From NCBI RefSeq assembly GCF_002930105.1, contig NZ_PJRN01000001.1, forward strand, positions 248,001 through 312,000: 64,000 bases of DNA, in the 5' to 3' direction. Position numbers and translations under genes: made by a program. The DNA comes from Billgrantia saliphila. GTDB taxonomy: Bacteria; Pseudomonadota; Gammaproteobacteria; Pseudomonadales; Halomonadaceae. Position 1 is the first letter of the stretch; each line of letters starts with the position of its first letter. Positions 1-64,000 of the stretch are shown piece by piece. Below the pieces are notes generated by a model, which made no database searches, was not told where the DNA came from, and saw only the letters and a list, made by a program, of their open reading frames with translations.

Positions 1-177
1 AATGAACCCGTAGTTGGCCGGATAGAACATCGGGGTGGCCATGAAGCGGTCTACCAGCAGTGCCCCCATGTCCTTGTCGATCTCGTACTTGATCGGTGCG
101 TGGTTGGCGGGGATCTCGATGGCGACGTAGACGTCGTTGGGAAGGTCCTTGCCGGCGGGGATATGGTCGAAATTCAT
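1..177 (-). CDS. ppa: inorganic pyrophosphatase, N-terminal part (runs off the window)
   Basis: Hydrolyses pyrophosphate to two phosphates in the cytoplasm. The 59 visible codons begin [11 protein letters not shown] and contain [18 protein letters not shown] and FYPANYGFI, which are the conserved beginning of the family I soluble pyrophosphatase; the metal-binding Asp cluster lies beyond the window edge. The ATG at 177 follows a purine-rich AAGGAAGAAG ribosome site. It is divergent from the phosphatase/kinase gene, with about 240 bases between them. Because a PPi-consuming phosphofructokinase lies 2 kb away, the two enzymes compete for the same substrate. Identity is secure; only the 5' third is present. 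Confidence 0.95.
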
Positions 178-229
178 CGTCGCTTCTTCCTTCGTTGGCC
201 AAAAGTGAAGTCATCGCAAAATGCGCCAA

Positions 230-259
230 ATTATACGGAGCCGATTGGATGATTACCAA
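230..259 (-). promoter_or_regulatory. probable sigma70 promoter of ppa
   Basis: Read on the minus strand there is a -35 TTGGTA (259-254), an 18-base spacer and a perfect -10 TATAAT (235-230), about 50 bases before the ppa ATG. This is recognised by eye from the consensus; the start of transcription is not known. Confidence 0.55.
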
Positions 260-419
260 TGCGACATAGGTGACGAGCGGCGTGCCTGCCCGCCGCGGCT
301 TTAGCTTTGGTTGACAGGTGGCGGGTCCGACAACCGTGTATGATGGCCGACGTCAGAGTGTTCGGCCAGCCAATCGGAGCGAGCGGGTGATCAGCGGCGA
401 AATCATTAAGGAGCGTGTC

Positions 420-2147
420 TTGCCATCCAACCGTCTGTCGTTGAGCGTTGGCCAGGCCTTCGTGGCGCCGGATCGTCGCAACCATCGCAGCTCCATGTCG
501 GTCCGCATCGCGGAGGAGCCGGGGCAGCTCGCTGCCAAGGGCGCCTGCGCGCTGATCAGCGATACCAGCTCGCGTAATGCCATCGCCAAGCAGGCCGGCG
601 ATCTCAGCGTGCGCGGCTTTCTGGCCGACTATTTCTCGACCCCCGATCACTGGGACGTCAAGACGTCCGCGACGCGAGTGCTGCGCGCCCTTAACGGCTG
701 GTGCTACAGCCAGAGTACTTTCGTCGAGAACGGCAGCTACGTGGCGTCGCTCTCCGCCATGGTCTATCGCGGCCGCGAGTCGCACCTGTTCCATATGGGC
801 GATACCCTGGTGTTTCGCCTGCGAGGTGCGGAATTCGAACAGCTCTCGCGCGATCATGTCACCGACCTGGGGGGGTATCGCTATCCGTCGCGTGCGCTGG
901 GGTTGGATGGCAGCATCGATATCGACTACATGAATCTGCCGCTGAAGCAGGGCGATATTTTTCTGTTCACCACCCAGGCAGTGCGCGGCACGCTGATGCC
1001 CTCCGACTACGTTCGACTGATCCGGCAGGATGCCAGTGATCTCGATGCGGCCTGTGAACGGCTCGCCGAGGCGGCCCGCGAGCGGGCGCAGGAGCGCGGC
1101 TATGGCGCCGACCAGTTCTGCTTCCAACTGGTGCGCATCGACCAACTGCCGGAAGAGGAACGCGATCACCCGAGCCGCATCTATGGCGATCTGCCGATTC
1201 CCCCCGAGCTGGCGCCAGGGGAACGAATCGATGGACTGGAGGTGCAGGAGGTACTTTCGCGCACCGCTCAATCGCGAGTCTATCGGGTGCGCGACACCCG
1301 CAGCGAGCGCGAGATGGTGATGAAGGCGCCAAGCCCCGAGCTGTCCCATCGAAACGCCTATATGGAGCATTTCCTGCTGCAGCAATGGGTGGTGGAGCGG
1401 GTCAAGTCGCCGTTCGTCGCTCGCGTCATGGAGCCTTCGCGTCCGCGCCGTTACCTCTATTACCTGATGGCCTACGTCGAGGGCACTACGTTGACCGAAT
1501 GGGCCCGCCGCCATCCTCAGGCCAGCCTGGCTCAGCGGCTGGATATCGCCGCCCAGCTGGGCAAGGCGGTGCAGGCACTGCATCATCGCGATCTGCTGCA
1601 CCAGCGCATTCACCCCGACAATGTCCTGATCGACGTGCACGGACAGGTGGTATTGACCGACTTCAGCGCCTGCAGCATGCGCGATCTGGAAGGGCATCGC
1701 CGCTCGCGTGAGCTGGCGCGCCAGACCGGGCTTTCCGAGCACAGCGCTCCGGAATATGCGCTGGACGATAGCGTCGGGCGGCGCAGCGACCAATATTCGC
1801 TGGCTTCGACCATCTACTGGCTGGTGACCGGCGAGCTGCCCTACGAGTTGACGCCGGATCGCCTGCGTAGCCACACCGACCTCGAACGGCTGAGCTATCG
1901 CAGTGCGCGCTTGTTTAATCCCGAAGTATCGCCACAGCTCGACGACACCCTGCGGCGCGCGCTGGACCCTCAGCGTTCGCTGCGCTTCCGGCGCATGTCG
2001 GAGCTGCTCTATGCGCTGCGCCAGGATGGTCGTCCCGTTGCCGTGCATCGCGATCCCCGGCGTTTGCTGCGCGAACCGGCCAACTTCTGGCAGGGCGTGG
2101 CGGCTCTTCTCCTGTTGCTGCTCATACTCTCCTGGCTACTGAGATAG
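420..2147 (+). CDS. PP2C-like phosphatase / Ser-Thr kinase-like fusion, C-terminal membrane anchor
   Basis: A 575-residue protein of the bifunctional kinase/phosphatase family. The N-terminal half (about 1-240) is PP2C-like, with FHMGDT and GADQF segments. The C-terminal half (about 270-535) is a kinase fold with Lys302 in VMK, the loop HQRIHPDN (394-401) and DFS (414-416). A hydrophobic helix (about 552-573) ends the chain. Catalytic residues look damaged: the HRD Asp is Arg396, DFG is DFS, the PP2C ADG motif reads SDT, and the early Asp motif is not visible. The start is TTG 420, chosen because AAGGAG lies six bases upstream and the homologous region begins there; an in-frame GTG at 318 has no ribosome site. 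No partner gene is adjacent. A signalling or scaffolding role is inference. Confidence 0.8.
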   Translation: MPSNRLSLSVGQAFVAPDRRNHRSSMSVRIAEEPGQLAAKGACALISDTSSRNAIAKQAGDLSVRGFLADYFSTPDHWDVKTSATRVLRALNGWCYSQSTFVENGSYVASLSAMVYRGRESHLFHMGDTLVFRLRGAEFEQLSRDHVTDLGGYRYPSRALGLDGSIDIDYMNLPLKQGDIFLFTTQAVRGTLMPSDYVRLIRQDASDLDAACERLAEAARERAQERGYGADQFCFQLVRIDQLPEEERDHPSRIYGDLPIPPELAPGERIDGLEVQEVLSRTAQSRVYRVRDTRSEREMVMKAPSPELSHRNAYMEHFLLQQWVVERVKSPFVARVMEPSRPRRYLYYLMAYVEGTTLTEWARRHPQASLAQRLDIAAQLGKAVQALHHRDLLHQRIHPDNVLIDVHGQVVLTDFSACSMRDLEGHRRSRELARQTGLSEHSAPEYALDDSVGRRSDQYSLASTIYWLVTGELPYELTPDRLRSHTDLERLSYRSARLFNPEVSPQLDDTLRRALDPQRSLRFRRMSELLYALRQDGRPVAVHRDPRRLLREPANFWQGVAALLLLLLILSWLLR

Positions 2148-2169
2148 CCTCGCAAGCGAGCGCGTAAAA

Positions 2170-2202
2170 CGAGAAAGCCCGGCCAATGGCCGGGCTTTCT
2201 CG
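2170..2202. terminator. bidirectional terminator hairpin
   Basis: A perfect 15-bp stem with a three-base loop (AAT) lies between the convergent kinase-like gene and the phosphofructokinase gene. A-rich bases precede it and a short T run lies within the stem end, so it can serve both strands. Confidence 0.8.
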
Positions 2203-2218
2203 TTCAAGCGTGGATGCG

Positions 2219-3478
2219 TCAGAGCTTGAACTCCGGCAACTTGCGTTCGGCCTTGGCCAGCTTGAGATTCGCTACCTTGGGTAGGCCGTTCTCGAACGGG
2301 GGGTAGTCCTCCCCCTGAATCAGCGGGGACAGGTAGCGGCGACAGGCGTCGGTGATGCCGAAGCCGTCCTCGCGAATGTACTCGCGCGGCATGAACTTCT
2401 CGCGATTGGCCACCTCCGCCAGCGGCGCGGGCTCGATGCGCCATTCATAGGGCGAATCGCTGATGCGCTTGATGGCCGGCATCATGGCGTTCTTGCCGTC
2501 AACGGCCAGTTCCACGGCGTGCTGGCCGACCGCATAGGCTTGTTCCACATCGGTGCGTGACGCCAGATGGCGTGCGGCGCGCTGCAGGTAGTCGGCCACC
2601 GCCCAGTGGTACTTGTAGCCGAGGTCCTGCTTGACCATGCCGGCCAATGTCGGCGCCACGCCTCCCAGCTGACGGTGACCGAAGGCGTCGGTGTTGCCCG
2701 AATCGGCAAGGAAGGTGCCGTCCTCGTAGCGGGCACCCTCGGAGACGACGATCACGCAATAGCCGTACTTCTGCACGCACTCCTCGACGCGCGCCATCAC
2801 CTTGGTCCGCTCGAACGGCACCTCGGGGAAGATCACCAGATGGGGCGGCTCACCTTCACCTTCCCCGGCCAAGGCGCCCGCGGCAGCGATCCAGCCGGCG
2901 TGGCGGCCCATCACCTCGAGCACGAACACCTTGGTCGAGGTGGCGCACATGGAGGCGATGTCCAGCGAGGCCTCGAGCGTTGAGGTGGCGATGTACTTGG
3001 CTACGCTGCCGAAGCCCGGCGAGTTGTCGGTGATCGGCAGATCGTTGTCGACGGTCTTGGGCACATGGATGGCGGTCAGCGGGTAGCCCATCTTCTCGGA
3101 GAGCTGGGAAACCTTGAGGCAGGTATCGGCGCTGTCGCCACCGCCGTTATAGAAGAAGTAGCGGATGTCGTGGGCCTTGAAGACCTCGATGAGGCGTTCG
3201 TACTGGGCGCGGTGGCTCTCGATGTCCTTGAGCTTGTAGCGGCACGAACCGAAGGCGCCGCCGGGCGTGTGACGCAGGGCGGCGATGGCCTCGTCCGACT
3301 CCTGGCTGACGTCGATCAGGTCTTCGGTCAAGGCGCCGATGATGCCGTTGTGTCCGGCATAGACCTTGCCGATGCGATCGGCGTGTTGGCGACAGGCTTC
3401 GATCACGCCACAGGCGCTGGCGTTGATCACGGCGGTAACACCGCCAGACTGGGCGTAGAAGGCGTTATGCTGGGCCAT
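2219..3478 (-). CDS. pfp: pyrophosphate-dependent 6-phosphofructokinase
   Basis: Phosphorylates fructose 6-phosphate reversibly with PPi in the cytoplasm, linking glycolysis and gluconeogenesis. The 419-residue protein starts MAQHNAFYAQSGG and carries YNGGGDSADT, PKTVDNDLP and VMGRHAGW. In this superfamily a Lys in PKTxDND and an Asp in the glycine-rich loop mark use of PPi, where ATP enzymes have PGTIDND and GGDGS. Start at 3478 is favoured over an upstream in-frame ATG at 3574 because the family begins here and an AGGAG precedes it. It is monocistronic, and no ATP-type phosphofructokinase is seen in the window. Confidence 0.93.
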   Translation of the reverse strand: MAQHNAFYAQSGGVTAVINASACGVIEACRQHADRIGKVYAGHNGIIGALTEDLIDVSQESDEAIAALRHTPGGAFGSCRYKLKDIESHRAQYERLIEVFKAHDIRYFFYNGGGDSADTCLKVSQLSEKMGYPLTAIHVPKTVDNDLPITDNSPGFGSVAKYIATSTLEASLDIASMCATSTKVFVLEVMGRHAGWIAAAGALAGEGEGEPPHLVIFPEVPFERTKVMARVEECVQKYGYCVIVVSEGARYEDGTFLADSGNTDAFGHRQLGGVAPTLAGMVKQDLGYKYHWAVADYLQRAARHLASRTDVEQAYAVGQHAVELAVDGKNAMMPAIKRISDSPYEWRIEPAPLAEVANREKFMPREYIREDGFGITDACRRYLSPLIQGEDYPPFENGLPKVANLKLAKAERKLPEFKL

Positions 3479-3669
3479 GGGGCTTGCGTGCTCCTGGTCT
3501 CGTGCGGGGGAAGGTTCCGTTTCATACTTCACGACAAGGCGAAATATTTTAGCCGAAAGGCGGCGAACCTGCACGCCGCTGGAGGGGTGGCGCCGGGCCG
3601 TGCTAGTCTGCCGCTTTCTCGGCGGCAGGTAGTGAGCGCCTGCATCACTGGTGAAAGGGTCGAATCAAC

Positions 3670-5049
3670 ATGCACCTCCACATTCTCGGCATCTGCGGCA
3701 CCTTCATGGGCAGTCTGGCGTTGCTGGCGCGAGACCTGGGGCACACCGTCACCGGGTCGGATACGGGTGTCTACCCGCCGATGAGTACCCAACTGGAGGA
3801 AGCCGGAATCGAGCTGCAGGAGGGCTACCGTGCCGAGAATCTGTCGCCGCGCCCCGACCTGGTGGTGGTGGGTAATGCCATATCGCGGGGCAATCCGGAG
3901 GTGGAGGCCGTGCTCGACATGGGCCTGCCCTACGTCTCGGGCCCTCAATGGTTGGCCGAGCATGTCCTGTCGGGCAGGCGAGTCATCGCCGTGGCCGGTA
4001 CCCACGGCAAGACCACCACGGCGAGCCTTGCCGCCTGGCTGCTGGAATCGGCGGGCCTGGCGCCGGGCTTCCTGATTGGAGGCGTGCCGCGCAATTTCGG
4101 CATATCGGCGCGGCTCGGTGCCCCCGGGGCTCCGTTCGTGATCGAGGCGGACGAGTACGACACGGCATTTTTCGACAAGCGCTCTAAGTTCGTCCACTAC
4201 CGCCCCGAGATCGCCGTATTGGGCAATCTCGAGTTCGATCATGCCGACATCTTTGACGATCTGGCCGCCATAGAGCGCCAGTTTCACCATCTCGTGCGTA
4301 CCGTGCCGGGCAAGGGGCGGCTGCTGGTCGCCGACGCCGAGCCGGCCCTCGATCGAGTGCTGGCGATGGGGAGCTGGACGCCGGTGGAGCGCTTTGGCGA
4401 AGAGGCGACGAGCCCTTGGCGCATCGAGCTCGAGCGCGACGACGCCTCGCGCTTCCGCGTCGTTCACCAGCAGGGCGAGGTGAACGAGGACGCGGTGGTC
4501 GACTGGAGCCTGACGGGAGCTTACAACGCTCGCAATGCCCTGGCCGCTCTGGCTGCGGTGCATGCCTGCGGCGTCGATCTGGCGCGCGGCTGTGCGGCGG
4601 CTTCGCGCTTCGAGACCCCGCGGCGACGTCAGGAGCTGCGCGGTGAGGTGGCCGGCATCCAGGTGATCGACGACTTCGCCCATCACCCCACGGCGATCGC
4701 CGCCACCCTCGAGGGGCTGCGTGCCGCCACGCCACGCGGCCGGCTGCTGGCAGTCATCGAGCCGCGCTCCAATACCATGCGCCTGGGTACCCTGCGCGAG
4801 CGCCTGGCGGCAAGCGTGAATGCCGCCGACGCTGCATTCTGGTACCAGCCACCGGGGCTCGACTGGTCGCTTGACCCGATGCTCGTGGCGAGCCCGGTCC
4901 CGGCCAGGCTCGAGCAGGACATCGACGCCCTGGTGGCGGCGCTGGTGGCCGAGGCGCGCCCGCTCGATCGCATCGTGATCATGTCCAATGGCGGCTTCGG
5001 CGGCATTCACGCAAAACTGCTCGTTGCGCTAAAGGTGGCGCATGGCTGA
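3670..5049 (+). CDS. mpl: UDP-N-acetylmuramate:L-Ala-gamma-D-Glu-meso-DAP ligase
   Basis: Peptidoglycan recycling ligase: it joins the salvaged tripeptide L-Ala-gamma-D-Glu-mDAP to UDP-MurNAc using ATP. The 459-residue protein is a Mur ligase from end to end, beginning MHLHILGICGTFMGSLA, with the P-loop VAGTHGKTTTAS near residue 114, the EADEYD segment and the C-terminal DDFAHHPTAI typical of Mpl rather than MurC. The last eight bases overlap the start of ubiX, so the two genes are probably translated together. Confidence 0.96.
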   Translation: MHLHILGICGTFMGSLALLARDLGHTVTGSDTGVYPPMSTQLEEAGIELQEGYRAENLSPRPDLVVVGNAISRGNPEVEAVLDMGLPYVSGPQWLAEHVLSGRRVIAVAGTHGKTTTASLAAWLLESAGLAPGFLIGGVPRNFGISARLGAPGAPFVIEADEYDTAFFDKRSKFVHYRPEIAVLGNLEFDHADIFDDLAAIERQFHHLVRTVPGKGRLLVADAEPALDRVLAMGSWTPVERFGEEATSPWRIELERDDASRFRVVHQQGEVNEDAVVDWSLTGAYNARNALAALAAVHACGVDLARGCAAASRFETPRRRQELRGEVAGIQVIDDFAHHPTAIAATLEGLRAATPRGRLLAVIEPRSNTMRLGTLRERLAASVNAADAAFWYQPPGLDWSLDPMLVASPVPARLEQDIDALVAALVAEARPLDRIVIMSNGGFGGIHAKLLVALKVAHG

Positions 5050-5683
5050 GGCGAGTTCCGGGCCGATGGATAAGACGGCCTTTCGTCCGCCGGTCACGGT
5101 AGCGATTACCGGCGCCTCCGGTGCCCAATACGGGCTGCGGCTGATCGAGGCGCTGGTGGCCGCTGACCATGCGGTATGGGTGATGATCTCGAAGGCCGCT
5201 CATCTGGTGATCGACACCGAGACCGATGCCGCCTTGCCGGCACGTCCCGAGCGGCTGGCCGCAGCGCTGACGGAGCGCTGCGGCGCGCGCGCCGGCCAGA
5301 TTCGCTGCTTCGGTCGCGAGGACTGGATGGCACCGGTGGCATCGGGGTCCGGGGCACCGTCGGCGATGGTGATCTGTCCCTGCAGCACCGGCACGCTCTC
5401 CGCAGTCGCCACCGGGGCCAGCAACAACCTGATCGAGCGGGCCGCCGACGTGGCGCTGAAGGAGCGGCGCAAGCTGATCCTGGTGCCGCGCGAGACACCG
5501 CTGTCGGCGATTCATCTCGAGCATATGCTGTCCTTGACCCGCATGGGGGCGGTCATCCTGCCGGCAGCTCCCGGCTTCTACCATCGGCCCGTGAGTGTGG
5601 ACGATCTCATCGACTTCATCGTGGCGCGAATTCTCAACCAGCTCGCTATCGAGCACCGGCTCTTGCCGCGTTGGGGGGAGTAA
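5042..5683 (+). CDS. ubiX: flavin prenyltransferase UbiX
   Basis: Makes prenylated FMN, the cofactor of the UbiD decarboxylase in ubiquinone synthesis. The protein has 213 residues, usual for the family, with the FMN-binding ITGASGAQYG near residue 22, the CPCSTGTLSAVATG region, and VPRETPLSAIHLEHM near 150-165. An internal ATG at 5066 would remove eight residues and is an alternative start. It overlaps mpl by eight bases. Confidence 0.96.
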   Translation: MAEASSGPMDKTAFRPPVTVAITGASGAQYGLRLIEALVAADHAVWVMISKAAHLVIDTETDAALPARPERLAAALTERCGARAGQIRCFGREDWMAPVASGSGAPSAMVICPCSTGTLSAVATGASNNLIERAADVALKERRKLILVPRETPLSAIHLEHMLSLTRMGAVILPAAPGFYHRPVSVDDLIDFIVARILNQLAIEHRLLPRWGE

Positions 5684-5765
5684 GGGCGGTGACGCTTGCA
5701 AGGGGTGTCATGCCCCTGTCATCGGTTTCCGTCAGAGTCGGCGTACACGAACGAGGCCAACCCGC

Positions 5766-6389
5766 ATGATCAAGCTGTCGCTGATGTCGGTCTTCGTGCC
5801 GACGTTCCTGTTCGTCTCGCTGACGCCCGGCATGTGCATGACATTATCCATGGTGCTGGGCATGACCCAAGGCGTGCGCCGCACCCTGTGGATGATGATC
5901 GGCGAACTGGTCGGGGTGGGGCTGGTGGCCGCCGCCGCCGGTGCCGGTGTGGCGACGCTGATGTTGCGCCAGCCGGAACTCTTTGCCCTGTTTAAGTGGT
6001 TGGGCGGTGCCTACCTGGCCTATCTGGGCGTGATGATGTGGCGTTCGCGTGGACGCATGGCGATCCCGCTGGAGAGCATGGAGCTGGCGCCAGCGTCGCG
6101 TGGCCAGTTGGCGCTGCAAGGGTTCGTTACCGCCGTGGCCAACCCCAAGGGGTGGGCGTTCTTCGTTGCGTTGCTGCCACCTTTCCTCGATCCCGCGCAA
6201 CCGCTGAGCGGTCAGCTCGCAGCGTTGATCGCGGTGATCCTCACCATCGAGTTCGCTTGTCTCCTAATGTATGCCGCCGGCGGGCGCGGCCTTCGCCGCA
6301 TGCTGGGCGAAAGCGACAACGTGCGGCTGCTCAATCGTATCGCCGGCTCGCTGATGCTCGGCGTTGGCGCCTGGCTGGCCTTCGGCTGA
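5766..6389 (+). CDS. LysE/RhtB family exporter
   Basis: An inner-membrane efflux protein of the LysE/RhtB superfamily, whose members export amino acids or related small molecules. The 207 residues show about six hydrophobic segments and the family signature FVSLTPGMCMTLSMVLG near the N-terminus, with GGAYLAYLG and VANPKGWAFF further on. ATG 5766 begins MIKLSLMSVFVPT, matching the family; upstream in-frame codons are not conserved. The substrate cannot be told from sequence. It lies just after ubiX and converges on the DedA-PAP2 gene. Confidence 0.88.
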   Translation: MIKLSLMSVFVPTFLFVSLTPGMCMTLSMVLGMTQGVRRTLWMMIGELVGVGLVAAAAGAGVATLMLRQPELFALFKWLGGAYLAYLGVMMWRSRGRMAIPLESMELAPASRGQLALQGFVTAVANPKGWAFFVALLPPFLDPAQPLSGQLAALIAVILTIEFACLLMYAAGGRGLRRMLGESDNVRLLNRIAGSLMLGVGAWLAFG

Positions 6390-6404
6390 TCGGGTTCAGC
6401 ACGG

Positions 6405-7808
6405 CTAGATCGGCGGCAGCCAGATCACGCGAGCACTCAGCAATACCAGCGAGGCGGCGCTCAGTAGCTGCCAGGGGCAGGGGGAGAGCGGGGGGCGCGG
6501 CTTGCTCTGCCAGGCCAGGCGCACCAGAGCGCAGACCACTAACCCAAGCAGACCGCCGCCGATCAGATCGGTGAGCCAATGTACGCCGACCACCAGACGC
6601 GACAGCGCCATGGGAATGATCAAGGCGATGGCCAGCCAATAAGCCCAGAATCGTTTCCGCTGTGGTAGCTCGCTTGCGATGAAGGCCGCTGCGAGGCCGT
6701 ACACCACCACCGCCGATGAGGCGTGGGCGCTGGGATAGGAGAGCGAGCCAAGCAGGTAGTCGGGTGTTTCGGGGCGAGGGCGTGCGATGAGAGCCTTGCC
6801 CAGGGTATTGAGCACGGCGATGGCGCCGAGCCCGGCAGCGATATGGATGAACGCGGCCAGATGACGCCGAGCCAGCAGCCATGCACCCCAGGGCAGGATC
6901 AGGGCCAGGATGCCGACGAGGTCGCCGACCTTGGCCAGCAGCTGGCCGGCTTCGGGCAGCAGCGGCACGACGAGCGCTGTGAACAGGGCGTACACGTGCA
7001 GATCGATGGGGAAGGGGCCGTCCTGGCGAATCACTGCGATGGTCAGTCCCGAAAGGCCGCCCAGCGAGAAGATCAATAGCAACCAGCTTGCCAGCGGCAC
7101 TTCGCCCTGACCGCGCCAGCTCTGGCGTAGCCATAGCCGCCGGAGCAAGGGGCGTTGGCGCGCGCTCCGGGCCAGCAGGCGATAGACGCGGCCGCTGCGG
7201 CTGACCTGGTGGCGTAGCCAGGAGAAAGCCACGATCAATGTCACGACCAGCACCGCCAGCACCACGAGCAGTTCCTCGAGGCCTGAGGGAATGTCGAGCA
7301 GCTGCTGCCAGGTCTGGCCCAGTAGGTAGCCGGGCAGCACGTAGGCGGGTGCCCATAGGGCTGCCGATATAAGATTGGCCCAGAGGAAGGAGCGCGGCGC
7401 CATGTGCAGCATCCCCGCAGTGAGGGGAACAATCGGCCGCACGGGGCCGACGAAGCGGCCGAGGAATACCGACAAGCTGCCGTAACGCTGGAAGAAACGA
7501 GCGCCGCGGGCCAGCCATTCCGGGTGACGGGAGAGCGGCCACATCTGGATGACCCGCTCGCGTTGTGTGTAGCCCAGAGCGAAGCTGATGCCATCGCCCA
7601 GTACGGCTCCAGTGAAAGCCGCGAGCAGCAGTCCGGTCAACGCCATGTCCTGGTGCCCGGCGAGCGAGGCGACAGCCGTGATCAGCACCACACCGGGCAG
7701 TAGCAGCCCGATCAGAGCCAGCGATTCGACTAGGGCGATGGCGGCGATGAGCAGCAACAGCGTCTCGGGGGTGGGGGCGAGCTGCTGAAGAAACTCGGTA
7801 GGGCTCAA
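6405..7808 (-). CDS. DedA - PAP2 phosphatase fusion membrane protein
   Basis: A 467-residue polytopic inner-membrane protein combining two lipid-related domains. Residues about 1-200 are DedA (SNARE-associated Golgi type), with LLPGVVLI, FLGRFVGPVRPIVPLTAG and GDGISFALGY. Residues about 230-450 are a type 2 phosphatidic acid phosphatase with the three-part motif KALIARPRP, YPSAHAS and SRLVVGVHWLTD. DedA proteins are implicated in undecaprenyl-phosphate or phospholipid flipping, and PAP2 enzymes remove lipid phosphate, so recycling of a lipid carrier is a reasonable inference. The second motif reads PSAH instead of the usual PSGH. The gene begins 31 bases after the stop of the upstream GGDEF-like gene, so the three minus-strand genes are likely one transcript. 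Confidence 0.9.
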   Translation of the reverse strand: MSPTEFLQQLAPTPETLLLLIAAIALVESLALIGLLLPGVVLITAVASLAGHQDMALTGLLLAAFTGAVLGDGISFALGYTQRERVIQMWPLSRHPEWLARGARFFQRYGSLSVFLGRFVGPVRPIVPLTAGMLHMAPRSFLWANLISAALWAPAYVLPGYLLGQTWQQLLDIPSGLEELLVVLAVLVVTLIVAFSWLRHQVSRSGRVYRLLARSARQRPLLRRLWLRQSWRGQGEVPLASWLLLIFSLGGLSGLTIAVIRQDGPFPIDLHVYALFTALVVPLLPEAGQLLAKVGDLVGILALILPWGAWLLARRHLAAFIHIAAGLGAIAVLNTLGKALIARPRPETPDYLLGSLSYPSAHASSAVVVYGLAAAFIASELPQRKRFWAYWLAIALIIPMALSRLVVGVHWLTDLIGGGLLGLVVCALVRLAWQSKPRPPLSPCPWQLLSAASLVLLSARVIWLPPI

Positions 7809-7839
7809 GCATCGACTCCTTGTGTCTGCAATGGGCCGT

Positions 7840-8772
7840 TCAGGGTTCGCTGAGCTGTCGGGTCAGGGCCAGCAAGCGCTGTTCGAAGCGCGGCCAGCTC
7901 TCGCCCGCCAAGCGTTGACATAGCGCGGTGGGCACGCGTAGCGGGCCGGTATCGACGAGCACCGTGCTCTCGACGGTCTGTCCGATGCGCTGCTGTACCA
8001 TCTGGGCTCCGCTTTCGCTGGTGTCCGGCAGTACCAGCCAGAAGGTGGCCGGGCTCTGCCGGCCGAGGAAGTCGTGGCGCCTCGAGCAGCGGCTGACGGC
8101 CTGGCAGAGAGCGTCGAGCAGTGCCTGGCGCGCCCGGCTCCCGAACTGTTCGCTGGCCATTTCCAGCTGTGGCAAGTGGAGTACCAACACGGCAAGCGGC
8201 TGGTCCAGCTTCTGTGTGCGCTGGTACTCGCTGGCCAGCAATTCGTGCAACGCCTCGCGAGCCAGTGCGTTGCAGTGCGGGTCGCGAGGGTCGGTGGCGT
8301 TCAGCAGCGCCCGCTGACGTTTCTGCTCCCAGGGTATCAGGGCGGCTACCAGCGTCATGGCCAGATAGCTGATCGTCAGATGACCGTCCACCGTGGTCTC
8401 GCCAAGCAGCACTAGCCAGACGGGGGCCAACATCAGGTTGAGAAGCATGGCCGAAGCCAGTGGCAACAGCAGGACGGTCAGCAGCGGGGGCAACCCTAGC
8501 CACATGACGCCCGATTCGTCGAGACGGGGCAGCTCCAGCGCCAGCATTAGATAGCCCGCGATCAATGCCAGATAGGCCGACAGGCGAGCCTGATTGGCGC
8601 TCGACAGGCGTAGCAGGCAGGCCACGAGCATGACCAGGGCCAGAGCGGTGGGCAACAGAATGCGATCATATTCGCCCATCAGGTAGTGCCAGATCGCATA
8701 ACCGCCCAACAGCAGTGCAGCGGTGGCGTAGGCAACGATAAAGCGCATCGCGCGTTCGCGGTTGTCATCCAT
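7840..8772 (-). CDS. membrane protein with a degenerate GGDEF domain (second of pair)
   Basis: A 310-residue protein with about six N-terminal transmembrane segments (18-150) and a cytoplasmic domain (160-305) shaped like a diguanylate cyclase. The start of the domain reads TDPRDPHCNALA, resembling the usual TDPLTGLxNRR. The signature that should be GGDEF reads SPATF (240-244) in the context RRHDFLGRQSPATFWLVLP. Cyclase activity is therefore not expected; a c-di-GMP or nucleotide sensor, or a signalling scaffold, is possible but unproven. Its start overlaps the end of the upstream paralogue by eight bases. Confidence 0.75.
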   Translation of the reverse strand: MDDNRERAMRFIVAYATAALLLGGYAIWHYLMGEYDRILLPTALALVMLVACLLRLSSANQARLSAYLALIAGYLMLALELPRLDESGVMWLGLPPLLTVLLLPLASAMLLNLMLAPVWLVLLGETTVDGHLTISYLAMTLVAALIPWEQKRQRALLNATDPRDPHCNALAREALHELLASEYQRTQKLDQPLAVLVLHLPQLEMASEQFGSRARQALLDALCQAVSRCSRRHDFLGRQSPATFWLVLPDTSESGAQMVQQRIGQTVESTVLVDTGPLRVPTALCQRLAGESWPRFEQRLLALTRQLSEP

Positions 8773-9634
8773 GCGCGCTCTCCGCTTCGACCTCGAAATC
8801 GCTGGATTGGCGCTCGAAGCGCTTCAGCAGCGCGTCGAGCGCCCCGACCGCATTCAGTGCGGTGAAACGCACCTTGGCGCTGGGGCGCAATCCCTTAAGC
8901 AGGGCATGGCGACGCTTCTGCGCCTGATGAATATCGCGGCTGAGGAGCAGCACGGCCAGGGTGCGGTGATCGAGGCGGTAGCAGTTCTCGAATTCATGGG
9001 TCAGGCGGCACAGATCCTGGGCCAGCGTCCAGAACTGATTGCGCGGCGCACGCAGCAGCATCAGTTCGCCATAGACCCCCTCGCGGCGACAGCGGGCGCG
9101 TTCGCGGCGCAGATCGATGGCGAGTCGCTGGGCGCTCCACAGCGGCAGACCTGGGATCAGACGCACGCGCTGGCGCGCAGCCGCACGGGCCGGCAGCAAG
9201 TGTCGATTGCGAGCCAGGCCGAGCAGCATCAGCGGCAGCAGCACCAGGCCCGAGAAGAGCGTCTGCTCGGTGCCGAGCAAATCCGCCAGGGACCACCAAG
9301 TGATGCCGGCGAGCGCGCAGGAGAGGGCGAGGATCCAGCCAGGCTGGGGCAACATCAGCAGCGCTGGCCAGGCCCATAGCCACAGGGCGTGGCGCTCCGG
9401 ATCCACCCAAAGCAGCCCTGCCAGCAGCAGGCTCGGCAATATCTGCCAGGGCACCGTGGCGGGGCGCCGATGGCTGAATTCCAGCAGGGTCGCGGTGAGC
9501 GCCAGCCAGGCGCTGGCCAGCCCCAGCAGCAGCGCGCTGGAGAGCGGCTCCGAGAGATAGGCCAGTAAAGCCAGCAGCAGCGCCGCGGCCCATAGGTTCA
9601 GGCGCATCAGCCTGACTTTGTACTTGCTCTGCAT
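8765..9634 (-). CDS. membrane protein with a degenerate GGDEF domain (first of pair)
   Basis: A 289-residue protein with about five or six hydrophobic segments in residues 10-142 and a C-terminal domain with a worn GGDEF outline. [12 protein letters not shown] (160-171) sits where TGLPNRR is usual. DHRTL (222-226) replaces GGDEF within the segment [14 protein letters not shown]. The two genes have the same plan and overlap, suggesting an old duplication and joint expression. I know no established function for such a pair. It is divergent from proA. Confidence 0.7.
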
Positions 9635-9725
9635 GGTGCCTTACTATGAGGGTTCGACGCGGTGTCGCGCCAGTATAACGTTCGCAGCGCCATGTGGCGC
9701 TCAGTCTAGGAGACTCTCGTTCCGC

Positions 9726-11030
9726 ATGATCGCCCACGCCTCCCATACCGAACGTGCCGATGCGCATGAGATCGGCGACGTCGCCGCCTACATGGCGAAG
9801 CTTGGTGAGTCGGCGCGTGCCGCTGCCGCACAGATGCGCCGCGCCAGCACATCCGACAAGAACCGCGCCCTGCTGGCCATGGCCGATCACCTGCAGCGGC
9901 GCCGGGGCGAGGTGCTGGCTGCCAATGCCAGCGATCTCGCCCGCGGTCGCGAGAACGGTCTCGATACCGCCTTGCTGGATCGTCTGGCGCTCAACGATGC
10001 TCGCTTTGACGCCATGATAGAGGGACTGCATCAGGTCGCTGCGTTACCCGACCCCGTCGGCGAGATCGATGGCCTGCGGTCACGCCCCAGCGGCATCCAG
10101 GTGGGACAGATGCGGGTGCCGCTGGGCGTGATCGGCATCGTCTACGAATCGCGACCCAACGTGACGCTTGAGGCCGCGAGTCTGTGCCTGAAGTCCGGCA
10201 ACGCCTGTATTCTGCGCGGCGGCTCCGAGGCGCGTGACGCCAACGCTGCGATCGCCGCGTGCATTTGCGAGGGGCTGCGCGAGGCCGGCCTGCCCGACAC
10301 GGCGGTGCAAGTGGTGGCCATTACGGATCGTGCCGCCGTGGGCCATCTGATCACCATGCCCGAGTATGTCGACGTGATCATTCCGCGCGGCGGCAAATCT
10401 CTGATAGAGCGAATCTCGCGTGAAGCACGCGTGCCGGTGATCAAGCACCTCGATGGCGTATGCCATGTCTACGTCGACGCCACGGCTGACCTCGGCAAGG
10501 CGCTGGCCATTGCGGTCAATGCCAAGACCCAGCGTTACGGCACATGCAATACCATGGAGACGCTATTGCTCGACGCGCCTGTCGCCGAGACCCTGCTGCC
10601 GAAGCTGGCCGAGGCCTATGCCGAGCATGGCGTCGAGCTGCGCGGCTGCGAGCGCACCCAAGACATCCTTGGCGGTATCGTCGCCGCTACCGAGGAGGAC
10701 TGGCATGCCGAGTACCTGGCGCCGGTCCTGGCGATCCGCGTGGTCGACGGCATCGAGCCGGCCATCGAACACATCGAGCGCTATGGTTCGCACCATACCG
10801 ACGCCATCGTCACCGAGCATTACGGGTTGGCGCGACGCTTCATGGCTGAGGTCGATTCCAGCTCGGTGATCGTCAACGCCTCGACGCGTTTCGCCGATGG
10901 GTTCGAGTACGGCCTGGGCGCGGAGATAGGCATTTCCACTGACAAGCTTCACGCTCGCGGTCCGGTGGGGCTCGAGGGGCTGACCACGCGCAAGTACGTC
11001 GTGCTGGGCGATGGCCAGGTTCGACAGTGA
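9726..11030 (+). CDS. proA: gamma-glutamyl phosphate reductase
   Basis: Second step of proline synthesis: reduces gamma-glutamyl phosphate to glutamate semialdehyde with NADPH. The 434-residue protein has the family segments [27 protein letters not shown], the catalytic Cys region [13 protein letters not shown] and [13 protein letters not shown] at the end. The ATG at 9726 has a TAGGAG upstream; in-frame codons from 9618 are not family-like. The stop overlaps the GTG start of nadD by four bases, so the two are coupled. Proline is a compatible solute, so the enzyme may matter for salt tolerance (inference). Confidence 0.97.
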
Positions 11031-11713
11031 GCGAAGCGTCTGAGCACGGCCCGCGGACGCCGGATCGACCGCCGCGCATCGCCATGCTCGGCGGCACCTT
11101 CGATCCGGTGCATCTGGGGCATCTGCGCAGCGCCGTGGAGCTGCGCGAGGTCCTGAACCTCGACCGCGTGCACATGGTGCTGGCCAAGGTTCCGCCCCTG
11201 CGGGGCAAGCCCCAGGTATCCGCCCGGGATCGCCTCGCGCTGCTGCGTCTCGGCGTCGGTGATACACCGGGACTGCTCGCCGACCCGCGCGAACTCGAGC
11301 GCGAGGGGCCCTCCTACAGTGCCGACACCCTGGCAAGCCTGCGTCAGGAGTATGGCCCCGAGGCGTGCCTGGTCATGGTGCTGGGGCACGACGCCTTTTT
11401 GCGTTTATCCGATTGGCGCTCGCCGAAGCGACTCTTCGAGCTGGCGCACCTGGTGGTTATCGATCGCCCCGATTTCGACGCCCCGCTATCGCAGCCGTTG
11501 CGTGAACTCATCGCCGGGCGCGAGGTCGATAGCGGCGAGATGTTGATGCAACGGCCCGCAGGGGGCTTGTTACGCCTTGCGCTGCCCACCCGGTTGGCAA
11601 TTTCGGCCACGGAAGTGCGGCGCCGCCTGGCGGAGGGGAGCAGCGTTCGTTACCTCCTGCCCGAAGCGGTGGAGGCGCGTCTTCTCACCGATTCGCTGTA
11701 TCGGCACTCTTAG
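11027..11713 (+). CDS. nadD: nicotinate-nucleotide adenylyltransferase
   Basis: Forms deamido-NAD from nicotinate mononucleotide and ATP in NAD synthesis. The 228-residue protein has the nucleotidyltransferase motif [12 protein letters not shown] near residue 25 and the C-terminal [13 protein letters not shown]. The start is GTG inside the proA stop (GTGA). It heads the conserved order nadD-rsfS-rlmH-mrdA-rodA found widely in gammaproteobacteria. Confidence 0.96.
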
Positions 11714-11797
11714 GCATGTTTGGCGCCAGCAGGCGCGACGCTGCGGGCATGAGACGCTACAATGGCAGCGACCAAGACTTCCCGTTGACGAGGGGCT

Positions 11798-12160
11798 ATG
11801 CATAACGATTCGCTCAAGACTCTGGTGGTGGACGCTCTGGAGGATCTCAAGGCCAAGGACGTGGCTCTGCTCGACGTATCCCGGCTGACCAGCGTTACCG
11901 ACCTGATGGTCGTAGCCAGCGGGACATCCACTCGACACGTGGCCGCGCTTGCCGACAGTGTCATCGAGAAAGCCAAGGCCAACGATATCCAGCCGCTAGG
12001 GGTAGAAGGGCAATCGGGCTCCGACTGGGTGTTGGTGGATCTCGGCGATATCGTGGTACATGTCATGCTTCCAGAGACGCGCCAGCTCTACGACCTTGAG
12101 CGGCTATGGGCCGATCTGCCCAGCGACAGCGAGCTGCAGCAAGGGCATAGCGGCGCATGA
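11798..12160 (+). CDS. rsfS: ribosome silencing factor RsfS
   Basis: Binds protein L14 of the 50S subunit and blocks subunit joining when nutrients run low. The 120 residues match the family in length and carry [14 protein letters not shown] and [16 protein letters not shown]. It sits 84 bases after nadD, and its last four bases overlap the start of rlmH. Confidence 0.95.
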
Positions 12161-12624
12161 GGATCCGCCTGCTGGCGGTCGGTACGCGCATGCCTGGCTG
12201 GGTGAGCGAAGGAATCGAAGAGTACCGCAAGCGGCTGCCGCGTGATTTCGCCCTGGAAATCGAAGAGATCGCTCCCGGTCAGCGCGGCAAGAACGCCGAC
12301 GTCGCACGTGCCGTGGCACTCGAGGCGCAGCGCATCCGGGAACGCCTGCGCGGCGACGAAATCACGGTGGCGCTGGAAGTCCAGGGCCAGGCCTGGAGCA
12401 CCCAGCGCCTGGCTCGCGAGGCCGAGGAGTGGCGGCTTGCCGGCCGTGACGTTGCACTTTTGATCGGCGGCCCCGATGGCCTGTGCCCTCAGCTCTCGGC
12501 CAGTGCCGACAGGTGCTGGTCGCTATCACCTCTGACCCTGCCGCATCCGCTGGTGCGGGTGATCCTGGCCGAGCAGCTTTATCGCGCCTGGACACTGCTG
12601 GTGGGTCACCCCTATCACCGCTGA
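12157..12624 (+). CDS. rlmH: 23S rRNA pseudouridine1915 N3-methyltransferase
   Basis: SPOUT-class methyltransferase acting on pseudouridine 1915 in helix 69 of 23S rRNA. The length of 155 residues is exactly usual. LLIGGPDGL forms part of the knot that binds S-adenosylmethionine, and the C-terminal [20 protein letters not shown] and GHPYHR are characteristic. Start ATG 12157 overlaps the rsfS stop (ATGA). Confidence 0.97.
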
Positions 12625-12662
12625 GTGGCGGCTACACGAGAACCAGCGAGATCATTGCCGGC

Positions 12663-14570
12663 ATGCGCGATCGCCGTGACACCCTCAAGAATCCTGAACA
12701 AGAGCTGCGTATCTTTCGTATGCGGGCGCTGCTGGCGGCGCTGGTCGTCCTGCTCCTGACCGGACTGCTGGCGGGGCGCCTCGGCTACCTGCAGATCGTG
12801 CAGCACGAAGTCTACAGTACGCGTTCCGAGAAGAATCGCGTGCGCGTGGAGCCGCTGCCGCCCACCCGGGGTCTGATCTACGATCGGAACGGCGTACTGT
12901 TGGCCGAGAATCGGCCCACCTACAACCTGACCCTGACCCGCGAACGCGTCGAGGATCTCGATGCCACCCTCGACTTGCTCGAGGAGCTGCTCGAACTCAC
13001 GCAGGAGGAGGCCGAGGGGTTTCGCATCCGCGCCCGCCAGCCTCAGCGACCGTTCCAGCCGTCGCTGTTGATGAGCGAACTTGACGAGATACAGATCGCG
13101 CGGCTGGCGATCAACCGACATCGTCTTCCCGGGGTCGAAGTCGAGGCGCAACTGCTGCGCTACTACCCCGATGCCGAGATCATGGCGCACGCCCTGGGCT
13201 ATGTGGGACGGATCAATGCCGAGGAGCTAAAGAGCCTCGATCCGGGGCGCTATGCCGGTACCCATTTCATCGGCAAGACCGGCGTAGAGCGCTTCTACGA
13301 GGACGTGCTACATGGCCAGGCCGGCCTGCGCCAGGTGGAGACCAATGCCCGCGGGCGCGTTCTGCGCGAACTGGGGCGTACCGACCCGGTACCGGGACAG
13401 AATCTGACGCTGACCCTCGACAAGGAACTGCAGGCGCTGGCCTATGAGCTGCTCGACGGTCGCCGAGGCTCCATCGTCGCCATCGCACCCAAGACCGGAG
13501 AGATCCTGGCCATGGTGTCGGCGCCCGGGTTCGACAGCAACCGGTTCGTCACCGGCATCGACTTCGCCTCCTATCGTGCCCTGCAGGAGGACATCGACCT
13601 GCCGCTGTTCAACCGCGCGATCCGGGGGCAGTACCCGCCAGGCTCGACGATCAAGCCGTTCCTGGCCCTCGCCGGGCTCGCGGAGGGGGTCATCACACCC
13701 GATCGAACCATCAACGATCCTGGATTCTACCAACTGCCCAACGACAGCCGCCGCTACCGCAACTGGTTGCGCTGGGGGCATGGCCGCGTCGACATGGAGC
13801 GCTCCATCGCCGTTTCCAACAACACCTACTATTACACCCTGGCCCATGACATGGGCATCGATCGCCTGCACGCGCAGATGAGTGCGTTTGGCTTTGGCGA
13901 GCGCGTCGGTCACGACGTATTCGGCGAGAGTGCTGCGCTGATGCCCTCGCGAGAGTGGAAGCGTGGTCGCTTCAACCAGTCTTGGTATCCGGGCGAGACG
14001 CTTTCCGTCGGCATCGGTCAAGGGTACTGGCAGGTTACGCCACTGCAGCTTGCGACCGCCACGGCGGTGCTGGCCAACCGTGGGGAGTGGGTCAAGCCGC
14101 GCCTGGCACAGCTGATCGGCGACGAGTCGGTTCCGCAGGAATTACCCGATACGCCGGACGATATCACCATCGCCAATGATGCCTGGTGGGATCGCGTCTT
14201 CGCGGGCATGGAGAAGGTGCTCAGCGGTAGCGAGGGTACGGCCAGGCGCACCGGGGTGGGACTCGAGTATCGCATGGGCGGGAAATCAGGCACCGCTCAG
14301 GTTTTCTCCCTGGGGCAGGACCAGAAGTACAATGCTGAAGAGCTCGCCGAGCGGCTGCGGGACCATGCACTATTCATGGCCTTCGCCCCGCTGGAAGACC
14401 CGCAGATCGCCGTCTCCGTGATCGTCGAGAACGCCGGTGGCGGCAGTACGCATGCGGCGCACCTGGCGCGAGCGATCACCGATGCTTGGCTGCTCGAGGA
14501 GGAGGCTCCCGACGTCGAGGAAGTCCGCGAGACGTTGGAGAGCGACACCGGTACCGTGGCGGGGAACTGA
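12663..14570 (+). CDS. mrdA: penicillin-binding protein 2, elongasome transpeptidase
   Basis: Cross-links peptidoglycan during rod elongation, paired with RodA. The 635-residue protein has a short cytoplasmic N-terminus, one membrane helix (about 20-43), the dimerisation domain with PPTRGLIYDRNG, and a transpeptidase domain with PPGSTIKP (nucleophile Ser), SNN and GKSGTAQ. Start 12663 (MRDRRDTLKNPEQE) matches the family and gives a normal length; the in-frame stretch from 12483 lies inside rlmH. It is followed after three bases by rodA. Confidence 0.96.
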   Translation: MRDRRDTLKNPEQELRIFRMRALLAALVVLLLTGLLAGRLGYLQIVQHEVYSTRSEKNRVRVEPLPPTRGLIYDRNGVLLAENRPTYNLTLTRERVEDLDATLDLLEELLELTQEEAEGFRIRARQPQRPFQPSLLMSELDEIQIARLAINRHRLPGVEVEAQLLRYYPDAEIMAHALGYVGRINAEELKSLDPGRYAGTHFIGKTGVERFYEDVLHGQAGLRQVETNARGRVLRELGRTDPVPGQNLTLTLDKELQALAYELLDGRRGSIVAIAPKTGEILAMVSAPGFDSNRFVTGIDFASYRALQEDIDLPLFNRAIRGQYPPGSTIKPFLALAGLAEGVITPDRTINDPGFYQLPNDSRRYRNWLRWGHGRVDMERSIAVSNNTYYYTLAHDMGIDRLHAQMSAFGFGERVGHDVFGESAALMPSREWKRGRFNQSWYPGETLSVGIGQGYWQVTPLQLATATAVLANRGEWVKPRLAQLIGDESVPQELPDTPDDITIANDAWWDRVFAGMEKVLSGSEGTARRTGVGLEYRMGGKSGTAQVFSLGQDQKYNAEELAERLRDHALFMAFAPLEDPQIAVSVIVENAGGGSTHAAHLARAITDAWLLEEEAPDVEEVRETLESDTGTVAGN

Positions 14571-14573
14571 GCG

Positions 14574-15734
14574 ATGGCGATGAATGGATTGACCCGAGCC
14601 CTGCGTGGCCGACCCACACGAGCCCCGGAGAGCGGCATATCGCGGCGCAAAAGCATTTGGGAGAGGGTGCACCTCGACCCTTGGTTGCTGCTGCTGCTGC
14701 TGATACTGCTGGTGGCGGGACTTGGCGTGCTCTACAGCGCCAGCGGCCAGCGCATCGAGGTCGTCATTGCCCAGGGCTCACGCTTCCTGGTGGCACTTGT
14801 CGTCCTGCTGGTGCTGGCGCAGCTGCCTCCCGCCACGCTGATGCGCTGGGCGCCGCCGATCTATGGGGTCGGCGTGCTGATGCTGGTGGCGGTCGAACTG
14901 GTGGGCGACATGGGCATGGGGGCTCAACGCTGGCTCGAGATTCCCGGCGTGATCCGCTTCCAGCCGTCGGAATTGATGAAGCTGGCCATGCCGCTGATGC
15001 TGGCGGCATGGTTGAGCCGACGACAATTGCCGCCGCGCTGGAAGGATCTGCTCGTGTGTGCCGTGCTGCTTGGTCTGCCGGTGGTGCTGATCGCCAAGCA
15101 GCCCGACTTGGGGACATCATTGCTGGTCGCCTGTGCGGGTATTTTCGTGGTGCTGCTGGCGGGGCTCTCCTGGCGCTTCATCGTCTTTCTCGCCGTAGCC
15201 GCAGCCGCAGCACTCCCGCTCCTGTGGATTAACCTGCACAACTATCAGCGCCAGCGGGTGCTGACCTTTCTCAACCCCGATAGCGATCCGCTGGGCTCCG
15301 GCTGGAATATCATCCAGTCGACCACGGCGATCGGTAGCGGCGGCCTGTGGGGCAAGGGCTGGCTGCAGGGCACCCAATCCCAGCTGGAGTTCCTGCCCGA
15401 GCGGCATACCGATTTCATCGTCGCGGTACTGGGCGAAGAGTTCGGGCTGGTGGGCATGCTGGTGGTGCTGCTGCTCTACCTGCTGATCATCCTGCGCGGC
15501 TTATGGCTATCGATGGCCGCCCATGACACCTTCGGTCGTCTGCTCGGCGGTAGCATCATCCTGACGTTTTTCATTTACGTCTTCGTCAATGTGGGCATGG
15601 TCAGTGGCATCCTGCCGGTGGTCGGTGTCCCCTTGCCGCTGGTCAGCTATGGTGGGACCTCCAGCGTGACCTTGCTGGCGGGATTCGGTATTCTCATGTC
15701 CATTCATGGGCACCGTCGCCTGCTGCCGCGCTGA
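14574..15734 (+). CDS. rodA: rod-shape peptidoglycan polymerase RodA
   Basis: SEDS-family glycosyltransferase that polymerises lipid II at the lateral wall with PBP2. The 386 residues form about ten transmembrane helices. FQPSELMKLAMPL, KQPDLGTSLL, the loop GKGWLQGTQSQLEFLPERHT and GVPLPLVSYGGTS are hallmark RodA/FtsW segments. It is also called mrdB and is cotranscribed with mrdA. Confidence 0.97.
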   Translation: MAMNGLTRALRGRPTRAPESGISRRKSIWERVHLDPWLLLLLLILLVAGLGVLYSASGQRIEVVIAQGSRFLVALVVLLVLAQLPPATLMRWAPPIYGVGVLMLVAVELVGDMGMGAQRWLEIPGVIRFQPSELMKLAMPLMLAAWLSRRQLPPRWKDLLVCAVLLGLPVVLIAKQPDLGTSLLVACAGIFVVLLAGLSWRFIVFLAVAAAAALPLLWINLHNYQRQRVLTFLNPDSDPLGSGWNIIQSTTAIGSGGLWGKGWLQGTQSQLEFLPERHTDFIVAVLGEEFGLVGMLVVLLLYLLIILRGLWLSMAAHDTFGRLLGGSIILTFFIYVFVNVGMVSGILPVVGVPLPLVSYGGTSSVTLLAGFGILMSIHGHRRLLPR

Positions 15735-15792
15735 CGTTCGGCGGCGACGCAAAGCCCAGGCGAAGAGGCCCCAAGTAGGGAGTGGCGAGTGC

Positions 15793-16857
15793 ATGATGCC
15801 ATCGAAGAAGTGGATGGGGGCCGGCGGTGCCGTGCTGACGGTGACGGCTCTGTGGTGGCCGACGCTCGGACTGAATGCTGCGGATTTCGATCCGTCTCGG
15901 CACGAGGAGGCGAGAGCGCTGGTGGAAGAGCTTGCCGAGCGCGAAATTCCACATGACTGGCTGGAAGCGGCGCTGCGCGATGCCGACTTTCAGCAGGGTG
16001 TGCTCGATGCCATGGCGGGGGCGGTCGAGCGGCACCTGCGCTGGGATCAGTACCGCGATATCTTTCTCAAGCCCGAGCGCATCAGTCGTGGGGTCGCCTT
16101 CATCGAGACCCACGCCGAGGCCTTTGCGCGTGCCGAGGAGAGGTTCGGCGTACCGGCGGAGGTGATTGCCGCGATCATCGGCGTCGAGACCAGCTACGGT
16201 CGCTACACCGGCGGACACCGTGTACTCGACTCCTTGGCGACGCTGGCCTTTCACCATCCCGTACGCGGCGGTTTCTTCCGCGGTGAGCTGGCGGCTTTTC
16301 TCGAGATTGCCCATGAGCAGGAGGTGGTTCCCGGAAGTCTGAAGGGTTCCTATGCCGGCGCCATGGGCTACCCGCAATTCATTCCCACCAGCTACCGTGC
16401 GTACGCGGTGGATTTCGATGACGACGGGCTGCGCGATCTCTGGACCAATCCGGTGGACGCCATAGGCAGCGTGGGCAATTACTTCGCCGAGCATGGCTGG
16501 CGTCAGGGCGAGCCGATCTATCACGAGGCAACCGGCCCTGAAACGCCACCCGACGACATCGCCTTCAACCGCACCCAACGGCCCTATGCGGCCCTGGACG
16601 AACTGGCCGCGGCGGGAGTGCAAGTCGAAGCGTCGCTCGACGAAGCAATACCGGTGATTCCGCTGGCGCTGGAACGGGACGAGCAGACATGGCGCTATCG
16701 GGTAGGGCATGACAATTTCTACGTCATCACGCGCTACAACCATAGTCACCTCTATGCCATGGCCGTGACCGAACTGGCCGAGGCGATCGCAGAAATGCGC
16801 GAACTCGAGCCTTTTCCGCTGGACTTGCGGGGCGACGATGCGGAGGGCGAATCATGA
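15793..16857 (+). CDS. mltB: lytic murein transglycosylase B
   Basis: Cleaves the MurNAc-GlcNAc bond of peptidoglycan to form the 1,6-anhydro end. The 354-residue protein has an N-terminal signal-like segment (MMPSKKWMGAGGAVLTVTAL) without a clear lipobox, the catalytic Glu in GVETSYGRYTG, and the MltB hallmark GAMGYPQFIPTSYRAYAVD. The start is ATG 15793 or the next codon 15796. Its last four bases overlap rlpA. Confidence 0.93.
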   Translation: MMPSKKWMGAGGAVLTVTALWWPTLGLNAADFDPSRHEEARALVEELAEREIPHDWLEAALRDADFQQGVLDAMAGAVERHLRWDQYRDIFLKPERISRGVAFIETHAEAFARAEERFGVPAEVIAAIIGVETSYGRYTGGHRVLDSLATLAFHHPVRGGFFRGELAAFLEIAHEQEVVPGSLKGSYAGAMGYPQFIPTSYRAYAVDFDDDGLRDLWTNPVDAIGSVGNYFAEHGWRQGEPIYHEATGPETPPDDIAFNRTQRPYAALDELAAAGVQVEASLDEAIPVIPLALERDEQTWRYRVGHDNFYVITRYNHSHLYAMAVTELAEAIAEMRELEPFPLDLRGDDAEGES

Positions 16858-17846
16858 GGGCGCTGTGGACGATACTGGTGATGGCCGCGCTGCTGGCTGG
16901 CTGTGCAAGCGGTGGCTCCAGCGCGCCGGAGCCGCGAGAGGTCTCGTCGCGGGCGCCTGCCGGCGGCGGAGAGCGCTACGCCCTGAGTGGTGACGCCTAC
17001 CCGCAGGATCCGCCCGACGTCAGCGAGATTCCCGATGCGGTTCCGCGTACCGAAGAGCCGTCGCGGGGCGGCAATCGATCGGTCTACGAGGTCTGGGGCA
17101 AGACCTACCGCGTGCTGCCCGATGCCAGGGGCTACGTGCGTCAGGGGACCGCCTCCTGGTATGGCGAGAAGTTTCACGGCTACGCCACGTCCAATGGCGA
17201 GATCTACGACATGTACAAGATGAGTGCCGCCCATCGCTCCTTGCCGCTGCCGACGTTCGCCCGGGTGACCAACCTGGACAACGGGAGTTCGGTCATCGTG
17301 CGGGTCAATGATCGCGGCCCCTTCCATAACGACCGCGAGATCGATCTCTCCTATGCCGCGGCGGCGCGTCTGGACATTCTCGATCGCGGTACTGGCCGCG
17401 TGAAAGTCGAGGCGATCGACCCCGAGGCATGGCTGGCCGAGAACGGGCGTGGCGGGGTGAACCGAGAGGCATCGCGTACTGTCCAACCGGCGCCCGCAGA
17501 GGCAGAGGTCGCCGCAACCCCGGCTCCTCGCGCTGAGAACGCGGCCGCAACCGTAGCCGCAGCATCACCTCGCGTCGCTTCGACCGGGAACGCCGGCGCC
17601 AGCGACGACACGGGCGGTAAACCCATTTACCTGCAGATCGCGGCGCTGGGGTCCGCCGACAACGCTCGCGCGCTCAAGGCACGGCTCGAGAGCGAACTGT
17701 CGCATCCCGTGCGCGTATCGGATGCCACCGGCATGTACCGTGTACAGGTTGGTCCTCTGGCCCATGCGGGGCAGGTGGAGCCCGTACGCGACGAGCTCAG
17801 GCGGGCCGGCTTCGACCAGGCCTTTATCGTCAACGGCGCCGACTGA
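16854..17846 (+). CDS. rlpA: RlpA-type septal/lateral wall lipoprotein
   Basis: An outer-membrane lipoprotein; relatives in Pseudomonas are lytic transglycosylases that cut naked glycan strands. The 330-residue protein has a lipobox LLAGC ending at about residue 18, a double-psi beta-barrel domain (about 95-195; GTASWYGEKFHGYATSNGE, VRVNDRGPF, IDLSYAAA), an Ala/Pro-rich linker, and a C-terminal SPOR domain (about 258-330) that binds denuded peptidoglycan. It overlaps mltB, so the two wall-cutting enzymes are coupled. Confidence 0.95.
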   Translation: MRALWTILVMAALLAGCASGGSSAPEPREVSSRAPAGGGERYALSGDAYPQDPPDVSEIPDAVPRTEEPSRGGNRSVYEVWGKTYRVLPDARGYVRQGTASWYGEKFHGYATSNGEIYDMYKMSAAHRSLPLPTFARVTNLDNGSSVIVRVNDRGPFHNDREIDLSYAAAARLDILDRGTGRVKVEAIDPEAWLAENGRGGVNREASRTVQPAPAEAEVAATPAPRAENAAATVAAASPRVASTGNAGASDDTGGKPIYLQIAALGSADNARALKARLESELSHPVRVSDATGMYRVQVGPLAHAGQVEPVRDELRRAGFDQAFIVNGAD

Positions 17847-17879
17847 TCGGCGCCTTCCCTTGATTCTCTCGACGTAGCG

Positions 17880-19094
17880 ATGACATCCATGCCCATGCAA
17901 GTGCTATTCCGTTATTTCCCCCCACGATTGATGCCGGCAGTACTGATGTGCCTGCTGCTGTTCGTTTCCCAGGCCTTGGCCCAGTCGACACCGTCGCCGC
18001 AGGCCATCGTTCCCTCGCCGCCCCAGATCGCCGCCAAATCGTGGATACTCATGGATGCCAACAGCGGCAGGGTGTTGACGGAGCACAATGCCGACGAGCG
18101 CCTGCCGCCAGCCAGCTTGACCAAGCTGATGACCGCCTATTTGGTCGAGCGAGAGCTGGATCGTGGCAATATCTCGCTGGACGACATGGTACCGGTCAGT
18201 GAGAACGCCTGGCGTACGGGTGGCTCCAAGATGTTCATCGAGGTCGGCAAGCAGGTATCGATCCGCGACCTGCTCTACGGCATCATCATCCAGTCGGGCA
18301 ACGATGCCAGCGTCGCCGTGGCCGAGCACCTGGCCGGTGGCGAGGGGCCCTTCGCCGACATGATGAATCAGCACGCTTCCCGGCTCGGCCTGAGCAACAC
18401 TCACTTCGTCAATGCCACGGGCCTGCCGCATCCCGAGCACTACTCCTCGGCCCGAGACCTGGCGCTATTGTCCCAGTACATCATCGACGACTACCCCGAG
18501 CACTACGCCATCTACGCCGAGAAGTATTTCACTTTCAATGATATCCGCCAGCCCAACCGCAATCGTTTGCTGTGGCGTGATGCGTCGGTGGATGGTTTGA
18601 AGACCGGTCATACCGACGAAGCGGGCTATTGCCTGGTGGCGTCGGCCGAACGCGATGGCATGCGTCTGATCTCGGTAGTGATGGGGACTAGCTCCGAGGA
18701 GGCTCGTGCCCAGGAGACCCAGAAGCTGCTCAGCTATGGTTTTCGCTACTTCGAGACCTTGAAGCTCTACGACCAGGGAGCCGTGCTCAATTCACCCCGC
18801 GTCTGGGGCGGTGAAAAGAACGAGCTGCGCCTGGGGGTCGACCAGGACGTCTTCATGACCCTGCCGCGGTCGCGCAGCGAAGAGCTGAGCGCACGGCTCG
18901 ACGTTCGGCCGGACCTGACGGCGCCGATCAATTTAGGTGAGCGCGTGGGTACCCTGGAAGTGCGTCTGGGAGAGGAAGTGGTCGGCGAGCAGCCCTTGGT
19001 CGCGCTGGAGGCGATCGAGGAGGGCGGCCTGTTCAAGCGACTGTTCGACCAGGTGCGCCGCTTCTTCACCAACTTGCTGGGCGGATGGTTCTAG
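17880..19094 (+). CDS. dacA: D-alanyl-D-alanine carboxypeptidase (PBP5/6 family)
   Basis: Removes the terminal D-Ala from peptidoglycan stem peptides in the periplasm. The 404-residue protein has a signal peptide cleaved after about QALA, the active-site PASLTKLM, the SGND motif and DGLKTGHTDEAGY, then the PBP5 beta-domain and an amphipathic C-terminal helix (KRLFDQVRRFFTNLLGGWF) that anchors it to the membrane. It sits 33 bases after rlpA, in the wall cluster. Confidence 0.96.
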   Translation: MTSMPMQVLFRYFPPRLMPAVLMCLLLFVSQALAQSTPSPQAIVPSPPQIAAKSWILMDANSGRVLTEHNADERLPPASLTKLMTAYLVERELDRGNISLDDMVPVSENAWRTGGSKMFIEVGKQVSIRDLLYGIIIQSGNDASVAVAEHLAGGEGPFADMMNQHASRLGLSNTHFVNATGLPHPEHYSSARDLALLSQYIIDDYPEHYAIYAEKYFTFNDIRQPNRNRLLWRDASVDGLKTGHTDEAGYCLVASAERDGMRLISVVMGTSSEEARAQETQKLLSYGFRYFETLKLYDQGAVLNSPRVWGGEKNELRLGVDQDVFMTLPRSRSEELSARLDVRPDLTAPINLGERVGTLEVRLGEEVVGEQPLVALEAIEEGGLFKRLFDQVRRFFTNLLGGWF

Positions 19095-19207
19095 ACGCTT
19101 CCGGAGTCTCTACGCTCAGCGTCTCGCACGGACAAGCCCCGGTGACCTCCTTGGTTGCCGGGGAAAGGTTGAGTAGAATACTCGGAAATTGCCTTCGATA
19201 GAGAATC

Positions 19208-19522
19208 ATGAGCGACAAGACATGGCGTGACATGCGGCAGGTGAGGGCGGCGCGGGCCGCGACCCCGTCGCCGACGATCACTTTCCCCTGCGACTATTCG
19301 ATCAAGGTAGTGGGTGACGCCGCCGATGACTTTCCGGCCACCGTGTGCCAGGTGGTGTCGCGCCACGACGCCGACTTCGACGCCACGCGACTGGAAGTGG
19401 TTGCGAGCCGCAACGGGCGTTACCAGTCGGTGCGGTTGACGCTGCGAGCCACGGGCGAGGCCCAGCTCAAGGCGCTGTTCGCCGAACTCAAGGCGACTGG
19501 CCGCGTGCACATGGTGGTCTGA
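19208..19522 (+). CDS. ybeD: DUF493 (YbeD) family protein
   Basis: A small cytoplasmic protein of 104 residues with an ACT-like fold in E. coli YbeD; its function is not established. [13 protein letters not shown] and [21 protein letters not shown] match the family. It lies, as in E. coli, between dacA and lipB, and its stop overlaps the lipB start in TGATG. Confidence 0.92.
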
Positions 19523-20211
19523 TGGGCGGTTTTGCCTCGCTTGCGCCGATTGTGCTCCATCGCCTGGGGCGACGTGACTATCTGCCGGTCTGGCAAGCCA
19601 TGCGCAAGCTCACCGATACCCGCGACAGTGGCACGCCCGATCAGTTCTGGTTGGTGGAGCACCATCCGGTGTTCACCCAGGGCCAGGCGGGCAAGCCCGA
19701 GCACTTGCTGATGCCGGGCGACATTCCGGTGGTGCAGACCGATCGGGGCGGACAGGTAACCTACCATGGGCCCGGCCAGGTGGTGCTCTATCCGTTGCTC
19801 GACGTGCGGCGCGCGCGGCTCGGTGTGCGCGATCTGGTCTCGGCGCTGGAGAATGCGGTGATTGCGCTGCTGGGCGATTACGACGTCCGCGCTCACGCAC
19901 GTCCCGATGCACCCGGTGTCTATGTGGGCGAGACAAAGATCGCTTCGCTGGGATTACGTATCCGTCGCGGGGCGAGCTTTCACGGCGTGGCGCTCAATGT
20001 AAACGGTGACCTGACTCCGTTCTCGCGTATCAATCCCTGTGGCTACGCCGGTATGACGATGACGCGGCTCGTCGATCTGATCGCTGACTGTCCCGGCGTC
20101 GAGGCGGTGGGGTCGAGGCTCGCATACTGCCTGGCCCATGAGCTGGGGCGTGTGCTGGTCGAAGCCGAGGCCGCTTGCCCGCACGCGATCCATGAGACAC
20201 CGACGTCCTGA
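19522..20211 (+). CDS. lipB: octanoyltransferase LipB
   Basis: Transfers octanoyl from acyl carrier protein to lipoyl-dependent proteins, the first step of lipoate synthesis. The 229-residue protein has the lysine motif [29 protein letters not shown] and the catalytic Cys in INPCGYAGM. Start 19522 was chosen because it overlaps the ybeD stop and begins at the family's first conserved block. Confidence 0.96.
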
Positions 20212-20260
20212 GCGCGGCGAAAAGGGCGCAAAGCATGCCGGGGGTGGATAACCCGATGAT

Positions 20261-20294
20261 GCAAAAGGCGACCGCGAGAGCGGTCGCCTTTTGC
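20261..20294. terminator. bidirectional terminator between lipB and lipA
   Basis: A perfect stem, GCAAAAGGCGACCGC paired with GCGGTCGCCTTTTGC, lies between the convergent lipB and lipA genes, with A and T runs at either side of the GC core so that it can stop transcription from both directions. Confidence 0.85.
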
Positions 20295-20323
20295 ATGGCG
20301 CCAGCATTGGCTGAGTGAGAGCC

Positions 20324-21376
20324 TTAGCCGACGTTGATTGCGTCGATGCGATTGGGATCGGGAGACTGCCCGGGTATCTCGGCGGGAGCGGCCAGGCCCA
20401 GGTTGTTCTTCTCGAATACCCGATCGGCACGGTAGCTGGAGCGTACCAGCGGACCCGAGGCCACTTCCATGAACCCTTTCTCCAGTCCCAGGCGACGGTA
20501 GCGCTCGAACTCCTCGGGCGTAACCCAGCGCTCCACCGCTAGGTGGTTGCGGGTGGGGCGCAGGTACTGACCGAGCGTGACGATGTCGACGCCGATCTCG
20601 CGTAGGTCGTCTAAGGTGGCCAGTATCTCTTCGTCGGTTTCGCCGAGACCCAGCATGAGGCTGGTCTTGGTCAGTACCTCGGGCTTGTGGCGCTTGGCGT
20701 GGGCCAGTACATCCAGTGTCTTGCGGTAGCCGGCGCGGGGGTCGCGCACGGTGTGCGTCAAGCGCTCAACCGTCTCGACGTTCTGGGCGAACACCTCCAG
20801 CCCCGAATCGACCACGCGCTCGATGGCCACCGGATCGGCATCGAAATCGGGGGTCAGCGCCTCGACGACGACCGTTGGGGTGTTGGACTTGATCGCTCGA
20901 ATGCAGTCGGCGTAGTGGCCGGCGCCGCCGTCGGGCAGGTCATCCCGATCGACCGAGGTCAGTACGACGTAGCGCAGCCCCATCAGCTCGACCGACTTGG
21001 CCGTGTTGGCCGGTTCCTCGTGGTCGAGCCAGCCGCGGGGATTGCCGGTATCGACCGCGCAGAAGCGACAAGCGCGGGTGCAGACCGAGCCCATCAACAT
21101 GATGGTGGCGGTGCCGTTGCTCCAGCACTCGCCCATGTTGGGACAGTGAGACTCGGCACAGACGGTGCTCAGCCGGTGTTCGTTGACATTGCGCTTCACC
21201 GCCTCGAAGCGGTCGCCTCCCGGGATCTGGGCGCGCAGCCAGTGCGGTTTTCGGTGCGTCTCGGGGCGCTCCTCGACCTGCTTGCGCTGCTTGATGCCGT
21301 CCTTGATCACGGCCATGCCATGTTCGTTGCGGAACTTCTCCCCGCTCGGCACACGTTTTGAGGCGTTGTCGCTCAT
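20324..21376 (-). CDS. lipA: lipoyl synthase
   Basis: Radical SAM enzyme that inserts two sulfurs into the octanoyl group made by LipB. The 350-residue protein has the auxiliary cluster cysteines in [12 protein letters not shown], the radical [11 protein letters not shown], and the C-terminal SSYRAD serine ligand. Start 21376 ([15 protein letters not shown]) is preferred to codons upstream that are not conserved. It is unusual in facing lipB convergently rather than following it. Confidence 0.97.
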
Positions 21377-21558
21377 AGGGTGTGAGCCCCTCCACTCGGC
21401 GCTGCCAGACCATGTCGCCTTGCCTGAGGCGTCCGGCGAGCGGCCGGGATGACGGCGCACGGCCACATGGTATGCAGATTGATACGTTGGTCGCAGGCCA
21501 TTAATCTACCATACCCCGCTCGCCTGGGGACAGACGACCGCGCCCTGCGCGGGGACTC

Positions 21559-22548
21559 CTACGCGGGCGGTATCGGCAGGCAGATCACTCCGTGATCGGG
21601 CATCGGTTGCGGCGGCGCCCGGAAGTGGGCATCGATTTCGCCGAGCCGCTCGCGCACGAAGCGCAGGAACAGCTCGGTCACCGGGGTGGGGAAGCGATCA
21701 CGCGGGTAGACCGTGCACCACGAGCGGCGCAGCGGGAATCCCGGCAACGCCAGCTCGGCCAGCAGCCCCGCGCCGAGCTCCAGACGCACGGCCAGCCGCG
21801 GCAGGACCGCGACACCGAGATGTGCCATCACGCCCTGTTTGATGGCCTCGTTGGTGCCGAGCTCCATGGTGTGATGAAGCGCGACGTCCTGTTCGGCGGC
21901 TAGCTGCTCGAAGGCGGTGCGTACGCCCGATCCCGCCTCGCGCATCAGGACATAGTGGCGAGCCAGATCCTCCAGCGTCGGCGAGCGAGCCTCGAGCAGA
22001 GGGTGTCCGGGCCAGACCACCGGGATCAGCTCGTTTTCGAGAAAAGGCATGAACACGAGGTTGTCGTCGTCCTCGGGCACCATGGCCATGATCACCAGAT
22101 CGTCGCGGCGGGCGGCCAGGCGCTCGAGTGCCTGGCTGCGATTGCACACCTGCAGCCGTACCTGCACGTTGGGATAGCGGGCGCGAAAGCGCGCTATCAG
22201 ATGCGGTACCACGTACTGGGCGGTTGAAACGGCTGCCAGATTGAGCTCGCCCGAGATGGTGCCGGCCATGTCCGACAAGGCCATTTGCAGATGCGAGACC
22301 TGACCGAAGATGGCCTGGGTCGAGGCGGCCAGGGCGTCGGCGGCGGGCAAGACATGAAGCGTCTTGCCGGCATACTTGAATAGCGGCTGTCCCAGCGCCT
22401 GTTCGAGCTGCCGAATCTGGGCGCTGACCGCCGGCTGGGTCAAGCCCAGCTGCTCGGCCGCTCGCGAGTAGGACTGCTGGGAGTGCACGGCCTGGAAAAC
22501 CTGGAGCTGGCGAAAGGTCAGGCGATTCAACAGCCTTGGCGTCGTCAT
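21559..22548 (-). CDS. LysR-type transcriptional regulator
   Basis: A 329-residue regulator. The N-terminal helix-turn-helix (about 10-68) reads LTFRQLQVFQAVHSQQSYSR then AAEQLGLTQPAVSAQIRQLE, which resembles CbbR-like LysR proteins; residues 95-310 are a periplasmic-binding-type effector domain. It is divergent from the biotin-carboxylase-like gene with about 115 bases between, the usual arrangement for a LysR regulator and its target. The effector and regulon are unknown. Confidence 0.92.
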   Translation of the reverse strand: MTTPRLLNRLTFRQLQVFQAVHSQQSYSRAAEQLGLTQPAVSAQIRQLEQALGQPLFKYAGKTLHVLPAADALAASTQAIFGQVSHLQMALSDMAGTISGELNLAAVSTAQYVVPHLIARFRARYPNVQVRLQVCNRSQALERLAARRDDLVIMAMVPEDDDNLVFMPFLENELIPVVWPGHPLLEARSPTLEDLARHYVLMREAGSGVRTAFEQLAAEQDVALHHTMELGTNEAIKQGVMAHLGVAVLPRLAVRLELGAGLLAELALPGFPLRRSWCTVYPRDRFPTPVTELFLRFVRERLGEIDAHFRAPPQPMPDHGVICLPIPPA

Positions 22549-22663
22549 CGGTCGATCCGCTGGAAGGGCGCAGCGCGGCCCGGTGGAGGCATCTCATTTT
22601 CATGCTATCACCGCCGCCGCTCGTGGTCATGCCGAGCGCCGCGGTGACGAGGAGGTTGACGAC

Positions 22664-23614
22664 ATGCAAGCCGACGACAACGATTCGGGACATGCCCTGA
22701 GTTGGCAGCGTGTGATGCTGGCCGGAAGCGGCCTGGCGGCCCTGCGCGCGGAGCAGGCCTGTGCCGAACTCGGGCTGGACTGGCGCAACGCTGCGAATGG
22801 TGAGGACATCGTCGAGCGCGCCGTACGGCTCGGCTGCAAGGCGCTGCATCCCGGCGAGTCCTCCGTGGAAGAGCAGTGGCGTCTGGCTCGTGCCTGTCAG
22901 CAGGCCGGCCTGGCTTTTATCGGCCCGCGCGAGTCGCTGATCGCCGCCATGTGCGATGAAGCCGCCAGCCGCCAGTTGATGCGCGAGGCGGGGTTGCCGC
23001 TGGGCGATACTCGGCATCGGACGCCCTGCGTGCACCTGCCGGTACTGGCCGATACCCGGGGGCAGGCGCTTGCGCTGATCGAGCATGAAGTGCTCGACGA
23101 TACCTTCGCCGTGGCGCCCAGCGAGCGACTCACCCCTGAACAGCGCGCCTATCTGGGGCAGCTTGCGATCCAGGGCGCGCGTGCCGTGGGGCTGGTGGGG
23201 CTGGCGACACTGAGCTTCACTCTGGTCGGCAATCGCCCGGGATTCGTTGCCATGTGGCCGGGACTGACCGGCTTTGACGGACTCGCCGAGGTGCTGACCG
23301 GCCTCGACCTGTCGGTCGAGTTGATGCGGCTGGTAGCGGGGGAGCGCTTGAAGCGGCCCCGCGTCGGGCCGATGGGGCATGGTCCCGGGCGTCCCGGCCA
23401 GGCGCGCTGGCGACGGCTCGCTCCCGGTGTGGGGCAATTGGGAGGCGGGCCGGGTGTTCGGCTGGACCGAGCCGTCCTCGCTCCGGAAGCCGAGACGCGG
23501 CTACTGGTTTGGGGGCGCGATGGCGCCGAGGCACGGCGACGTGAACGGCGCGCGCTGGCGGAATGGGGTGGTGATGCTGGGCTGTCGACGGATGGAGACG
23601 ACCCGCGAGGTTGA
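22664..23614 (+). CDS. shrunken biotin-carboxylase-like protein
   Basis: A 316-residue protein that follows biotin carboxylase (AccC) in outline. The N-terminal part has CKALHPGESSVEEQWRLARA and LAFIGPRESLIAAM, matching the HPGYGFLSEN and FIGP region. Later pieces, ARAVGLVGLATLSF and LTGLDLSVELMRLVAGE, match the carboxylase end. The Gly-rich ATP loop is missing, and the LEMN and RLQVEH motifs are replaced (VAMW, GLTGFDG), so catalysis is unlikely. Start 22664 has GAGGAGG upstream; an earlier in-frame ATG at 22583 lacks one. The last 75 or so residues are Arg/Gly-rich and unlike AccC. Its function is unknown. Confidence 0.7.
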   Translation: MQADDNDSGHALSWQRVMLAGSGLAALRAEQACAELGLDWRNAANGEDIVERAVRLGCKALHPGESSVEEQWRLARACQQAGLAFIGPRESLIAAMCDEAASRQLMREAGLPLGDTRHRTPCVHLPVLADTRGQALALIEHEVLDDTFAVAPSERLTPEQRAYLGQLAIQGARAVGLVGLATLSFTLVGNRPGFVAMWPGLTGFDGLAEVLTGLDLSVELMRLVAGERLKRPRVGPMGHGPGRPGQARWRRLAPGVGQLGGGPGVRLDRAVLAPEAETRLLVWGRDGAEARRRERRALAEWGGDAGLSTDGDDPRG

Positions 23615-23655
23615 ACTTCATCGCACCGTCGGACACAAAAAAACCACAAAAACGG

Positions 23656-23674
23656 CTGCGCCGGACCGGCGCAG
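23656..23674. repeat. perfect 9-1-9 inverted repeat upstream of the DUF3141 gene
   Basis: CTGCGCCGG and its complement flank a single A, with an A-rich run just before. About 15 bases on, TGTTGCAGCGCAGCAAACA (23688-23706) is another near-palindrome. They could be operator sites or a terminator acting on the minus strand, although no minus-strand gene ends here. Confidence 0.5.
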
Positions 23675-23758
23675 GGCGTACTATGCTTGTTGCAGCGCAG
23701 CAAACAGTTTCTTCCCGATGTCGTGACACTCGACGTCGGCGAACCTCTGGAGTCGAAC

Positions 23759-26155
23759 ATGAACTCACTGATGCCGACACCGCCTGCCGAGGCGCTCAGT
23801 TTCCTTGACCCCTTCGGTATCGGCCGTGCCGCCTTCGACTACTGGCGCGATGCCGTCGAACGCAGTGTGCTTTACATGGACGTGATGCGCGAGCGGGGCA
23901 ACCAGTATCTCGAACACATCGAGAAGACCAAACCCAACGTACTCGGTTTCGACGCCGAGGTCGTGATGGATGGCCGCACATTGTCGCGGCCGGTCAACTA
24001 TGAGCTGATGAAGATCCTGCCCCCGGCGGGGGTCGAGATCGACCCGCAGTCGCGCCCCTTCGTGGTGGTCGATCCGCGGGCCGGCCACGGGCCGGGCATC
24101 GGCGGCTTCAAGCCGGACAGCGAGATTGGCGTCGCCCTGCGCGCTGGCCATCCCTGCTATTTCATCGGCTTCCTGCCTTACCCGGAACCGGGACAGACCG
24201 TCGAGGACGTGGTCGAAGCAGAGATCGCCTTCCTGCGCCGCGTCGTCGAGCTGCATCCGGAATCCTGCGAAAAGCCCATGGTGGTGGGCAACTGCCAGGC
24301 CGGCTGGCAGATCATGATGGCGGCCTCGCTGGAGCCCGACGTGTTCGGGCCGATCCTGATCGCCGGTGCGCCGCTCTCCTACTGGGCCGGCGAGCGGGGA
24401 CGCGCGCCGATGCGCTATACCGGAGGCATGTCCGGCGGTAGCTGGATGACGACGCTGGCCAGCGATCTGGGCAGCGGCCTGTTCGATGGTGCCCTTCTGG
24501 TCCAGAACTTCGAGCGGCTCAACCCGGCCAACACCTGGTGGGACAAGCAGTATCGGCTCTATGCGAGCGTCGACAGCGAAGCGGAGCGCTACCTGAACTT
24601 CGAGCGTTGGTGGGGCGGCCACGTGGTGCTGGGCGGCGAGGAGATCCAGTACATCGTCGACAACCTGTTCATCGGCAATCGACTCTCGACCGCCCAACTG
24701 GTCACCTCCGACGGTCGGCGCATCGATTTGCGCAACGTGCGCTCGCCGGTGGTGGTGTTCTGCTCCCAGGGCGACGACATCACGCCGCCTCCCCAGGCGC
24801 TGGGCTGGGTACGCGATCTCTACGACGGGGTCGACGACATCATCGCCAACGAGCAGACCATCGTCTACTGCGTGCACGACAGCACCGGTCATCTGGGCAT
24901 CTTCGTGTCGAGCAGTGTATCTCGTAAGGAGCATACCGAGTTCACCGCCAACATCGACTATATCGACGTTCTGCCGCCGGGGCTCTACGAGACCAGCGTG
25001 ACCAGCGCCGCCGAGCGCGACGACGCCGAGCTCCTGGAGCGCGATTACCTGCTCGAGTTCAAGGCGCGTTCGATCGAAGGACTCAACCGCGACGTTCTGC
25101 ATCATCGTGAGGATGACGACACTCGCTTCGCCACCGTGGCGCGCATCTCGGAGATCAATCTGGGACTTTACCGCCTGTTCTGGCAGCCCTGGATTCGTGT
25201 GGTAATGACCCCCGAGGCGTCTCGCCTGGTACGCCGTCTCCATCCGATTCGACTCGGCTATAAACTGCTTTCCGATCGCAACCCGCTTTCGGTTCCCCTG
25301 CCGGTGCTGGCGGACTGGGTGCGTCAGGATCGTCATCAGGTCGACGAGAACAACGTCTTTCGCACCATGGAGAAGTCCGTCTCGGCGCAGATCAGCCACG
25401 CGCTGGATACCTGGCGTGAGATTCGCGACCAGAGCATCGAGCAGACCTTCCTCACCGTGTACGGCCAGCCGCTGCTGCAGACGATGGTGGGGCTGGGTGG
25501 CGACGCCCACGTGCATCGCCGCCGTCCGGGCAGCGAGCCGGAGCATCGGCGTTTCATCGAGCGGCGCCAGGACGAGCTGCGGCACCGCGTGGCGGAAGGC
25601 GGCAGCCACGAGGCGGTGATGCGTTCGGTCATCCACGTGCTGGGCGGTTCGCCGACAACCGACGAACGCAACTTCAAGCGCCTGCGGACGTCCCGTGTCG
25701 AGCTGGAGCCCAGCAGCAGCCTGGCGGACTTCAAGCACTTGGTGCGCGAACAGTTCTTCATTCTCAAGCTGCACCGTGAGGAGGCGCTCGAAGCGATTCC
25801 CGAGCTGCTCTCGGGCGAGAGCGCGGAGGCGATTCGCGGCTACCTCGCGCACATCGACCACGTGCTGGCCGCCAGCGGTGAGCTGTCCGAGCAATCCAGC
25901 AAGCGCTACGAGCACATCCGGTCTCTGTTCGAGCAGGCCATGGAGCGGGCCGATCCGGCGGAGCGTCGCCAGGCCTTGGCCGATCTGCACGATCAGGTCG
26001 AAAGTGGGGCCAAGGCCGAGGTCGCGGCACGCGACGAGGTCGAGCGGTTGCTTGCCGCACCGCCCGCCCAGAAAAGCGCCGGTGAATCGAAGGCTAGCCA
26101 GCCCCGGCGCAACGCCGGCAAGCGGGCGCCGCGCAGGGCAAGCAAGAAGGATTGA
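23759..26155 (+). CDS. DUF3141 protein with a PhaC-like alpha/beta-hydrolase domain
   Basis: A 798-residue cytoplasmic protein. Residues about 100-430 form an alpha/beta-hydrolase with the nucleophile elbow VGNCQAGW, where Cys179 is the presumed nucleophile as in polyhydroxyalkanoate synthases, then CSQGDDITPPPQA (acid) and HDSTGHLGIF (His). Residues about 450-760 are a helical region I do not recognise outside DUF3141, and the tail is Lys/Arg/Ala-rich (RRNAGKRAPRRASKKD) like PHA-granule proteins. Members are often listed as poly(3-hydroxyalkanoate) synthetase-like, but substrate and activity are unproven. Start 23759 opens MNSLMPTPPAEALSF; an upstream in-frame ATG at 23687 lies in the promoter region. 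Confidence 0.85.
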   Translation: MNSLMPTPPAEALSFLDPFGIGRAAFDYWRDAVERSVLYMDVMRERGNQYLEHIEKTKPNVLGFDAEVVMDGRTLSRPVNYELMKILPPAGVEIDPQSRPFVVVDPRAGHGPGIGGFKPDSEIGVALRAGHPCYFIGFLPYPEPGQTVEDVVEAEIAFLRRVVELHPESCEKPMVVGNCQAGWQIMMAASLEPDVFGPILIAGAPLSYWAGERGRAPMRYTGGMSGGSWMTTLASDLGSGLFDGALLVQNFERLNPANTWWDKQYRLYASVDSEAERYLNFERWWGGHVVLGGEEIQYIVDNLFIGNRLSTAQLVTSDGRRIDLRNVRSPVVVFCSQGDDITPPPQALGWVRDLYDGVDDIIANEQTIVYCVHDSTGHLGIFVSSSVSRKEHTEFTANIDYIDVLPPGLYETSVTSAAERDDAELLERDYLLEFKARSIEGLNRDVLHHREDDDTRFATVARISEINLGLYRLFWQPWIRVVMTPEASRLVRRLHPIRLGYKLLSDRNPLSVPLPVLADWVRQDRHQVDENNVFRTMEKSVSAQISHALDTWREIRDQSIEQTFLTVYGQPLLQTMVGLGGDAHVHRRRPGSEPEHRRFIERRQDELRHRVAEGGSHEAVMRSVIHVLGGSPTTDERNFKRLRTSRVELEPSSSLADFKHLVREQFFILKLHREEALEAIPELLSGESAEAIRGYLAHIDHVLAASGELSEQSSKRYEHIRSLFEQAMERADPAERRQALADLHDQVESGAKAEVAARDEVERLLAAPPAQKSAGESKASQPRRNAGKRAPRRASKKD

Positions 26156-26182
26156 CCCCGCTTGCCGATGACAGCACCATCC

Positions 26183-26213
26183 GCGCCCCCGCCGGTTTTT
26201 CCGGCGGGGGCGC
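26183..26213 (+). terminator. GC hairpin after the DUF3141 gene
   Basis: GCGCCCCCGCCGG and its exact complement flank a five-T loop. There is no T run after the stem, so termination would be weak or Rho-assisted. Confidence 0.5.
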
Positions 26214-26440
26214 AAGCGTTGGGGGGGACGACATTGGCCCGACGTGCCGATGACGCTACCTTGATGCTACGTTCCCGATGCTGGTTTACTCCGCCAAAGT
26301 GGTCGCGACTGGCGCGAAGCGGGTGGCTGGGGTAGGGTAAGCGGATTTTTCACCCCGCGAGGATCGTCCGCCGAGGCACCGGTGGACCGGAACCGTTCAG
26401 GTGGGGCTCCAGAACCCCGCCGTGCAGAATGTGGAGCACT

Positions 26441-29068
26441 ATGGGCAAGTCATTGGTCATCGTCGAGTCGCCGGCCAAGGCCAAGACGATCAACAAGTAT
26501 CTCGGCAGCGAGTTCATCGTGAAGTCGAGCGTGGGTCATATCCGTGACCTGCCGACCAGCGGCTCGGGCAAGGCGGCTTCCGATCCCAAGGAGCGCGCGC
26601 GCCAGGCAGCAGCGACACGCAAGATGTCGCCCGATGAGAAGGCCGAGTACAAGAAGCACAAGGCCAAGGATCAGCTCATCCGGCGCATGGGCATCGACCC
26701 GGAGCACGGCTGGAAGGCTCACTACGAGATCCTGCCCGGCAAGGAAAAGGTGGTCGCCGAGCTGCAGAAGCTGGCCGAGAAGGCCGATGCCGTGTATCTC
26801 GCCACCGATCTGGACCGCGAGGGTGAGGCCATCGCCTGGCACCTCAAGGAGACCATCGGCGGCGCCGACGAGCGCTATCGCCGTGTGGTGTTCAACGAGA
26901 TCACCAAGAATGCGATCAAGGAGGCATTCAAGGAGCCCGGCACGCTCAATATTCCCCGCGTCGAGGCCCAGCAGGCCAGGCGCTTTCTCGACCGCGTGGT
27001 GGGTTTCATGCTCTCGCCGCTGCTGTGGGCGAAGATCGCCCGCGGCCTCTCGGCCGGCCGGGTGCAGTCGGTGGCGGTGCGCCTGATCGTCGAACGCGAG
27101 CGCGAGATACGAGCCTTCGTTCCCGAAGAGTTCTGGGACGTGCATGCCGATCTCGTCTCGAAGGATGGCGAGCCCGTGCGTTTCGAACTGGTGCGTCAGG
27201 ATGGGAAGGCCTTCCGGCCCACCTCGGAAGCCGAAACGCTCGAGCGTATCGAGCGCCTGCGCAAGGCGAGCCTTGCCATCACGGCGCGGGAGGACAAGCC
27301 CACCCGTTCGAAGCCGAATGCCCCCTTCATCACCTCGACCCTGCAGCAGGCCGCCAGCGGGCGACTCGGCTTCTCGGTGAAGAAGACCATGACGCTGGCC
27401 CAGCGCCTCTACGAGGCGGGCTACATCACCTACATGCGTACCGACTCCACCAACCTGTCCCAGGACGCGGTGGCCATGGCGCGCGAGCATATCGAGCAGG
27501 AGTACGGCAAGCGCTACCTGCCCGAGTCGCCCAACCGCTACTCGAGCAAGGAGGGCGCACAGGAAGCGCACGAAGCGATCCGCCCCTCCGACGTCAATCG
27601 CATGGCCCCCGACCTGGCCGGCATGGAGCGTGACGCCGAGCGCCTGTACGAATTGATCTGGCGCCAGTTCGTGGCGTGCCAGATGACCCCGGCCGAATAC
27701 CTCTCCAGCACCCTCACCGTGGAAGCCGACGGCTATGAGCTCAAGGCCAAGGGGCGCGTGCTCAAGTTCGACGGTTACACCCGGGTCATGAAGCCGGCCG
27801 GCAAGAACGAGGACCAGGCGTTGCCGGACCTCGCCGAGGGCACGCCCATGCAACTCGAGGCGCTCGACCCCCAGCAGCACTTCACCAAGCCGCCGGCGCG
27901 CTACACCGAAGCGAGCCTGGTCAAGGAGCTGGAAAAGCGCGGTATCGGCCGTCCCTCGACCTATGCCTCGATCATCTCCACCATCCAGGATCGCGGCTAC
28001 GTCAAGCTCGAAAACCGGCGCTTCTACGCCGAGAAACTTGGCGACATCGTCACCGAGCGGCTCAAGGAATCCTTCCCCGACCTGATGGATTTCTCCTTCA
28101 CCGCGCGCATGGAAGATAGCCTCGACGAGGTCGCCGAGGGTGAGCGCAACTGGCGCGAACTGCTTGATGCGTTCTATGCCGAGTTTCGCGAGGAACTCGA
28201 AGCTGCCGAGAGCGAGGAGGGCATGCGGCCAAACCAGCCGGTGCCCACCGATATCGACTGCCCCTCCTGTGGGCGCAAGATGCAGATACGCACGGCCTCA
28301 ACCGGCGTGTTCCTGGGCTGCTCCGGCTATAACCTGCCGCCCAAGGAGCGTTGCAAGACCACCATCGACCTGCTTCCCGGCGACGAGGCGGTACCCGCCG
28401 ATGCCGGTGAGGAGGCCGAGACCCTGGCTCTACGAGCCAAGCACCGCTGCCCCAAGTGCGGCACGGCGATGGACAGCTACCTGATCGACGAGACGCGCAA
28501 ATTGCATATTTGCGGCAACAGCCCCGACTGCGAAGGCTACGAGATCGAGCCCGGCAAGTTCCGCATCAAGGGCTACGACGGACCGACCATCGAGTGCGAC
28601 AAGTGTGGCAGCGAGATGCAGCTCAAGTCGGGGCGTTTCGGCAAGTACTTCGGCTGCACCAACGAGGCGTGCAAGAACACCCGCAAGCTGCTGCGCAACG
28701 GCGAGGTGGCCCCGCCCAAGATGGACCCCGTTCCGATGCCGGAGCTGGCCTGCCAGAAGGTCGACGACCACTATGTGCTGCGCGACGGCGCCAGCGGCCT
28801 GTTCCTTGCCGCCAGCAAATTCCCTCGCAATCGCGAGACGCGCCCGCCCCTGGTGCGCGAACTGCGGGCACACGCCGACGAGCTTCCCGAGAAGTATCGC
28901 TACCTGCTCGACGCGCCCAGCGAGGATCCGGAGGGTCGCCCGGCGCAGATCCGCTTCTCGCGCAAGCAGAAGGAGCAGTTCGTGATGACCGAGGAGGAGG
29001 GCAAGGCAACCGGGTGGAAGGCATCCTACGCTAACGGTAGGTGGCAGGTGGAGGACAAGCGCAAGTGA
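26441..29068 (+). CDS. topA: DNA topoisomerase I
   Basis: Relaxes negative supercoils by passing a strand through a transient single-strand break. The 875-residue protein opens [16 protein letters not shown] (Toprim domain, with [13 protein letters not shown]), carries the active Tyr331 in [10 protein letters not shown], and ends with cysteine zinc ribbons ([24 protein letters not shown]). Start 26441 matches the E. coli N-terminus; an ATG four codons earlier is also open. The stop overlaps the next gene's GTG (GTGA). Confidence 0.98.
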
Positions 29069-29529
29069 ACCCACGAGCCCGTACCAATCAACTGCTCTAC
29101 CAGGCCGAGCTGATGCTGGATATCGCCTCGGGCGAGGACGAACATGCCGAGGCCCGGCGCATGGCCGCGGAAGAATCGGCCCTCGCCCTGGCCGAGCTGG
29201 CGCTGGAGTCGCTGCTGCGCGAAGTCACAGAGCATGCCCGCCTGGCGCGTCATGAATGGCGCGAGTTGCTCGGTCCCGAAGGGGCGGGCATCGCCGAGCT
29301 GCATCGCCTGCGCGAGCTAGCGGCACGCCCCGAGAGTTGGTTGGCTTGGCTGCTCGATCGTATCGAGGCGCTGCACGATAGTGCCGGCGCTGCGCGACGC
29401 CGCAGCGCGGCAGGCCAGGGCATGATTGCCGTGGGCAGTGCGGCGGCACTGGGCGAAGAGTTACGCGCCTGCCTGCGGGAGGCCAAACATGAGATCGCGA
29501 TGCTGCGCGAGACCAGCATCGAATGGTGA
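29065..29529 (+). CDS. DUF6586-like small helical protein downstream of topA
   Basis: A 154-residue, almost wholly helical, Ala/Glu/Leu/Arg-rich protein beginning [18 protein letters not shown]. Start GTG 29065 overlaps the topA stop, so translation is coupled. A similar gene lies next to topA in Pseudomonas, from memory, and the family is annotated only as a domain of unknown function. No catalytic motif is visible. A role linked to TopA is suggested by context only. Confidence 0.75.
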
Positions 29530-29660
29530 GCGGGGCCCTCTCGATCATTGATAAGGGGACCAGGCGCCGGTCGTTTGGCAGGTGCGACGTGCAGTCGCTC
29601 GAAGGTTATTGAGTTTATATGCCAGACTGCAGGTAGGTTCCCCAGTGCAAGGAGACCGCC

Positions 29661-30119
29661 ATGCCGGAAAGATCCACGATGAATGCCAGCTCGAGCGTTT
29701 TTCTCTCTCCCGAGATGCTTGGCTATTGGACCGATGAAACGTTGCGGGAAGTGCCGGACGATTCCGGTATCTACTGCGTCTTTCGTGCGGCCCGAGAAGC
29801 CGAATCGCAAGAGATGGAGGTGAAGCAACTTCTCTACGTGGGTGAGCATCGCAACGTGCGCTACTGCCTGCAGCATCACCCCGACAAGGAACTGTGGCGT
29901 GACACCCTCGAGCCGGGCGAGGAACTATGGTACTCGATGGGGCTTTGCAGCCATGCGAACCGTGAGCGCCTGCTGGCGGCCATGATCCATGCGCACAAGC
30001 CGCGCTTCAACAACACAAGCGAATACCTGGATCGGTTCCCGTTCCCGGAAACGTCGGTGCATCTCTACGGCAAGAAGGACAAGCTGCTGAGCATTTTTAC
30101 CGTAGAGCAGAAGGATTAG
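29661..30119 (+). CDS. GIY-YIG-like small protein
   Basis: A 152-residue soluble protein. DDSGIYCVF at about 36-44 and LLYVGEHRNVR at about 58-68 have the spacing and look of the GIY and YIG strands of the GIY-YIG nuclease fold, followed by ERLLAAMIHAHKPRFNNTSEY, which resembles the later helix and Asn-containing end. Whether all metal-binding residues remain is unclear. An in-frame ATG at 29679 could be the start. It stands alone, with 131 bases upstream and 144 downstream. Confidence 0.65.
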   Translation: MPERSTMNASSSVFLSPEMLGYWTDETLREVPDDSGIYCVFRAAREAESQEMEVKQLLYVGEHRNVRYCLQHHPDKELWRDTLEPGEELWYSMGLCSHANRERLLAAMIHAHKPRFNNTSEYLDRFPFPETSVHLYGKKDKLLSIFTVEQKD

Positions 30120-30216
30120 ACCTTCTGCGCCCGGCCGGCGTTCGAGCCGCCGGCTCTCGCCGCGCCGGGCGATGCCTCTCTTCGCTGCGAAGTCTGGGCT
30201 AGACTGCTTCCATCGA

Positions 30217-30242
30217 CCACGCTTCGGTCCACCGAAGCGTGG
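30217..30242 (+). repeat. perfect 12-2-12 palindrome before the GspE-like gene
   Basis: CCACGCTTCGGT is followed by CC and then by its exact complement. It lies 22 bases before the ATG of the ATPase gene, overlapping the leader, and could be an operator or a hairpin near the ribosome site. Confidence 0.6.
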
Positions 30243-30263
30243 ATTCTTCACGGAGGAAGCGAT

Positions 30264-31511
30264 ATGCCCGATAGTCAAGACACCTACCGCTCCCACCTGA
30301 TGCCGGCGTTGCGCCCGCTGCTCGAAGCGTCACCGGCTCCCGGCAGCAATGCCCTGGAGGCCCACGCGCTGCTTGACGATGCCCTGCGGGCCAGGGCGAC
30401 CGATATTCATCTCGACCCCATCCATGACGCCTACCGCATTCGCCTGCGCATCGACGGCCGCATCGTCGACGCACTGCGCATCGAGACCGGCCAGGGGGCG
30501 CGTCTGGTCAACCAGTTCAAGGTGCTATCGGGGCTCAATCCGGTTCCTTCGCTGGCGACCGCCGAGGGCAGCTTCAGTTGGGCGCTCGAGCCCGGGGCCG
30601 AAGCGCTCTACATGCGGGTCACGGCGGTGCACTGCGTGGCGGGCGAGAAACTCGCGGTGCGTTTCCTGGCGCCGCCGCAGACCTTCGACGATACCGCCTC
30701 TCTGGGCATCGGTGAGGAGGGGGCGATGGGGATACGCCGATGGATGGATGCCACCGGCAGCATGCTGCTGGTGGCCGGGCCCACCGGCGCCGGCAAAACC
30801 ACCACGCTCTACACGCTGCTCAACCAGCTGCGGCTGACCGACAGCCATGTGGTGACGCTGGAAAACCCCGTGGAGTACGGCGTTTCAGGCATCAATCAGG
30901 TTCAGGTGGACAAGGAGCATGGGCTGAGCTTCGAGAGCGGGACCCGCTCGCTCCTACGCCTGGACCCCGATTACGTGCTGATCGGCGAGATTCGCGATGG
31001 CGACTCGGCTCGCGCGGCGTTGAGTGTCACCAGCAGCGGCCGTTCGCTGATGGGCACCCTGCACAGTCGCGATGCCGTTGGCGTGGTCACTTCGATGCGC
31101 CAACTGGGGCTCTCCGACAGCGAGATCGGCGCCAACCTGGGGCTGGTGATCGCGCAGCGCCTGGTGCGTCGTCTGTGTCCGCATTGTCGCGTACAGCAGC
31201 CGCCGGAGCGGGTCGACAGCGAGTGGCTGCAGGCCATCGGGCTGGAAGTGCCGGACCTGGCCTGGAGCGCGTCGGGCTGTGCGCAGTGCGATGGTCTGGG
31301 GTACCGCGGCAGGACCGGGGTTTTCGAGATATGGCAGCTCACCCCGGAGGACTACGCCCGGATTTTGCGCCATGCCGACGAGTCCGAGCTGCGTCGCGCC
31401 CTGCTCGAACGAGGCGAGACGCTGATGCTGGCCGATGGCCTGGCCAAGGCCGAGGCAGGCGTCACCTCGCTGCGCGAGGTGTTTCGCATGGGGGCCATAC
31501 TCACGGCCTGA
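30264..31511 (+). CDS. orphan GspE/PilB-type secretion ATPase
   Basis: A 415-residue hexameric-type ATPase of the type II secretion / type IV pilus family. It has ATDIHLDP (N-domain), Walker A GPTGAGKTT (172-180), the Asp box TLENPVEY, LRLDPDYVLIGEIRDG (Walker B), the His box GTLHSRDA, and a four-Cys zinc site (CPHC near 305, CAQC near 338). It is shorter than usual PilB or GspE (about 560) and lacks their N-terminal docking domain. There is no pilin, inner-membrane PilC/GspF or secretin gene nearby, so its machine is encoded elsewhere or it works alone. Confidence 0.9.
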   Translation: MPDSQDTYRSHLMPALRPLLEASPAPGSNALEAHALLDDALRARATDIHLDPIHDAYRIRLRIDGRIVDALRIETGQGARLVNQFKVLSGLNPVPSLATAEGSFSWALEPGAEALYMRVTAVHCVAGEKLAVRFLAPPQTFDDTASLGIGEEGAMGIRRWMDATGSMLLVAGPTGAGKTTTLYTLLNQLRLTDSHVVTLENPVEYGVSGINQVQVDKEHGLSFESGTRSLLRLDPDYVLIGEIRDGDSARAALSVTSSGRSLMGTLHSRDAVGVVTSMRQLGLSDSEIGANLGLVIAQRLVRRLCPHCRVQQPPERVDSEWLQAIGLEVPDLAWSASGCAQCDGLGYRGRTGVFEIWQLTPEDYARILRHADESELRRALLERGETLMLADGLAKAEAGVTSLREVFRMGAILTA

Positions 31512-31573
31512 CCATGCCGCTCCGCTCACCGAACGAAAGATCTTAGGACCTGCTCCGTGTTACGCCAAGACGA

Positions 31574-31603
31574 CAGACAGCGGCGACCCGGATGCGTTAT
31601 AAC
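31574..31603 (+). promoter_or_regulatory. possible promoter of the L,D-transpeptidase gene
   Basis: CAGACA and TATAAC are separated by 18 bases, ending 39 bases before the ATG at 31643. This is a consensus match by eye only. Confidence 0.35.
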
Positions 31604-31642
31604 ACGGCGAACTACGTATCGATTCAGTCCGCATGAGGAGCC

Positions 31643-32257
31643 ATGACCTCCATCACTCGTCGCCGTTTTGGCCAGCTCGCCCTGCTGACACCCTTTACGC
31701 TGCTCCTTGCCGAGCGCTCCAGCGCCAATCTGATCGAAACGCTGCTGGCGCGCGCCGATATCCCACGCCATGCCGATGAAGTCTGGGTGCTCGTCGATGA
31801 TGTCGAGGCGTCGCTGAGCGTCTATCGTGGCAATCTTCGCCTCGAGCGATTCGCTCCGATCTCGCTGGGACGTGGCGGGGCGAGTGTTGAGCGCACCGAG
31901 GGAGGCAATGTAACGCCTAAGGGGGAGTTCCGTGTCAACCGTTTTAATTGGGAGAGCCAATGGCGCACCTTCATCGGGCTTGATTACCCGACGCCATCGC
32001 ATGCGCGCATGGCATTGGAATCAGGGCTTTACACGGAGCAAGATTACGCGGATTATTTCGCCTACTACCGGCGCCATGGCTATCCGCCCCAGCGCACCGT
32101 GCTGGGAGGCTACATCGGTATCCACGGTCTCGGTAGGGCAGACCCGGAGGTGCATGCCAGCTACCACTGGACTCAGGGTTGCGTGGCGGTGACGGATACG
32201 CAGATCGACAGGCTTTCCGAGCTAATCGGCATTGGCACTCGCGTCGTCATCCGCTAG
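31643..32257 (+). CDS. L,D-transpeptidase (YkuD) family protein, Tat-like signal
   Basis: A 204-residue periplasmic protein. The N-terminus TRRRFGQLALLTPF resembles a twin-arginine signal. The YkuD catalytic region is GYIGIHGLG near residue 158 and HWTQGCVAV with the nucleophile Cys near 180. Family members make 3-3 cross-links or attach lipoproteins to peptidoglycan. The family usually has SxGC or SRGC; here the segment is TQGC. It is next to an Lpp-type lipoprotein gene and near a second L,D-transpeptidase. Confidence 0.88.
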   Translation: MTSITRRRFGQLALLTPFTLLLAERSSANLIETLLARADIPRHADEVWVLVDDVEASLSVYRGNLRLERFAPISLGRGGASVERTEGGNVTPKGEFRVNRFNWESQWRTFIGLDYPTPSHARMALESGLYTEQDYADYFAYYRRHGYPPQRTVLGGYIGIHGLGRADPEVHASYHWTQGCVAVTDTQIDRLSELIGIGTRVVIR

Positions 32258-32448
32258 GCTCTAGATACGCAAGGGACGTTTCGAGCTATGGACAAGCGCC
32301 GTAGGGTATTATAAAACAGCGTTTGACTCCTGTGCTTGGCAGCAGTCGCTGCAAGAATCCTGCATTGAGCAGGATAGCCTGATCTCAGGCTTCATTAACG
32401 CCGCTGTACTAACCTGTGCAGTACCAAGGAAGACTCAAGGAGAACACC

Positions 32449-32712
32449 ATGACTCTGAAGACCACCCTGAAGCTGACCGCCGCTGCTGCTTCTCTGGCCA
32501 TCCTGGCCGGTTGTGCCTCTAACGCTGCGCTGGACGAAGTTCGCCAGACTGCCGAAGCGGCTCAGGCCGACGCTGCTGAAGCACGCAGCATCGCCACTCA
32601 GGCGCAGAACACAGCCAACCAGGCGCAGCGTGACGCCCAGGCGGCTCTGCAGATGTCCGAGCAGAACCGCGATGAAATGAACCGCATGTTCCAGCGTTCC
32701 ATGCAGAAGTAA
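32449..32712 (+). CDS. Lpp/OprI-type alanine-rich outer-membrane lipoprotein
   Basis: An 87-residue lipoprotein. The signal peptide ends in the lipobox LAGC (about residues 19-22). The mature 66 residues form one Ala-rich coiled coil, with repeats such as AEAAQADAAEARSIATQAQN. The chain ends MQK, so a C-terminal Lys is available for attachment to peptidoglycan, as in E. coli Lpp. AAGGAG lies nine bases before ATG 32449. The leader holds two small hairpins (TCCTGC/GCAGGA and GCCTGA/TCAGGC). It is probably highly expressed and ends at a clean terminator. Confidence 0.92.
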   Translation: MTLKTTLKLTAAAASLAILAGCASNAALDEVRQTAEAAQADAAEARSIATQAQNTANQAQRDAQAALQMSEQNRDEMNRMFQRSMQK

Positions 32713-32761
32713 TTCTGCTGGAGCGCCGCATTGCCAAGGGCAATGGCGGTTCTGCAATAGG

Positions 32762-32785
32762 AAAACCCCGCCTAGGCGGGGTTTT
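32762..32785. terminator. terminator after the Lpp-type gene
   Basis: AAAACCCCGCC, a two-base loop and the exact complement ending in TTTT. It is symmetrical, so it can also serve the convergent transpeptidase gene. Confidence 0.9.
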
Positions 32786-32851
32786 CTCGTTGGAGCGGCT
32801 TGTACTTCACCACAGCGGAGCATCGCGGGCGATTTCCGCCGTGGCTTCAAG

Positions 32852-33928
32852 CTAGAGGTGGCTGACTTCCAGTTCCGAGAACAGTTCGGGCTTCTGAGTG
32901 ATCTCCAGTTCGGAGAACAAGCCACCGTCGAGCGCCTCCTCATGACCCTCCGAGGCCGGTTCTTCATCGGCGACCTGAAGCAGCGAAACCAGGCGACCGT
33001 CGGGCTGCTCCACCACTTGGCGCAGCTGGGCATAATCGATCGGTGCGGGTTCCTCGTCGAAGGCGCCGGCCACGATTTCCATGGCGTTGAGGATCGGCTC
33101 GAAGGTGCCGAGGTTCTCCTCGAGCTGAGGGAACGACTGCGCGTAGAGAACCCCGTCGGCGGACCAGGCGACCTTGAACGGCTGGTCGATGATATTGACT
33201 TGGGTGCCGCTCGGGACGCGCTCGTAGAGCGACTCGATATCCTCGGGGAACATGCGAATGCAGCCGCGGCTGGCGCGCATGCCGACGCCGTCGGGACGAT
33301 TGGTGCCGTGAATCAGATAACTGGGCAGGCCAAGCAGAATGGCATGGCGGCCCAGCGGGTTGTCGGGACCGGGTGGCACAATGGCGGGGGCCGGTTCACC
33401 GCGAGCGGCAGCCTCCTCACGCATCGAGCGCGGCGGGGACCAGTGAGGGTCTTTCACCTTGACCGTGGTCCGGGTGACTCCGACCGGGGTGGCATAGCCG
33501 TCGCGACCGATGCTGATCGGATAGGTCTCGACGATACCCGGGCGTGAGTAGTAGTAAAGACGCAGCTCGGAGAGGTTGACCACGATGCCCTCGCGTGGGG
33601 CGTCGGGCAGGATGTACTGCGCGGGAATGATCACCTCGGTGCCCGGCCGGGGGGCCCAGACGCTGACTTCGGGGTTGGCCATTCGCATCCCCTCGTAGCC
33701 CACGTTGTGGCGGCGTCCGATATCGAGCAGGGTCTCCCCTTCCTCTACGGTCACGGTGTAGATCCCACCGATCACGTTGCCCTCGTCCGGCATGTGATAG
33801 TGGCCACGGGGCAGGGAGTCGCGTTCTTCCGCGTCCTCCTCGGCGATGGCGGGAAAAGTCAGCAGGGTAGCCAGGCCCAGCAGGGCGGCACCAAGACCGA
33901 TCCGCATGGCCAATGTCGGGTTCTTCAT
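32852..33928 (-). CDS. L,D-transpeptidase with LysM-like region and C-terminal extension (ErfK/YbiS type)
   Basis: A 358-residue periplasmic protein with a signal peptide (MKNPTLAMRIGLGAALLG), a LysM-like segment (VTVEEGETLLDIGRRHNVGY, about 58-100), and a YkuD domain with LIHGTNRPDGVGMRASRGCI containing the catalytic His and Cys. About 75 acidic residues follow, ending with two near copies of the segment FSELEIT/FSELEVS. E. coli relatives attach Lpp to peptidoglycan, and the Lpp-type gene lies next door, convergent. Start 33928 was chosen because the signal peptide begins there. Confidence 0.93.
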   Translation of the reverse strand: MKNPTLAMRIGLGAALLGLATLLTFPAIAEEDAEERDSLPRGHYHMPDEGNVIGGIYTVTVEEGETLLDIGRRHNVGYEGMRMANPEVSVWAPRPGTEVIIPAQYILPDAPREGIVVNLSELRLYYYSRPGIVETYPISIGRDGYATPVGVTRTTVKVKDPHWSPPRSMREEAAARGEPAPAIVPPGPDNPLGRHAILLGLPSYLIHGTNRPDGVGMRASRGCIRMFPEDIESLYERVPSGTQVNIIDQPFKVAWSADGVLYAQSFPQLEENLGTFEPILNAMEIVAGAFDEEPAPIDYAQLRQVVEQPDGRLVSLLQVADEEPASEGHEEALDGGLFSELEITQKPELFSELEVSHL

Positions 33929-34113
33929 CAACGTTGCTTTCTCGTCATTGGGTCGCCTGCCGGAGGGACGCTTCCTGGCATCCGGCACCGTTCAGCACGA
34001 CGATCAAGCGCCACTCAAGGTGGCGCAGAGGTTGTGTCGGACTGCGATAAGACACTTGCGCATAGTATAGCGTTCTGCGGCGCGGGGGGAGCCCCAGCAC
34101 CGACGGGGTGCGC

Positions 34114-37100
34114 TCAGGCGGCCTCGGTCTTGCGGTTGAGCGTGTCGAGAAGCTCTTCCACGGCCTGGAATCGGGCCTCCTCGTTATCCATGGCGGCCTC
34201 GAAGCGCAGCGTGTCGGCGCCGTCGAGCCGGTAACGCTTGGGTGCACCCTGGATCAGCTTGACCAGGATCAGCGGGTCGACGCGAGTCTGGGCGCCGAAG
34301 ATTACCCGCCCGCGTTCGGTGCCGGCCTCGAGGCGCACCACGCCGAGACGCTCGGCACGCTGGCGTAGCCGAGTCTGGCGCATCAGCGTCTTGACCGGTG
34401 CCGGCAACAGGCCGAAACGATCGATCATTTCCACCTGCAGCTCCTTGAGCTCGCCTTCGTCGCTGGCGCTGGCGATGCGCTTGTACATCACCAGGCGTTG
34501 CTGTACGTCGGGCAGATAGTCGTCGGGGATCAGGGCGGGCAGGTTGAGGCTGACTTCGACGCCTTCGTTGAGCGGCGCCTCGATGTTGGGCGTCTTGCCC
34601 GCGCGGATGGCGGCCACGGCACGGTCGAGCATCTCCATGTAGAGGGTGTAGCCGATGGCTTCCATCTGGCCGCTCTGCTCATCGCCGAGCAGCTCGCCTG
34701 CGCCACGAATCTCCATGTCGTGGCTGGCCAGGGTAAACCCGGCGCCGAGATCCTCGGCGGCGCCGATCGCCTCAAGGCGCTTGACGGCGTCCTTGGTGAT
34801 GGCCCGCGGTGGCGGAGCGAGCAGATAAGCGTAAGCCTGGTGGTGGCTTCGGCCCACGCGGCCGCGCAACTGGTGCAACTGGGCCAGGCCGAACTTGTCG
34901 GCTCGCTCGATGACGATGGTATTGGCGCTCGGCACGTCGATGCCGGTCTCGATGATCGTGGAACAGACCAGCACGTTGTAGCGCTTGTGATAGAAATCCG
35001 ACATGACCCGCTCCAGCGCCCGTTCGGGCAACTGGCCGTGGGCGACCGCCACCCGTGCTTCCGGCACCAGCGCGCGAATCGTCTCGGCGGCGGTCTCGAT
35101 GGTCCTGACTTCGTTGTGCAGGTAGTAGACCTGGCCGCCACGCAGGATCTCGCGCAGGATCGCCTCCTTGATGATCGATTCGTCGCGCTGCTGGACGAAG
35201 GTCTTCACCGACAGGCGGCGCGCCGGCGGTGTGGCAATGATCGACAGGTCACGAATGCCGCTCATGGCCATGTTGAGGGTGCGCGGGATCGGCGTGGCGG
35301 TGAGTGTGAGGATGTCGACCTCGGCACGCAGTTCCTTCAGTCGCTCCTTCTGGGAGACGCCGAAGCGGTGCTCCTCGTCGATGATGAGAAGTCCCATATT
35401 GGGCAGTTTCATCGACTTCGACAGCAGCTTGTGGGTGCCAATGACGATGTCCGCCTGGCCGTTCTCGATACGCTTGAGCGACTCAGCCTGTCCCTTGCCG
35501 GCGGTGAATCGCGACACCAGCTCGATTTGCACCGCGGTATCGGCGAAGCGATCGCGGAAGTTTTCGTAGTGCTGTCGGGCGAGAAGGGTGGTGGGAACCA
35601 GTACCACCACTTGGCGTCCCGAATGCACGGCGAGGAAGGCGGCACGCATGGCGACTTCGGTCTTGCCGAAGCCGACATCGCCACAGACCACGCGATCCAT
35701 GGGGCGCGGTGCGGTCATGTCGCCGATGACGGCGGCGATGGCGGCGCGCTGATCGGGAGTCTCCTCGAACGGGAAGCTGGCGGCGAAACGAGCGTATTCT
35801 TCATCGGGCGGGGTGCAGGCGAACCCCTCGCGGGCCTCGCGGCGTGCGTAGACGTCGAGCAGCTCGGCGGCGGTGTCGCGGATCTTCTCGGCGGCACGAC
35901 GCCGCGCCTTGTCCCACTGGTCGGAGCCGAGGCGATGCAGCGGGGCGAGCTCGTCGTCGGTACCGGCATAGCGTGAAATGAGGTGCAGATTGTCCACCGG
36001 CACGTAGAGCTTGGCGCCCTCGGCGTACTCGAGCGCCACGAATTCCGCAGCCTGGCCGCCGGCCTCGAGTCGCTCGAGACCGCGGTAGCGTCCCACGCCA
36101 TGGGTTTGGTGCACCACCGGTGCCCCTGGGCGCAGCTCCGAGAGATGCCGTATTGCCAGTTCGCCGAGGTCCGTCGCCTTCTCGCGGCGTCGGCTCTGGC
36201 GCACCACGTCGCCGAACAGCTCGGTCTCGCTGATCACGACGAGTTCCGGGTCCTCCAGCCACAGCCCGGCATCGATCTCGCCCTCGGTGACGGCCAGACG
36301 CATGTCGCCGGCCAGGAAGGTGGCGAAGTCTGCGACATGAGGAAGCGTCAGAGGCAGCGGGGCCAGGGTTTCCTCCAGCGCCTCGCGGCGTCCCCGCGAT
36401 TCGGCGACGAACAGTACCCGGGTCTCGCCTTGCTCCTCCAGAAAGCGCGCCAGCGATGCCAGCGGCCGCTTCGCACGGGCGTTCACCGCCACTTCAGGCA
36501 GGGCGCGAGCGGCAGGTGTCAGGGCATGACGACGTTCGGGGTCGGCGACCAGTTCGACCCGAGGGTGGCGCTTGATGGCGCCGAACGCCTCGGCCACCGG
36601 GACGAAGGCGCGATGGGGTGGCAACAGCGGCCGGGTGGGATCGACGCCGAGATTCTCGTAGCGACTCTCGATCGCCGCCCAGTGGTGCTCGGCGGCGGGG
36701 TAGGTCTCGGGAAGCAGCGCGATCCGGGTGCCTTCGGCCAGATGGTCGAACAGCGTCGCTGTCTCCTCGAAGAACAGCGGCAGATATTGCTCCAGGCCGG
36801 GGGAGGGTATGCCTTTGAGGGCGTCCACGTAGAGCGGACACTGGCGGGGGTCGACATCGAACAGGGTCTCGAAGCCCTCGCGGAAACAGGCAATGGCCGA
36901 GCGCGACAGCGAATATTCGTGGGCGGGCAGCAGCTCCACCCGCTCCACCTTGTCCTGGCTGCGCTGGGTATCTGGGTCGAAGCGGCGCAGACTGTCGATC
37001 TCGTCGTCGAACAGGTCGATGCGCAGCGGGCCGTCACTGCCCATCGGGAACAGATCGATCAGCGCACCGCGCAAGGCGTACTCACCCGGCTCGTAGACGG

Positions 37101-37563
37101 TTTCCACGGCTCGATAGCCAGCCCGGGAGAGGCTCTCGCGAAATCCCTCGCGATTCAGCGTCTGCCCCACTTCGAGCGTCATCACGCGCCCGGCGATGTA
37201 GTCGACCGGTGGCAGTCGCTGCATCAGGGTGTTGATCGACACCAACACGATGCCATGCTCGCCGTTCTGCAGCCGACGTAGCGTGCGCAGGCGCTCCGAG
37301 ACGATATCCTGATGCGGCGAGAAGCTGTCGTAAGGCAGGGTCTCCCAGTCGGGAAACGGCAATACCGACACCGAGGCGAAGAAACGCAGGTCGTTCTCGA
37401 GCCGCTGGGCGGCAGCGGTATCGGGAGCGATCACCAGCAGGGGAGCATCCTCGGCGAGATGGGCCAGCGCCAGGGCGGGCGCACTGCCGGGCGGCATGTG
37501 CCAGTAAAGTGTGTCACGCACGCCTTGAGGGCGTGGCGGGTCGAGCGGCGAAAAGTTGGGCAT
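34114..37563 (-). CDS. mfd: transcription-repair coupling factor
   Basis: Removes RNA polymerase stalled at DNA damage and recruits UvrA. The 1149-residue protein has the UvrB-like N-terminal module (LPFPDWETLPYDSFSPHQD), the RNA-polymerase interaction region, and the RecG-like helicase with GDVGFGKTEVAMRAAF and DEEHRFG plus LRGRVGRS, then the C-terminal UvrA-blocking domain. Start 37563 (MPNFSPLD) is preferred; codons up to 37629 are not family-like. Confidence 0.98.
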   Translation of the reverse strand: MPNFSPLDPPRPQGVRDTLYWHMPPGSAPALALAHLAEDAPLLVIAPDTAAAQRLENDLRFFASVSVLPFPDWETLPYDSFSPHQDIVSERLRTLRRLQNGEHGIVLVSINTLMQRLPPVDYIAGRVMTLEVGQTLNREGFRESLSRAGYRAVETVYEPGEYALRGALIDLFPMGSDGPLRIDLFDDEIDSLRRFDPDTQRSQDKVERVELLPAHEYSLSRSAIACFREGFETLFDVDPRQCPLYVDALKGIPSPGLEQYLPLFFEETATLFDHLAEGTRIALLPETYPAAEHHWAAIESRYENLGVDPTRPLLPPHRAFVPVAEAFGAIKRHPRVELVADPERRHALTPAARALPEVAVNARAKRPLASLARFLEEQGETRVLFVAESRGRREALEETLAPLPLTLPHVADFATFLAGDMRLAVTEGEIDAGLWLEDPELVVISETELFGDVVRQSRRREKATDLGELAIRHLSELRPGAPVVHQTHGVGRYRGLERLEAGGQAAEFVALEYAEGAKLYVPVDNLHLISRYAGTDDELAPLHRLGSDQWDKARRRAAEKIRDTAAELLDVYARREAREGFACTPPDEEYARFAASFPFEETPDQRAAIAAVIGDMTAPRPMDRVVCGDVGFGKTEVAMRAAFLAVHSGRQVVVLVPTTLLARQHYENFRDRFADTAVQIELVSRFTAGKGQAESLKRIENGQADIVIGTHKLLSKSMKLPNMGLLIIDEEHRFGVSQKERLKELRAEVDILTLTATPIPRTLNMAMSGIRDLSIIATPPARRLSVKTFVQQRDESIIKEAILREILRGGQVYYLHNEVRTIETAAETIRALVPEARVAVAHGQLPERALERVMSDFYHKRYNVLVCSTIIETGIDVPSANTIVIERADKFGLAQLHQLRGRVGRSHHQAYAYLLAPPPRAITKDAVKRLEAIGAAEDLGAGFTLASHDMEIRGAGELLGDEQSGQMEAIGYTLYMEMLDRAVAAIRAGKTPNIEAPLNEGVEVSLNLPALIPDDYLPDVQQRLVMYKRIASASDEGELKELQVEMIDRFGLLPAPVKTLMRQTRLRQRAERLGVVRLEAGTERGRVIFGAQTRVDPLILVKLIQGAPKRYRLDGADTLRFEAAMDNEEARFQAVEELLDTLNRKTEAA

Positions 37564-37735
37564 GGTGTCGTCAGGCCATGTCGTGTGTCGTGAATGCGAG
37601 CGGTCAGGGCCGGTCGCGACGCCTGTCAAAGGGCGTTTGCGAAGAGTGGAAGAGCATCATACCAGCCCGATGCGACGCTTGTAGTCAAACTCGGTTTCCT
37701 GTAATCCCCCTACAGCGTCTGCGACTATCCTTCGA

Positions 37736-37764
37736 TTGCCCCACCGAAGCGTGAACGGGATAAT
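37736..37764 (+). promoter_or_regulatory. probable promoter of the GAPDH gene
   Basis: TTGCCC and GATAAT are separated by 17 bases, with the -10 ending 37 bases before the GTG start. It lies in the region shared with the divergent mfd gene. Confidence 0.5.
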
Positions 37765-37800
37765 GTGACGGAATTCCCGACTATATGAGAGAGGCTTCAC

Positions 37801-39264
37801 GTGAGTCAGCAACCCCTCGAGACCGTCTTCCAGGAGTGGCACGACAACCAGGCGCTCGCCGAGCAGATGATCCCGCTGATCGGCAGCCTCTATCGCCAAA
37901 ACAATGTGGTTACCACGCTCTACGGGCGTTCACTGTTCAACCGCTCGGTGATCCGCATTCTGAAGGATCATCGCTTCGTCAGGAAGGTCGAGGGAACCGA
38001 GCTCTCGGTGCGGGATACCCTGCCGCTGGTCCAGGCCATGGCCGAGCTCAACCTGGGGCCGGCTCACGTCGACGTGGGCAAGCTGGGCGTGGCGTTCAAG
38101 AAGCGCGGCGGCGTCGACGCCAAGGCCTTTCTGCGCGAGGAGCTTGCCGAGATCGTCGATGCGCACGATCAGAACGGTAACAACGGCCAATCCAAGGATG
38201 TGGTGCTCTACGGCTTCGGCCGCATCGGCCGTCTGTTGGCCCGGGTGCTGGTGGAGAAGGCCGGCGGCGGCAACCTGTTGCGCCTGCGTGCGATCGTGGT
38301 GCGTGGGCGCGGCGACATCGCCAAGGACCTCGAGAAGCGGGCGAGCCTGCTGCGCCGTGACTCGGTCCATGGTCCTTTCGACGGCACCATCCACGTCGAT
38401 ACCGAAGCGCGTACCATCACCGCCAACGGTAACGTCATTCATGTGATCTATGCCGACAAGCCCAGCGACGTCGACTATACCGCCTACGGCATCGACAATG
38501 CCGTGGTAGTCGATAACACCGGCATCTGGCGTGACGAAGAGGGCCTCGGCCAGCACTTGCAGTGCAAGGGCGTGTCCAAGGCGCTCCTGACCGCACCGGG
38601 CAAGGGCGACATCAAGAACATCGTGTTCGGCATCAACCATGGCGATATCGAAGAGAACGACACCATCCTCTCGGCGGCGTCATGCACCACCAACGCCATC
38701 GTGCCGGTGCTCAAGGTGCTCAACGACGAGTACGGCATCGAATGCGGTCACGTGGAGACGGTGCACGCCTACACCAACGACCAGAATCTGATCGACAATT
38801 ACCACAAGGGCGACCGTCGCGGTCGCAGCGCGCCGCTCAACATGGTGTTGACCGAGACCGGGGCGGCCAAGGCGGTGGCCAAGGCGCTGCCGGAGCTGAC
38901 CGGCAAGCTGACCGGCAACGCCATCCGCGTGCCGATTCCCAATGTCTCCATGGCTATCCTCAATCTGACCCTGGGGCACGAGACCGACGCGGCGGCGCTC
39001 AACGACTACCTGCGTCGCATGTCGATCGACTCCGCCTATCAGAAGCAGATCGACTTCGTCGATTCGCCCGAGGTGGTCTCGTCGGATTTCGTGGGCAACC
39101 GCCACGCTGGTATTGTCGACGCCAAGGCGACCATCGCCAGCGGCAAGCAGGCCGTGCTCTACGTGTGGTACGACAACGAGTTCGGCTACAGTTGCCAGGT
39201 GGTGCGGATCCTGCAGCACATCTCCAACGTACACTTCCTCAAGCTTCCTCGCGCCCAGGCCTAG
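37801..39264 (+). CDS. gap: glyceraldehyde-3-phosphate dehydrogenase, long N-terminal form
   Basis: Oxidises glyceraldehyde 3-phosphate to 1,3-bisphosphoglycerate. The 487-residue protein is about 150 longer than ordinary GAPDH; residues about 1-125 are an extra helical domain, then the NAD fold (VVLYGFGRIGRLLARVL) and the catalytic Cys in SAASCTTNAIVP, ending with VWYDNEFGYSCQVVRI. Long forms of this kind occur in Pseudomonas beside mfd and nqr. The start is GTG 37801 with GAGAGAGG upstream. The role of the extra domain is not known to me. Confidence 0.95.
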   Translation: MSQQPLETVFQEWHDNQALAEQMIPLIGSLYRQNNVVTTLYGRSLFNRSVIRILKDHRFVRKVEGTELSVRDTLPLVQAMAELNLGPAHVDVGKLGVAFKKRGGVDAKAFLREELAEIVDAHDQNGNNGQSKDVVLYGFGRIGRLLARVLVEKAGGGNLLRLRAIVVRGRGDIAKDLEKRASLLRRDSVHGPFDGTIHVDTEARTITANGNVIHVIYADKPSDVDYTAYGIDNAVVVDNTGIWRDEEGLGQHLQCKGVSKALLTAPGKGDIKNIVFGINHGDIEENDTILSAASCTTNAIVPVLKVLNDEYGIECGHVETVHAYTNDQNLIDNYHKGDRRGRSAPLNMVLTETGAAKAVAKALPELTGKLTGNAIRVPIPNVSMAILNLTLGHETDAAALNDYLRRMSIDSAYQKQIDFVDSPEVVSSDFVGNRHAGIVDAKATIASGKQAVLYVWYDNEFGYSCQVVRILQHISNVHFLKLPRAQA

Positions 39265-39278
39265 CCTTGCGGCACCGG

Positions 39279-39307
39279 CCATTCCCGACCTCGCGGGTCG
39301 GGAATGG
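39279..39307 (+). terminator. hairpin after the GAPDH gene
   Basis: A perfect 12-bp stem (CCATTCCCGACC and complement) with a five-base loop, 14 bases after the stop. No T run follows, so it is a weak or Rho-assisted terminator. The rest of 39308-39472 shows no gene. Confidence 0.6.
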
Positions 39308-39472
39308 CTGATCCAGGTCATCTTCACGTCATTTGAGCCAATGTCCCGGTTGGCCGGTTCGATCCACCAGGACCTTCCCAGCCCTTGAACGAGCGCCTTT
39401 CAACGCCTATTGAACCTAGCCGAAGCCGCGTGACAGGCGCTTTTCTCCCCTCTTTTGCGACCTTAGGCCGTG

Positions 39473-39501
39473 TGGTCTTTGGTCGCGCTTGTCTTTATAA
39501 T
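39473..39501 (+). promoter_or_regulatory. probable promoter of the nqr operon
   Basis: A perfect TATAAT at 39496-39501 has TGGTCT 17 bases before it. This would give an nqrA leader of about 120 bases. The -35 is poor, so an activator may help. Confidence 0.5.
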
Positions 39502-39627
39502 ACTGTGGATTTTTTCGGGGTGGCCCGAACCGCTCGGGCCTGACTGGTAACGTACTGACGCAATAAGAATTCGAATCCATTCGAACCCCTTTCCTTCGTA
39601 TATCCGATCCATCAACTGGGCGAGACT

Positions 39628-40977
39628 ATGATCGAAGTCAAGAAAGGCCTGGATCTCCCCATCATGGGGGCGCCCGAGCCGCGCATCGACGATGCTCGGT
39701 CCGTGCGCCACGTGGCCATCCTGGGTACCGACTACGTCGGCATGAAGCCGACCATGGAGGTCCGGGAAGGGGACAAGGTGAAACTGGGCCAACTCCTCTT
39801 CACCGACAAGAAGAATGAAGGCGTACGCTTCACGGCTCCGGCGGCCGGTGAGGTCGTCGCGATCAACCGTGGGGAGAAGCGCAAGCTGCTCTCGGTCGTC
39901 GTCAAGGTCGACGAGAACGAGGAGGCGGTGGAGTTCACCGCTCACGATCGCGACAAGCTCGAGAGCCTCGAGCGCAAGACGGTCGTCGAGCAGCTGGTCG
40001 AGTCGGGCCTGTGGACGGCCCTGCGTACGCGTCCTTATTCCCGCACGCCGGCGATCGACAGCGAGCCGGCGGACATCTTCGTCACGGCTATCGACACTCA
40101 CCCCCTGTGTGCCAATCCCGCCGACGTCATCGGTGAGCAGCCGCAGGCGTTCGAAGATGGTCTCAAGGTGCTCACGCGGCTGACCCAGGGCAAGGTTTTC
40201 CTGTGCACCGCGCCCAACGCACCCATTCCCGGCGGCGACGTGGCGGGCGTGCAGGTCGAGACCTTTGGCGGCCCGCATCCGGCCGGTCTGGTCGGTACGC
40301 ACATCCATTTCCTGTCGCCGGTCGCTCTGCACAGGCGTGTCTGGCATATCGGCTATCAGGACGTGATCGCCTTCGGCAAGCTTTTCACCGAAGGCAGGCT
40401 CGACATGTCGCGAATCGTCGCCGTGGGCGGGCCGCGTGCCGAGAAGCCGCGCCTGCTGCGGACACGAATCGGGGCCAGCACCGAGGAACTGTTGGCGGGA
40501 GAAATCCTCCAACCCGAAGATACGCGCGTGATCTCCGGTTCGGTGTTCTCGGGGTTCACTGCGGAGGGCAGCCTGCGTTATCTGGGACGCTTTCACAACC
40601 AGTTCAGCCTGCTCGAAGAGGGCAACAAGCGCAGCTTCCTGGGCTGGCTGTCGCCGGGCAACAACCGCCATTCCGTGCTGGGCATCTACCTGTCGAGGTT
40701 CATGGGGCTCAACAATTATGCGCCCAACACCTCCACCAACGGCTCCGAGCGCGCCATGGTGCCGGTGGGGGTCTACGAGGAAGTGATGCCATTGGACATT
40801 CTTCCGACCCAATTGCTGCGTACGCTGATCGTCGGCGACATCGAGGTGGCCATGCAACTCGGGTGCCTGGAGCTGGATGAAGAGGACCTGGCGCTGTGCA
40901 CCTACGTGTGCCCGGGCAAGTACGAATACGGTCCCATCCTGCGTGAAAACCTCACCATGATCGAGAAAGAGGCCTGA
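39628..40977 (+). CDS. nqrA: Na+-translocating NADH:quinone reductase subunit A
   Basis: Peripheral subunit of the sodium-pumping NADH dehydrogenase, on the cytoplasmic side, near the ubiquinone site. It has 449 residues, the family length, beginning [20 protein letters not shown], with [12 protein letters not shown] and the C-terminal [12 protein letters not shown]. First gene of a tight six-gene operon; its stop overlaps nqrB. Confidence 0.98.
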
Positions 40978-42203
40978 TGATGGGTATCCGACAGACACTC
41001 GACAATCTCGAACCCCATTTCCACAAGGGTGGCAAGTACGAGAAGTGGTATCCGCTCTTTGAAGCGGTCGACACCATCTTCTATTCGCCGCCCAGCGTGA
41101 CCAAGACCACGGCGCATGTGCGCGACGGCATCGACCTGAAGCGCATCATGATCACCGTATGGTTATGTACCTTCCCGGCCATGTTCTTCGGCATGTGGAA
41201 TGTCGGCTGGCTGGCCAATATGGCGATCGCTGACGGCTACGAGGCGCTGGGTGGGTGGCGCGAAGCCGTGGTGATGCTGCTGGCGGGCAGCCACGACCCG
41301 GGCAGCCTGTGGGCCAACTTCGTGCTCGGCGCCACCTACTTCCTGCCGATCTACCTGGTGACCTTCGTTGTCGGTGGGTTCTGGGAAGTGGTGTTCGCGA
41401 TCAAGCGCGGCCACGAGGTCAACGAAGGCTTCTTCGTCACGTCCGTGCTCTACGCCTTGGTTCTGCCCGCGACCATCCCGCTGTGGCAGGTGGCGCTGGG
41501 TATCACGTTCGGCGTGGTGATCGGCAAGGAGATCTTCGGCGGCACCGGCAAGAACTTCCTCAACCCGGCGCTGACCGGTCGTGCCTTTCTTTACTTCGCC
41601 TACCCGGCGCAGATCTCGGGCGATGAGGTCTGGGTGGCGGCCGACGGTTATACCGGCGCGACGCCTCTCTCCATCGCCTTCCAGGAGGGCATGGTGGAGC
41701 TGACTTCCCAGTACAGCTGGTGGGATGCCTTCCTCGGCTTCCTGCCCGGTTCCGTGGGTGAGGTTTCGGCCCTGGCCATTTTGATCGGCGCCGCGGTGCT
41801 GCTGTGGACCAAGATCGCCTCCTGGCGAATCATGCTGGGTTGCTTGATCGGTATGGTCGGCACCAGCATGCTATTCAATCTGGTCGGCTCCGAGAGCAAT
41901 CCCATGTTCGCCATGCCGTGGTACTGGCATCTGGTAATCGGGGGCTTCGCTTTCGGCATGGTCTTCATGGCGACTGATCCGGTGTCCGCTTCGATGACCA
42001 ATCCCGGTCGACTGATCTTCGGCATTCTGATCGGTGTAATGACCGTGCTGATTCGCGTGGTGAACCCGGCATTCCCTGAAGGCATCATGCTGGCGATCCT
42101 GTTTGCCAACCTGTTCGCTCCGCTGATCGATCACTTCTTTGTTCAGGCCAACATCAAGCGTCGCATGCGGCGCGTCGGTGTGCCGGCCGGGGAGACCGCC
42201 TGA
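40977..42203 (+). CDS. nqrB: Na+-NQR subunit B
   Basis: Membrane subunit carrying riboflavin and a covalently bound FMN. The 408 residues form about ten helices. The FMN attachment motif GYTGATPLS is present with Thr229, which is modified through a phosphoester bond by ApbE. Two adjacent ATG codons (40977, 40980) overlap the nqrA stop; either may be used. Confidence 0.98.
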
Positions 42204-43015
42204 TGGCACAGAGCAATAACTCCATCAAGAAGATTCTCACGGTGGCGTTCGCACTCTGTATCGTGTGTTCGGTCATCGTGTCGACCGCGGCGGTGGCGCT
42301 GCGGCCCAAGCAACAGCTCAACCAGGAACTCGATCGCAAGACGAACATCCTGAGCGTGGCCAACCTGTACGAGCCGGGCATGGATGTCGAGGAGGCATTC
42401 AGCGAGGTCACCCCACGCGTGGTCGATATGCGCACGGGGGAGTACACCGATGAGCTCGATCCGGAGACTTTCGACCACTTCCAGGCAGCGCGCGATCCGG
42501 CCATGGGGCGTACTCTGTCGGGTGACCGCGACATAGCAGGTCTGAGCCGCGTGGAGAACTTCGCCACGGTCTATCTGGTCGGTGACGCCGAGGACCCGGA
42601 CCAGATCATTCTGCCGATTCGCGGTCAGGGCCTGTGGGGGCTGATGCGTGGCTTCATGTCGGTGGAAGGCGATGGCAACACCATCGTCGGTATCACCTAC
42701 TACGAGCACAGCGAGACGCCTGGGTTGGGCGCCGAGGTCAACAATCCGCGCTGGCAGGCCCAGTGGGAAGGCAAGAAGATCTTCGCCGACGGGGAAGATC
42801 TGACACCTGCCATCCATCTGACCAAGGGTGGCGCTGATGACGAGACCGAAATCGATGCGCTGTCTGGCGCTACCCTGACCAGCAACGGCGTCACCAATAT
42901 GCTGCAGTTCTGGTTGAGTCCGGAGGGCTTCGGTACCTACCTGGCGCGCTTCCGTAGCGAAGTCGACCGGGAAGAGGTGCAGGAAGCCGACGTCGAACTC
43001 GAAGCCGAAGCTTAA
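42203..43015 (+). CDS. nqrC: Na+-NQR subunit C
   Basis: Membrane-anchored subunit whose periplasmic domain holds covalent FMN. The 270-residue protein has one N-terminal helix and the flavinylation motif SGATLT with Thr224, needing ApbE. The start overlaps the nqrB stop. Confidence 0.97.
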
Positions 43016-43026
43016 GGAGCCTGAAC

Positions 43027-43695
43027 ATGTCCGCTGTGACTCCCAAGGGCGTCCTGACGACCCCGATCTTCAACAACAACCCCATCGCCCTTCAGGTACT
43101 CGGTATCTGCTCGGCGCTGGCGGTGACGACCAGCATGAGCGTTTCGCTGGTCATGGCGCTGGCCGTTATCTCGGTAACGGCGTTCTCCAACCTGTTCGTG
43201 TCACTCATTCGCCACCATATCCCATCCTCGATTCGCATCATCGTCCAGATGACCATCATCGCCTCGCTGGTGATCGTGGTGGATCAGGTGCTCAAGGCGT
43301 TCGCCTACGAGATGTCCAAACAGCTCTCGGTGTTCGTTGGCCTGATCATTACCAACTGTATCGTGATGGGGCGTGCCGAAGGCTTCGCCATGCAGAACTC
43401 GCCGGGCCTCTCGTTCCTGGACGGTGTCGGCAACGGGCTGGGCTACGGTTTCATTCTGATGACCGTCGGCTTCTTCCGTGAGCTGCTCGGTTCTGGGAGC
43501 ATCTTCGGTTTTACCGTGTTGCAGACGGTGCAGGATGGCGGCTGGTATGTGCCCAACGGCCTGCTGCTGCTGCCGCCGTCTGCGTTCTTCATCATCGGCC
43601 TGATCATCTGGGCGCTGCGCGAGACGCATCCGGAGCAGGTCGAGAGGAACGAGTTCGTGATGAGAAAGAACAGCATGCCGAAGGAGGCCGTGTAA
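43027..43695 (+). CDS. nqrD: Na+-NQR subunit D
   Basis: Polytopic subunit that, with NqrE, holds a membrane iron-sulfur centre. The 222 residues have about six helices and [18 protein letters not shown], which contains the conserved Cys. It follows nqrC after 11 bases. Confidence 0.97.
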
Positions 43696-43696
43696 C

Positions 43697-44314
43697 ATGG
43701 AACACTACATCAGCCTGTTCGTCGCCTCGGTCTTCGTCGAGAACCTGGCGCTGGCGTTCTTCCTCGGCATGTGTACCTTCCTGGCGGTTTCCAAGAAGGT
43801 CTCGGCGGCCATTGGTCTCGGCATCGCGGTGATCGTGGTGCTGACCATCTCCGTGCCGGTCAACAACGTCATCTACAACGCGTTGTTGGCCGAGGGGGCT
43901 CTGACCTGGACCGGTATCGAAGGTGCCGAGAACATCGATCTATCCTTCCTGGGCCTGCTCTCCTATATCGGCGTCATCGCCGCTCTGGTGCAGATCCTCG
44001 AGATGTTCCTCGACAAGTACGTGCCGGCTCTCTACAACGCGCTGGGTGTATTCCTGCCGCTTATCACCGTGAACTGCGCCATCCTCGGTGGCGTGCTGTT
44101 CATGGTCGAGCGTAACTACGGCTTCGGAGAATCCGTGGTCTACGGCCTGGGTTCCGGTGTCGGCTGGGCGCTGGCCATCACCGCACTGGCGGGGATTCGC
44201 GAGAGGCTCAAGTACAGCGACGTGCCGGCCGGTCTGCAGGGACTGGGCATCACTTTCATTACCGTGGGGTTGATGTCGCTGGGCTTCATGTCTTTCTCGG
44301 GCATCCAGCTCTGA
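43697..44314 (+). CDS. nqrE: Na+-NQR subunit E
   Basis: Partner of NqrD in inverted topology, 205 residues with about six helices. The conserved Cys is in [13 protein letters not shown]. It follows nqrD after one base. A strong hairpin separates it from nqrF. Confidence 0.97.
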
Positions 44315-44324
44315 GCCAGGGCGC

Positions 44325-44355
44325 GTTTCCGGCGGCGCTCGCGCCGCCGGGAAAC
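44325..44355 (+). repeat. hairpin between nqrE and nqrF
   Basis: GTTTCC GGCGGCGC, loop TC, then GCGCCGCC with one bulged G and GGAAAC. A very stable stem without a T run in an otherwise tightly packed operon; it could slow polymerase or protect the 3' end of upstream mRNA. Confidence 0.65.
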
Positions 44356-44382
44356 AGGTCACACAGCAAATAGGAAACCGAC

Positions 44383-45615
44383 ATGGTTGAAACATCTATC
44401 ATCTTGCTCGGTGTGTTCATGTTCACCGTGGTCGTCATCGGCCTCGTCGCGGTGATCCTGGCGGCGCGCAGCAAGCTCGTCAGCACCGGCGACGTGTCCA
44501 TTGAGATCAACGGCGACCCGGAGCACACCATCACGACCCAGGCCGGTGGCAAGCTACTCAACACACTGGCGGCGAATGGCATCTTCCTTTCCTCCGCCTG
44601 TGGCGGCGGTGGTTCCTGCGCTCAGTGCAAGTGCCGGGTGGAAGAGGGCGGCGGCTCCATTCTGCCGACCGAGGAGTCCCACTTCACCCTGCGCGAGAAG
44701 AAGGAGGGCTGGCGCCTCTCTTGCCAGGTGCCGGTGAAGCAGGACATGAAGATTGAAGTGCCGGAGGAGGTTTTCGGCGTCAAGAAATGGGAGTGCGAGG
44801 TCATCTCCAACCCCAACGTCGCCACCTTCATCAAGGAGCTGAACCTGCGTCTGCCCGAGGGCGAGGAAGTGGCCTTCCGCGCCGGCGGTTACGTTCAGCT
44901 GGTAGCACCGCCCTACGATATCAAGTTTTCGGACTTCGATATCGAGGAGGAGTATCGCGGCGACTGGGAGAAATTCGATCTGTTCAAGATCTCCCACAAG
45001 AACGACGAGGAAGTCATTCGCGCCTACTCGATGGCGAACTACCCCGAAGAGAAGGGGATTCTCAAGTTCAACATCCGTATCGCCACGCCGCCTCCCGGCT
45101 CCAACCATCCGCCGGGCCTGATGTCGACTTACGTCTTCAACCTGAAGCCGGGCGATAGGGTCACGGTGATGGGGCCCTTCGGCGAGTTCTTTGCCAAGGA
45201 GACCGACGCCGAGATGGTGTTCATCGGCGGTGGTGCCGGCATGGCGCCGATGCGCAGCCATATCTTCGATCAGCTCAAGCGTCTCGACTCGAAGCGCAAG
45301 ATCAGCTTCTGGTACGGTGCGCGCTCCTGGCGCGAAACCTTCTACAACGAAGAGTACGACAAGCTGGCCGAGGAGCACTCCAACTTCGAGTGGCACCTGG
45401 CCCTGTCCGATCCGCAACCCGAAGACAACTGGACCGGGCCGACCGGGTTCATTCACAACGTGCTGTACGAGAACTACCTCAAGGACCATCCGGCTCCCGA
45501 GGATTGCGAGTACTACATGTGCGGACCGCCCATGATGAACGCCTCGGTGATCAAGATGCTGCTCGATCTGGGGGTAGAACCCGAAAACATCCTGTTGGAT
45601 GACTTCGGCGGATGA
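44383..45615 (+). CDS. nqrF: Na+-NQR subunit F (NADH oxidising)
   Basis: Takes electrons from NADH. The 410-residue protein has an N-terminal helix, a 2Fe-2S ferredoxin domain ([16 protein letters not shown]), an FAD domain with RAYSMANYP, and an NADH domain with [12 protein letters not shown], ending in a C-terminal [10 protein letters not shown]. Its stop overlaps the next gene in ATGA. Confidence 0.98.
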
Positions 45616-46385
45616 TCTCCCTCGCCCTAGGGCGATTTTCAGGGCTGACCCGCAGCGGGTCAGCCCTGTTCATGTTCGTCGTGATGCTGCCCATGGCGCT
45701 GAGCGCCTGCCGCCATCAAATCAGCGAGCACCATCTACAGGGCGCGACCCTGGGAACGGGCTACCATATCACCCTGTATGCCGATCTGAGTGACGCGGCG
45801 CTCCTGGCGCTGGAGACCGGCATACAAGGTGAACTGGAAGACCTGCAACGTCAGCGCGAACTCTACGTACGCGCACTCGATGCCGCTTTCGCTCGGGTCG
45901 GGATGTCGGCGCCGACCATTCTATTGGGCGAATTGGATCACATGGTTCATGCTCTGGCCGTCGACCGCATGGTTGAATGGCTGGATGCACGCGAGGACTT
46001 GGCCGCGCTGGTCGAGGTGGGCGGCGTGATGCGCGCTGCGGCTGCCCCGCCGAATGGCGGCTGGCGCTTGTCACTGGAGCGCGCCGGACTGCCCAAGCTA
46101 TCCGAAGAGCGTTACCTCTACCTGCATGACGCTGCACTGGTGCATCGTTTCACGGAACTGGAAGCATCTCCGCTGATGTCGCTTCCGACACCGCTGGGTG
46201 TTAGCGTCGTGGCCGAAACGGCGAGCGAGGCCATGCGGCAAGCCAACCGGATGATGCTGGCCGAGCCGGGCGACGCCCTGGCATATGCCGCGCGTACGGA
46301 TAGAGCGGCCAGGCTTGTTGTCAAGACACCCCAAGGCATCGTCATTCATCAAACCGCGGCGCTCGAACCCTGGTTCGAGGGATAG
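45612..46385 (+). CDS. apbE: short, divergent ApbE-like lipoprotein in the nqr operon
   Basis: In the place where nqr operons carry apbE, the FAD:protein FMN transferase that flavinylates NqrB and NqrC. This copy has only 257 residues (about 340 usual). It keeps the lipobox [16 protein letters not shown] and [12 protein letters not shown] / LVEVGG, which align with the AKGYAVD and VEIGGE blocks, but Lys and Gly of AKGYAVD are His and Ala, the Glu of IGGE is replaced, and the HIIDPxTG block is absent. It is unlikely to be active, so a working ApbE would have to be elsewhere. Two inverted repeats lie in its first 20 codons, and an ATG at 45672 after them is another possible start. Confidence 0.7.
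45622..45668 (+). repeat. two tandem perfect inverted repeats at the nqrF/apbE junction
   Basis: The first is the palindrome TCGCCCTAGGGCGA (45622-45635) followed by TTTT. The second is CAGGGCTGACCCGC, one base, and the exact complement (45640-45668). They resemble back-to-back terminator or attenuator stems lying inside the first codons of the apbE-like reading frame. Confidence 0.75.
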
Positions 46386-46403
46386 CCGCAAGGAGTGCTA
46401 TCC

Positions 46404-46673
46404 ATGACCACATTCTTCGTTGTCCTGGGCTTCATGCTCTTGATCATGGCCGCCATGGCGATCGGTGTGATAGCCGGGCGCAAGCCCATTGCCGGCTCAT
46501 GCGGAGGGCTCAACAAGCTTGGCCTCAAGGAAGGCTGCGATATCTGCGGTGGCAAGGACGAGGTCTGCGAGGAAGAGAACCGCAAGCGCAACGAGGGGCA
46601 GCAGGCCAGTGCCCGCCGCCGCAGCGACGAGAGTCGCGGTGCCGACCTTGGCTACGACGCCACCAAGCGCTGA
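46404..46673 (+). CDS. nqrM: NqrM, Na+-NQR maturation protein
   Basis: Small membrane protein needed to deliver iron for the NqrD/NqrE centre. The 89-residue protein has one N-terminal helix, then four or more cysteines in SCGG, CDICGG and VC, characteristic of the family. ATG 46404 has AAGGAG upstream. It is the last gene of the nqr group. Confidence 0.93.
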   Translation: MTTFFVVLGFMLLIMAAMAIGVIAGRKPIAGSCGGLNKLGLKEGCDICGGKDEVCEEENRKRNEGQQASARRRSDESRGADLGYDATKR

Positions 46674-46723
46674 GCGCAGGAGCCGACGACTACATCGACA
46701 AGGGATAGGAGACGCGAGAGCCC

Positions 46724-48115
46724 ATGGCAGTGCATAACTACGACGTGGTAGTGATTGGTACCGGGCCGGCCGGCGAGAGCGCCGCGATCAATGCAGCCAA
46801 GCATGGCAAGCGAGTGGCGGTTGTCGAGAAACAGCCGGTACTTGGCGGCAACTGCACGCACTGGGGCACGATTCCCTCCAAGGCGCTGCGCCATCAAGTC
46901 AAGCAGATCATGCAATTCAATACCAATCGCATGTTTCGGGATATCGGCGAGCCGCGTTGGTTCTCCTTTCCCAGGGTAATGGAGCGTTCGCGCATGACCA
47001 TCGACCAACAGGTCGAGATGCGCACCAAATTCTATGCCCGTAACCGCATCGACCTGTTCAGCGGTGTGGCACGCTTCAAGGACGAACATACCCTGCTGGT
47101 ACGCGACCGCCAGGAAGCGCTGGAGGAACTGGTGGCTCAGAAGGTCGTCATCGCCACCGGTTCGCGTCCCTATCGGCCGGCCGACATCAATTTTCGGCAT
47201 CCGCGCATCTATGATTCCGATACCATCCTCAGTTTGTCGCATACGCCACGGACCCTGATCATCTTTGGTGCCGGTGTGATCGGCTGTGAGTACGCCTCGA
47301 TCTTTTCCGGGCTGGGCGTCAAGGTCGATCTCATCAACAACCGGGACCGGCTGCTGTCTTTCCTGGATGACGAGATCTCCGATGCGCTCTCCTACCATCT
47401 GCGCAAGCATGGCGTACTGATTCGCCACAACGAAGAGTACGAGCGCGTCGAAGGCGATGAGTCCGGGGTCGTGGTCTACCTCAAGTCGGGCAAGAAACTG
47501 CGTGCCGACGCTTTCCTGTGGGCCAACGGCCGCACCGGTAACACCGACGAGCTGGGGCTCGAGAACATCGGCCTCGAGGCGAACGGTCGCGGGCAGCTAC
47601 AGGTCGACGATCACTACCGCACTGCGCGTCCGCACATTTATGCCGCGGGTGATGTAATCGGCTGGCCGAGCCTGGCGAGTGCCGCTTACGATCAAGGGCT
47701 CAATGCATGCGATGAGCTGCTCGAGCGCGATTACCGCTTCGTCAGTGAAGTACCGACAGGCATCTACACCATACCCGAGATCAGCTCTTTCGGTCGCAGC
47801 GAGCGCGAGCTGACCGAGGCGAAGGTGCCTTATGAAGTTGCTCAGGCTTTCTTCAAGGATACCGCCCGTGCCCAGATCACCGGCGATACAGTGGGTATGC
47901 TCAAGATCCTGTTCCATCAGGATACTTTGGAGATCTTCGGCATCCACTGTTTCGGTGACCAAGCCTCGGAGATCGTCCACATCGGCCAGGCGATCATGCA
48001 ACAGAAGGGCGAGGCCAACACGCTCAAATATTTCGTCAATACCACCTTCAACTATCCCACCATGGCTGAAGCTTATCGGGTAGCGGCCCAGAATGGCCTG
48101 AATCGGGTGTTCTGA
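46724..48115 (+). CDS. sthA: soluble pyridine nucleotide transhydrogenase
   Basis: FAD enzyme that moves electrons between NADPH and NAD. The 463-residue protein starts [13 protein letters not shown], has [15 protein letters not shown] where related disulfide reductases have a CxxxxC pair (only one Cys here, as in the family), a second Rossmann fold [16 protein letters not shown], and a C-terminal dimer domain. AGGAG lies upstream. It is followed by a strong terminator. Confidence 0.97.
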
Positions 48116-48157
48116 GCCCTACTTCCTTTCAGCTTCATCACTGTTTAATAGTCTGTA

Positions 48158-48187
48158 GCCTGCTCTCTTAAGAGGGCAGGCTTTTTT
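48158..48187 (+). terminator. Rho-independent terminator after sthA
   Basis: GCCTGCTCTC, loop TTAA, GAGGGCAGGC, then six T bases. There is one non-Watson-Crick (T-G) pair in a ten-base stem. It separates the conserved chromosome part from the polysaccharide locus. Confidence 0.9.
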
Positions 48188-48435
48188 GTCTGTAGCTCGC
48201 CTATCAGAACACCTTTTCTCAGGTTACCGAACCGTAGAAAAACCCTAATAACAAAGCATCAGATTTTTAGCCGAATCAGGAAAGCCCATTCGTCAGGATG
48301 ACGTTCGCCTCAAACCAGGTATGGGAAAAACCAACTACGCAAAAAGTAAGTACGTTTAGTAACATGCCGAAGGAAAACATAACAATGGAAGCAATCCAGT
48401 TGGAACGGAAAGGGAGATCCACCATGAGCTCCTCT

Positions 48436-48447
48436 GGCGGTAGCGTG
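48436..48447 (+). promoter_or_regulatory. ops element (RfaH recruitment site)
   Basis: GGCGGTAGCGTG is an exact match to the operon polarity suppressor core. In enterobacteria this pauses RNA polymerase and loads RfaH, which prevents early termination and helps translation of long polysaccharide, toxin and pilus operons. It sits 109 bases before the first gene of the polysaccharide locus on the coding strand, exactly where such an element should be. The region 48188-48435 holds no gene I recognise and no convincing promoter. That an RfaH protein acts here is inference. Confidence 0.85.
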
Positions 48448-48556
48448 GCCTGGAATAATCCACCCTGAGATTTATTAACTTAATTGATTGTTTTTAAAGG
48501 GCGAGGGTGTCTATGACACATACTTCAGATTGAAATAAAGGCGCGTCGAGGACAAA

Positions 48557-50632
48557 ATGACGACTCATTATAGGCCTGAGGTCGATGGGCTAAGAGCCGT
48601 AGCCGTTATACCCGTTATATTCTTTCACGCAGGGTTTGATACCTTTAGTGGCGGGTACGTTGGTGTCGATATATTTTTCGTAATAAGCGGCTATCTGATC
48701 ACTGGAATAATTTACAATGAAATAGTCGAAAAGAAATTTTCGATCGTGAATTTTTACGAGAGACGGGCGAGGAGAATTCTTCCGGCGCTATTCTTTGTCA
48801 GCATCATATGTATGGCCGTGGCGTGGGTATGGATGCTACCGGAAGAATTCGCGAGCCTGAGCAAGAGCCTGATTGCCGTCAATCTGTTCGTCTCAAATAT
48901 TCATTTCTGGCAGGACATGGATTACTTTGCCGGCCCGGCAGAGATGAAGCCCTTTCTGCATACATGGAGCCTGGCCGTCGAAGAGCAGTTCTATTTGTTC
49001 TTCCCTCTTTTCATGCTGTTGGCGGGGTGGCTCAGAAAAGGGCTGCTCATGGGCATCCTGCTGTTGGGTTTCCTTGCCAGCTTAGCCCTATCGGAATATG
49101 GCTCAACCCATCACCCTTCAGCCAATTTCTATTTGCTGCCGACTCGGGCCTGGGAACTGCTGGCGGGATCGATCGTGGCTGTCTATCTGCACCGGCACAA
49201 GTCGCAGCCTCCCGCCTGGCTCGGCAATCTGGCAGGTTTGTTCGGACTAGCGCTGCTCCTGTATGCAATCTTCGTATTCGATCAGAGTGTTCCTTTCCCT
49301 GGCCTGTGGGCCCTCGTACCCGTCCTCGGAACCGTTCTCATCATACTCTTTGCCGGTGAAAGAGATATTGCAGGAAGGTTGCTGTCCTTCAAGCCTATGG
49401 TCGGGATCGGTCTGATCAGTTACAGCGCCTACCTCTGGCACCAGCCGGTCTTTGCCTTCGCCAGGGAACGTAGCATGGGGCCCATCTCCGATGTCGACTT
49501 CATTCTGCTGAGCATACTCTCACTGCTGTTGGCCTGGTTCTCCTGGCGCTATGTCGAACTACCCTTCCGTAACCGTCTTAACTTCACCCGGCCGCAGATA
49601 TTCAAGTCGGCATTGGTTATGTCCTGCCTGATGATCGGGGTTGGTCTCTACGGCAGCCACTCCCAAGGTATTCCGTGGCGCTTCGACGAAGAGGTTGAAA
49701 GCCTGGCGATGGTGCGCTCCCAGAAGCACATCAACTCCGAGAATTGCCAGAGCACGCCGGGTAACCTGCGGCCTCTCGATGCGATCTGCGTATATAACGA
49801 GAGCGGAGAAAGAACCGTGGTGGTATGGGGTGACAGCCAAGCGACGCCACTAGTCGGACCGATAGCCGAACGAGTGGATGCGTTGGGGATGCAAGTCAAG
49901 CAGTTCGTTTATACCAACTGCCTGCCTATTGCGGGCTATACCCGTAGCGATGATCCGCTGTGTGGTCGCCACAACGAGCAGGTGCTGGAGTACGTGCTGG
50001 AAGATGCAAGTGTCGAGCTCGTGGTCATGCTGGGTCGTTATCCTCTTCAATTCGAAGGCCTCGCATTCAATAACGGAGAAGGAGGTATCGAGCACGATGA
50101 GGCCGTGCGTGCCGTACCCATGGATCGTCTCGATATGGCAAACAACCCACTTCGAGTGGAGGAGGTTGGCAGACTGCTGCAGGAAACCGTCAACAGGATG
50201 ATCGAGGCGGGGAAGCGGGTCGTCTTGATTTATCCGGTGCCCGAGGTGGGGTGGGATGTGCCCTATCTGTTGAGCAAGGAGAGATTATACGGTATCGAAC
50301 GGTTTTCGCCCTTATCAACCAGCTACGAAGTTTTCAAGCAGCGAACGTCATCTTCTTACGAGCAGTTTTCCAGGATAGGGGAACACGATAACTTGCTGAA
50401 AGTCGAGCCGGCCAGCTTGTTCTGCAATACCTACATACCCAGTCGATGTGCCGCTCAGATCGAAGACGAAATCCTCTATTACGACAATAACCACTTGAGC
50501 GTAACCGGCGCCTCGATGCTGGTATCGCAAATATTCGTAAAAATGAGAAGAAAGGGATGGATGAGCGAAGAGGAACACAAGTTGAGCATGCTGAGCGATG
50601 ACTCAGCGGTTAGTGTCATGCAGCAAAGGTGA
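48557..50632 (+). CDS. acyltransferase-3 / SGNH fusion (OafA/YrhL type)
   Basis: A 691-residue inner-membrane protein that probably O-acetylates a surface glycan. Residues about 1-360 are an acyltransferase-3 domain with ten or so helices, beginning YRPEVDGLRAVAVIPVIFFH, with FFVISGYLIT, YERRARRILPAL and HTWSLAVEEQFYLFFP. Residues about 410-660 form an SGNH-like domain with VVVWGDSQATP and DNNHLSVTGASML. First gene after the ops element. Confidence 0.92.
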   Translation: MTTHYRPEVDGLRAVAVIPVIFFHAGFDTFSGGYVGVDIFFVISGYLITGIIYNEIVEKKFSIVNFYERRARRILPALFFVSIICMAVAWVWMLPEEFASLSKSLIAVNLFVSNIHFWQDMDYFAGPAEMKPFLHTWSLAVEEQFYLFFPLFMLLAGWLRKGLLMGILLLGFLASLALSEYGSTHHPSANFYLLPTRAWELLAGSIVAVYLHRHKSQPPAWLGNLAGLFGLALLLYAIFVFDQSVPFPGLWALVPVLGTVLIILFAGERDIAGRLLSFKPMVGIGLISYSAYLWHQPVFAFARERSMGPISDVDFILLSILSLLLAWFSWRYVELPFRNRLNFTRPQIFKSALVMSCLMIGVGLYGSHSQGIPWRFDEEVESLAMVRSQKHINSENCQSTPGNLRPLDAICVYNESGERTVVVWGDSQATPLVGPIAERVDALGMQVKQFVYTNCLPIAGYTRSDDPLCGRHNEQVLEYVLEDASVELVVMLGRYPLQFEGLAFNNGEGGIEHDEAVRAVPMDRLDMANNPLRVEEVGRLLQETVNRMIEAGKRVVLIYPVPEVGWDVPYLLSKERLYGIERFSPLSTSYEVFKQRTSSSYEQFSRIGEHDNLLKVEPASLFCNTYIPSRCAAQIEDEILYYDNNHLSVTGASMLVSQIFVKMRRKGWMSEEEHKLSMLSDDSAVSVMQQR

Positions 50633-50661
50633 GTTAAATATCCACGAAGAGAGGGAAAATA

Positions 50662-51708
50662 ATGAGAGTATTGATTCTCGGGAACATGGGGTATGTGGGG
50701 CCCGAAGTCGTCAAGGAGCTAAGGCGTCAACATCCCGAATCGGTATTGCATGGCTATGACAATGCCTATTTCGCTCACTGTCTTACGGGTGTGGACCGCA
50801 TTCCGGAGAGTTACCTGGACAAGCAATATTACGGAGACGTTCGCCATCTCCCTGAAGGGATGCTGGAGGGCTATACCGCCGTGGTGCAGCTTGCCGCCGT
50901 TTCCAATGATCCCATGGGCCACCGTTTCGAGACTGTCACTCAGGAGATCAATCAGGAAGCCTCCATAAGGATTGCTCGGCAGGCGGCGCAGGCTGGCGTG
51001 AGCCATTTCGTCTTCGCGTCGAGCTGCAGCGTCTATGGACTCGCCAGTGGTGAGCCGCGCAAGGAAACCGACCCGCTCGCACCGATGACCGCCTATGCCA
51101 GGTCCAAGATCGGCTCCGAAGATGCACTTGCTGGAATCGGTGGCGACATGGTCATTACCAACCTGAGATTCGCGACCGCTTGCGGCATGTCTGCGCGGCT
51201 CCGTCTGGATCTGGTTCTGAACGACTTCGTCGCTTGCGCCCTGTCACAGAAGAAAATCACCGTGCTCAGCGATGGAACACCATGGCGGCCTCTTATCGAC
51301 GTCAGCGATATGGCGAGGGCGATCGACTGGGCCATTCAGCGGCAGGCAGCCAATGGGGGGCGTATCCTGAGCGTCAATACCGGCTCCAACCGTCGCAATC
51401 ACCAGGTACGCGACCTGGCAGAGGCCGTCTCCGATGCGATTCCAGGCACGACCGTGCACATCAACGAGAAAGAAGCAGTCGATAGCCGCTCTTACAAGGT
51501 GGATTTTGGGCTCTTCGAAGAGCTTGCTCCCGATCATCAACCCCAGATGACTCTTCAGGACTCCATTCAAGAATTGATTGATGGGCTTTCTCGCATGCAA
51601 TTTACGGATTCAGATTTCCGCAACTCACACTGGATGCGGCTAAGAGTTCTACAAGCACACGTCGAGCAGGGGCGCCTGTCAGAGGGTTTGGAATGGAGAG
51701 TGAGATGA
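50662..51708 (+). CDS. NAD-dependent epimerase/dehydratase (SDR) of the sugar cluster
   Basis: A 348-residue short-chain dehydrogenase. LILGNMGYVGPEV is the NAD loop, FASSCSVYG the serine region, and YARSK the catalytic Tyr-Lys pair. The substrate is unknown; with the adjacent cytidylyltransferase it may act on a CDP-sugar, as a 4,6-dehydratase, reductase or epimerase. The glycine motif differs a little from the classical GxxGxxG. It lies 54 bases before rfbF. Confidence 0.85.
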   Translation: MRVLILGNMGYVGPEVVKELRRQHPESVLHGYDNAYFAHCLTGVDRIPESYLDKQYYGDVRHLPEGMLEGYTAVVQLAAVSNDPMGHRFETVTQEINQEASIRIARQAAQAGVSHFVFASSCSVYGLASGEPRKETDPLAPMTAYARSKIGSEDALAGIGGDMVITNLRFATACGMSARLRLDLVLNDFVACALSQKKITVLSDGTPWRPLIDVSDMARAIDWAIQRQAANGGRILSVNTGSNRRNHQVRDLAEAVSDAIPGTTVHINEKEAVDSRSYKVDFGLFEELAPDHQPQMTLQDSIQELIDGLSRMQFTDSDFRNSHWMRLRVLQAHVEQGRLSEGLEWRVR

Positions 51709-51762
51709 CACTCGCCAGCCAAAGAACTTTGCTGTAGCACCTAATTAAAAAGGGGATATGCC

Positions 51763-52539
51763 ATGAAAGTCGTGATACTTGCAGGTGGTTTCGGAACGCG
51801 GCTCAGTGAAGAAACTTCCATTCGACCGAAACCGATGGTTGAAGTAGGGGGGCGCCCCATACTTTGGCATATTATGAAAATATATTCACATTATGGCTTC
51901 AAGGATTTTGTGATCCTTGGTGGCTACAAGGTCGATTACATCCGAGATTACTTTCTCAATTATCGCGGAAAGCAGACTGACTACAGCATCGACTTGAAGA
52001 CCGGGCGAGTCGAATGGTTGAACGGAGTCAGTGAGGATTGGAATGTGACGGTCCTCGATACCGGAGCTGATTCGCTGACAGGTGGCAGGATAAAGCGTGC
52101 AAAACATCTTATCGACGACGAGACGTTCTGCTTGACATATGGAGACGGTGTCAGCGATGTGAATATCGGTAAGCTGGTGCAAAGCCACAAGGAATCAGGT
52201 TGCTGGTGCACGCTGACGGCGGTGACTCAGCCGGGGCGTTATGGTGCTCTCAGACTGGACGAGGACAGCAATCACGTCAGGGCATTCCGTGAAAAGGGAG
52301 CCGTGGACGGAGGTTTGATAAATGGTGGATTTTTTGTCTGCGAGCCCGAGGTGCTGGACCTGATCGACGATGACCGCACGACTTGGGAGAACGAGCCCAT
52401 GGAGCGCATGGTGCAGATGGGGAAGCTGGGTTACTACCATCATCAGGGCTACTGGCAGAGCATGGATTCGCTGCGTGACAAAATGGTGCTCGAAACGGCC
52501 TGGGCCGATACGCCACCGTGGAAAGTCTGGAAGGATTGA
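51763..52539 (+). CDS. rfbF: glucose-1-phosphate cytidylyltransferase
   Basis: Makes CDP-glucose from glucose 1-phosphate and CTP, the entry to CDP-deoxysugars. The 258-residue protein opens MKVVILAGGFGTRLSEETSI and has RPKPMVEVGGRPILWHIM, YGDGVSDV and GYWQSMDSLRDK, all typical. No rfbG-like CDP-glucose 4,6-dehydratase follows; the next gene is a SAF-domain oxidoreductase. Confidence 0.96.
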   Translation: MKVVILAGGFGTRLSEETSIRPKPMVEVGGRPILWHIMKIYSHYGFKDFVILGGYKVDYIRDYFLNYRGKQTDYSIDLKTGRVEWLNGVSEDWNVTVLDTGADSLTGGRIKRAKHLIDDETFCLTYGDGVSDVNIGKLVQSHKESGCWCTLTAVTQPGRYGALRLDEDSNHVRAFREKGAVDGGLINGGFFVCEPEVLDLIDDDRTTWENEPMERMVQMGKLGYYHHQGYWQSMDSLRDKMVLETAWADTPPWKVWKD

Positions 52540-52591
52540 GTAGGGAGTCAGCCTTCCGTAGCCCATCAGCAGCCAGGATAAAAAGAAAGCG

Positions 52592-53914
52592 ATGATTATT
52601 GTAGATACGGCACTAGCGAAACGAAAAGCGGATAACAATCCAATACGCGTCGGCATGGTCGGCGCGGGATTTCAGGGCAAAGGTATCGGATTGCAGATCA
52701 TGACCGCGACACCCGGCATGACGCTCTGCGCCATCGCGAATCGCCATGTCGAGTCGGCAATCGACGTATACGGCCAGGTAGGGATTGAGCCTCAGCGATG
52801 CGAGACGACGGCGGAGATCGAATCGGCGATCGCCAGCGGCCGGCCTGTGGTCACGGAAGACGCCAAGGCCATGGCCGCATCTGATGGCCTGGATGCCATC
52901 ATTGAAGTTACGGGTTCGATCGAATATGCGGCAGAAGCGGTACTGGCAGCCATCTCATACGGTAAGCACGTCATTCAGATGAATGCGGAACTCGATGGGA
53001 CGATCGGCCCGATCTTGAAATACAAGGCGGAACAAGCCGGACTGATCTACACCTTCTCGGATGGCGACCAACCGGGCGTGCAGATGAACTTGTTTCGGTT
53101 CACCGAAGGGCTAGGTATCAAGCCTGTATTGTGCGGAAATATCAAGGGATTGCATGATCCGTACCGCAACCCAGAAACACAACGCGCGTTTGCGGAGCGG
53201 TGGGGACAGAAACCCGCCATGGTCGCCTCATTCGCCGATGGCACGAAGATATCCTTCGAGCAGGCGATAGTAGCGAATGGTACGGGGATGCAGGTGGCTC
53301 GCCGCGGCATGTTGGGACCCGATTTCTCGAACGGCGATCCCGGCTCGCCGCTGGTGCCTATCGAAGAGACGCTATCGCGCTTCGAACCTTACCTGGATCC
53401 TGCGGGGCCAGGGCTCGTCGACTATGTAGTGGGCGCGCGGCCAGGTCCTGGCGTCTTTGTCATCGGGACATTAGCTGATCCGCGAAAACAACACTACCTT
53501 GAGCTCTACAAGCTCGGAAAGGGCCCTTACTACTGTTTTTACACGCCCTACCATCTATGCCATTTCGAAGTGCCCACCTCGGTCGCGCGAGCAGTTTTGT
53601 TCAATGATCCTGTGTTGACACCTCGTGGCGCTCCGCTGGTAGGGGTGATAGCCATGGCCAAGAAGGATCTGAAAGAGGGAGAAGTAATCGGAGAGTTCGG
53701 AGGTTTCGAAGTTTACGGAGTCGCCGATAACATGGAAAATATTCGTCAAGAGAGGCTTCTGCCCATTGGCCTGGCACTCGATTGCGTCGTAAGAAAAAGT
53801 GTTAAACAGGATACGCCGCTGACTTTCGATGATGTCCAGTTCCCCGAGGGACGCTTGGTCGACCGACTCTATGGCGAGCAGGAAAACATATTCTTTGGAA
53901 AAAGCGGAGAATAA
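52592..53914 (+). CDS. SAF-domain, homoserine-dehydrogenase-like oxidoreductase
   Basis: A 440-residue cytoplasmic protein. Residues about 18-170 are an NAD(P)-binding fold with RVGMVGAGFQGKGIG and DAIIEVTGSIEYAAEAVLA. The middle resembles oxidoreductases of the DRL-like group, and the C-terminal 90 residues or so are an SAF-like domain (VIAMAKKDLKEGEVIGEFGG). Relatives are annotated by domain only. Its position between rfbF and an RmlC-like epimerase suggests a step in nucleotide-sugar or sugar-acid chemistry, but the substrate is unknown. Confidence 0.82.
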   Translation: MIIVDTALAKRKADNNPIRVGMVGAGFQGKGIGLQIMTATPGMTLCAIANRHVESAIDVYGQVGIEPQRCETTAEIESAIASGRPVVTEDAKAMAASDGLDAIIEVTGSIEYAAEAVLAAISYGKHVIQMNAELDGTIGPILKYKAEQAGLIYTFSDGDQPGVQMNLFRFTEGLGIKPVLCGNIKGLHDPYRNPETQRAFAERWGQKPAMVASFADGTKISFEQAIVANGTGMQVARRGMLGPDFSNGDPGSPLVPIEETLSRFEPYLDPAGPGLVDYVVGARPGPGVFVIGTLADPRKQHYLELYKLGKGPYYCFYTPYHLCHFEVPTSVARAVLFNDPVLTPRGAPLVGVIAMAKKDLKEGEVIGEFGGFEVYGVADNMENIRQERLLPIGLALDCVVRKSVKQDTPLTFDDVQFPEGRLVDRLYGEQENIFFGKSGE

Positions 53915-53923
53915 GGGGGACAT

Positions 53924-54472
53924 ATGAAGTTCATCCAGACAGATCTCAAGGATGCCTACCTGGTGGAACTCGATCTTCGTGGCGATGAAAGAGGATTCTT
54001 TGCAAGAACGATGTGCCGCGAGGAGTTCGCCACGATTGGTATCGAAAGCAGCTTCGTTCAGCAGAACACGTCCTACTCGGCGCATCGAGGGACTCTTCGC
54101 GGACTCCACTTCCAAAAGACTCCTCATGGAGAAAGTAAGCTGATTCGCTGCATCAGCGGAGCCATCGTTGATGTCATCGTGGATATCCGACAGGACTCCC
54201 CCACTTACATGCAGCACCAGATGTTTGAGCTGACAAGCAGGAATAGGTTGCAACTCTTTGTTCCCAAAGGCTTCGCCCACTCTTTCATGACGCTGGAGGA
54301 CAATGTAGAAGTCAGCTATCTAGTGAGCGCACCCTATACACCTTCCGCCGAAGATGGGCTCAGATACAATGACGAGGAACTCGGAATCGAATGGCCCTTG
54401 CCGGTTTCGGTAATTTCAGAAAAAGATGCCAGTTGGCCATTGGTAAGAGAACGCACCCATCAGCTTTATTGA
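53924..54472 (+). CDS. RmlC-like nucleotide-sugar 3,5-epimerase
   Basis: A 182-residue cupin of the dTDP-4-dehydrorhamnose 3,5-epimerase family. GDERGFFARTMC, the catalytic His in GTLRGLHFQ, FVPKGFAHSFMTL and the Tyr of VSYLVSAPY are present. Without rmlA, rmlB or rmlD beside it and with rfbF in the cluster, the true substrate may be a CDP-4-keto sugar. It follows the SAF gene after nine bases. Confidence 0.88.
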   Translation: MKFIQTDLKDAYLVELDLRGDERGFFARTMCREEFATIGIESSFVQQNTSYSAHRGTLRGLHFQKTPHGESKLIRCISGAIVDVIVDIRQDSPTYMQHQMFELTSRNRLQLFVPKGFAHSFMTLEDNVEVSYLVSAPYTPSAEDGLRYNDEELGIEWPLPVSVISEKDASWPLVRERTHQLY

Positions 54473-54518
54473 TGATGGTCACCATATAACCTATAGCGAT
54501 GATCGCAGGGAGAACATC

Positions 54519-55550
54519 ATGGCCACCAAGGTGATCGGCGTTATCCTTACGTACAATCGAAAAGAACTTCTCGAACTCTGTCTAAAGGCCATTCATTCGC
54601 AGACCCGGCCATGTGACATGATCCTGGTTATCAATAATGCTAGCACCGATGGAACGCTGGAATTTCTGAAAAGTGGAAAATACCCGAATATAAAAGTTTA
54701 TTCATTGAAGATAAACGTTGGTGCAGCTGGTGGCTTTAATACTGGATTCCGGCTAGCATACGATAATGGTGCTGATCATGTCTGGATGATGGATGATGAT
54801 GTTATTCCTGAGTCCGATGCCTTGGAAAAGCTGCTGGTCGCTGATGAGCTGCTTGAAAGAAAGGGAATGAGCAGAAGCTATCTTCTCTCAACTGCCTATA
54901 CCGAACATGGCCAGGTGACCAACACGCCACAGGTTAGTAATGCTAGGAACAGAGCGGGTTACTTTGGTTGGCCCGAACAACTTGAGCATGGCCTGGTGGC
55001 GGTCGGAAGTGGTACTTTTGTCTCGATACTAGTGCCTCGTAACACTTTGGAAAAATACGGTCTTCCTATTTCATCAATGTACATCTGGGGTGAGGATGCC
55101 GAGTTTACCTTGCGAATCACGAGGGACAAGCCCGGATATTTGGTCGGTACTAGCCGTGTCGCACATCTACGGCATGGAGGCGGCACGATCAGTATCGTCA
55201 CCGAGTCAAATCCCATTAGAATCAGGTACTATAAAAACTTCATTAGAAATAATCTGTATATATCCAGAAAATACAAGACAAGGCGCCGGACAGTCTCGAT
55301 CTTGTTTAATAATGTAGTGCTCGCTCTGAAAATGTTAGTGAAAAGACGGCCCCGCAAAGCCTGTATCATAGTATTGGGGCTGGTGCAAAGTTTTGGTTTT
55401 CGTCCAAAAATTGACTTTGTGAATAGTGATTACGATTATTCAAACGTCAGAGTGTCGTTTCCTGCTGCGGATTGTGAGGAAGTTGAAGCCAACAACAGTC
55501 AGGAGCGAGTGGAAGGGATTTCACAATTAGAGTATGTGCGTCAAACTTGA
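54519..55550 (+). CDS. family 2-type glycosyltransferase
   Basis: A 343-residue GT-A glycosyltransferase. VIGVILTYNRKELLELCLKA and VINNASTDGTLEF are the nucleotide-sugar part, and WMMDDDVIPE is the metal-binding DxD. The C-terminus has no transmembrane segment. GlfT2-like relatives add galactofuranose, but the donor here is not known. Codon usage is AT-richer than the core genes. Confidence 0.9.
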   Translation: MATKVIGVILTYNRKELLELCLKAIHSQTRPCDMILVINNASTDGTLEFLKSGKYPNIKVYSLKINVGAAGGFNTGFRLAYDNGADHVWMMDDDVIPESDALEKLLVADELLERKGMSRSYLLSTAYTEHGQVTNTPQVSNARNRAGYFGWPEQLEHGLVAVGSGTFVSILVPRNTLEKYGLPISSMYIWGEDAEFTLRITRDKPGYLVGTSRVAHLRHGGGTISIVTESNPIRIRYYKNFIRNNLYISRKYKTRRRTVSILFNNVVLALKMLVKRRPRKACIIVLGLVQSFGFRPKIDFVNSDYDYSNVRVSFPAADCEEVEANNSQERVEGISQLEYVRQT

Positions 55551-55660
55551 AGTTTATTGATGTAAAGCATGAGGGGAGGGTGAGTTATTGCAATAATAAC
55601 GTCGATGGTTGAATGGGGTTTCCATATCATAATGGTAGAAAACGGTGCAAGGAAGGTATC

Positions 55661-57475
55661 ATGCTGAGAAGTCTAAAGGAGTTATACTCACTGCTAACAA
55701 GAGAGCAGCGAAAAAAGCTCCTGAAGTTGCAGGGCCTTATCATCATAATGTCCTTTGCAGAGATTGCAGGTGTCATGTCTATTGGCCCCTTCATGGCGCT
55801 TGTGGGGGACATGACCTTGCTGGAAAACTCAGAAGGGATTGCCTCGACACTGTATCGTATGAGTGGTGTTGAAACACCTCGAGATTTTCTTTTCTGGCTG
55901 GGCATCATGGTCTTGTTGGTGTTAACAGCAGCCTCTATCGTTTCCATGTTTACGGTTTGGCGCTTATCGCTATACGGAGCAAAAGTAGGTGCAGAGTTAG
56001 GCAACAGGCTTTACCGCTACTATATGTATCAGCCTTGGCTGTATCACGCGAACACGAGCAGCAGTCATCTTACCAAGCAGATTTCACAAGAAACCCTGCG
56101 AATGACTAATTTCGTTATCAATCCATTGCTTCATATGAATGCGAAACTGGTCATGGCCTTCTTCATGGCGATTGTAATATTTCTTTATGACCCTATGGTT
56201 GCAGTTACAGGAATCACGATATTCGTTGTTTCATATTACCTTCTCTTCGTGACGGTGCGCCGGCGGCTTGTAAAAAATGGCAAGGCAATCTCGGAAACAC
56301 AATCACTGAGGTTTAAGTTAATGGCGGAGGGTTTTGGCGGAATCAAAGACGCATTGCTGCTGGGGCATCAAAAAACTTTTATAGACAGATTCCAGAAACC
56401 CAGCCTGCATTTTGCGCAAGCGGCTGGCAGCAACCAGGCCATTAGTCAGGTTCCGCGGTATGCGATGGAGCTCATAGCCTTCTCCAGTGTGATCTTCTTA
56501 GTGCTGTACCTGCTGGCCACGCACAATGGCAACCTTGGCACCATTTTACCCGTGCTCTCCATTTATGCGATGGCAGGCTTCAAAATATTGCCAGCACTGC
56601 AGAAGGTCTATTCCAGTATGTCACAGATTCGCGGAAATCTAGCCTCTTTCGATGCGGTGAGGGATGACCTTTACGAAAGTTCTGAGCCAAGGGAACAGGA
56701 GCGAGGTTTAATGGTAAGAGAGAGTGCAGGGGAAAGTCTGATTCCTCATGATGTTATTCGTCTCGACAACATAGTTTTTACTTATCCCGGGACCCGTGAA
56801 TTCGCCCTTAACGGTGTCAACATGGAGATTCCTGCAAATCGCATGATTGGTATTGTAGGTGCATCAGGCTCCGGAAAATCCACCATTATTGATATTCTGC
56901 TTGGCCTAATCGAACCGGATCAGGGCGATATCAGCGTCGATGGCGTCCGCATCGAAAAGCGCAACAGGCGTCAATGGCAGAATACACTCGGGTTCGTGCC
57001 ACAAAGCATTTTCCTCGCGGATGCAAGTATTCGGGAAAATATCGCATTTGGCGTAGCGCCTGAAGAGATAGACGAGGAAGGCGTCATGCGTGCCGCCAGC
57101 ATGGCCAATCTACACGAGCTGCTCAATGAGCTGCCAAATGGGCTAGATACTTGTGTAGGGGAGAGGGGCGTTCAACTCTCCGGTGGGCAGCGCCAGCGCA
57201 TTGGCATCGCTCGGGCTCTGTATCATGACGCAGAAGTGCTTATTCTGGATGAAGCAACCAGTGCCTTGGATGGAATAACTGAGAAGCTCATCATGGAAGC
57301 CATTCATGAGATCATGGGCAAGAAAACGATCATCATGATCGCGCATCGACTTGCTACAGTTCGCCAATGCAACCGTATCTATCTTATGAAAGAAGGTAAG
57401 GTAATCGATTCAGGAAGCTACAGTGAGCTGTCCAGCAGCAATGAAATATTCAAGCGAATGGCAGCACATAGCTGA
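55661..57475 (+). CDS. ABC-type lipid-linked oligosaccharide flippase (PglK-like)
   Basis: A 604-residue half-transporter with the membrane domain first (about 1-330) and an ATPase domain (380-600) containing GASGSGKST, LSGGQRQRIGIARAL and EVLILDEATSALD. Layout and neighbours suggest export of a lipid-linked sugar unit, in place of a Wzx flippase. The start at 55661 (MLRSLKELYSLLTREQ) has AAGGAAGG before it. Substrate and mechanism are by family resemblance. Confidence 0.88.
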   Translation: MLRSLKELYSLLTREQRKKLLKLQGLIIIMSFAEIAGVMSIGPFMALVGDMTLLENSEGIASTLYRMSGVETPRDFLFWLGIMVLLVLTAASIVSMFTVWRLSLYGAKVGAELGNRLYRYYMYQPWLYHANTSSSHLTKQISQETLRMTNFVINPLLHMNAKLVMAFFMAIVIFLYDPMVAVTGITIFVVSYYLLFVTVRRRLVKNGKAISETQSLRFKLMAEGFGGIKDALLLGHQKTFIDRFQKPSLHFAQAAGSNQAISQVPRYAMELIAFSSVIFLVLYLLATHNGNLGTILPVLSIYAMAGFKILPALQKVYSSMSQIRGNLASFDAVRDDLYESSEPREQERGLMVRESAGESLIPHDVIRLDNIVFTYPGTREFALNGVNMEIPANRMIGIVGASGSGKSTIIDILLGLIEPDQGDISVDGVRIEKRNRRQWQNTLGFVPQSIFLADASIRENIAFGVAPEEIDEEGVMRAASMANLHELLNELPNGLDTCVGERGVQLSGGQRQRIGIARALYHDAEVLILDEATSALDGITEKLIMEAIHEIMGKKTIIMIAHRLATVRQCNRIYLMKEGKVIDSGSYSELSSSNEIFKRMAAHS

Positions 57476-57505
57476 ACCAGCTGAGCACGTGAAGGAGGTC
57501 TGATC

Positions 57506-58714
57506 ATGTCACTCGGGTCAGTAACAGGCGCGGCCAATATTCCGCAAACTTCTTTGGCGGCCGGTACGCAAGCCATGGCCAATGCTAGCAAAGCAAGGGG
57601 GACAGTCGCAGCAAGGTGCAGGCCTCATAGCGTGACAACCAGCGAAATGGGCATGGCACCCTCGGGTGATCCCATTCATGATCAGCAGCAGTTGCAAACA
57701 TTCCTAGATAATATTGCCACCGATGGCACGGTCGGCATAATCGAGACGGGGCATTGGTTGATTCATCGAAAGCTACGGTTGCACGATGGAATTCGCGTCT
57801 GTGGGCAAGGTATGGAAAGGACCATTCTGGAAGCCCGACCCGAGGACTGGCGTCAGGACGACTATGTCGCAATGCATCTGGACGTTGGCGAGACCCTTCA
57901 TCCGCACGGAATATTTCTTTCCGACTTTTCCGTGGTTGGCGCTGATAAAAGTGCCACAGATAACGGGCCACTGATTCGGCTCGAGGGGATGTCTGATTTT
58001 TTGATAGAAAGAGTGAGGACAGTCGATGCGTCGAGTTATGGAATCTTCGTGACTGGTTATGGCATTGGCCGCTTTACTAACGACATACATAGTAATTTCT
58101 GGAATTCGACCCACCGTGGCATCATTCGTCAGTGCCGATCACTGCGAGGTCAAGTCGGGATAGGCTGCGAAGGGGGGGCGCAGAACATTCTAATCATGGG
58201 CAACCATACAGATGGTCAGGTACTCCATGGATTTCGCCTAGCCTCGGCTTATGATACTCAGCTCATAGGGAATAGTGCAAAGAACACAAGAAACGGTTAC
58301 TGGATAGACCGTCACCGAGGCGTTCATGTCTTGCACAATACTGCAAGCCATGTAGAGCGAGGGTGTGTCTATGGTGGCTTCCATAAGTCGCGTGACGATG
58401 AGATTTCGACAGGTCTATGGATAATGGGAAATCAGTTCAAGTCATCGAAATCAGCTATCACTGATGCCTATCAAGGGAATAATGAAAAATACACGCGTAT
58501 AGTAAAGATAAAGGACAACTATTTGCAAGGGGGAGGCATACGACTTCTCTGGTCAAGGCAGGTGGATGTTCAAGGTAATGATGGCGATGGCCGAAATGCC
58601 ATTGTAACCTCTCACCAAGTCACCGGCATGATAGGAAACAATTTTATGCGCTTAATCAACAGGGCCGACGGGGTGGAAGACATCGGAAGAAACACTTCTC
58701 CTTCTATGCACTAG
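57506..58714 (+). CDS. parallel beta-helix protein of the polysaccharide cluster
   Basis: A 402-residue protein with the repeat pattern of a right-handed beta-helix (pectate-lyase-like): for example ILIMGNHTDGQVLHGFRLAS, TQLIGNSAKNTRNGYWID, VHVLHNTASHV and NNFMRLINRADGVEDIG. There is no clear signal peptide; the N-terminus is Ala/Ser/Thr-rich and low in hydrophobicity. Such folds are found in polysaccharide lyases, epimerases and adhesins. Catalytic residues cannot be named, and location is uncertain. Confidence 0.7.
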   Translation: MSLGSVTGAANIPQTSLAAGTQAMANASKARGTVAARCRPHSVTTSEMGMAPSGDPIHDQQQLQTFLDNIATDGTVGIIETGHWLIHRKLRLHDGIRVCGQGMERTILEARPEDWRQDDYVAMHLDVGETLHPHGIFLSDFSVVGADKSATDNGPLIRLEGMSDFLIERVRTVDASSYGIFVTGYGIGRFTNDIHSNFWNSTHRGIIRQCRSLRGQVGIGCEGGAQNILIMGNHTDGQVLHGFRLASAYDTQLIGNSAKNTRNGYWIDRHRGVHVLHNTASHVERGCVYGGFHKSRDDEISTGLWIMGNQFKSSKSAITDAYQGNNEKYTRIVKIKDNYLQGGGIRLLWSRQVDVQGNDGDGRNAIVTSHQVTGMIGNNFMRLINRADGVEDIGRNTSPSMH

Positions 58715-59278
58715 ATTAAAGAGCTTCCTCTGTATTCGATTAAGCGCGCCATTTTCGTAGCAGTTACCTCGCTAACGAATGCCCTCGTCGAGGCTGGCTT
58801 TCCGGGTCCAGCGTAGCGTCCGACTGCGTATACGATACTAATACAGAACTGGCTAAGACGGTGCGCAATCGTACATTCGGTTGCTCGCACAACCTCTGTT
58901 GCTGCTTGAACGTCGACTAATGAAGGCCTATCTAGCCCCTTATTCGAATGCTGAATCTAAGTAGTTCAGTGGATTAGACTATGCGCGTATGAATTGAAGC
59001 ACACTACCAATAATGTCCCGGCTCAACATTCAAGGATGAAAAAAATCATGCTCTTACGAATTCGTATTTCTTGTAATCTTGTGTAAGTATTATTTTAGTC
59101 CTGTAACCTTGCGCCTTGTGGTCAGTGGCTATATGGCTTTCAGATTGCGGAAGTGAAGCAGGCAAAGGATACGAATCTAGCCATGCAATAACCCTAGAGT
59201 TTCTCTGTCTCTTGGTTGCATGCGTTAGGGGATCTCGGCAAGAGCACGCGGAATGTCTCGAAAGCAAGGGAGAAGACA
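58715..59278 (+). other. 564-base gap without a recognised gene, before wza
   Basis: Stop codons interrupt all frames and I recognise no gene, tRNA or repeat. The part just before wza is AT-rich (for example a run around 59085-59095), so a promoter for wza-wzc is plausible, but no pair of -35 and -10 boxes stands out. No second ops element was found. Confidence 0.5.
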
Positions 59279-60400
59279 ATGAATAAGTTCGCACGTGGTA
59301 CATGCCTCGCTGTTGCGTTATTGCCATTGGGAGTGATAGGTGGGTGTGCCCTTGCGCCTGGAGGTCATATCGACTATGAAGCCCAGGAAGTCTCCTTGGA
59401 TGAGCAAGTGGATATCGTTACGATTACCCCAGAGCTGATATCAATTTATCGAACTGATAACGGTACCAGTAAAGCACAAGGTGTCACTCCTGAGTTGGAA
59501 CTTGAACTAGAGAATTATGAGTATCGCGTTGGTCCCGGTGATGTACTGAATATCGTTGTCTACGAGCATCCTGAACTTACTATTCCGGCGGGTGGGGAGC
59601 GAAGTGCAGAAGAATCGGGTAACATCGTTCATGCGGATGGAACCATTTACTATCCTTACATCGGTGTCGTAAAAGTCGAAGGGCGTACAATTGGAGAAAT
59701 CAGAAATATCATTACCAGTCGCTTAGCGACTTACGTTACAGAGCCGCAAGTTGAAGTTAGAGTGGCTGCTTTTAACTCAAAGAAAGTTTACGTAAGCGGG
59801 GAAGTCAATGCCCCTGGAACCCAGCCCATTACAAATGTCCCTTTGACTATCCTAGACGCTATCAGCGCGGCTGGGGGAGCAACAGAAAACGCCAACTGGC
59901 ATAGCATTACTCTAACCCGAAATGGGCAAGAAAGAACTCTCTCCCTTTATGAAATGCTCAAGAGGGGTGACCTTGCTCAAAATTCGCTTTTACAGCCAGG
60001 CGACGTTCTTCATATAGCGTCAGCTGAAAACCAAAATATATCGGTAATGGGACAAGTACGAAATCCCGGAAATATTACAACGGGTAGAGAGCGTATGAGC
60101 CTTACCGATGCGCTCGGTCGCGCAGGAGGCGTTGTCGAGTCTAGAGCGGAGCCTTCAGGTATTTTCGTGATTCGTGGTAATCCTGCTGGAAGCGAAAAGA
60201 TGGCTACGGTTTACCAGCTTGATATTTCGAATGCCGTTGCACTCAATATGGGATCTTATTTTCCACTCGAGCCACATGATGTGGTTTACGTAACGTCGGC
60301 ACCGCTGGCGCGCTGGAACAATGTTATTAGCTTGCTCCTGCCATCGATCTCACTGCCAGGTAATGTGGCGTCAACTTCCAATGAAGTGGGCGACCTCTAA
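59279..60400 (+). CDS. wza: Wza-type polysaccharide export lipoprotein
   Basis: Forms the outer-membrane channel for capsule or exopolysaccharide. The 373-residue protein has a lipoprotein signal ending VIGGC, the Poly_export domain with YRVGPGDVLNIVVYEHPELT, and two SLBB domains (KKVYVSGEVNAPG, ISVMGQVRNPGN), plus a C-terminal amphipathic stretch. ATG 59279 is preceded by AAGGGAGAAG. Confidence 0.95.
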   Translation: MNKFARGTCLAVALLPLGVIGGCALAPGGHIDYEAQEVSLDEQVDIVTITPELISIYRTDNGTSKAQGVTPELELELENYEYRVGPGDVLNIVVYEHPELTIPAGGERSAEESGNIVHADGTIYYPYIGVVKVEGRTIGEIRNIITSRLATYVTEPQVEVRVAAFNSKKVYVSGEVNAPGTQPITNVPLTILDAISAAGGATENANWHSITLTRNGQERTLSLYEMLKRGDLAQNSLLQPGDVLHIASAENQNISVMGQVRNPGNITTGRERMSLTDALGRAGGVVESRAEPSGIFVIRGNPAGSEKMATVYQLDISNAVALNMGSYFPLEPHDVVYVTSAPLARWNNVISLLLPSISLPGNVASTSNEVGDL

Positions 60401-60514
60401 AAATATAGATGCACTTATTATGGCGGATACTTTCTAGAAGTGCTTAGGAAAGTGTTCGCCATGGTCTAGAGTTTTCCGAATCATATCTTAGCGCGTTCAG
60501 AGGGATGACTGACG

Positions 60515-62752
60515 ATGAATAGCTTGAGTTCAAATAGTCCGGTGCTACAGACCGGATCCGGCTCGGCGCCGGCCTCAAGCATGCCTCCTGGAGAAGAAAA
60601 CATCGACTTGGGGCGCATGCTGGGCATGCTTGTAGACAATAAATGGAAAATTGTTTTCATAACCCTGCTTTTTGGTGTTGGAGGAGCTATATATTCGCTG
60701 TTGGCTACGCCCATTTATCAAGGCGATGCGCTGGTTCAGGTCGAAAAAACAGGGCCCAGAACGGGGGCTGATGAGGTTGCAGCGATGCTGTTACAGGAAG
60801 AGCCCATCACCGGAGCTCAGATTGAAATACTCCAATCCAGGCTCATTGTTGGCCAAGCTGCCAACCAACAAAATCTTGATATCAGCGTGACCCCTGTCGT
60901 GTTTCCCGTCATCGGCAATGCTCTTATCCGCTATGACATTACTCGTCCTGATTTCGCACAGGGAAGGCCCGAAATTTGGGGGGGGGAAAGCATTTTTGTC
61001 GAATCATTGAGCGTTGCGCCGGAGCTAGTTAACAAATCGCTGACGCTTGAAATAATGGAAGGTGGATATCGCATTTTGGGACCGGAGGGAGAAGAGCTTC
61101 TATTCGGTCGTGCTGGTGAGCGCTCCGAGTCTAACAATCCTTGGCTGGAAATCTATGTGAGCGAGATACAGGCGCCAGCAGGGGCTCAGTTCTCCTTACG
61201 CAAGCGCAGCCAGCAGGCCACCATCGATTATCTCCGAAGTCGCTTTGTCGTTGCTCAGAAAGGGGAGCGAGATACTGGGGTTCTGCAACTAGTCCTGACC
61301 GGGCCTGATATCAACGAAGTCGAGTCGTCGCTCAACGCGATTACCGAAGTCTACCTGGCCCAAAATATCGCACGGCAAGCTGCCGAAGCGGAGAACAGTC
61401 TCCAATTCTTGGACGAACAGCTGCCAAACGTACGCGAGCAGCTGGTGGAGGCGGAGAATCGGCTCAATGCCTACAGAATGGAACAGGAAAGCGTGGATCT
61501 TACTGAAGAGACGCGAAATATGCTTACTGGGATGGTGGATATCGAAAGCCGATTAAATGATCTGGAAATGCAGGAATCAGAGCTGTCACGTCGCTTCACT
61601 CCCAATCATCCAGTCTATGCCGCGCTGCTGGAAAAAAGGGCGCAGCTTGAGAGGGAGCGCGCCAACCTGGAACAGCGTACCAGCAACCTGCCAGAAACCC
61701 AGCAGCAGATTTTGCGCATGACTCGTGACGTTGAGGTCACCCAACAGATCTACGTGCAGTTGCTGAATCGTATGCAGGAACTGAACATTGCTAAGGCTGC
61801 GACCGTAGGCAACGTCAGAATTATTGACTTCGCCATGACCCGATCAAGCCCCATCAAACCAAAATCCGCCTTGATCGTCATTATCTGTCTATTGGTAGGT
61901 TGCTTGCTGGCAGTAAGCTGGATACTGCTTCGTGGATTCCTCAGCAAAGGAGTGGAAAATGCTGAGCAGCTAGAAGATATAGGCTTACCTGTCTATGCAA
62001 CGGTTCCGCGATCTGCAGACCAGATGAAACTGGTCAAGCGCATCAAATATCGTAATAACAAGACTAGCCAACATGCCATAGGCAGCTTTCTCGCTAAGCT
62101 ATACCCGACAGATATGGCAGTAGAGGCCATACGTGGGCTCCGTACCAGTCTGCATTTCGCCATGATGGACGCACGCAATAACGCCATCATGATTACAGGG
62201 CCCAGCCCGGGTATAGGTAAGAGCTTCGTTACGATTAACCTTGCATTCGTCTGCGCGCAAGCAGGTCAGCGAGTTTTAGTCATCGACGCGGATATGCGCA
62301 AGGGTAATATGCATTTTACCTTTAATGACAAGTCGGAGAACGGACTCTCGGAAGTCCTTTCGGGAAAACTTGCTGCCGAAAAGGCGATAAGAAGATCGGA
62401 TGTGCCTGGCATGCACTACATGACCCGAGGCGTAGCACCGCCCAACCCATCGGAACTTCTAATGCGCCATAGCTTTGCTGAGATGATCGGTGAGGTGGGG
62501 AAGAACTATGATCTTGTGCTCATCGATACTCCTCCAATTCTGGCGGTCACTGATGCCTCCATTATTGGCAAGGTTGCTGGAACTTCTCTTCTCGTTGCAC
62601 GTTTTGGTGTCAATCCGGTCAGGGAGGTCAAGGTTGCTGCACGCCGTCTGGCAAATACAGGCGTTCATGTTCAAGGTTGCATTCTAAATGCCATCGAGAA
62701 GACGGCAGCCATCAGTTACGGCTACGGCTATTATAGTTATTCCTACAAGTAA
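60515..62752 (+). CDS. wzc: Wzc-type bacterial tyrosine autokinase / chain-length regulator
   Basis: Inner-membrane partner of Wza. The 745-residue protein has an N-terminal Wzz domain between helices (about 50 and 450), a long coiled-coil periplasmic region, and a cytoplasmic BY-kinase with Walker A GPSPGIGKSF, A' VLVIDADMRKG and B LVLIDTPP, ending in the tyrosine cluster SYGYGYYSYSYK. No gene for the Wzb phosphatase lies between wza and wzc, where it is commonly found. Confidence 0.95.
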   Translation: MNSLSSNSPVLQTGSGSAPASSMPPGEENIDLGRMLGMLVDNKWKIVFITLLFGVGGAIYSLLATPIYQGDALVQVEKTGPRTGADEVAAMLLQEEPITGAQIEILQSRLIVGQAANQQNLDISVTPVVFPVIGNALIRYDITRPDFAQGRPEIWGGESIFVESLSVAPELVNKSLTLEIMEGGYRILGPEGEELLFGRAGERSESNNPWLEIYVSEIQAPAGAQFSLRKRSQQATIDYLRSRFVVAQKGERDTGVLQLVLTGPDINEVESSLNAITEVYLAQNIARQAAEAENSLQFLDEQLPNVREQLVEAENRLNAYRMEQESVDLTEETRNMLTGMVDIESRLNDLEMQESELSRRFTPNHPVYAALLEKRAQLERERANLEQRTSNLPETQQQILRMTRDVEVTQQIYVQLLNRMQELNIAKAATVGNVRIIDFAMTRSSPIKPKSALIVIICLLVGCLLAVSWILLRGFLSKGVENAEQLEDIGLPVYATVPRSADQMKLVKRIKYRNNKTSQHAIGSFLAKLYPTDMAVEAIRGLRTSLHFAMMDARNNAIMITGPSPGIGKSFVTINLAFVCAQAGQRVLVIDADMRKGNMHFTFNDKSENGLSEVLSGKLAAEKAIRRSDVPGMHYMTRGVAPPNPSELLMRHSFAEMIGEVGKNYDLVLIDTPPILAVTDASIIGKVAGTSLLVARFGVNPVREVKVAARRLANTGVHVQGCILNAIEKTAAISYGYGYYSYSYK

Positions 62753-62849
62753 GGTAGAGCGATCCGCCCCAGGCTGAGAAGCAAGGATCAGTCTGGCGGC
62801 GGAGCAGACTTGTAAGTTTATCGAAATTGATATATTGAGGTGGGTAACC

Positions 62850-64000
62850 GTGAAGTACACGACCAAAACTGCAGATGTAGATAGCTTTCGCGGTGGACTC
62901 CGTTATATACATGGCATTACCTATACGCACGTTTGCTGGCTTACGCTATTTCTCTATCTTTACCTGTTGAGTCCATATTTTGATCTGCGAGTTGCCGTGC
63001 TTCATGGTGGGATGTTGTCGATTGTTCTTTTTCTAGGTGCTCATCCGGCTATTGCTCTTAAGGCCATACAGCAAATTCCATTGGTAGCAACCTTCATCGG
63101 GCTTTGTCTTTTTTGTTTATATAATTTAGTTGTTTTTATCTTCTATACAGAGATATTTGCCACGACCTTCTTGACATATATGTTTCAAGTCGCTCTATAT
63201 ATAATGCTTGGTTATGTCATGGCCTTGTCATTAATCATTAAAGCGTTGGACATGGATCAAGTCTTGACATTGATGTTTAAACTTGTGGCGTTTGTCGTTT
63301 TTGTTAATTCAATAATAATTCTCGTCGAATATAACTTCCCTCCTTTCAGGAATTTCATTGAGTCGATGCTTTATCTGCCAGAGAATTCAAACATCGATTA
63401 TCTGACGAGAGAGTTTCGGCTTCGTGGAATTGCTTCCGGAGGTGCGGCTAATCTCTCATTGTTCCATGGCACAGTCTTGATACTGCTGCAGGCGCTTTAT
63501 ATTAAACGAAAGATTGGCTTTCTTTACTTCTTAGCTGCATCGGTGACTATTTTTACGTCGCTGTTGTTTATTGGGCGGACAGGCATTGTTGTGGCAATTA
63601 TTGGAATTGTTTTGTTTCATATTCTTAATTTTATCCTTTCCAAGAACAAGTTATCGATTCGCCGAGTGTTGCTATACGCTACCATTGCTGCGACCGTCAT
63701 GTCTGTTCCTCCTGTATTTGCCATCTTATTTCCCGAGAATGTACTTTCCTATTCAATTTCTTTTCTTTATCAGGGAATAGAAGGTGTTCAGAAGGAAGGC
63801 ACCACAGGGGCGCTAATGAGGATGATAAATATTCCAAATGAATGGCCTAAGCTTTTATTTGGCGTGGGTGTGCATAGTGGAGACTTTGATTTGAGAGGAA
63901 GTGTGGATCTTGGCTATATGCGCATGTTCACAGCATTGGGAATCCCCGTAGCCATTGCATTCTATATCTTCGTGGCATATCTCGGTAAATGTGTATTCAG
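62850..64000 (+). CDS. Wzy-like polysaccharide polymerase / O-antigen ligase, 5' part (runs off the window)
   Basis: An open frame from GTG 62850 to the window end (383 codons, no stop), with GAGGTGG upstream. The protein is hydrophobic, with about nine or ten predicted helices, and contains the Wzy-like loop REFRLRGIASGGAANLS, FIGRTGIVVAIIG and LLFGVGVHSGDFD. It is AT-rich compared with the core genome. Family assignment rests on topology and these short segments. If polymerase, it works with the Wzc chain-length regulator. Confidence 0.8.
   Translation, partial: MKYTTKTADVDSFRGGLRYIHGITYTHVCWLTLFLYLYLLSPYFDLRVAVLHGGMLSIVLFLGAHPAIALKAIQQIPLVATFIGLCLFCLYNLVVFIFYTEIFATTFLTYMFQVALYIMLGYVMALSLIIKALDMDQVLTLMFKLVAFVVFVNSIIILVEYNFPPFRNFIESMLYLPENSNIDYLTREFRLRGIASGGAANLSLFHGTVLILLQALYIKRKIGFLYFLAASVTIFTSLLFIGRTGIVVAIIGIVLFHILNFILSKNKLSIRRVLLYATIAATVMSVPPVFAILFPENVLSYSISFLYQGIEGVQKEGTTGALMRMINIPNEWPKLLFGVGVHSGDFDLRGSVDLGYMRMFTALGIPVAIAFYIFVAYLGKCVF

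What the first reader, a model, noticed from the sequence alone, without database searches (positions are those of the whole stretch)
50662..54472. Possible new CDP-sugar pathway: SDR, RfbF, SAF oxidoreductase and RmlC-like epimerase without RfbG
RfbF commits glucose to CDP-glucose, normally followed by CDP-glucose 4,6-dehydratase. None is present; instead a divergent SDR, a SAF/homoserine-dehydrogenase-like oxidoreductase of unknown substrate and a 3,5-epimerase-like cupin are packed around it. I recall a similar set in rhizobial polysaccharide loci, which suggests a conserved but unassigned route to an unusual CDP-activated sugar.
Basis: partly seen in the sequence, partly recalled or inferred. 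Interest (0 to 1): 0.75.

Follow-up and report, generated by a model that had tools for sequence, protein, structure and literature searches.

The report
Predicted branched-chain CDP-sugar pathway
Four adjacent genes in a salt-loving bacterium probably make an unusual branched, five-membered-ring sugar for its surface polysaccharide, and the same gene set, found in several phyla, points to candidates for the missing enzymes of a rare sugar whose synthesis is unsolved.

Summary
The four genes are real and lie at the stated coordinates. The SDR is nearest to Cj1427, an NDP-sugar C4-dehydrogenase, not to 4,6-dehydratases. I infer CDP-glucose -> CDP-4-keto-glucose (SDR) -> 3,5-epimer (RmlC) -> ring contraction and reduction (DLO1) -> CDP-3-C-hydroxymethyl-L-lyxofuranose, the dihydrohydroxystreptose otherwise known from Coxiella LPS. 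74 of 80 named loci hold all four genes. Over 103 loci the ketone-making module is exchanged: SDR (87), RfbG (7) or UGD+UXS-like (3), none in 6, never SDR with RfbG. L-2-hydroxyglutarate oxidase, which would recycle the by-product of a Cj1427-type enzyme, has a homologue in 29 of 87 SDR loci and in 0 of 10 RfbG/UXS loci. A 2022 paper names the C4-oxidase and ring-contraction enzymes of this sugar as the open question. No activity is shown; product and stereochemistry are inference.

The parts
50662..51708 (+). SDR, predicted CDP-glucose C4-dehydrogenase (Cj1427-like; SSCSVYG from residue 120, YARSK from residue 145)
   Evidence: Pfam Epimerase 7.5e-33; best PDB sequence hit 6vo6/Cj1427 3.5e-18, with profile 2.3e-42 vs 5e-27 for the next; best fold hit 6vo8/6vo6; SSCSxYG invariant in 23 of 23 aligned; positions
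51763..52539 (+). RfbF, glucose-1-phosphate cytidylyltransferase
   Evidence: TIGR02623 359.6 bits, cut-off 300.25; PDB 1tzf 4.7e-88
52592..53914 (+). DLO1-family DXR-II-like enzyme, predicted CDP-4-keto-sugar reductoisomerase (ring contraction and reduction)
   Evidence: PF21135 DRL_cat 1.5e-50; 3upl/3upy phmmer 3e-62, Foldseek TM 0.90; DLO1 clade support 100/99; residue 220 = Ile, the published DLO1 signature
53924..54472 (+). RmlC-like 3,5-epimerase, predicted to act on the 4-keto intermediate
   Evidence: TIGR01221 183.1 bits, cut-off 155.75; H62, K72, Y132, D168 in 101 of 101 aligned; only match in the genome at E <= 0.001
54519..55550 (+). GT2 glycosyltransferase, candidate transferase of the product (weakly GlfT1-like)
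   Evidence: Pfam GT2 2.9e-19; best NCBIfam match galactofuranosyltransferase GlfT1 71.9 bits, far under its cut-off 330; homologue (200 bits or more) in 21 of 80 loci
48557..50632 (+). Acyltransferase-3/SGNH protein upstream, possible polysaccharide O-acylation (context)
   Evidence: Pfam PF01757 and PF19040
55613..57475 (+). ABC exporter, PglK/MsbA type (context)
   Evidence: NCBIfam PglK 315.4 bits, below its cut-off of 1000
59216..62752 (+). Wza (59216-60400) and Wzc (60515-62752) homologues: polysaccharide export (context)

Best explanation
A four-enzyme route to a branched, ring-contracted CDP-furanose. Step 1 (RfbF): CTP + glucose 1-phosphate -> CDP-glucose (family-level evidence). Step 2 (SDR): C4 is oxidised without loss of the 6-OH, giving CDP-4-keto-glucose; by analogy to Cj1427 the bound NADH is reoxidised by 2-oxoglutarate, and the L-2-hydroxyglutarate formed is recycled by LhgO (inferred). 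Step 3 (RmlC): epimerisation at C3 and C5 next to the ketone (inferred). Step 4 (DLO1): the DXR-type reaction on the 4-ketose: C2 shifts from C3 to C4, C3 leaves the ring as an aldehyde and is reduced by NAD(P)H to CH2OH, giving CDP-3-C-(hydroxymethyl)-L-lyxofuranose, i.e. CDP-dihydrohydroxystreptose (inferred; the bond assignment is recalled chemistry). The sugar is then put into the surface polysaccharide made by this locus (inferred from context).
For: Family assignments. DLO fold is DXR-II over its full length (TM 0.90; best other TMq among the 50 hits listed 0.44). Core residues D159, D216, K219, E223, H321 are kept in all 120 DRL_cat proteins aligned, and K185 (= fosmidomycin-anchoring Lys191) in 104 of 104 DLO1, while two other anchoring residues are lost (Lys193 -> Leu in 102 of 104, Thr229 -> Ile/Val/Leu in 104 of 104), which would suit a substrate without the DXP phosphate; four DLO1/DLO2 representatives failed to complement a DXR mutant (PMC3847144), so DLO does something else. 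SDR is nearest to a C4-dehydrogenase by sequence, profile and fold, and that enzyme is followed by a C3/C5-epimerase in Campylobacter. LhgO over its cut-off in L140, L154, L135 (and in L142, a locus without a recognised SDR), as annotated lhgO in the operon rfbF-lhgO-SDR-rfbC-DLO of Deinococcus aetherius; a homologue (130 bits or more) in 29 of 87 SDR loci vs 0 of 10 RfbG/UXS loci, in 23 of 103 loci directly beside SDR or RfbF on the same strand; the window's genome has one LhgO elsewhere (598.8 vs 299 bits). Module exchange: DLO1+RmlC+RfbF (both partners in 93 of 103 loci) occur with SDR, or RfbG, or UGD+UXS-like, each expected to give a 4-ketone; fewest switches on the DLO1 tree 6, RfbG in five separate clusters. 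Known-sugar link: Coxiella and Streptomyces griseus, the two organisms said to make these sugars, are both in the published DLO1 list; CBU1834 (RmlA), CBU1837 (SDR) and CBU1838 (RmlC) are neighbours by number, and the DLO1 accession NP_820815 falls on CBU_1836 by interpolation of published numbers.
Against: No enzyme activity, product or polysaccharide structure was found for any of these loci. Rearrangement by DLO1 is homology plus context; it could be a plain reductase. The published view is that an RmlD paralogue does the ring contraction. RmlC may epimerise only one carbon. The Coxiella placement is number arithmetic, not read from a genome, and that route starts with RmlA (TDP), not RfbF. 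The window cluster has no LhgO next to it, and 58 of 87 SDR loci have none within the stretch seen; six of the ten LhgO-like proteins tested lie below the family cut-off. Six of 103 loci have none of the three recognised ketone modules (L107, L134, L142, L170, L184, L189; L134 is a short contig). Three 'other' DRL_cat loci also have an RmlC homologue nearby. The second published DLO signature, Gly121 -> Ala/Ser, is not clean here: A 61, G 39, S 4 of 104 (the window has Ala). LhgO counts are not phylogenetically independent (Fisher p 0.02 at face value).
Confidence: 0.62

Rival explanations
1. DLO1 is an ordinary NAD(P)H reductase: CDP-4-keto sugar, epimerised by RmlC, is reduced at C4 to an unbranched CDP-L-hexose (such as a CDP-L-altrose-, L-mannose- or L-talose-type sugar).
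For: Campylobacter uses exactly C4-dehydrogenase, C3/C5-epimerase, C4-reductase; the DLO Rossmann domain is related to homoserine and Gfo/Idh dehydrogenases.
Against: The C4-reductase Cj1428 is of another family (recalled); the only solved DRL_cat structures found are of a DXR-II reductoisomerase; the DXR core residues are retained; S. griseus and Coxiella, the two streptose-type producers, are both in DLO1.
Confidence: 0.2
2. Same ring contraction but a different stereoisomer, because the epimerase acts at one carbon only or DLO1 adds the migrating carbon from the other face (for example a 3-C-hydroxymethyl-D-xylose- or D-ribose-type sugar).
For: RmlC relatives acting at C3 only or C5 only are known, and active-site residues do not predict this.
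Against: The one studied epimerase assigned to a 6-hydroxy sugar of this type is a double epimerase.
Confidence: 0.12
3. The SDR is a 4-epimerase (GalE-like): CDP-galactose or a similar sugar is made, and DLO/RmlC belong to another pathway.
For: galE is the top NCBIfam hit (64.2 bits).
Against: 64.2 bits is far under the cut-off 262.3; the profile prefers Cj1427 to the next structure by 50 bits; linkage and exchange of the genes; SDR present in exactly the 8 of 58 genomes with DLO1.
Confidence: 0.06

Closest known systems
Streptose / dihydrohydroxystreptose (DHHS) pathways of Streptomyces griseus and Coxiella burnetii (proposed, TDP-linked)
   Same: RmlC double epimerase after a 4-keto sugar; a ring contraction is needed; both organisms are in the DLO1 list
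   Different: TDP (RmlA) instead of CDP (RfbF); the published proposal gives the contraction to an RmlD paralogue; the C4-oxidase and synthase of DHHS are stated to be unidentified
DXR-II / DRL (Brucella MEP synthase, PDB 3upl, 3upy)
   Same: Fold over the full length, core catalytic-domain residues
   Different: Substrate-anchoring Lys193, Thr229 and interface Arg320 are replaced (Leu, Ile, Thr in the window); separate clade; linked to sugar-nucleotide genes; DLO representatives do not complement a DXR mutant
Campylobacter Cj1427 C4-dehydrogenase / Cj1430 epimerase / Cj1428 reductase
   Same: C4 oxidation without dehydration, then C3/C5 epimerisation; LhgO link fits its 2-oxoglutarate chemistry
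   Different: GDP-heptose substrate; last step is a C4-reductase, not DLO1
RfbF-RfbG-RfbH CDP-3,6-dideoxyhexose pathway
   Same: RfbF
   Different: No RfbG over cut-off in the genome; SDR, DLO1 and RmlC instead
Plant and bacterial UDP-apiose synthase (recalled)
   Same: Ring contraction of a 4-keto NDP-sugar followed by reduction
   Different: One SDR does decarboxylation and contraction; here predicted to be split over several enzymes, with the UGD+UXS-like variant (L181-L183) the nearest analogue

Membership tests
DXR-II (MEP synthase) | Absolutely conserved Thr229; Lys193 with it anchors fosmidomycin; Arg320 at the dimer interface | tested here: not met
   Window residues Ile220, Leu187, Thr318 (alignment; counts; definition)
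DLO1 (DXR-II-like oxidoreductase 1) | Leu/Ile/Val at position 229 (DLO2: Pro/Ser/Ala) | tested here: met
   Ile; I/V/L in 104 of 104 of the clade, S/T/A/P in 16 of 16 others; definition in PMC3847144
DLO1 (DXR-II-like oxidoreductase 1) | Ala or Ser instead of Gly at position 121 (stated for DLO1 and DLO2 together) | tested here: inconclusive
   Window Ala; over 104 clade members A 61, G 39, S 4; over 16 others G 12, A 4
DLO1 (DXR-II-like oxidoreductase 1) | Own clade apart from DXR-II and DLO2 | tested here: met
RfbF (glucose-1-phosphate cytidylyltransferase) | NCBIfam TIGR02623 over cut-off | tested here: met
   359.6 vs 300.25 bits
RfbF (glucose-1-phosphate cytidylyltransferase) | Uses CTP and glucose 1-phosphate | not testable with these tools
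   Homology only; PDB 1tzf 4.7e-88
RmlC 3,5-epimerase | TIGR01221 over cut-off, catalytic His and Tyr | tested here: met
   183.1 vs 155.75 bits; H62 and Y132 in 101 of 101
CDP-/dTDP-glucose 4,6-dehydratase | TIGR02622 or TIGR01181 over cut-off; Asp-Glu pair before the catalytic Tyr (motif recalled) | tested here: not met
   TIGR01181 40.3 vs 365.1 bits, TIGR02622 not among its hits; SSCSVYG instead
Cj1427-type NDP-sugar C4-dehydrogenase | Closest relationship by sequence and fold | tested here: met
   First hit
Cj1427-type NDP-sugar C4-dehydrogenase | Ping-pong oxidation with 2-oxoglutarate | not testable with these tools
   Indirect: LhgO homologue in 29 of 87 SDR loci
DHHS pathway of Coxiella | DLO1 gene inside cbu1831-cbu1838 | tested here: inconclusive
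   NP_820815 interpolates to CBU_1836 from 14 CBU and 14 NP numbers in print, paired by rank; genome not read

The most novel reading that the evidence does not exclude
The orphan family DLO1 is a general nucleotide-sugar reductoisomerase, the unidentified ring-contraction enzyme of streptose-type sugars. Fed by three exchangeable ketone-making modules it would give CDP-dihydrohydroxystreptose (SDR), CDP-dihydrostreptose (RfbG) and a CDP-apiose-like sugar (UGD+UXS-like), and its TDP versions would make DHHS in Coxiella and perhaps streptose in the streptomycin producer. Branched furanoses would then be common in bacterial polysaccharides of many phyla rather than restricted to two organisms.
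Probability: 0.45. Interest if true: 0.9.

Novelty: new variant of a known kind. Interest (0 to 1): 0.8.

Why it matters
A 2022 paper ends by naming as the key challenge the two enzymes missing from dihydrohydroxystreptose synthesis. This locus supplies a candidate for each, from a salt-loving environmental group of bacteria in which they can be tested. It also proposes a function for DLO1, described in 2013 as uncharacterised, and suggests that the DXR chemistry of isoprenoid synthesis is shared with sugar-nucleotide synthesis. If right, sugars thought unique to two organisms are widespread.

Tried and rejected
Rejected: a rhamnose route (no RmlB over cut-off in the genome, best 147.4 vs 365.1 bits); MEP synthesis by the oxidoreductase (DXR-II signature residues lost; DLO representatives fail complementation); a CDP-dideoxyhexose route (no RfbG over cut-off); SDR as 4,6-dehydratase.

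A first tree held four outgroup rows that were wrongly translated (very long branches); it was rebuilt with correct frames and only that one is used. Loci with no recognised ketone module: neighbours of L142, L170, L184 and L189 were scanned in part (also for one of L184) and gave no clear substitute; L107 and L134 were not scanned. The viral contig L194 (43% DLO) has no other gene of the set on the 8 kb held.

Rows left out of counts: the matched control uses 30 DLO1 and 38 other loci and leaves out L001 (the window again) and L014-L021 (weak or partial matches); the three control hits are all RmlC homologues. Of the DLO1 places seen were fetched with wide flanks; G329 (stop in the gene), G422 and the second copy of G544 were not. 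The tree uses 59 of 103 loci and 16 of 38 others. Score limits for the census are; its reference proteins come partly from the loci counted, so the control was repeated with window proteins only, with the same result for 'any partner'.


Full report
OBSERVATION. The four ORFs lie on the + strand at 50662-51708 (348 aa), 51763-52539 (258 aa), 52592-53914 (440 aa) and 53924-54472 (182 aa), with gaps of 54, 52 and 9 bases. RfbF and RmlC pass their curated cut-offs; the SDR passes none. Around them lie an acyltransferase/SGNH protein, a GT2 glycosyltransferase, an ABC exporter, a beta-helix protein (weak match), Wza and Wzc: an exopolysaccharide locus. Upstream, 39.6-45.6 kb, is a Na+-NQR operon and not part of it. 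The organism is a member of the Halomonas group: the nearest named match is Billgrantia pellis, DLO 91%.

ABSENCES. In the window's genome (4.34 Mb, 47 contigs, listed as 100% complete) CDP-glucose 4,6-dehydratase is below cut-off (51.1 vs 278.45 bits), so is RmlB (147.4 vs 365.1); RmlC is found once and DRL_cat once. rfbH was not searched for.

THE OXIDOREDUCTASE. It hits Pfam DRL_cat (1.5e-50) and, in the PDB by sequence, Brucella DXR-II (3e-62). The AlphaFold2 model (mean pLDDT 92.1) matches 3upl/3upy with TM 0.90; among the 50 hits listed the best other TM-score (by query length) is 0.44. DXR-II turns deoxyxylulose 5-phosphate into the branched methylerythritol 4-phosphate, a skeletal rearrangement and a reduction (established chemistry). 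PMC3847144 (abstract, sections 5, 6 and 9, passages) divides 130 relatives into DXR-II, DLO1 and DLO2; both DLO families are called uncharacterised, and four DLO representatives failed to complement a DXR mutant. Its signature at Brucella position 229 is Thr (DXR-II), Leu/Ile/Val (DLO1), Pro/Ser/Ala (DLO2). The window has Ile; 104 of 104 DLO1 proteins aligned have I, V or L, and 16 of 16 others have S, T, A or P. Lys191 is kept in 104 of 104, Lys193 is Leu in 102 of 104, and five core positions are the same in all 120. Another published change, Gly121 to Ala or Ser, is not clean (A 61, G 39, S 4 of 104). In the tree the DLO1 rows are one clade (window and 59 loci vs 16 others, support 100/99).

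THE SDR. Best PDB hit by single sequence, by profile and by fold is Cj1427 of Campylobacter, an NDP-sugar C4-dehydrogenase whose bound NADH is reoxidised by 2-oxoglutarate to L-2-hydroxyglutarate, and which is followed by a C3/C5-epimerase (PMC10680097, passages). Two SDR subgroups occur in the loci (52% identity or more to the window, and 30-38%); in the 23 aligned both have SSCSxYG and YxxxK, without the Asp-Glu pair of 4,6-dehydratases (the pair is recalled).

CONSERVATION. The 80 come from Pseudomonadota (54), Bacteroidota (11), Cyanobacteriota (8) and six further phyla with one each, one without a phylum. 74 of 80 hold RfbF, RmlC and an SDR besides DLO; these 74 lie in six named phyla and one unassigned genome. 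Of 61 with full 10 kb flanks, 58 do. The exceptions are L107, L120, L123, L134, L142 and L145; L120, L134 and L145 are short or cut near the gene. Gene order varies (32 SDR-RfbF-DLO-RmlC, 12 RfbF-SDR-RmlC-DLO, 11 RfbF-LhgO-SDR-RmlC-DLO and others), so linkage is not mere recent descent. Matched control with equal +-1.5 kb flanks and window proteins as queries: some partner in 30 of 30 DLO1 loci (RmlC 27, SDR 17, RfbF 16) and in 3 of 38 other DRL_cat loci, RmlC only. In 58 related genomes (37 of the window's own genus, itself included, 21 of other families) the SDR occurs in 8, exactly those with the close DLO1; RfbF occurs in 13. In 369 gammaproteobacterial genomes DLO1 (45% identity or more) occurs in 22, the window's included. 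The 80 are the best matches to an alignment led by the window, so they lean towards its kind of locus; 20 unnamed loci and 3 plasmid loci widen this.

EXCHANGEABLE MODULES. Over 103 loci (80 named, 20 unnamed, 3 plasmid), by tblastn with fixed score limits: an SDR in 87, RfbG in 7 (three checked over the NCBIfam cut-off at 452-510 bits; one annotated rfbG; three by tblastn only), UGD plus a UXS/RmlB-like SDR in 3, none in 6. RfbF and RmlC are both present in 93 of 103. No locus has both SDR and RfbG; two SDR loci (L109, L110) also have a UGD homologue, on the opposite strand. On the tree the fewest module changes are 6, and RfbG sits in five separate clusters (many inner branches are weak, L190 and L180 are long). 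The common denominator of the three modules is a CDP-4-keto sugar with CH2OH, CH3 or H at C5 (family knowledge); this is the strongest argument that RmlC and DLO1 act on a 4-ketone. For UGD+UXS-like it is a prediction, since that SDR fits no cut-off (best 108 vs 365.1 bits).

LhgO. L-2-hydroxyglutarate oxidase stands beside RfbF or the SDR in 23 of 103 loci. Of ten proteins tested four are over the cut-off (626, 574, 598, 305 vs 299 bits) and six lie below (184-220); it is annotated lhgO in Deinococcus aetherius. A homologue is in 29 of 87 SDR loci, 0 of 10 RfbG/UXS loci and 1 of 6 without a module. This is what a Cj1427-type enzyme suggests and what RfbG would not need. The window's genome has LhgO elsewhere.

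THE KNOWN SUGAR. PMC9095892 (abstract, passages, Discussion) says streptose and dihydrohydroxystreptose are unique to S. griseus and C. burnetii, proposes C4 oxidation, epimerisation and a streptose-synthase-like step, shows CBU1838 to be a double epimerase, and calls the two remaining enzymes the key challenge, favouring an RmlD paralogue for the contraction. Both organisms are in the DLO1 list of PMC3847144, S. griseus as the only Streptomyces there. PMC3539893 (passages) places RmlA at CBU_1834 and a putative SDR at CBU_1837. From 14 CBU and 14 NP numbers in PMC10740251 (passages; the pairing is mine, by rank) the Coxiella DLO1 accession NP_820815 interpolates to CBU_1836, between the RmlA and the SDR. 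I did not read the genome. That the S. griseus protein may be StrU of the streptomycin cluster is a guess from memory.

MECHANISM. Shown here: gene content, families, predicted folds, residues, linkage. Inferred: substrate CDP-glucose, C4 oxidation, C3/C5 epimerisation, alpha-ketol or retro-aldol/aldol shift of C2 from C3 to C4, reduction of the exposed aldehyde, product CDP-3-C-hydroxymethyl-L-lyxofuranose. The bond assignment is recalled from streptose and apiose chemistry; PMC9095892 words it as breakage of C3-C4, so it needs a label experiment.

NOVELTY. Library searches aimed at this gave no paper that links DLO1 or a SAF-domain enzyme to a CDP-sugar; 'CDP-apiose' and 'CDP-dihydrostreptose' occur in none of the papers that one search returned. 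Subscription journals are mostly not held, so this is not proof. I rate it a new variant of a known kind: known reaction types and families in a new combination, on a new nucleotide, with a new proposed role for an orphan family.

Noticed in passing
L181, L182, L183 (unnamed gammaproteobacteria): RfbF with a UGD-like 6-dehydrogenase, a UXS/RmlB-like SDR, RmlC and DLO1: a possible multi-enzyme route to a CDP-apiose-like branched tetrose.
   Followed up: partly
L175, L177-L180, L185, L190 (Persicobacter plasmid): DLO1 and mostly RmlC and RfbF with RfbG instead of the SDR: predicted CDP-dihydrostreptose; L190 has annotated rfbC but no RfbF in the stretch.
   Followed up: partly
related genomes G005, G018, G040, G043 vs the 8 DLO1 genomes: RfbF falls in two score classes: 457-477 bits in four genomes without this DLO1, 337-359 bits where DLO1 is present (G050, 338 bits, has only a distant DRL_cat), so DLO1-linked RfbF may be a distinct subfamily.
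   Followed up: no
window 54519-55550: The adjoining GT2 has GlfT1 (galactofuranosyltransferase) as best, sub-threshold, NCBIfam match, which would suit a furanose donor; homologues in 21 of 80 loci.
   Followed up: partly
L043, L045, L046: DRL_cat proteins outside DLO1 (34-35% to the window) with an RmlC homologue within 1.5 kb: perhaps a further branched-sugar pathway.
   Followed up: no
PMC3847144 Table 1: S. griseus, the streptomycin producer, is the only Streptomyces in DLO1; whether the gene lies in the streptomycin cluster could not be checked here.
   Followed up: partly
L194 (viral contig IMGVR_UViG_3300017989_000696): A DLO1-like gene (43%) on a contig classed as viral, without other genes of the set on the 8 kb held.
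   Followed up: partly
phage records OR848513, OR846726, OR846720, OR848572: Four records filed as Listeria phages hold a DRL_cat homologue (about 33% to the window), of the kind Listeria itself carries; unannotated.
   Followed up: no
window 39628-48115: Na+-translocating NADH:quinone reductase operon and a pyridine nucleotide transhydrogenase (SthA-like) upstream; ordinary.
   Followed up: no
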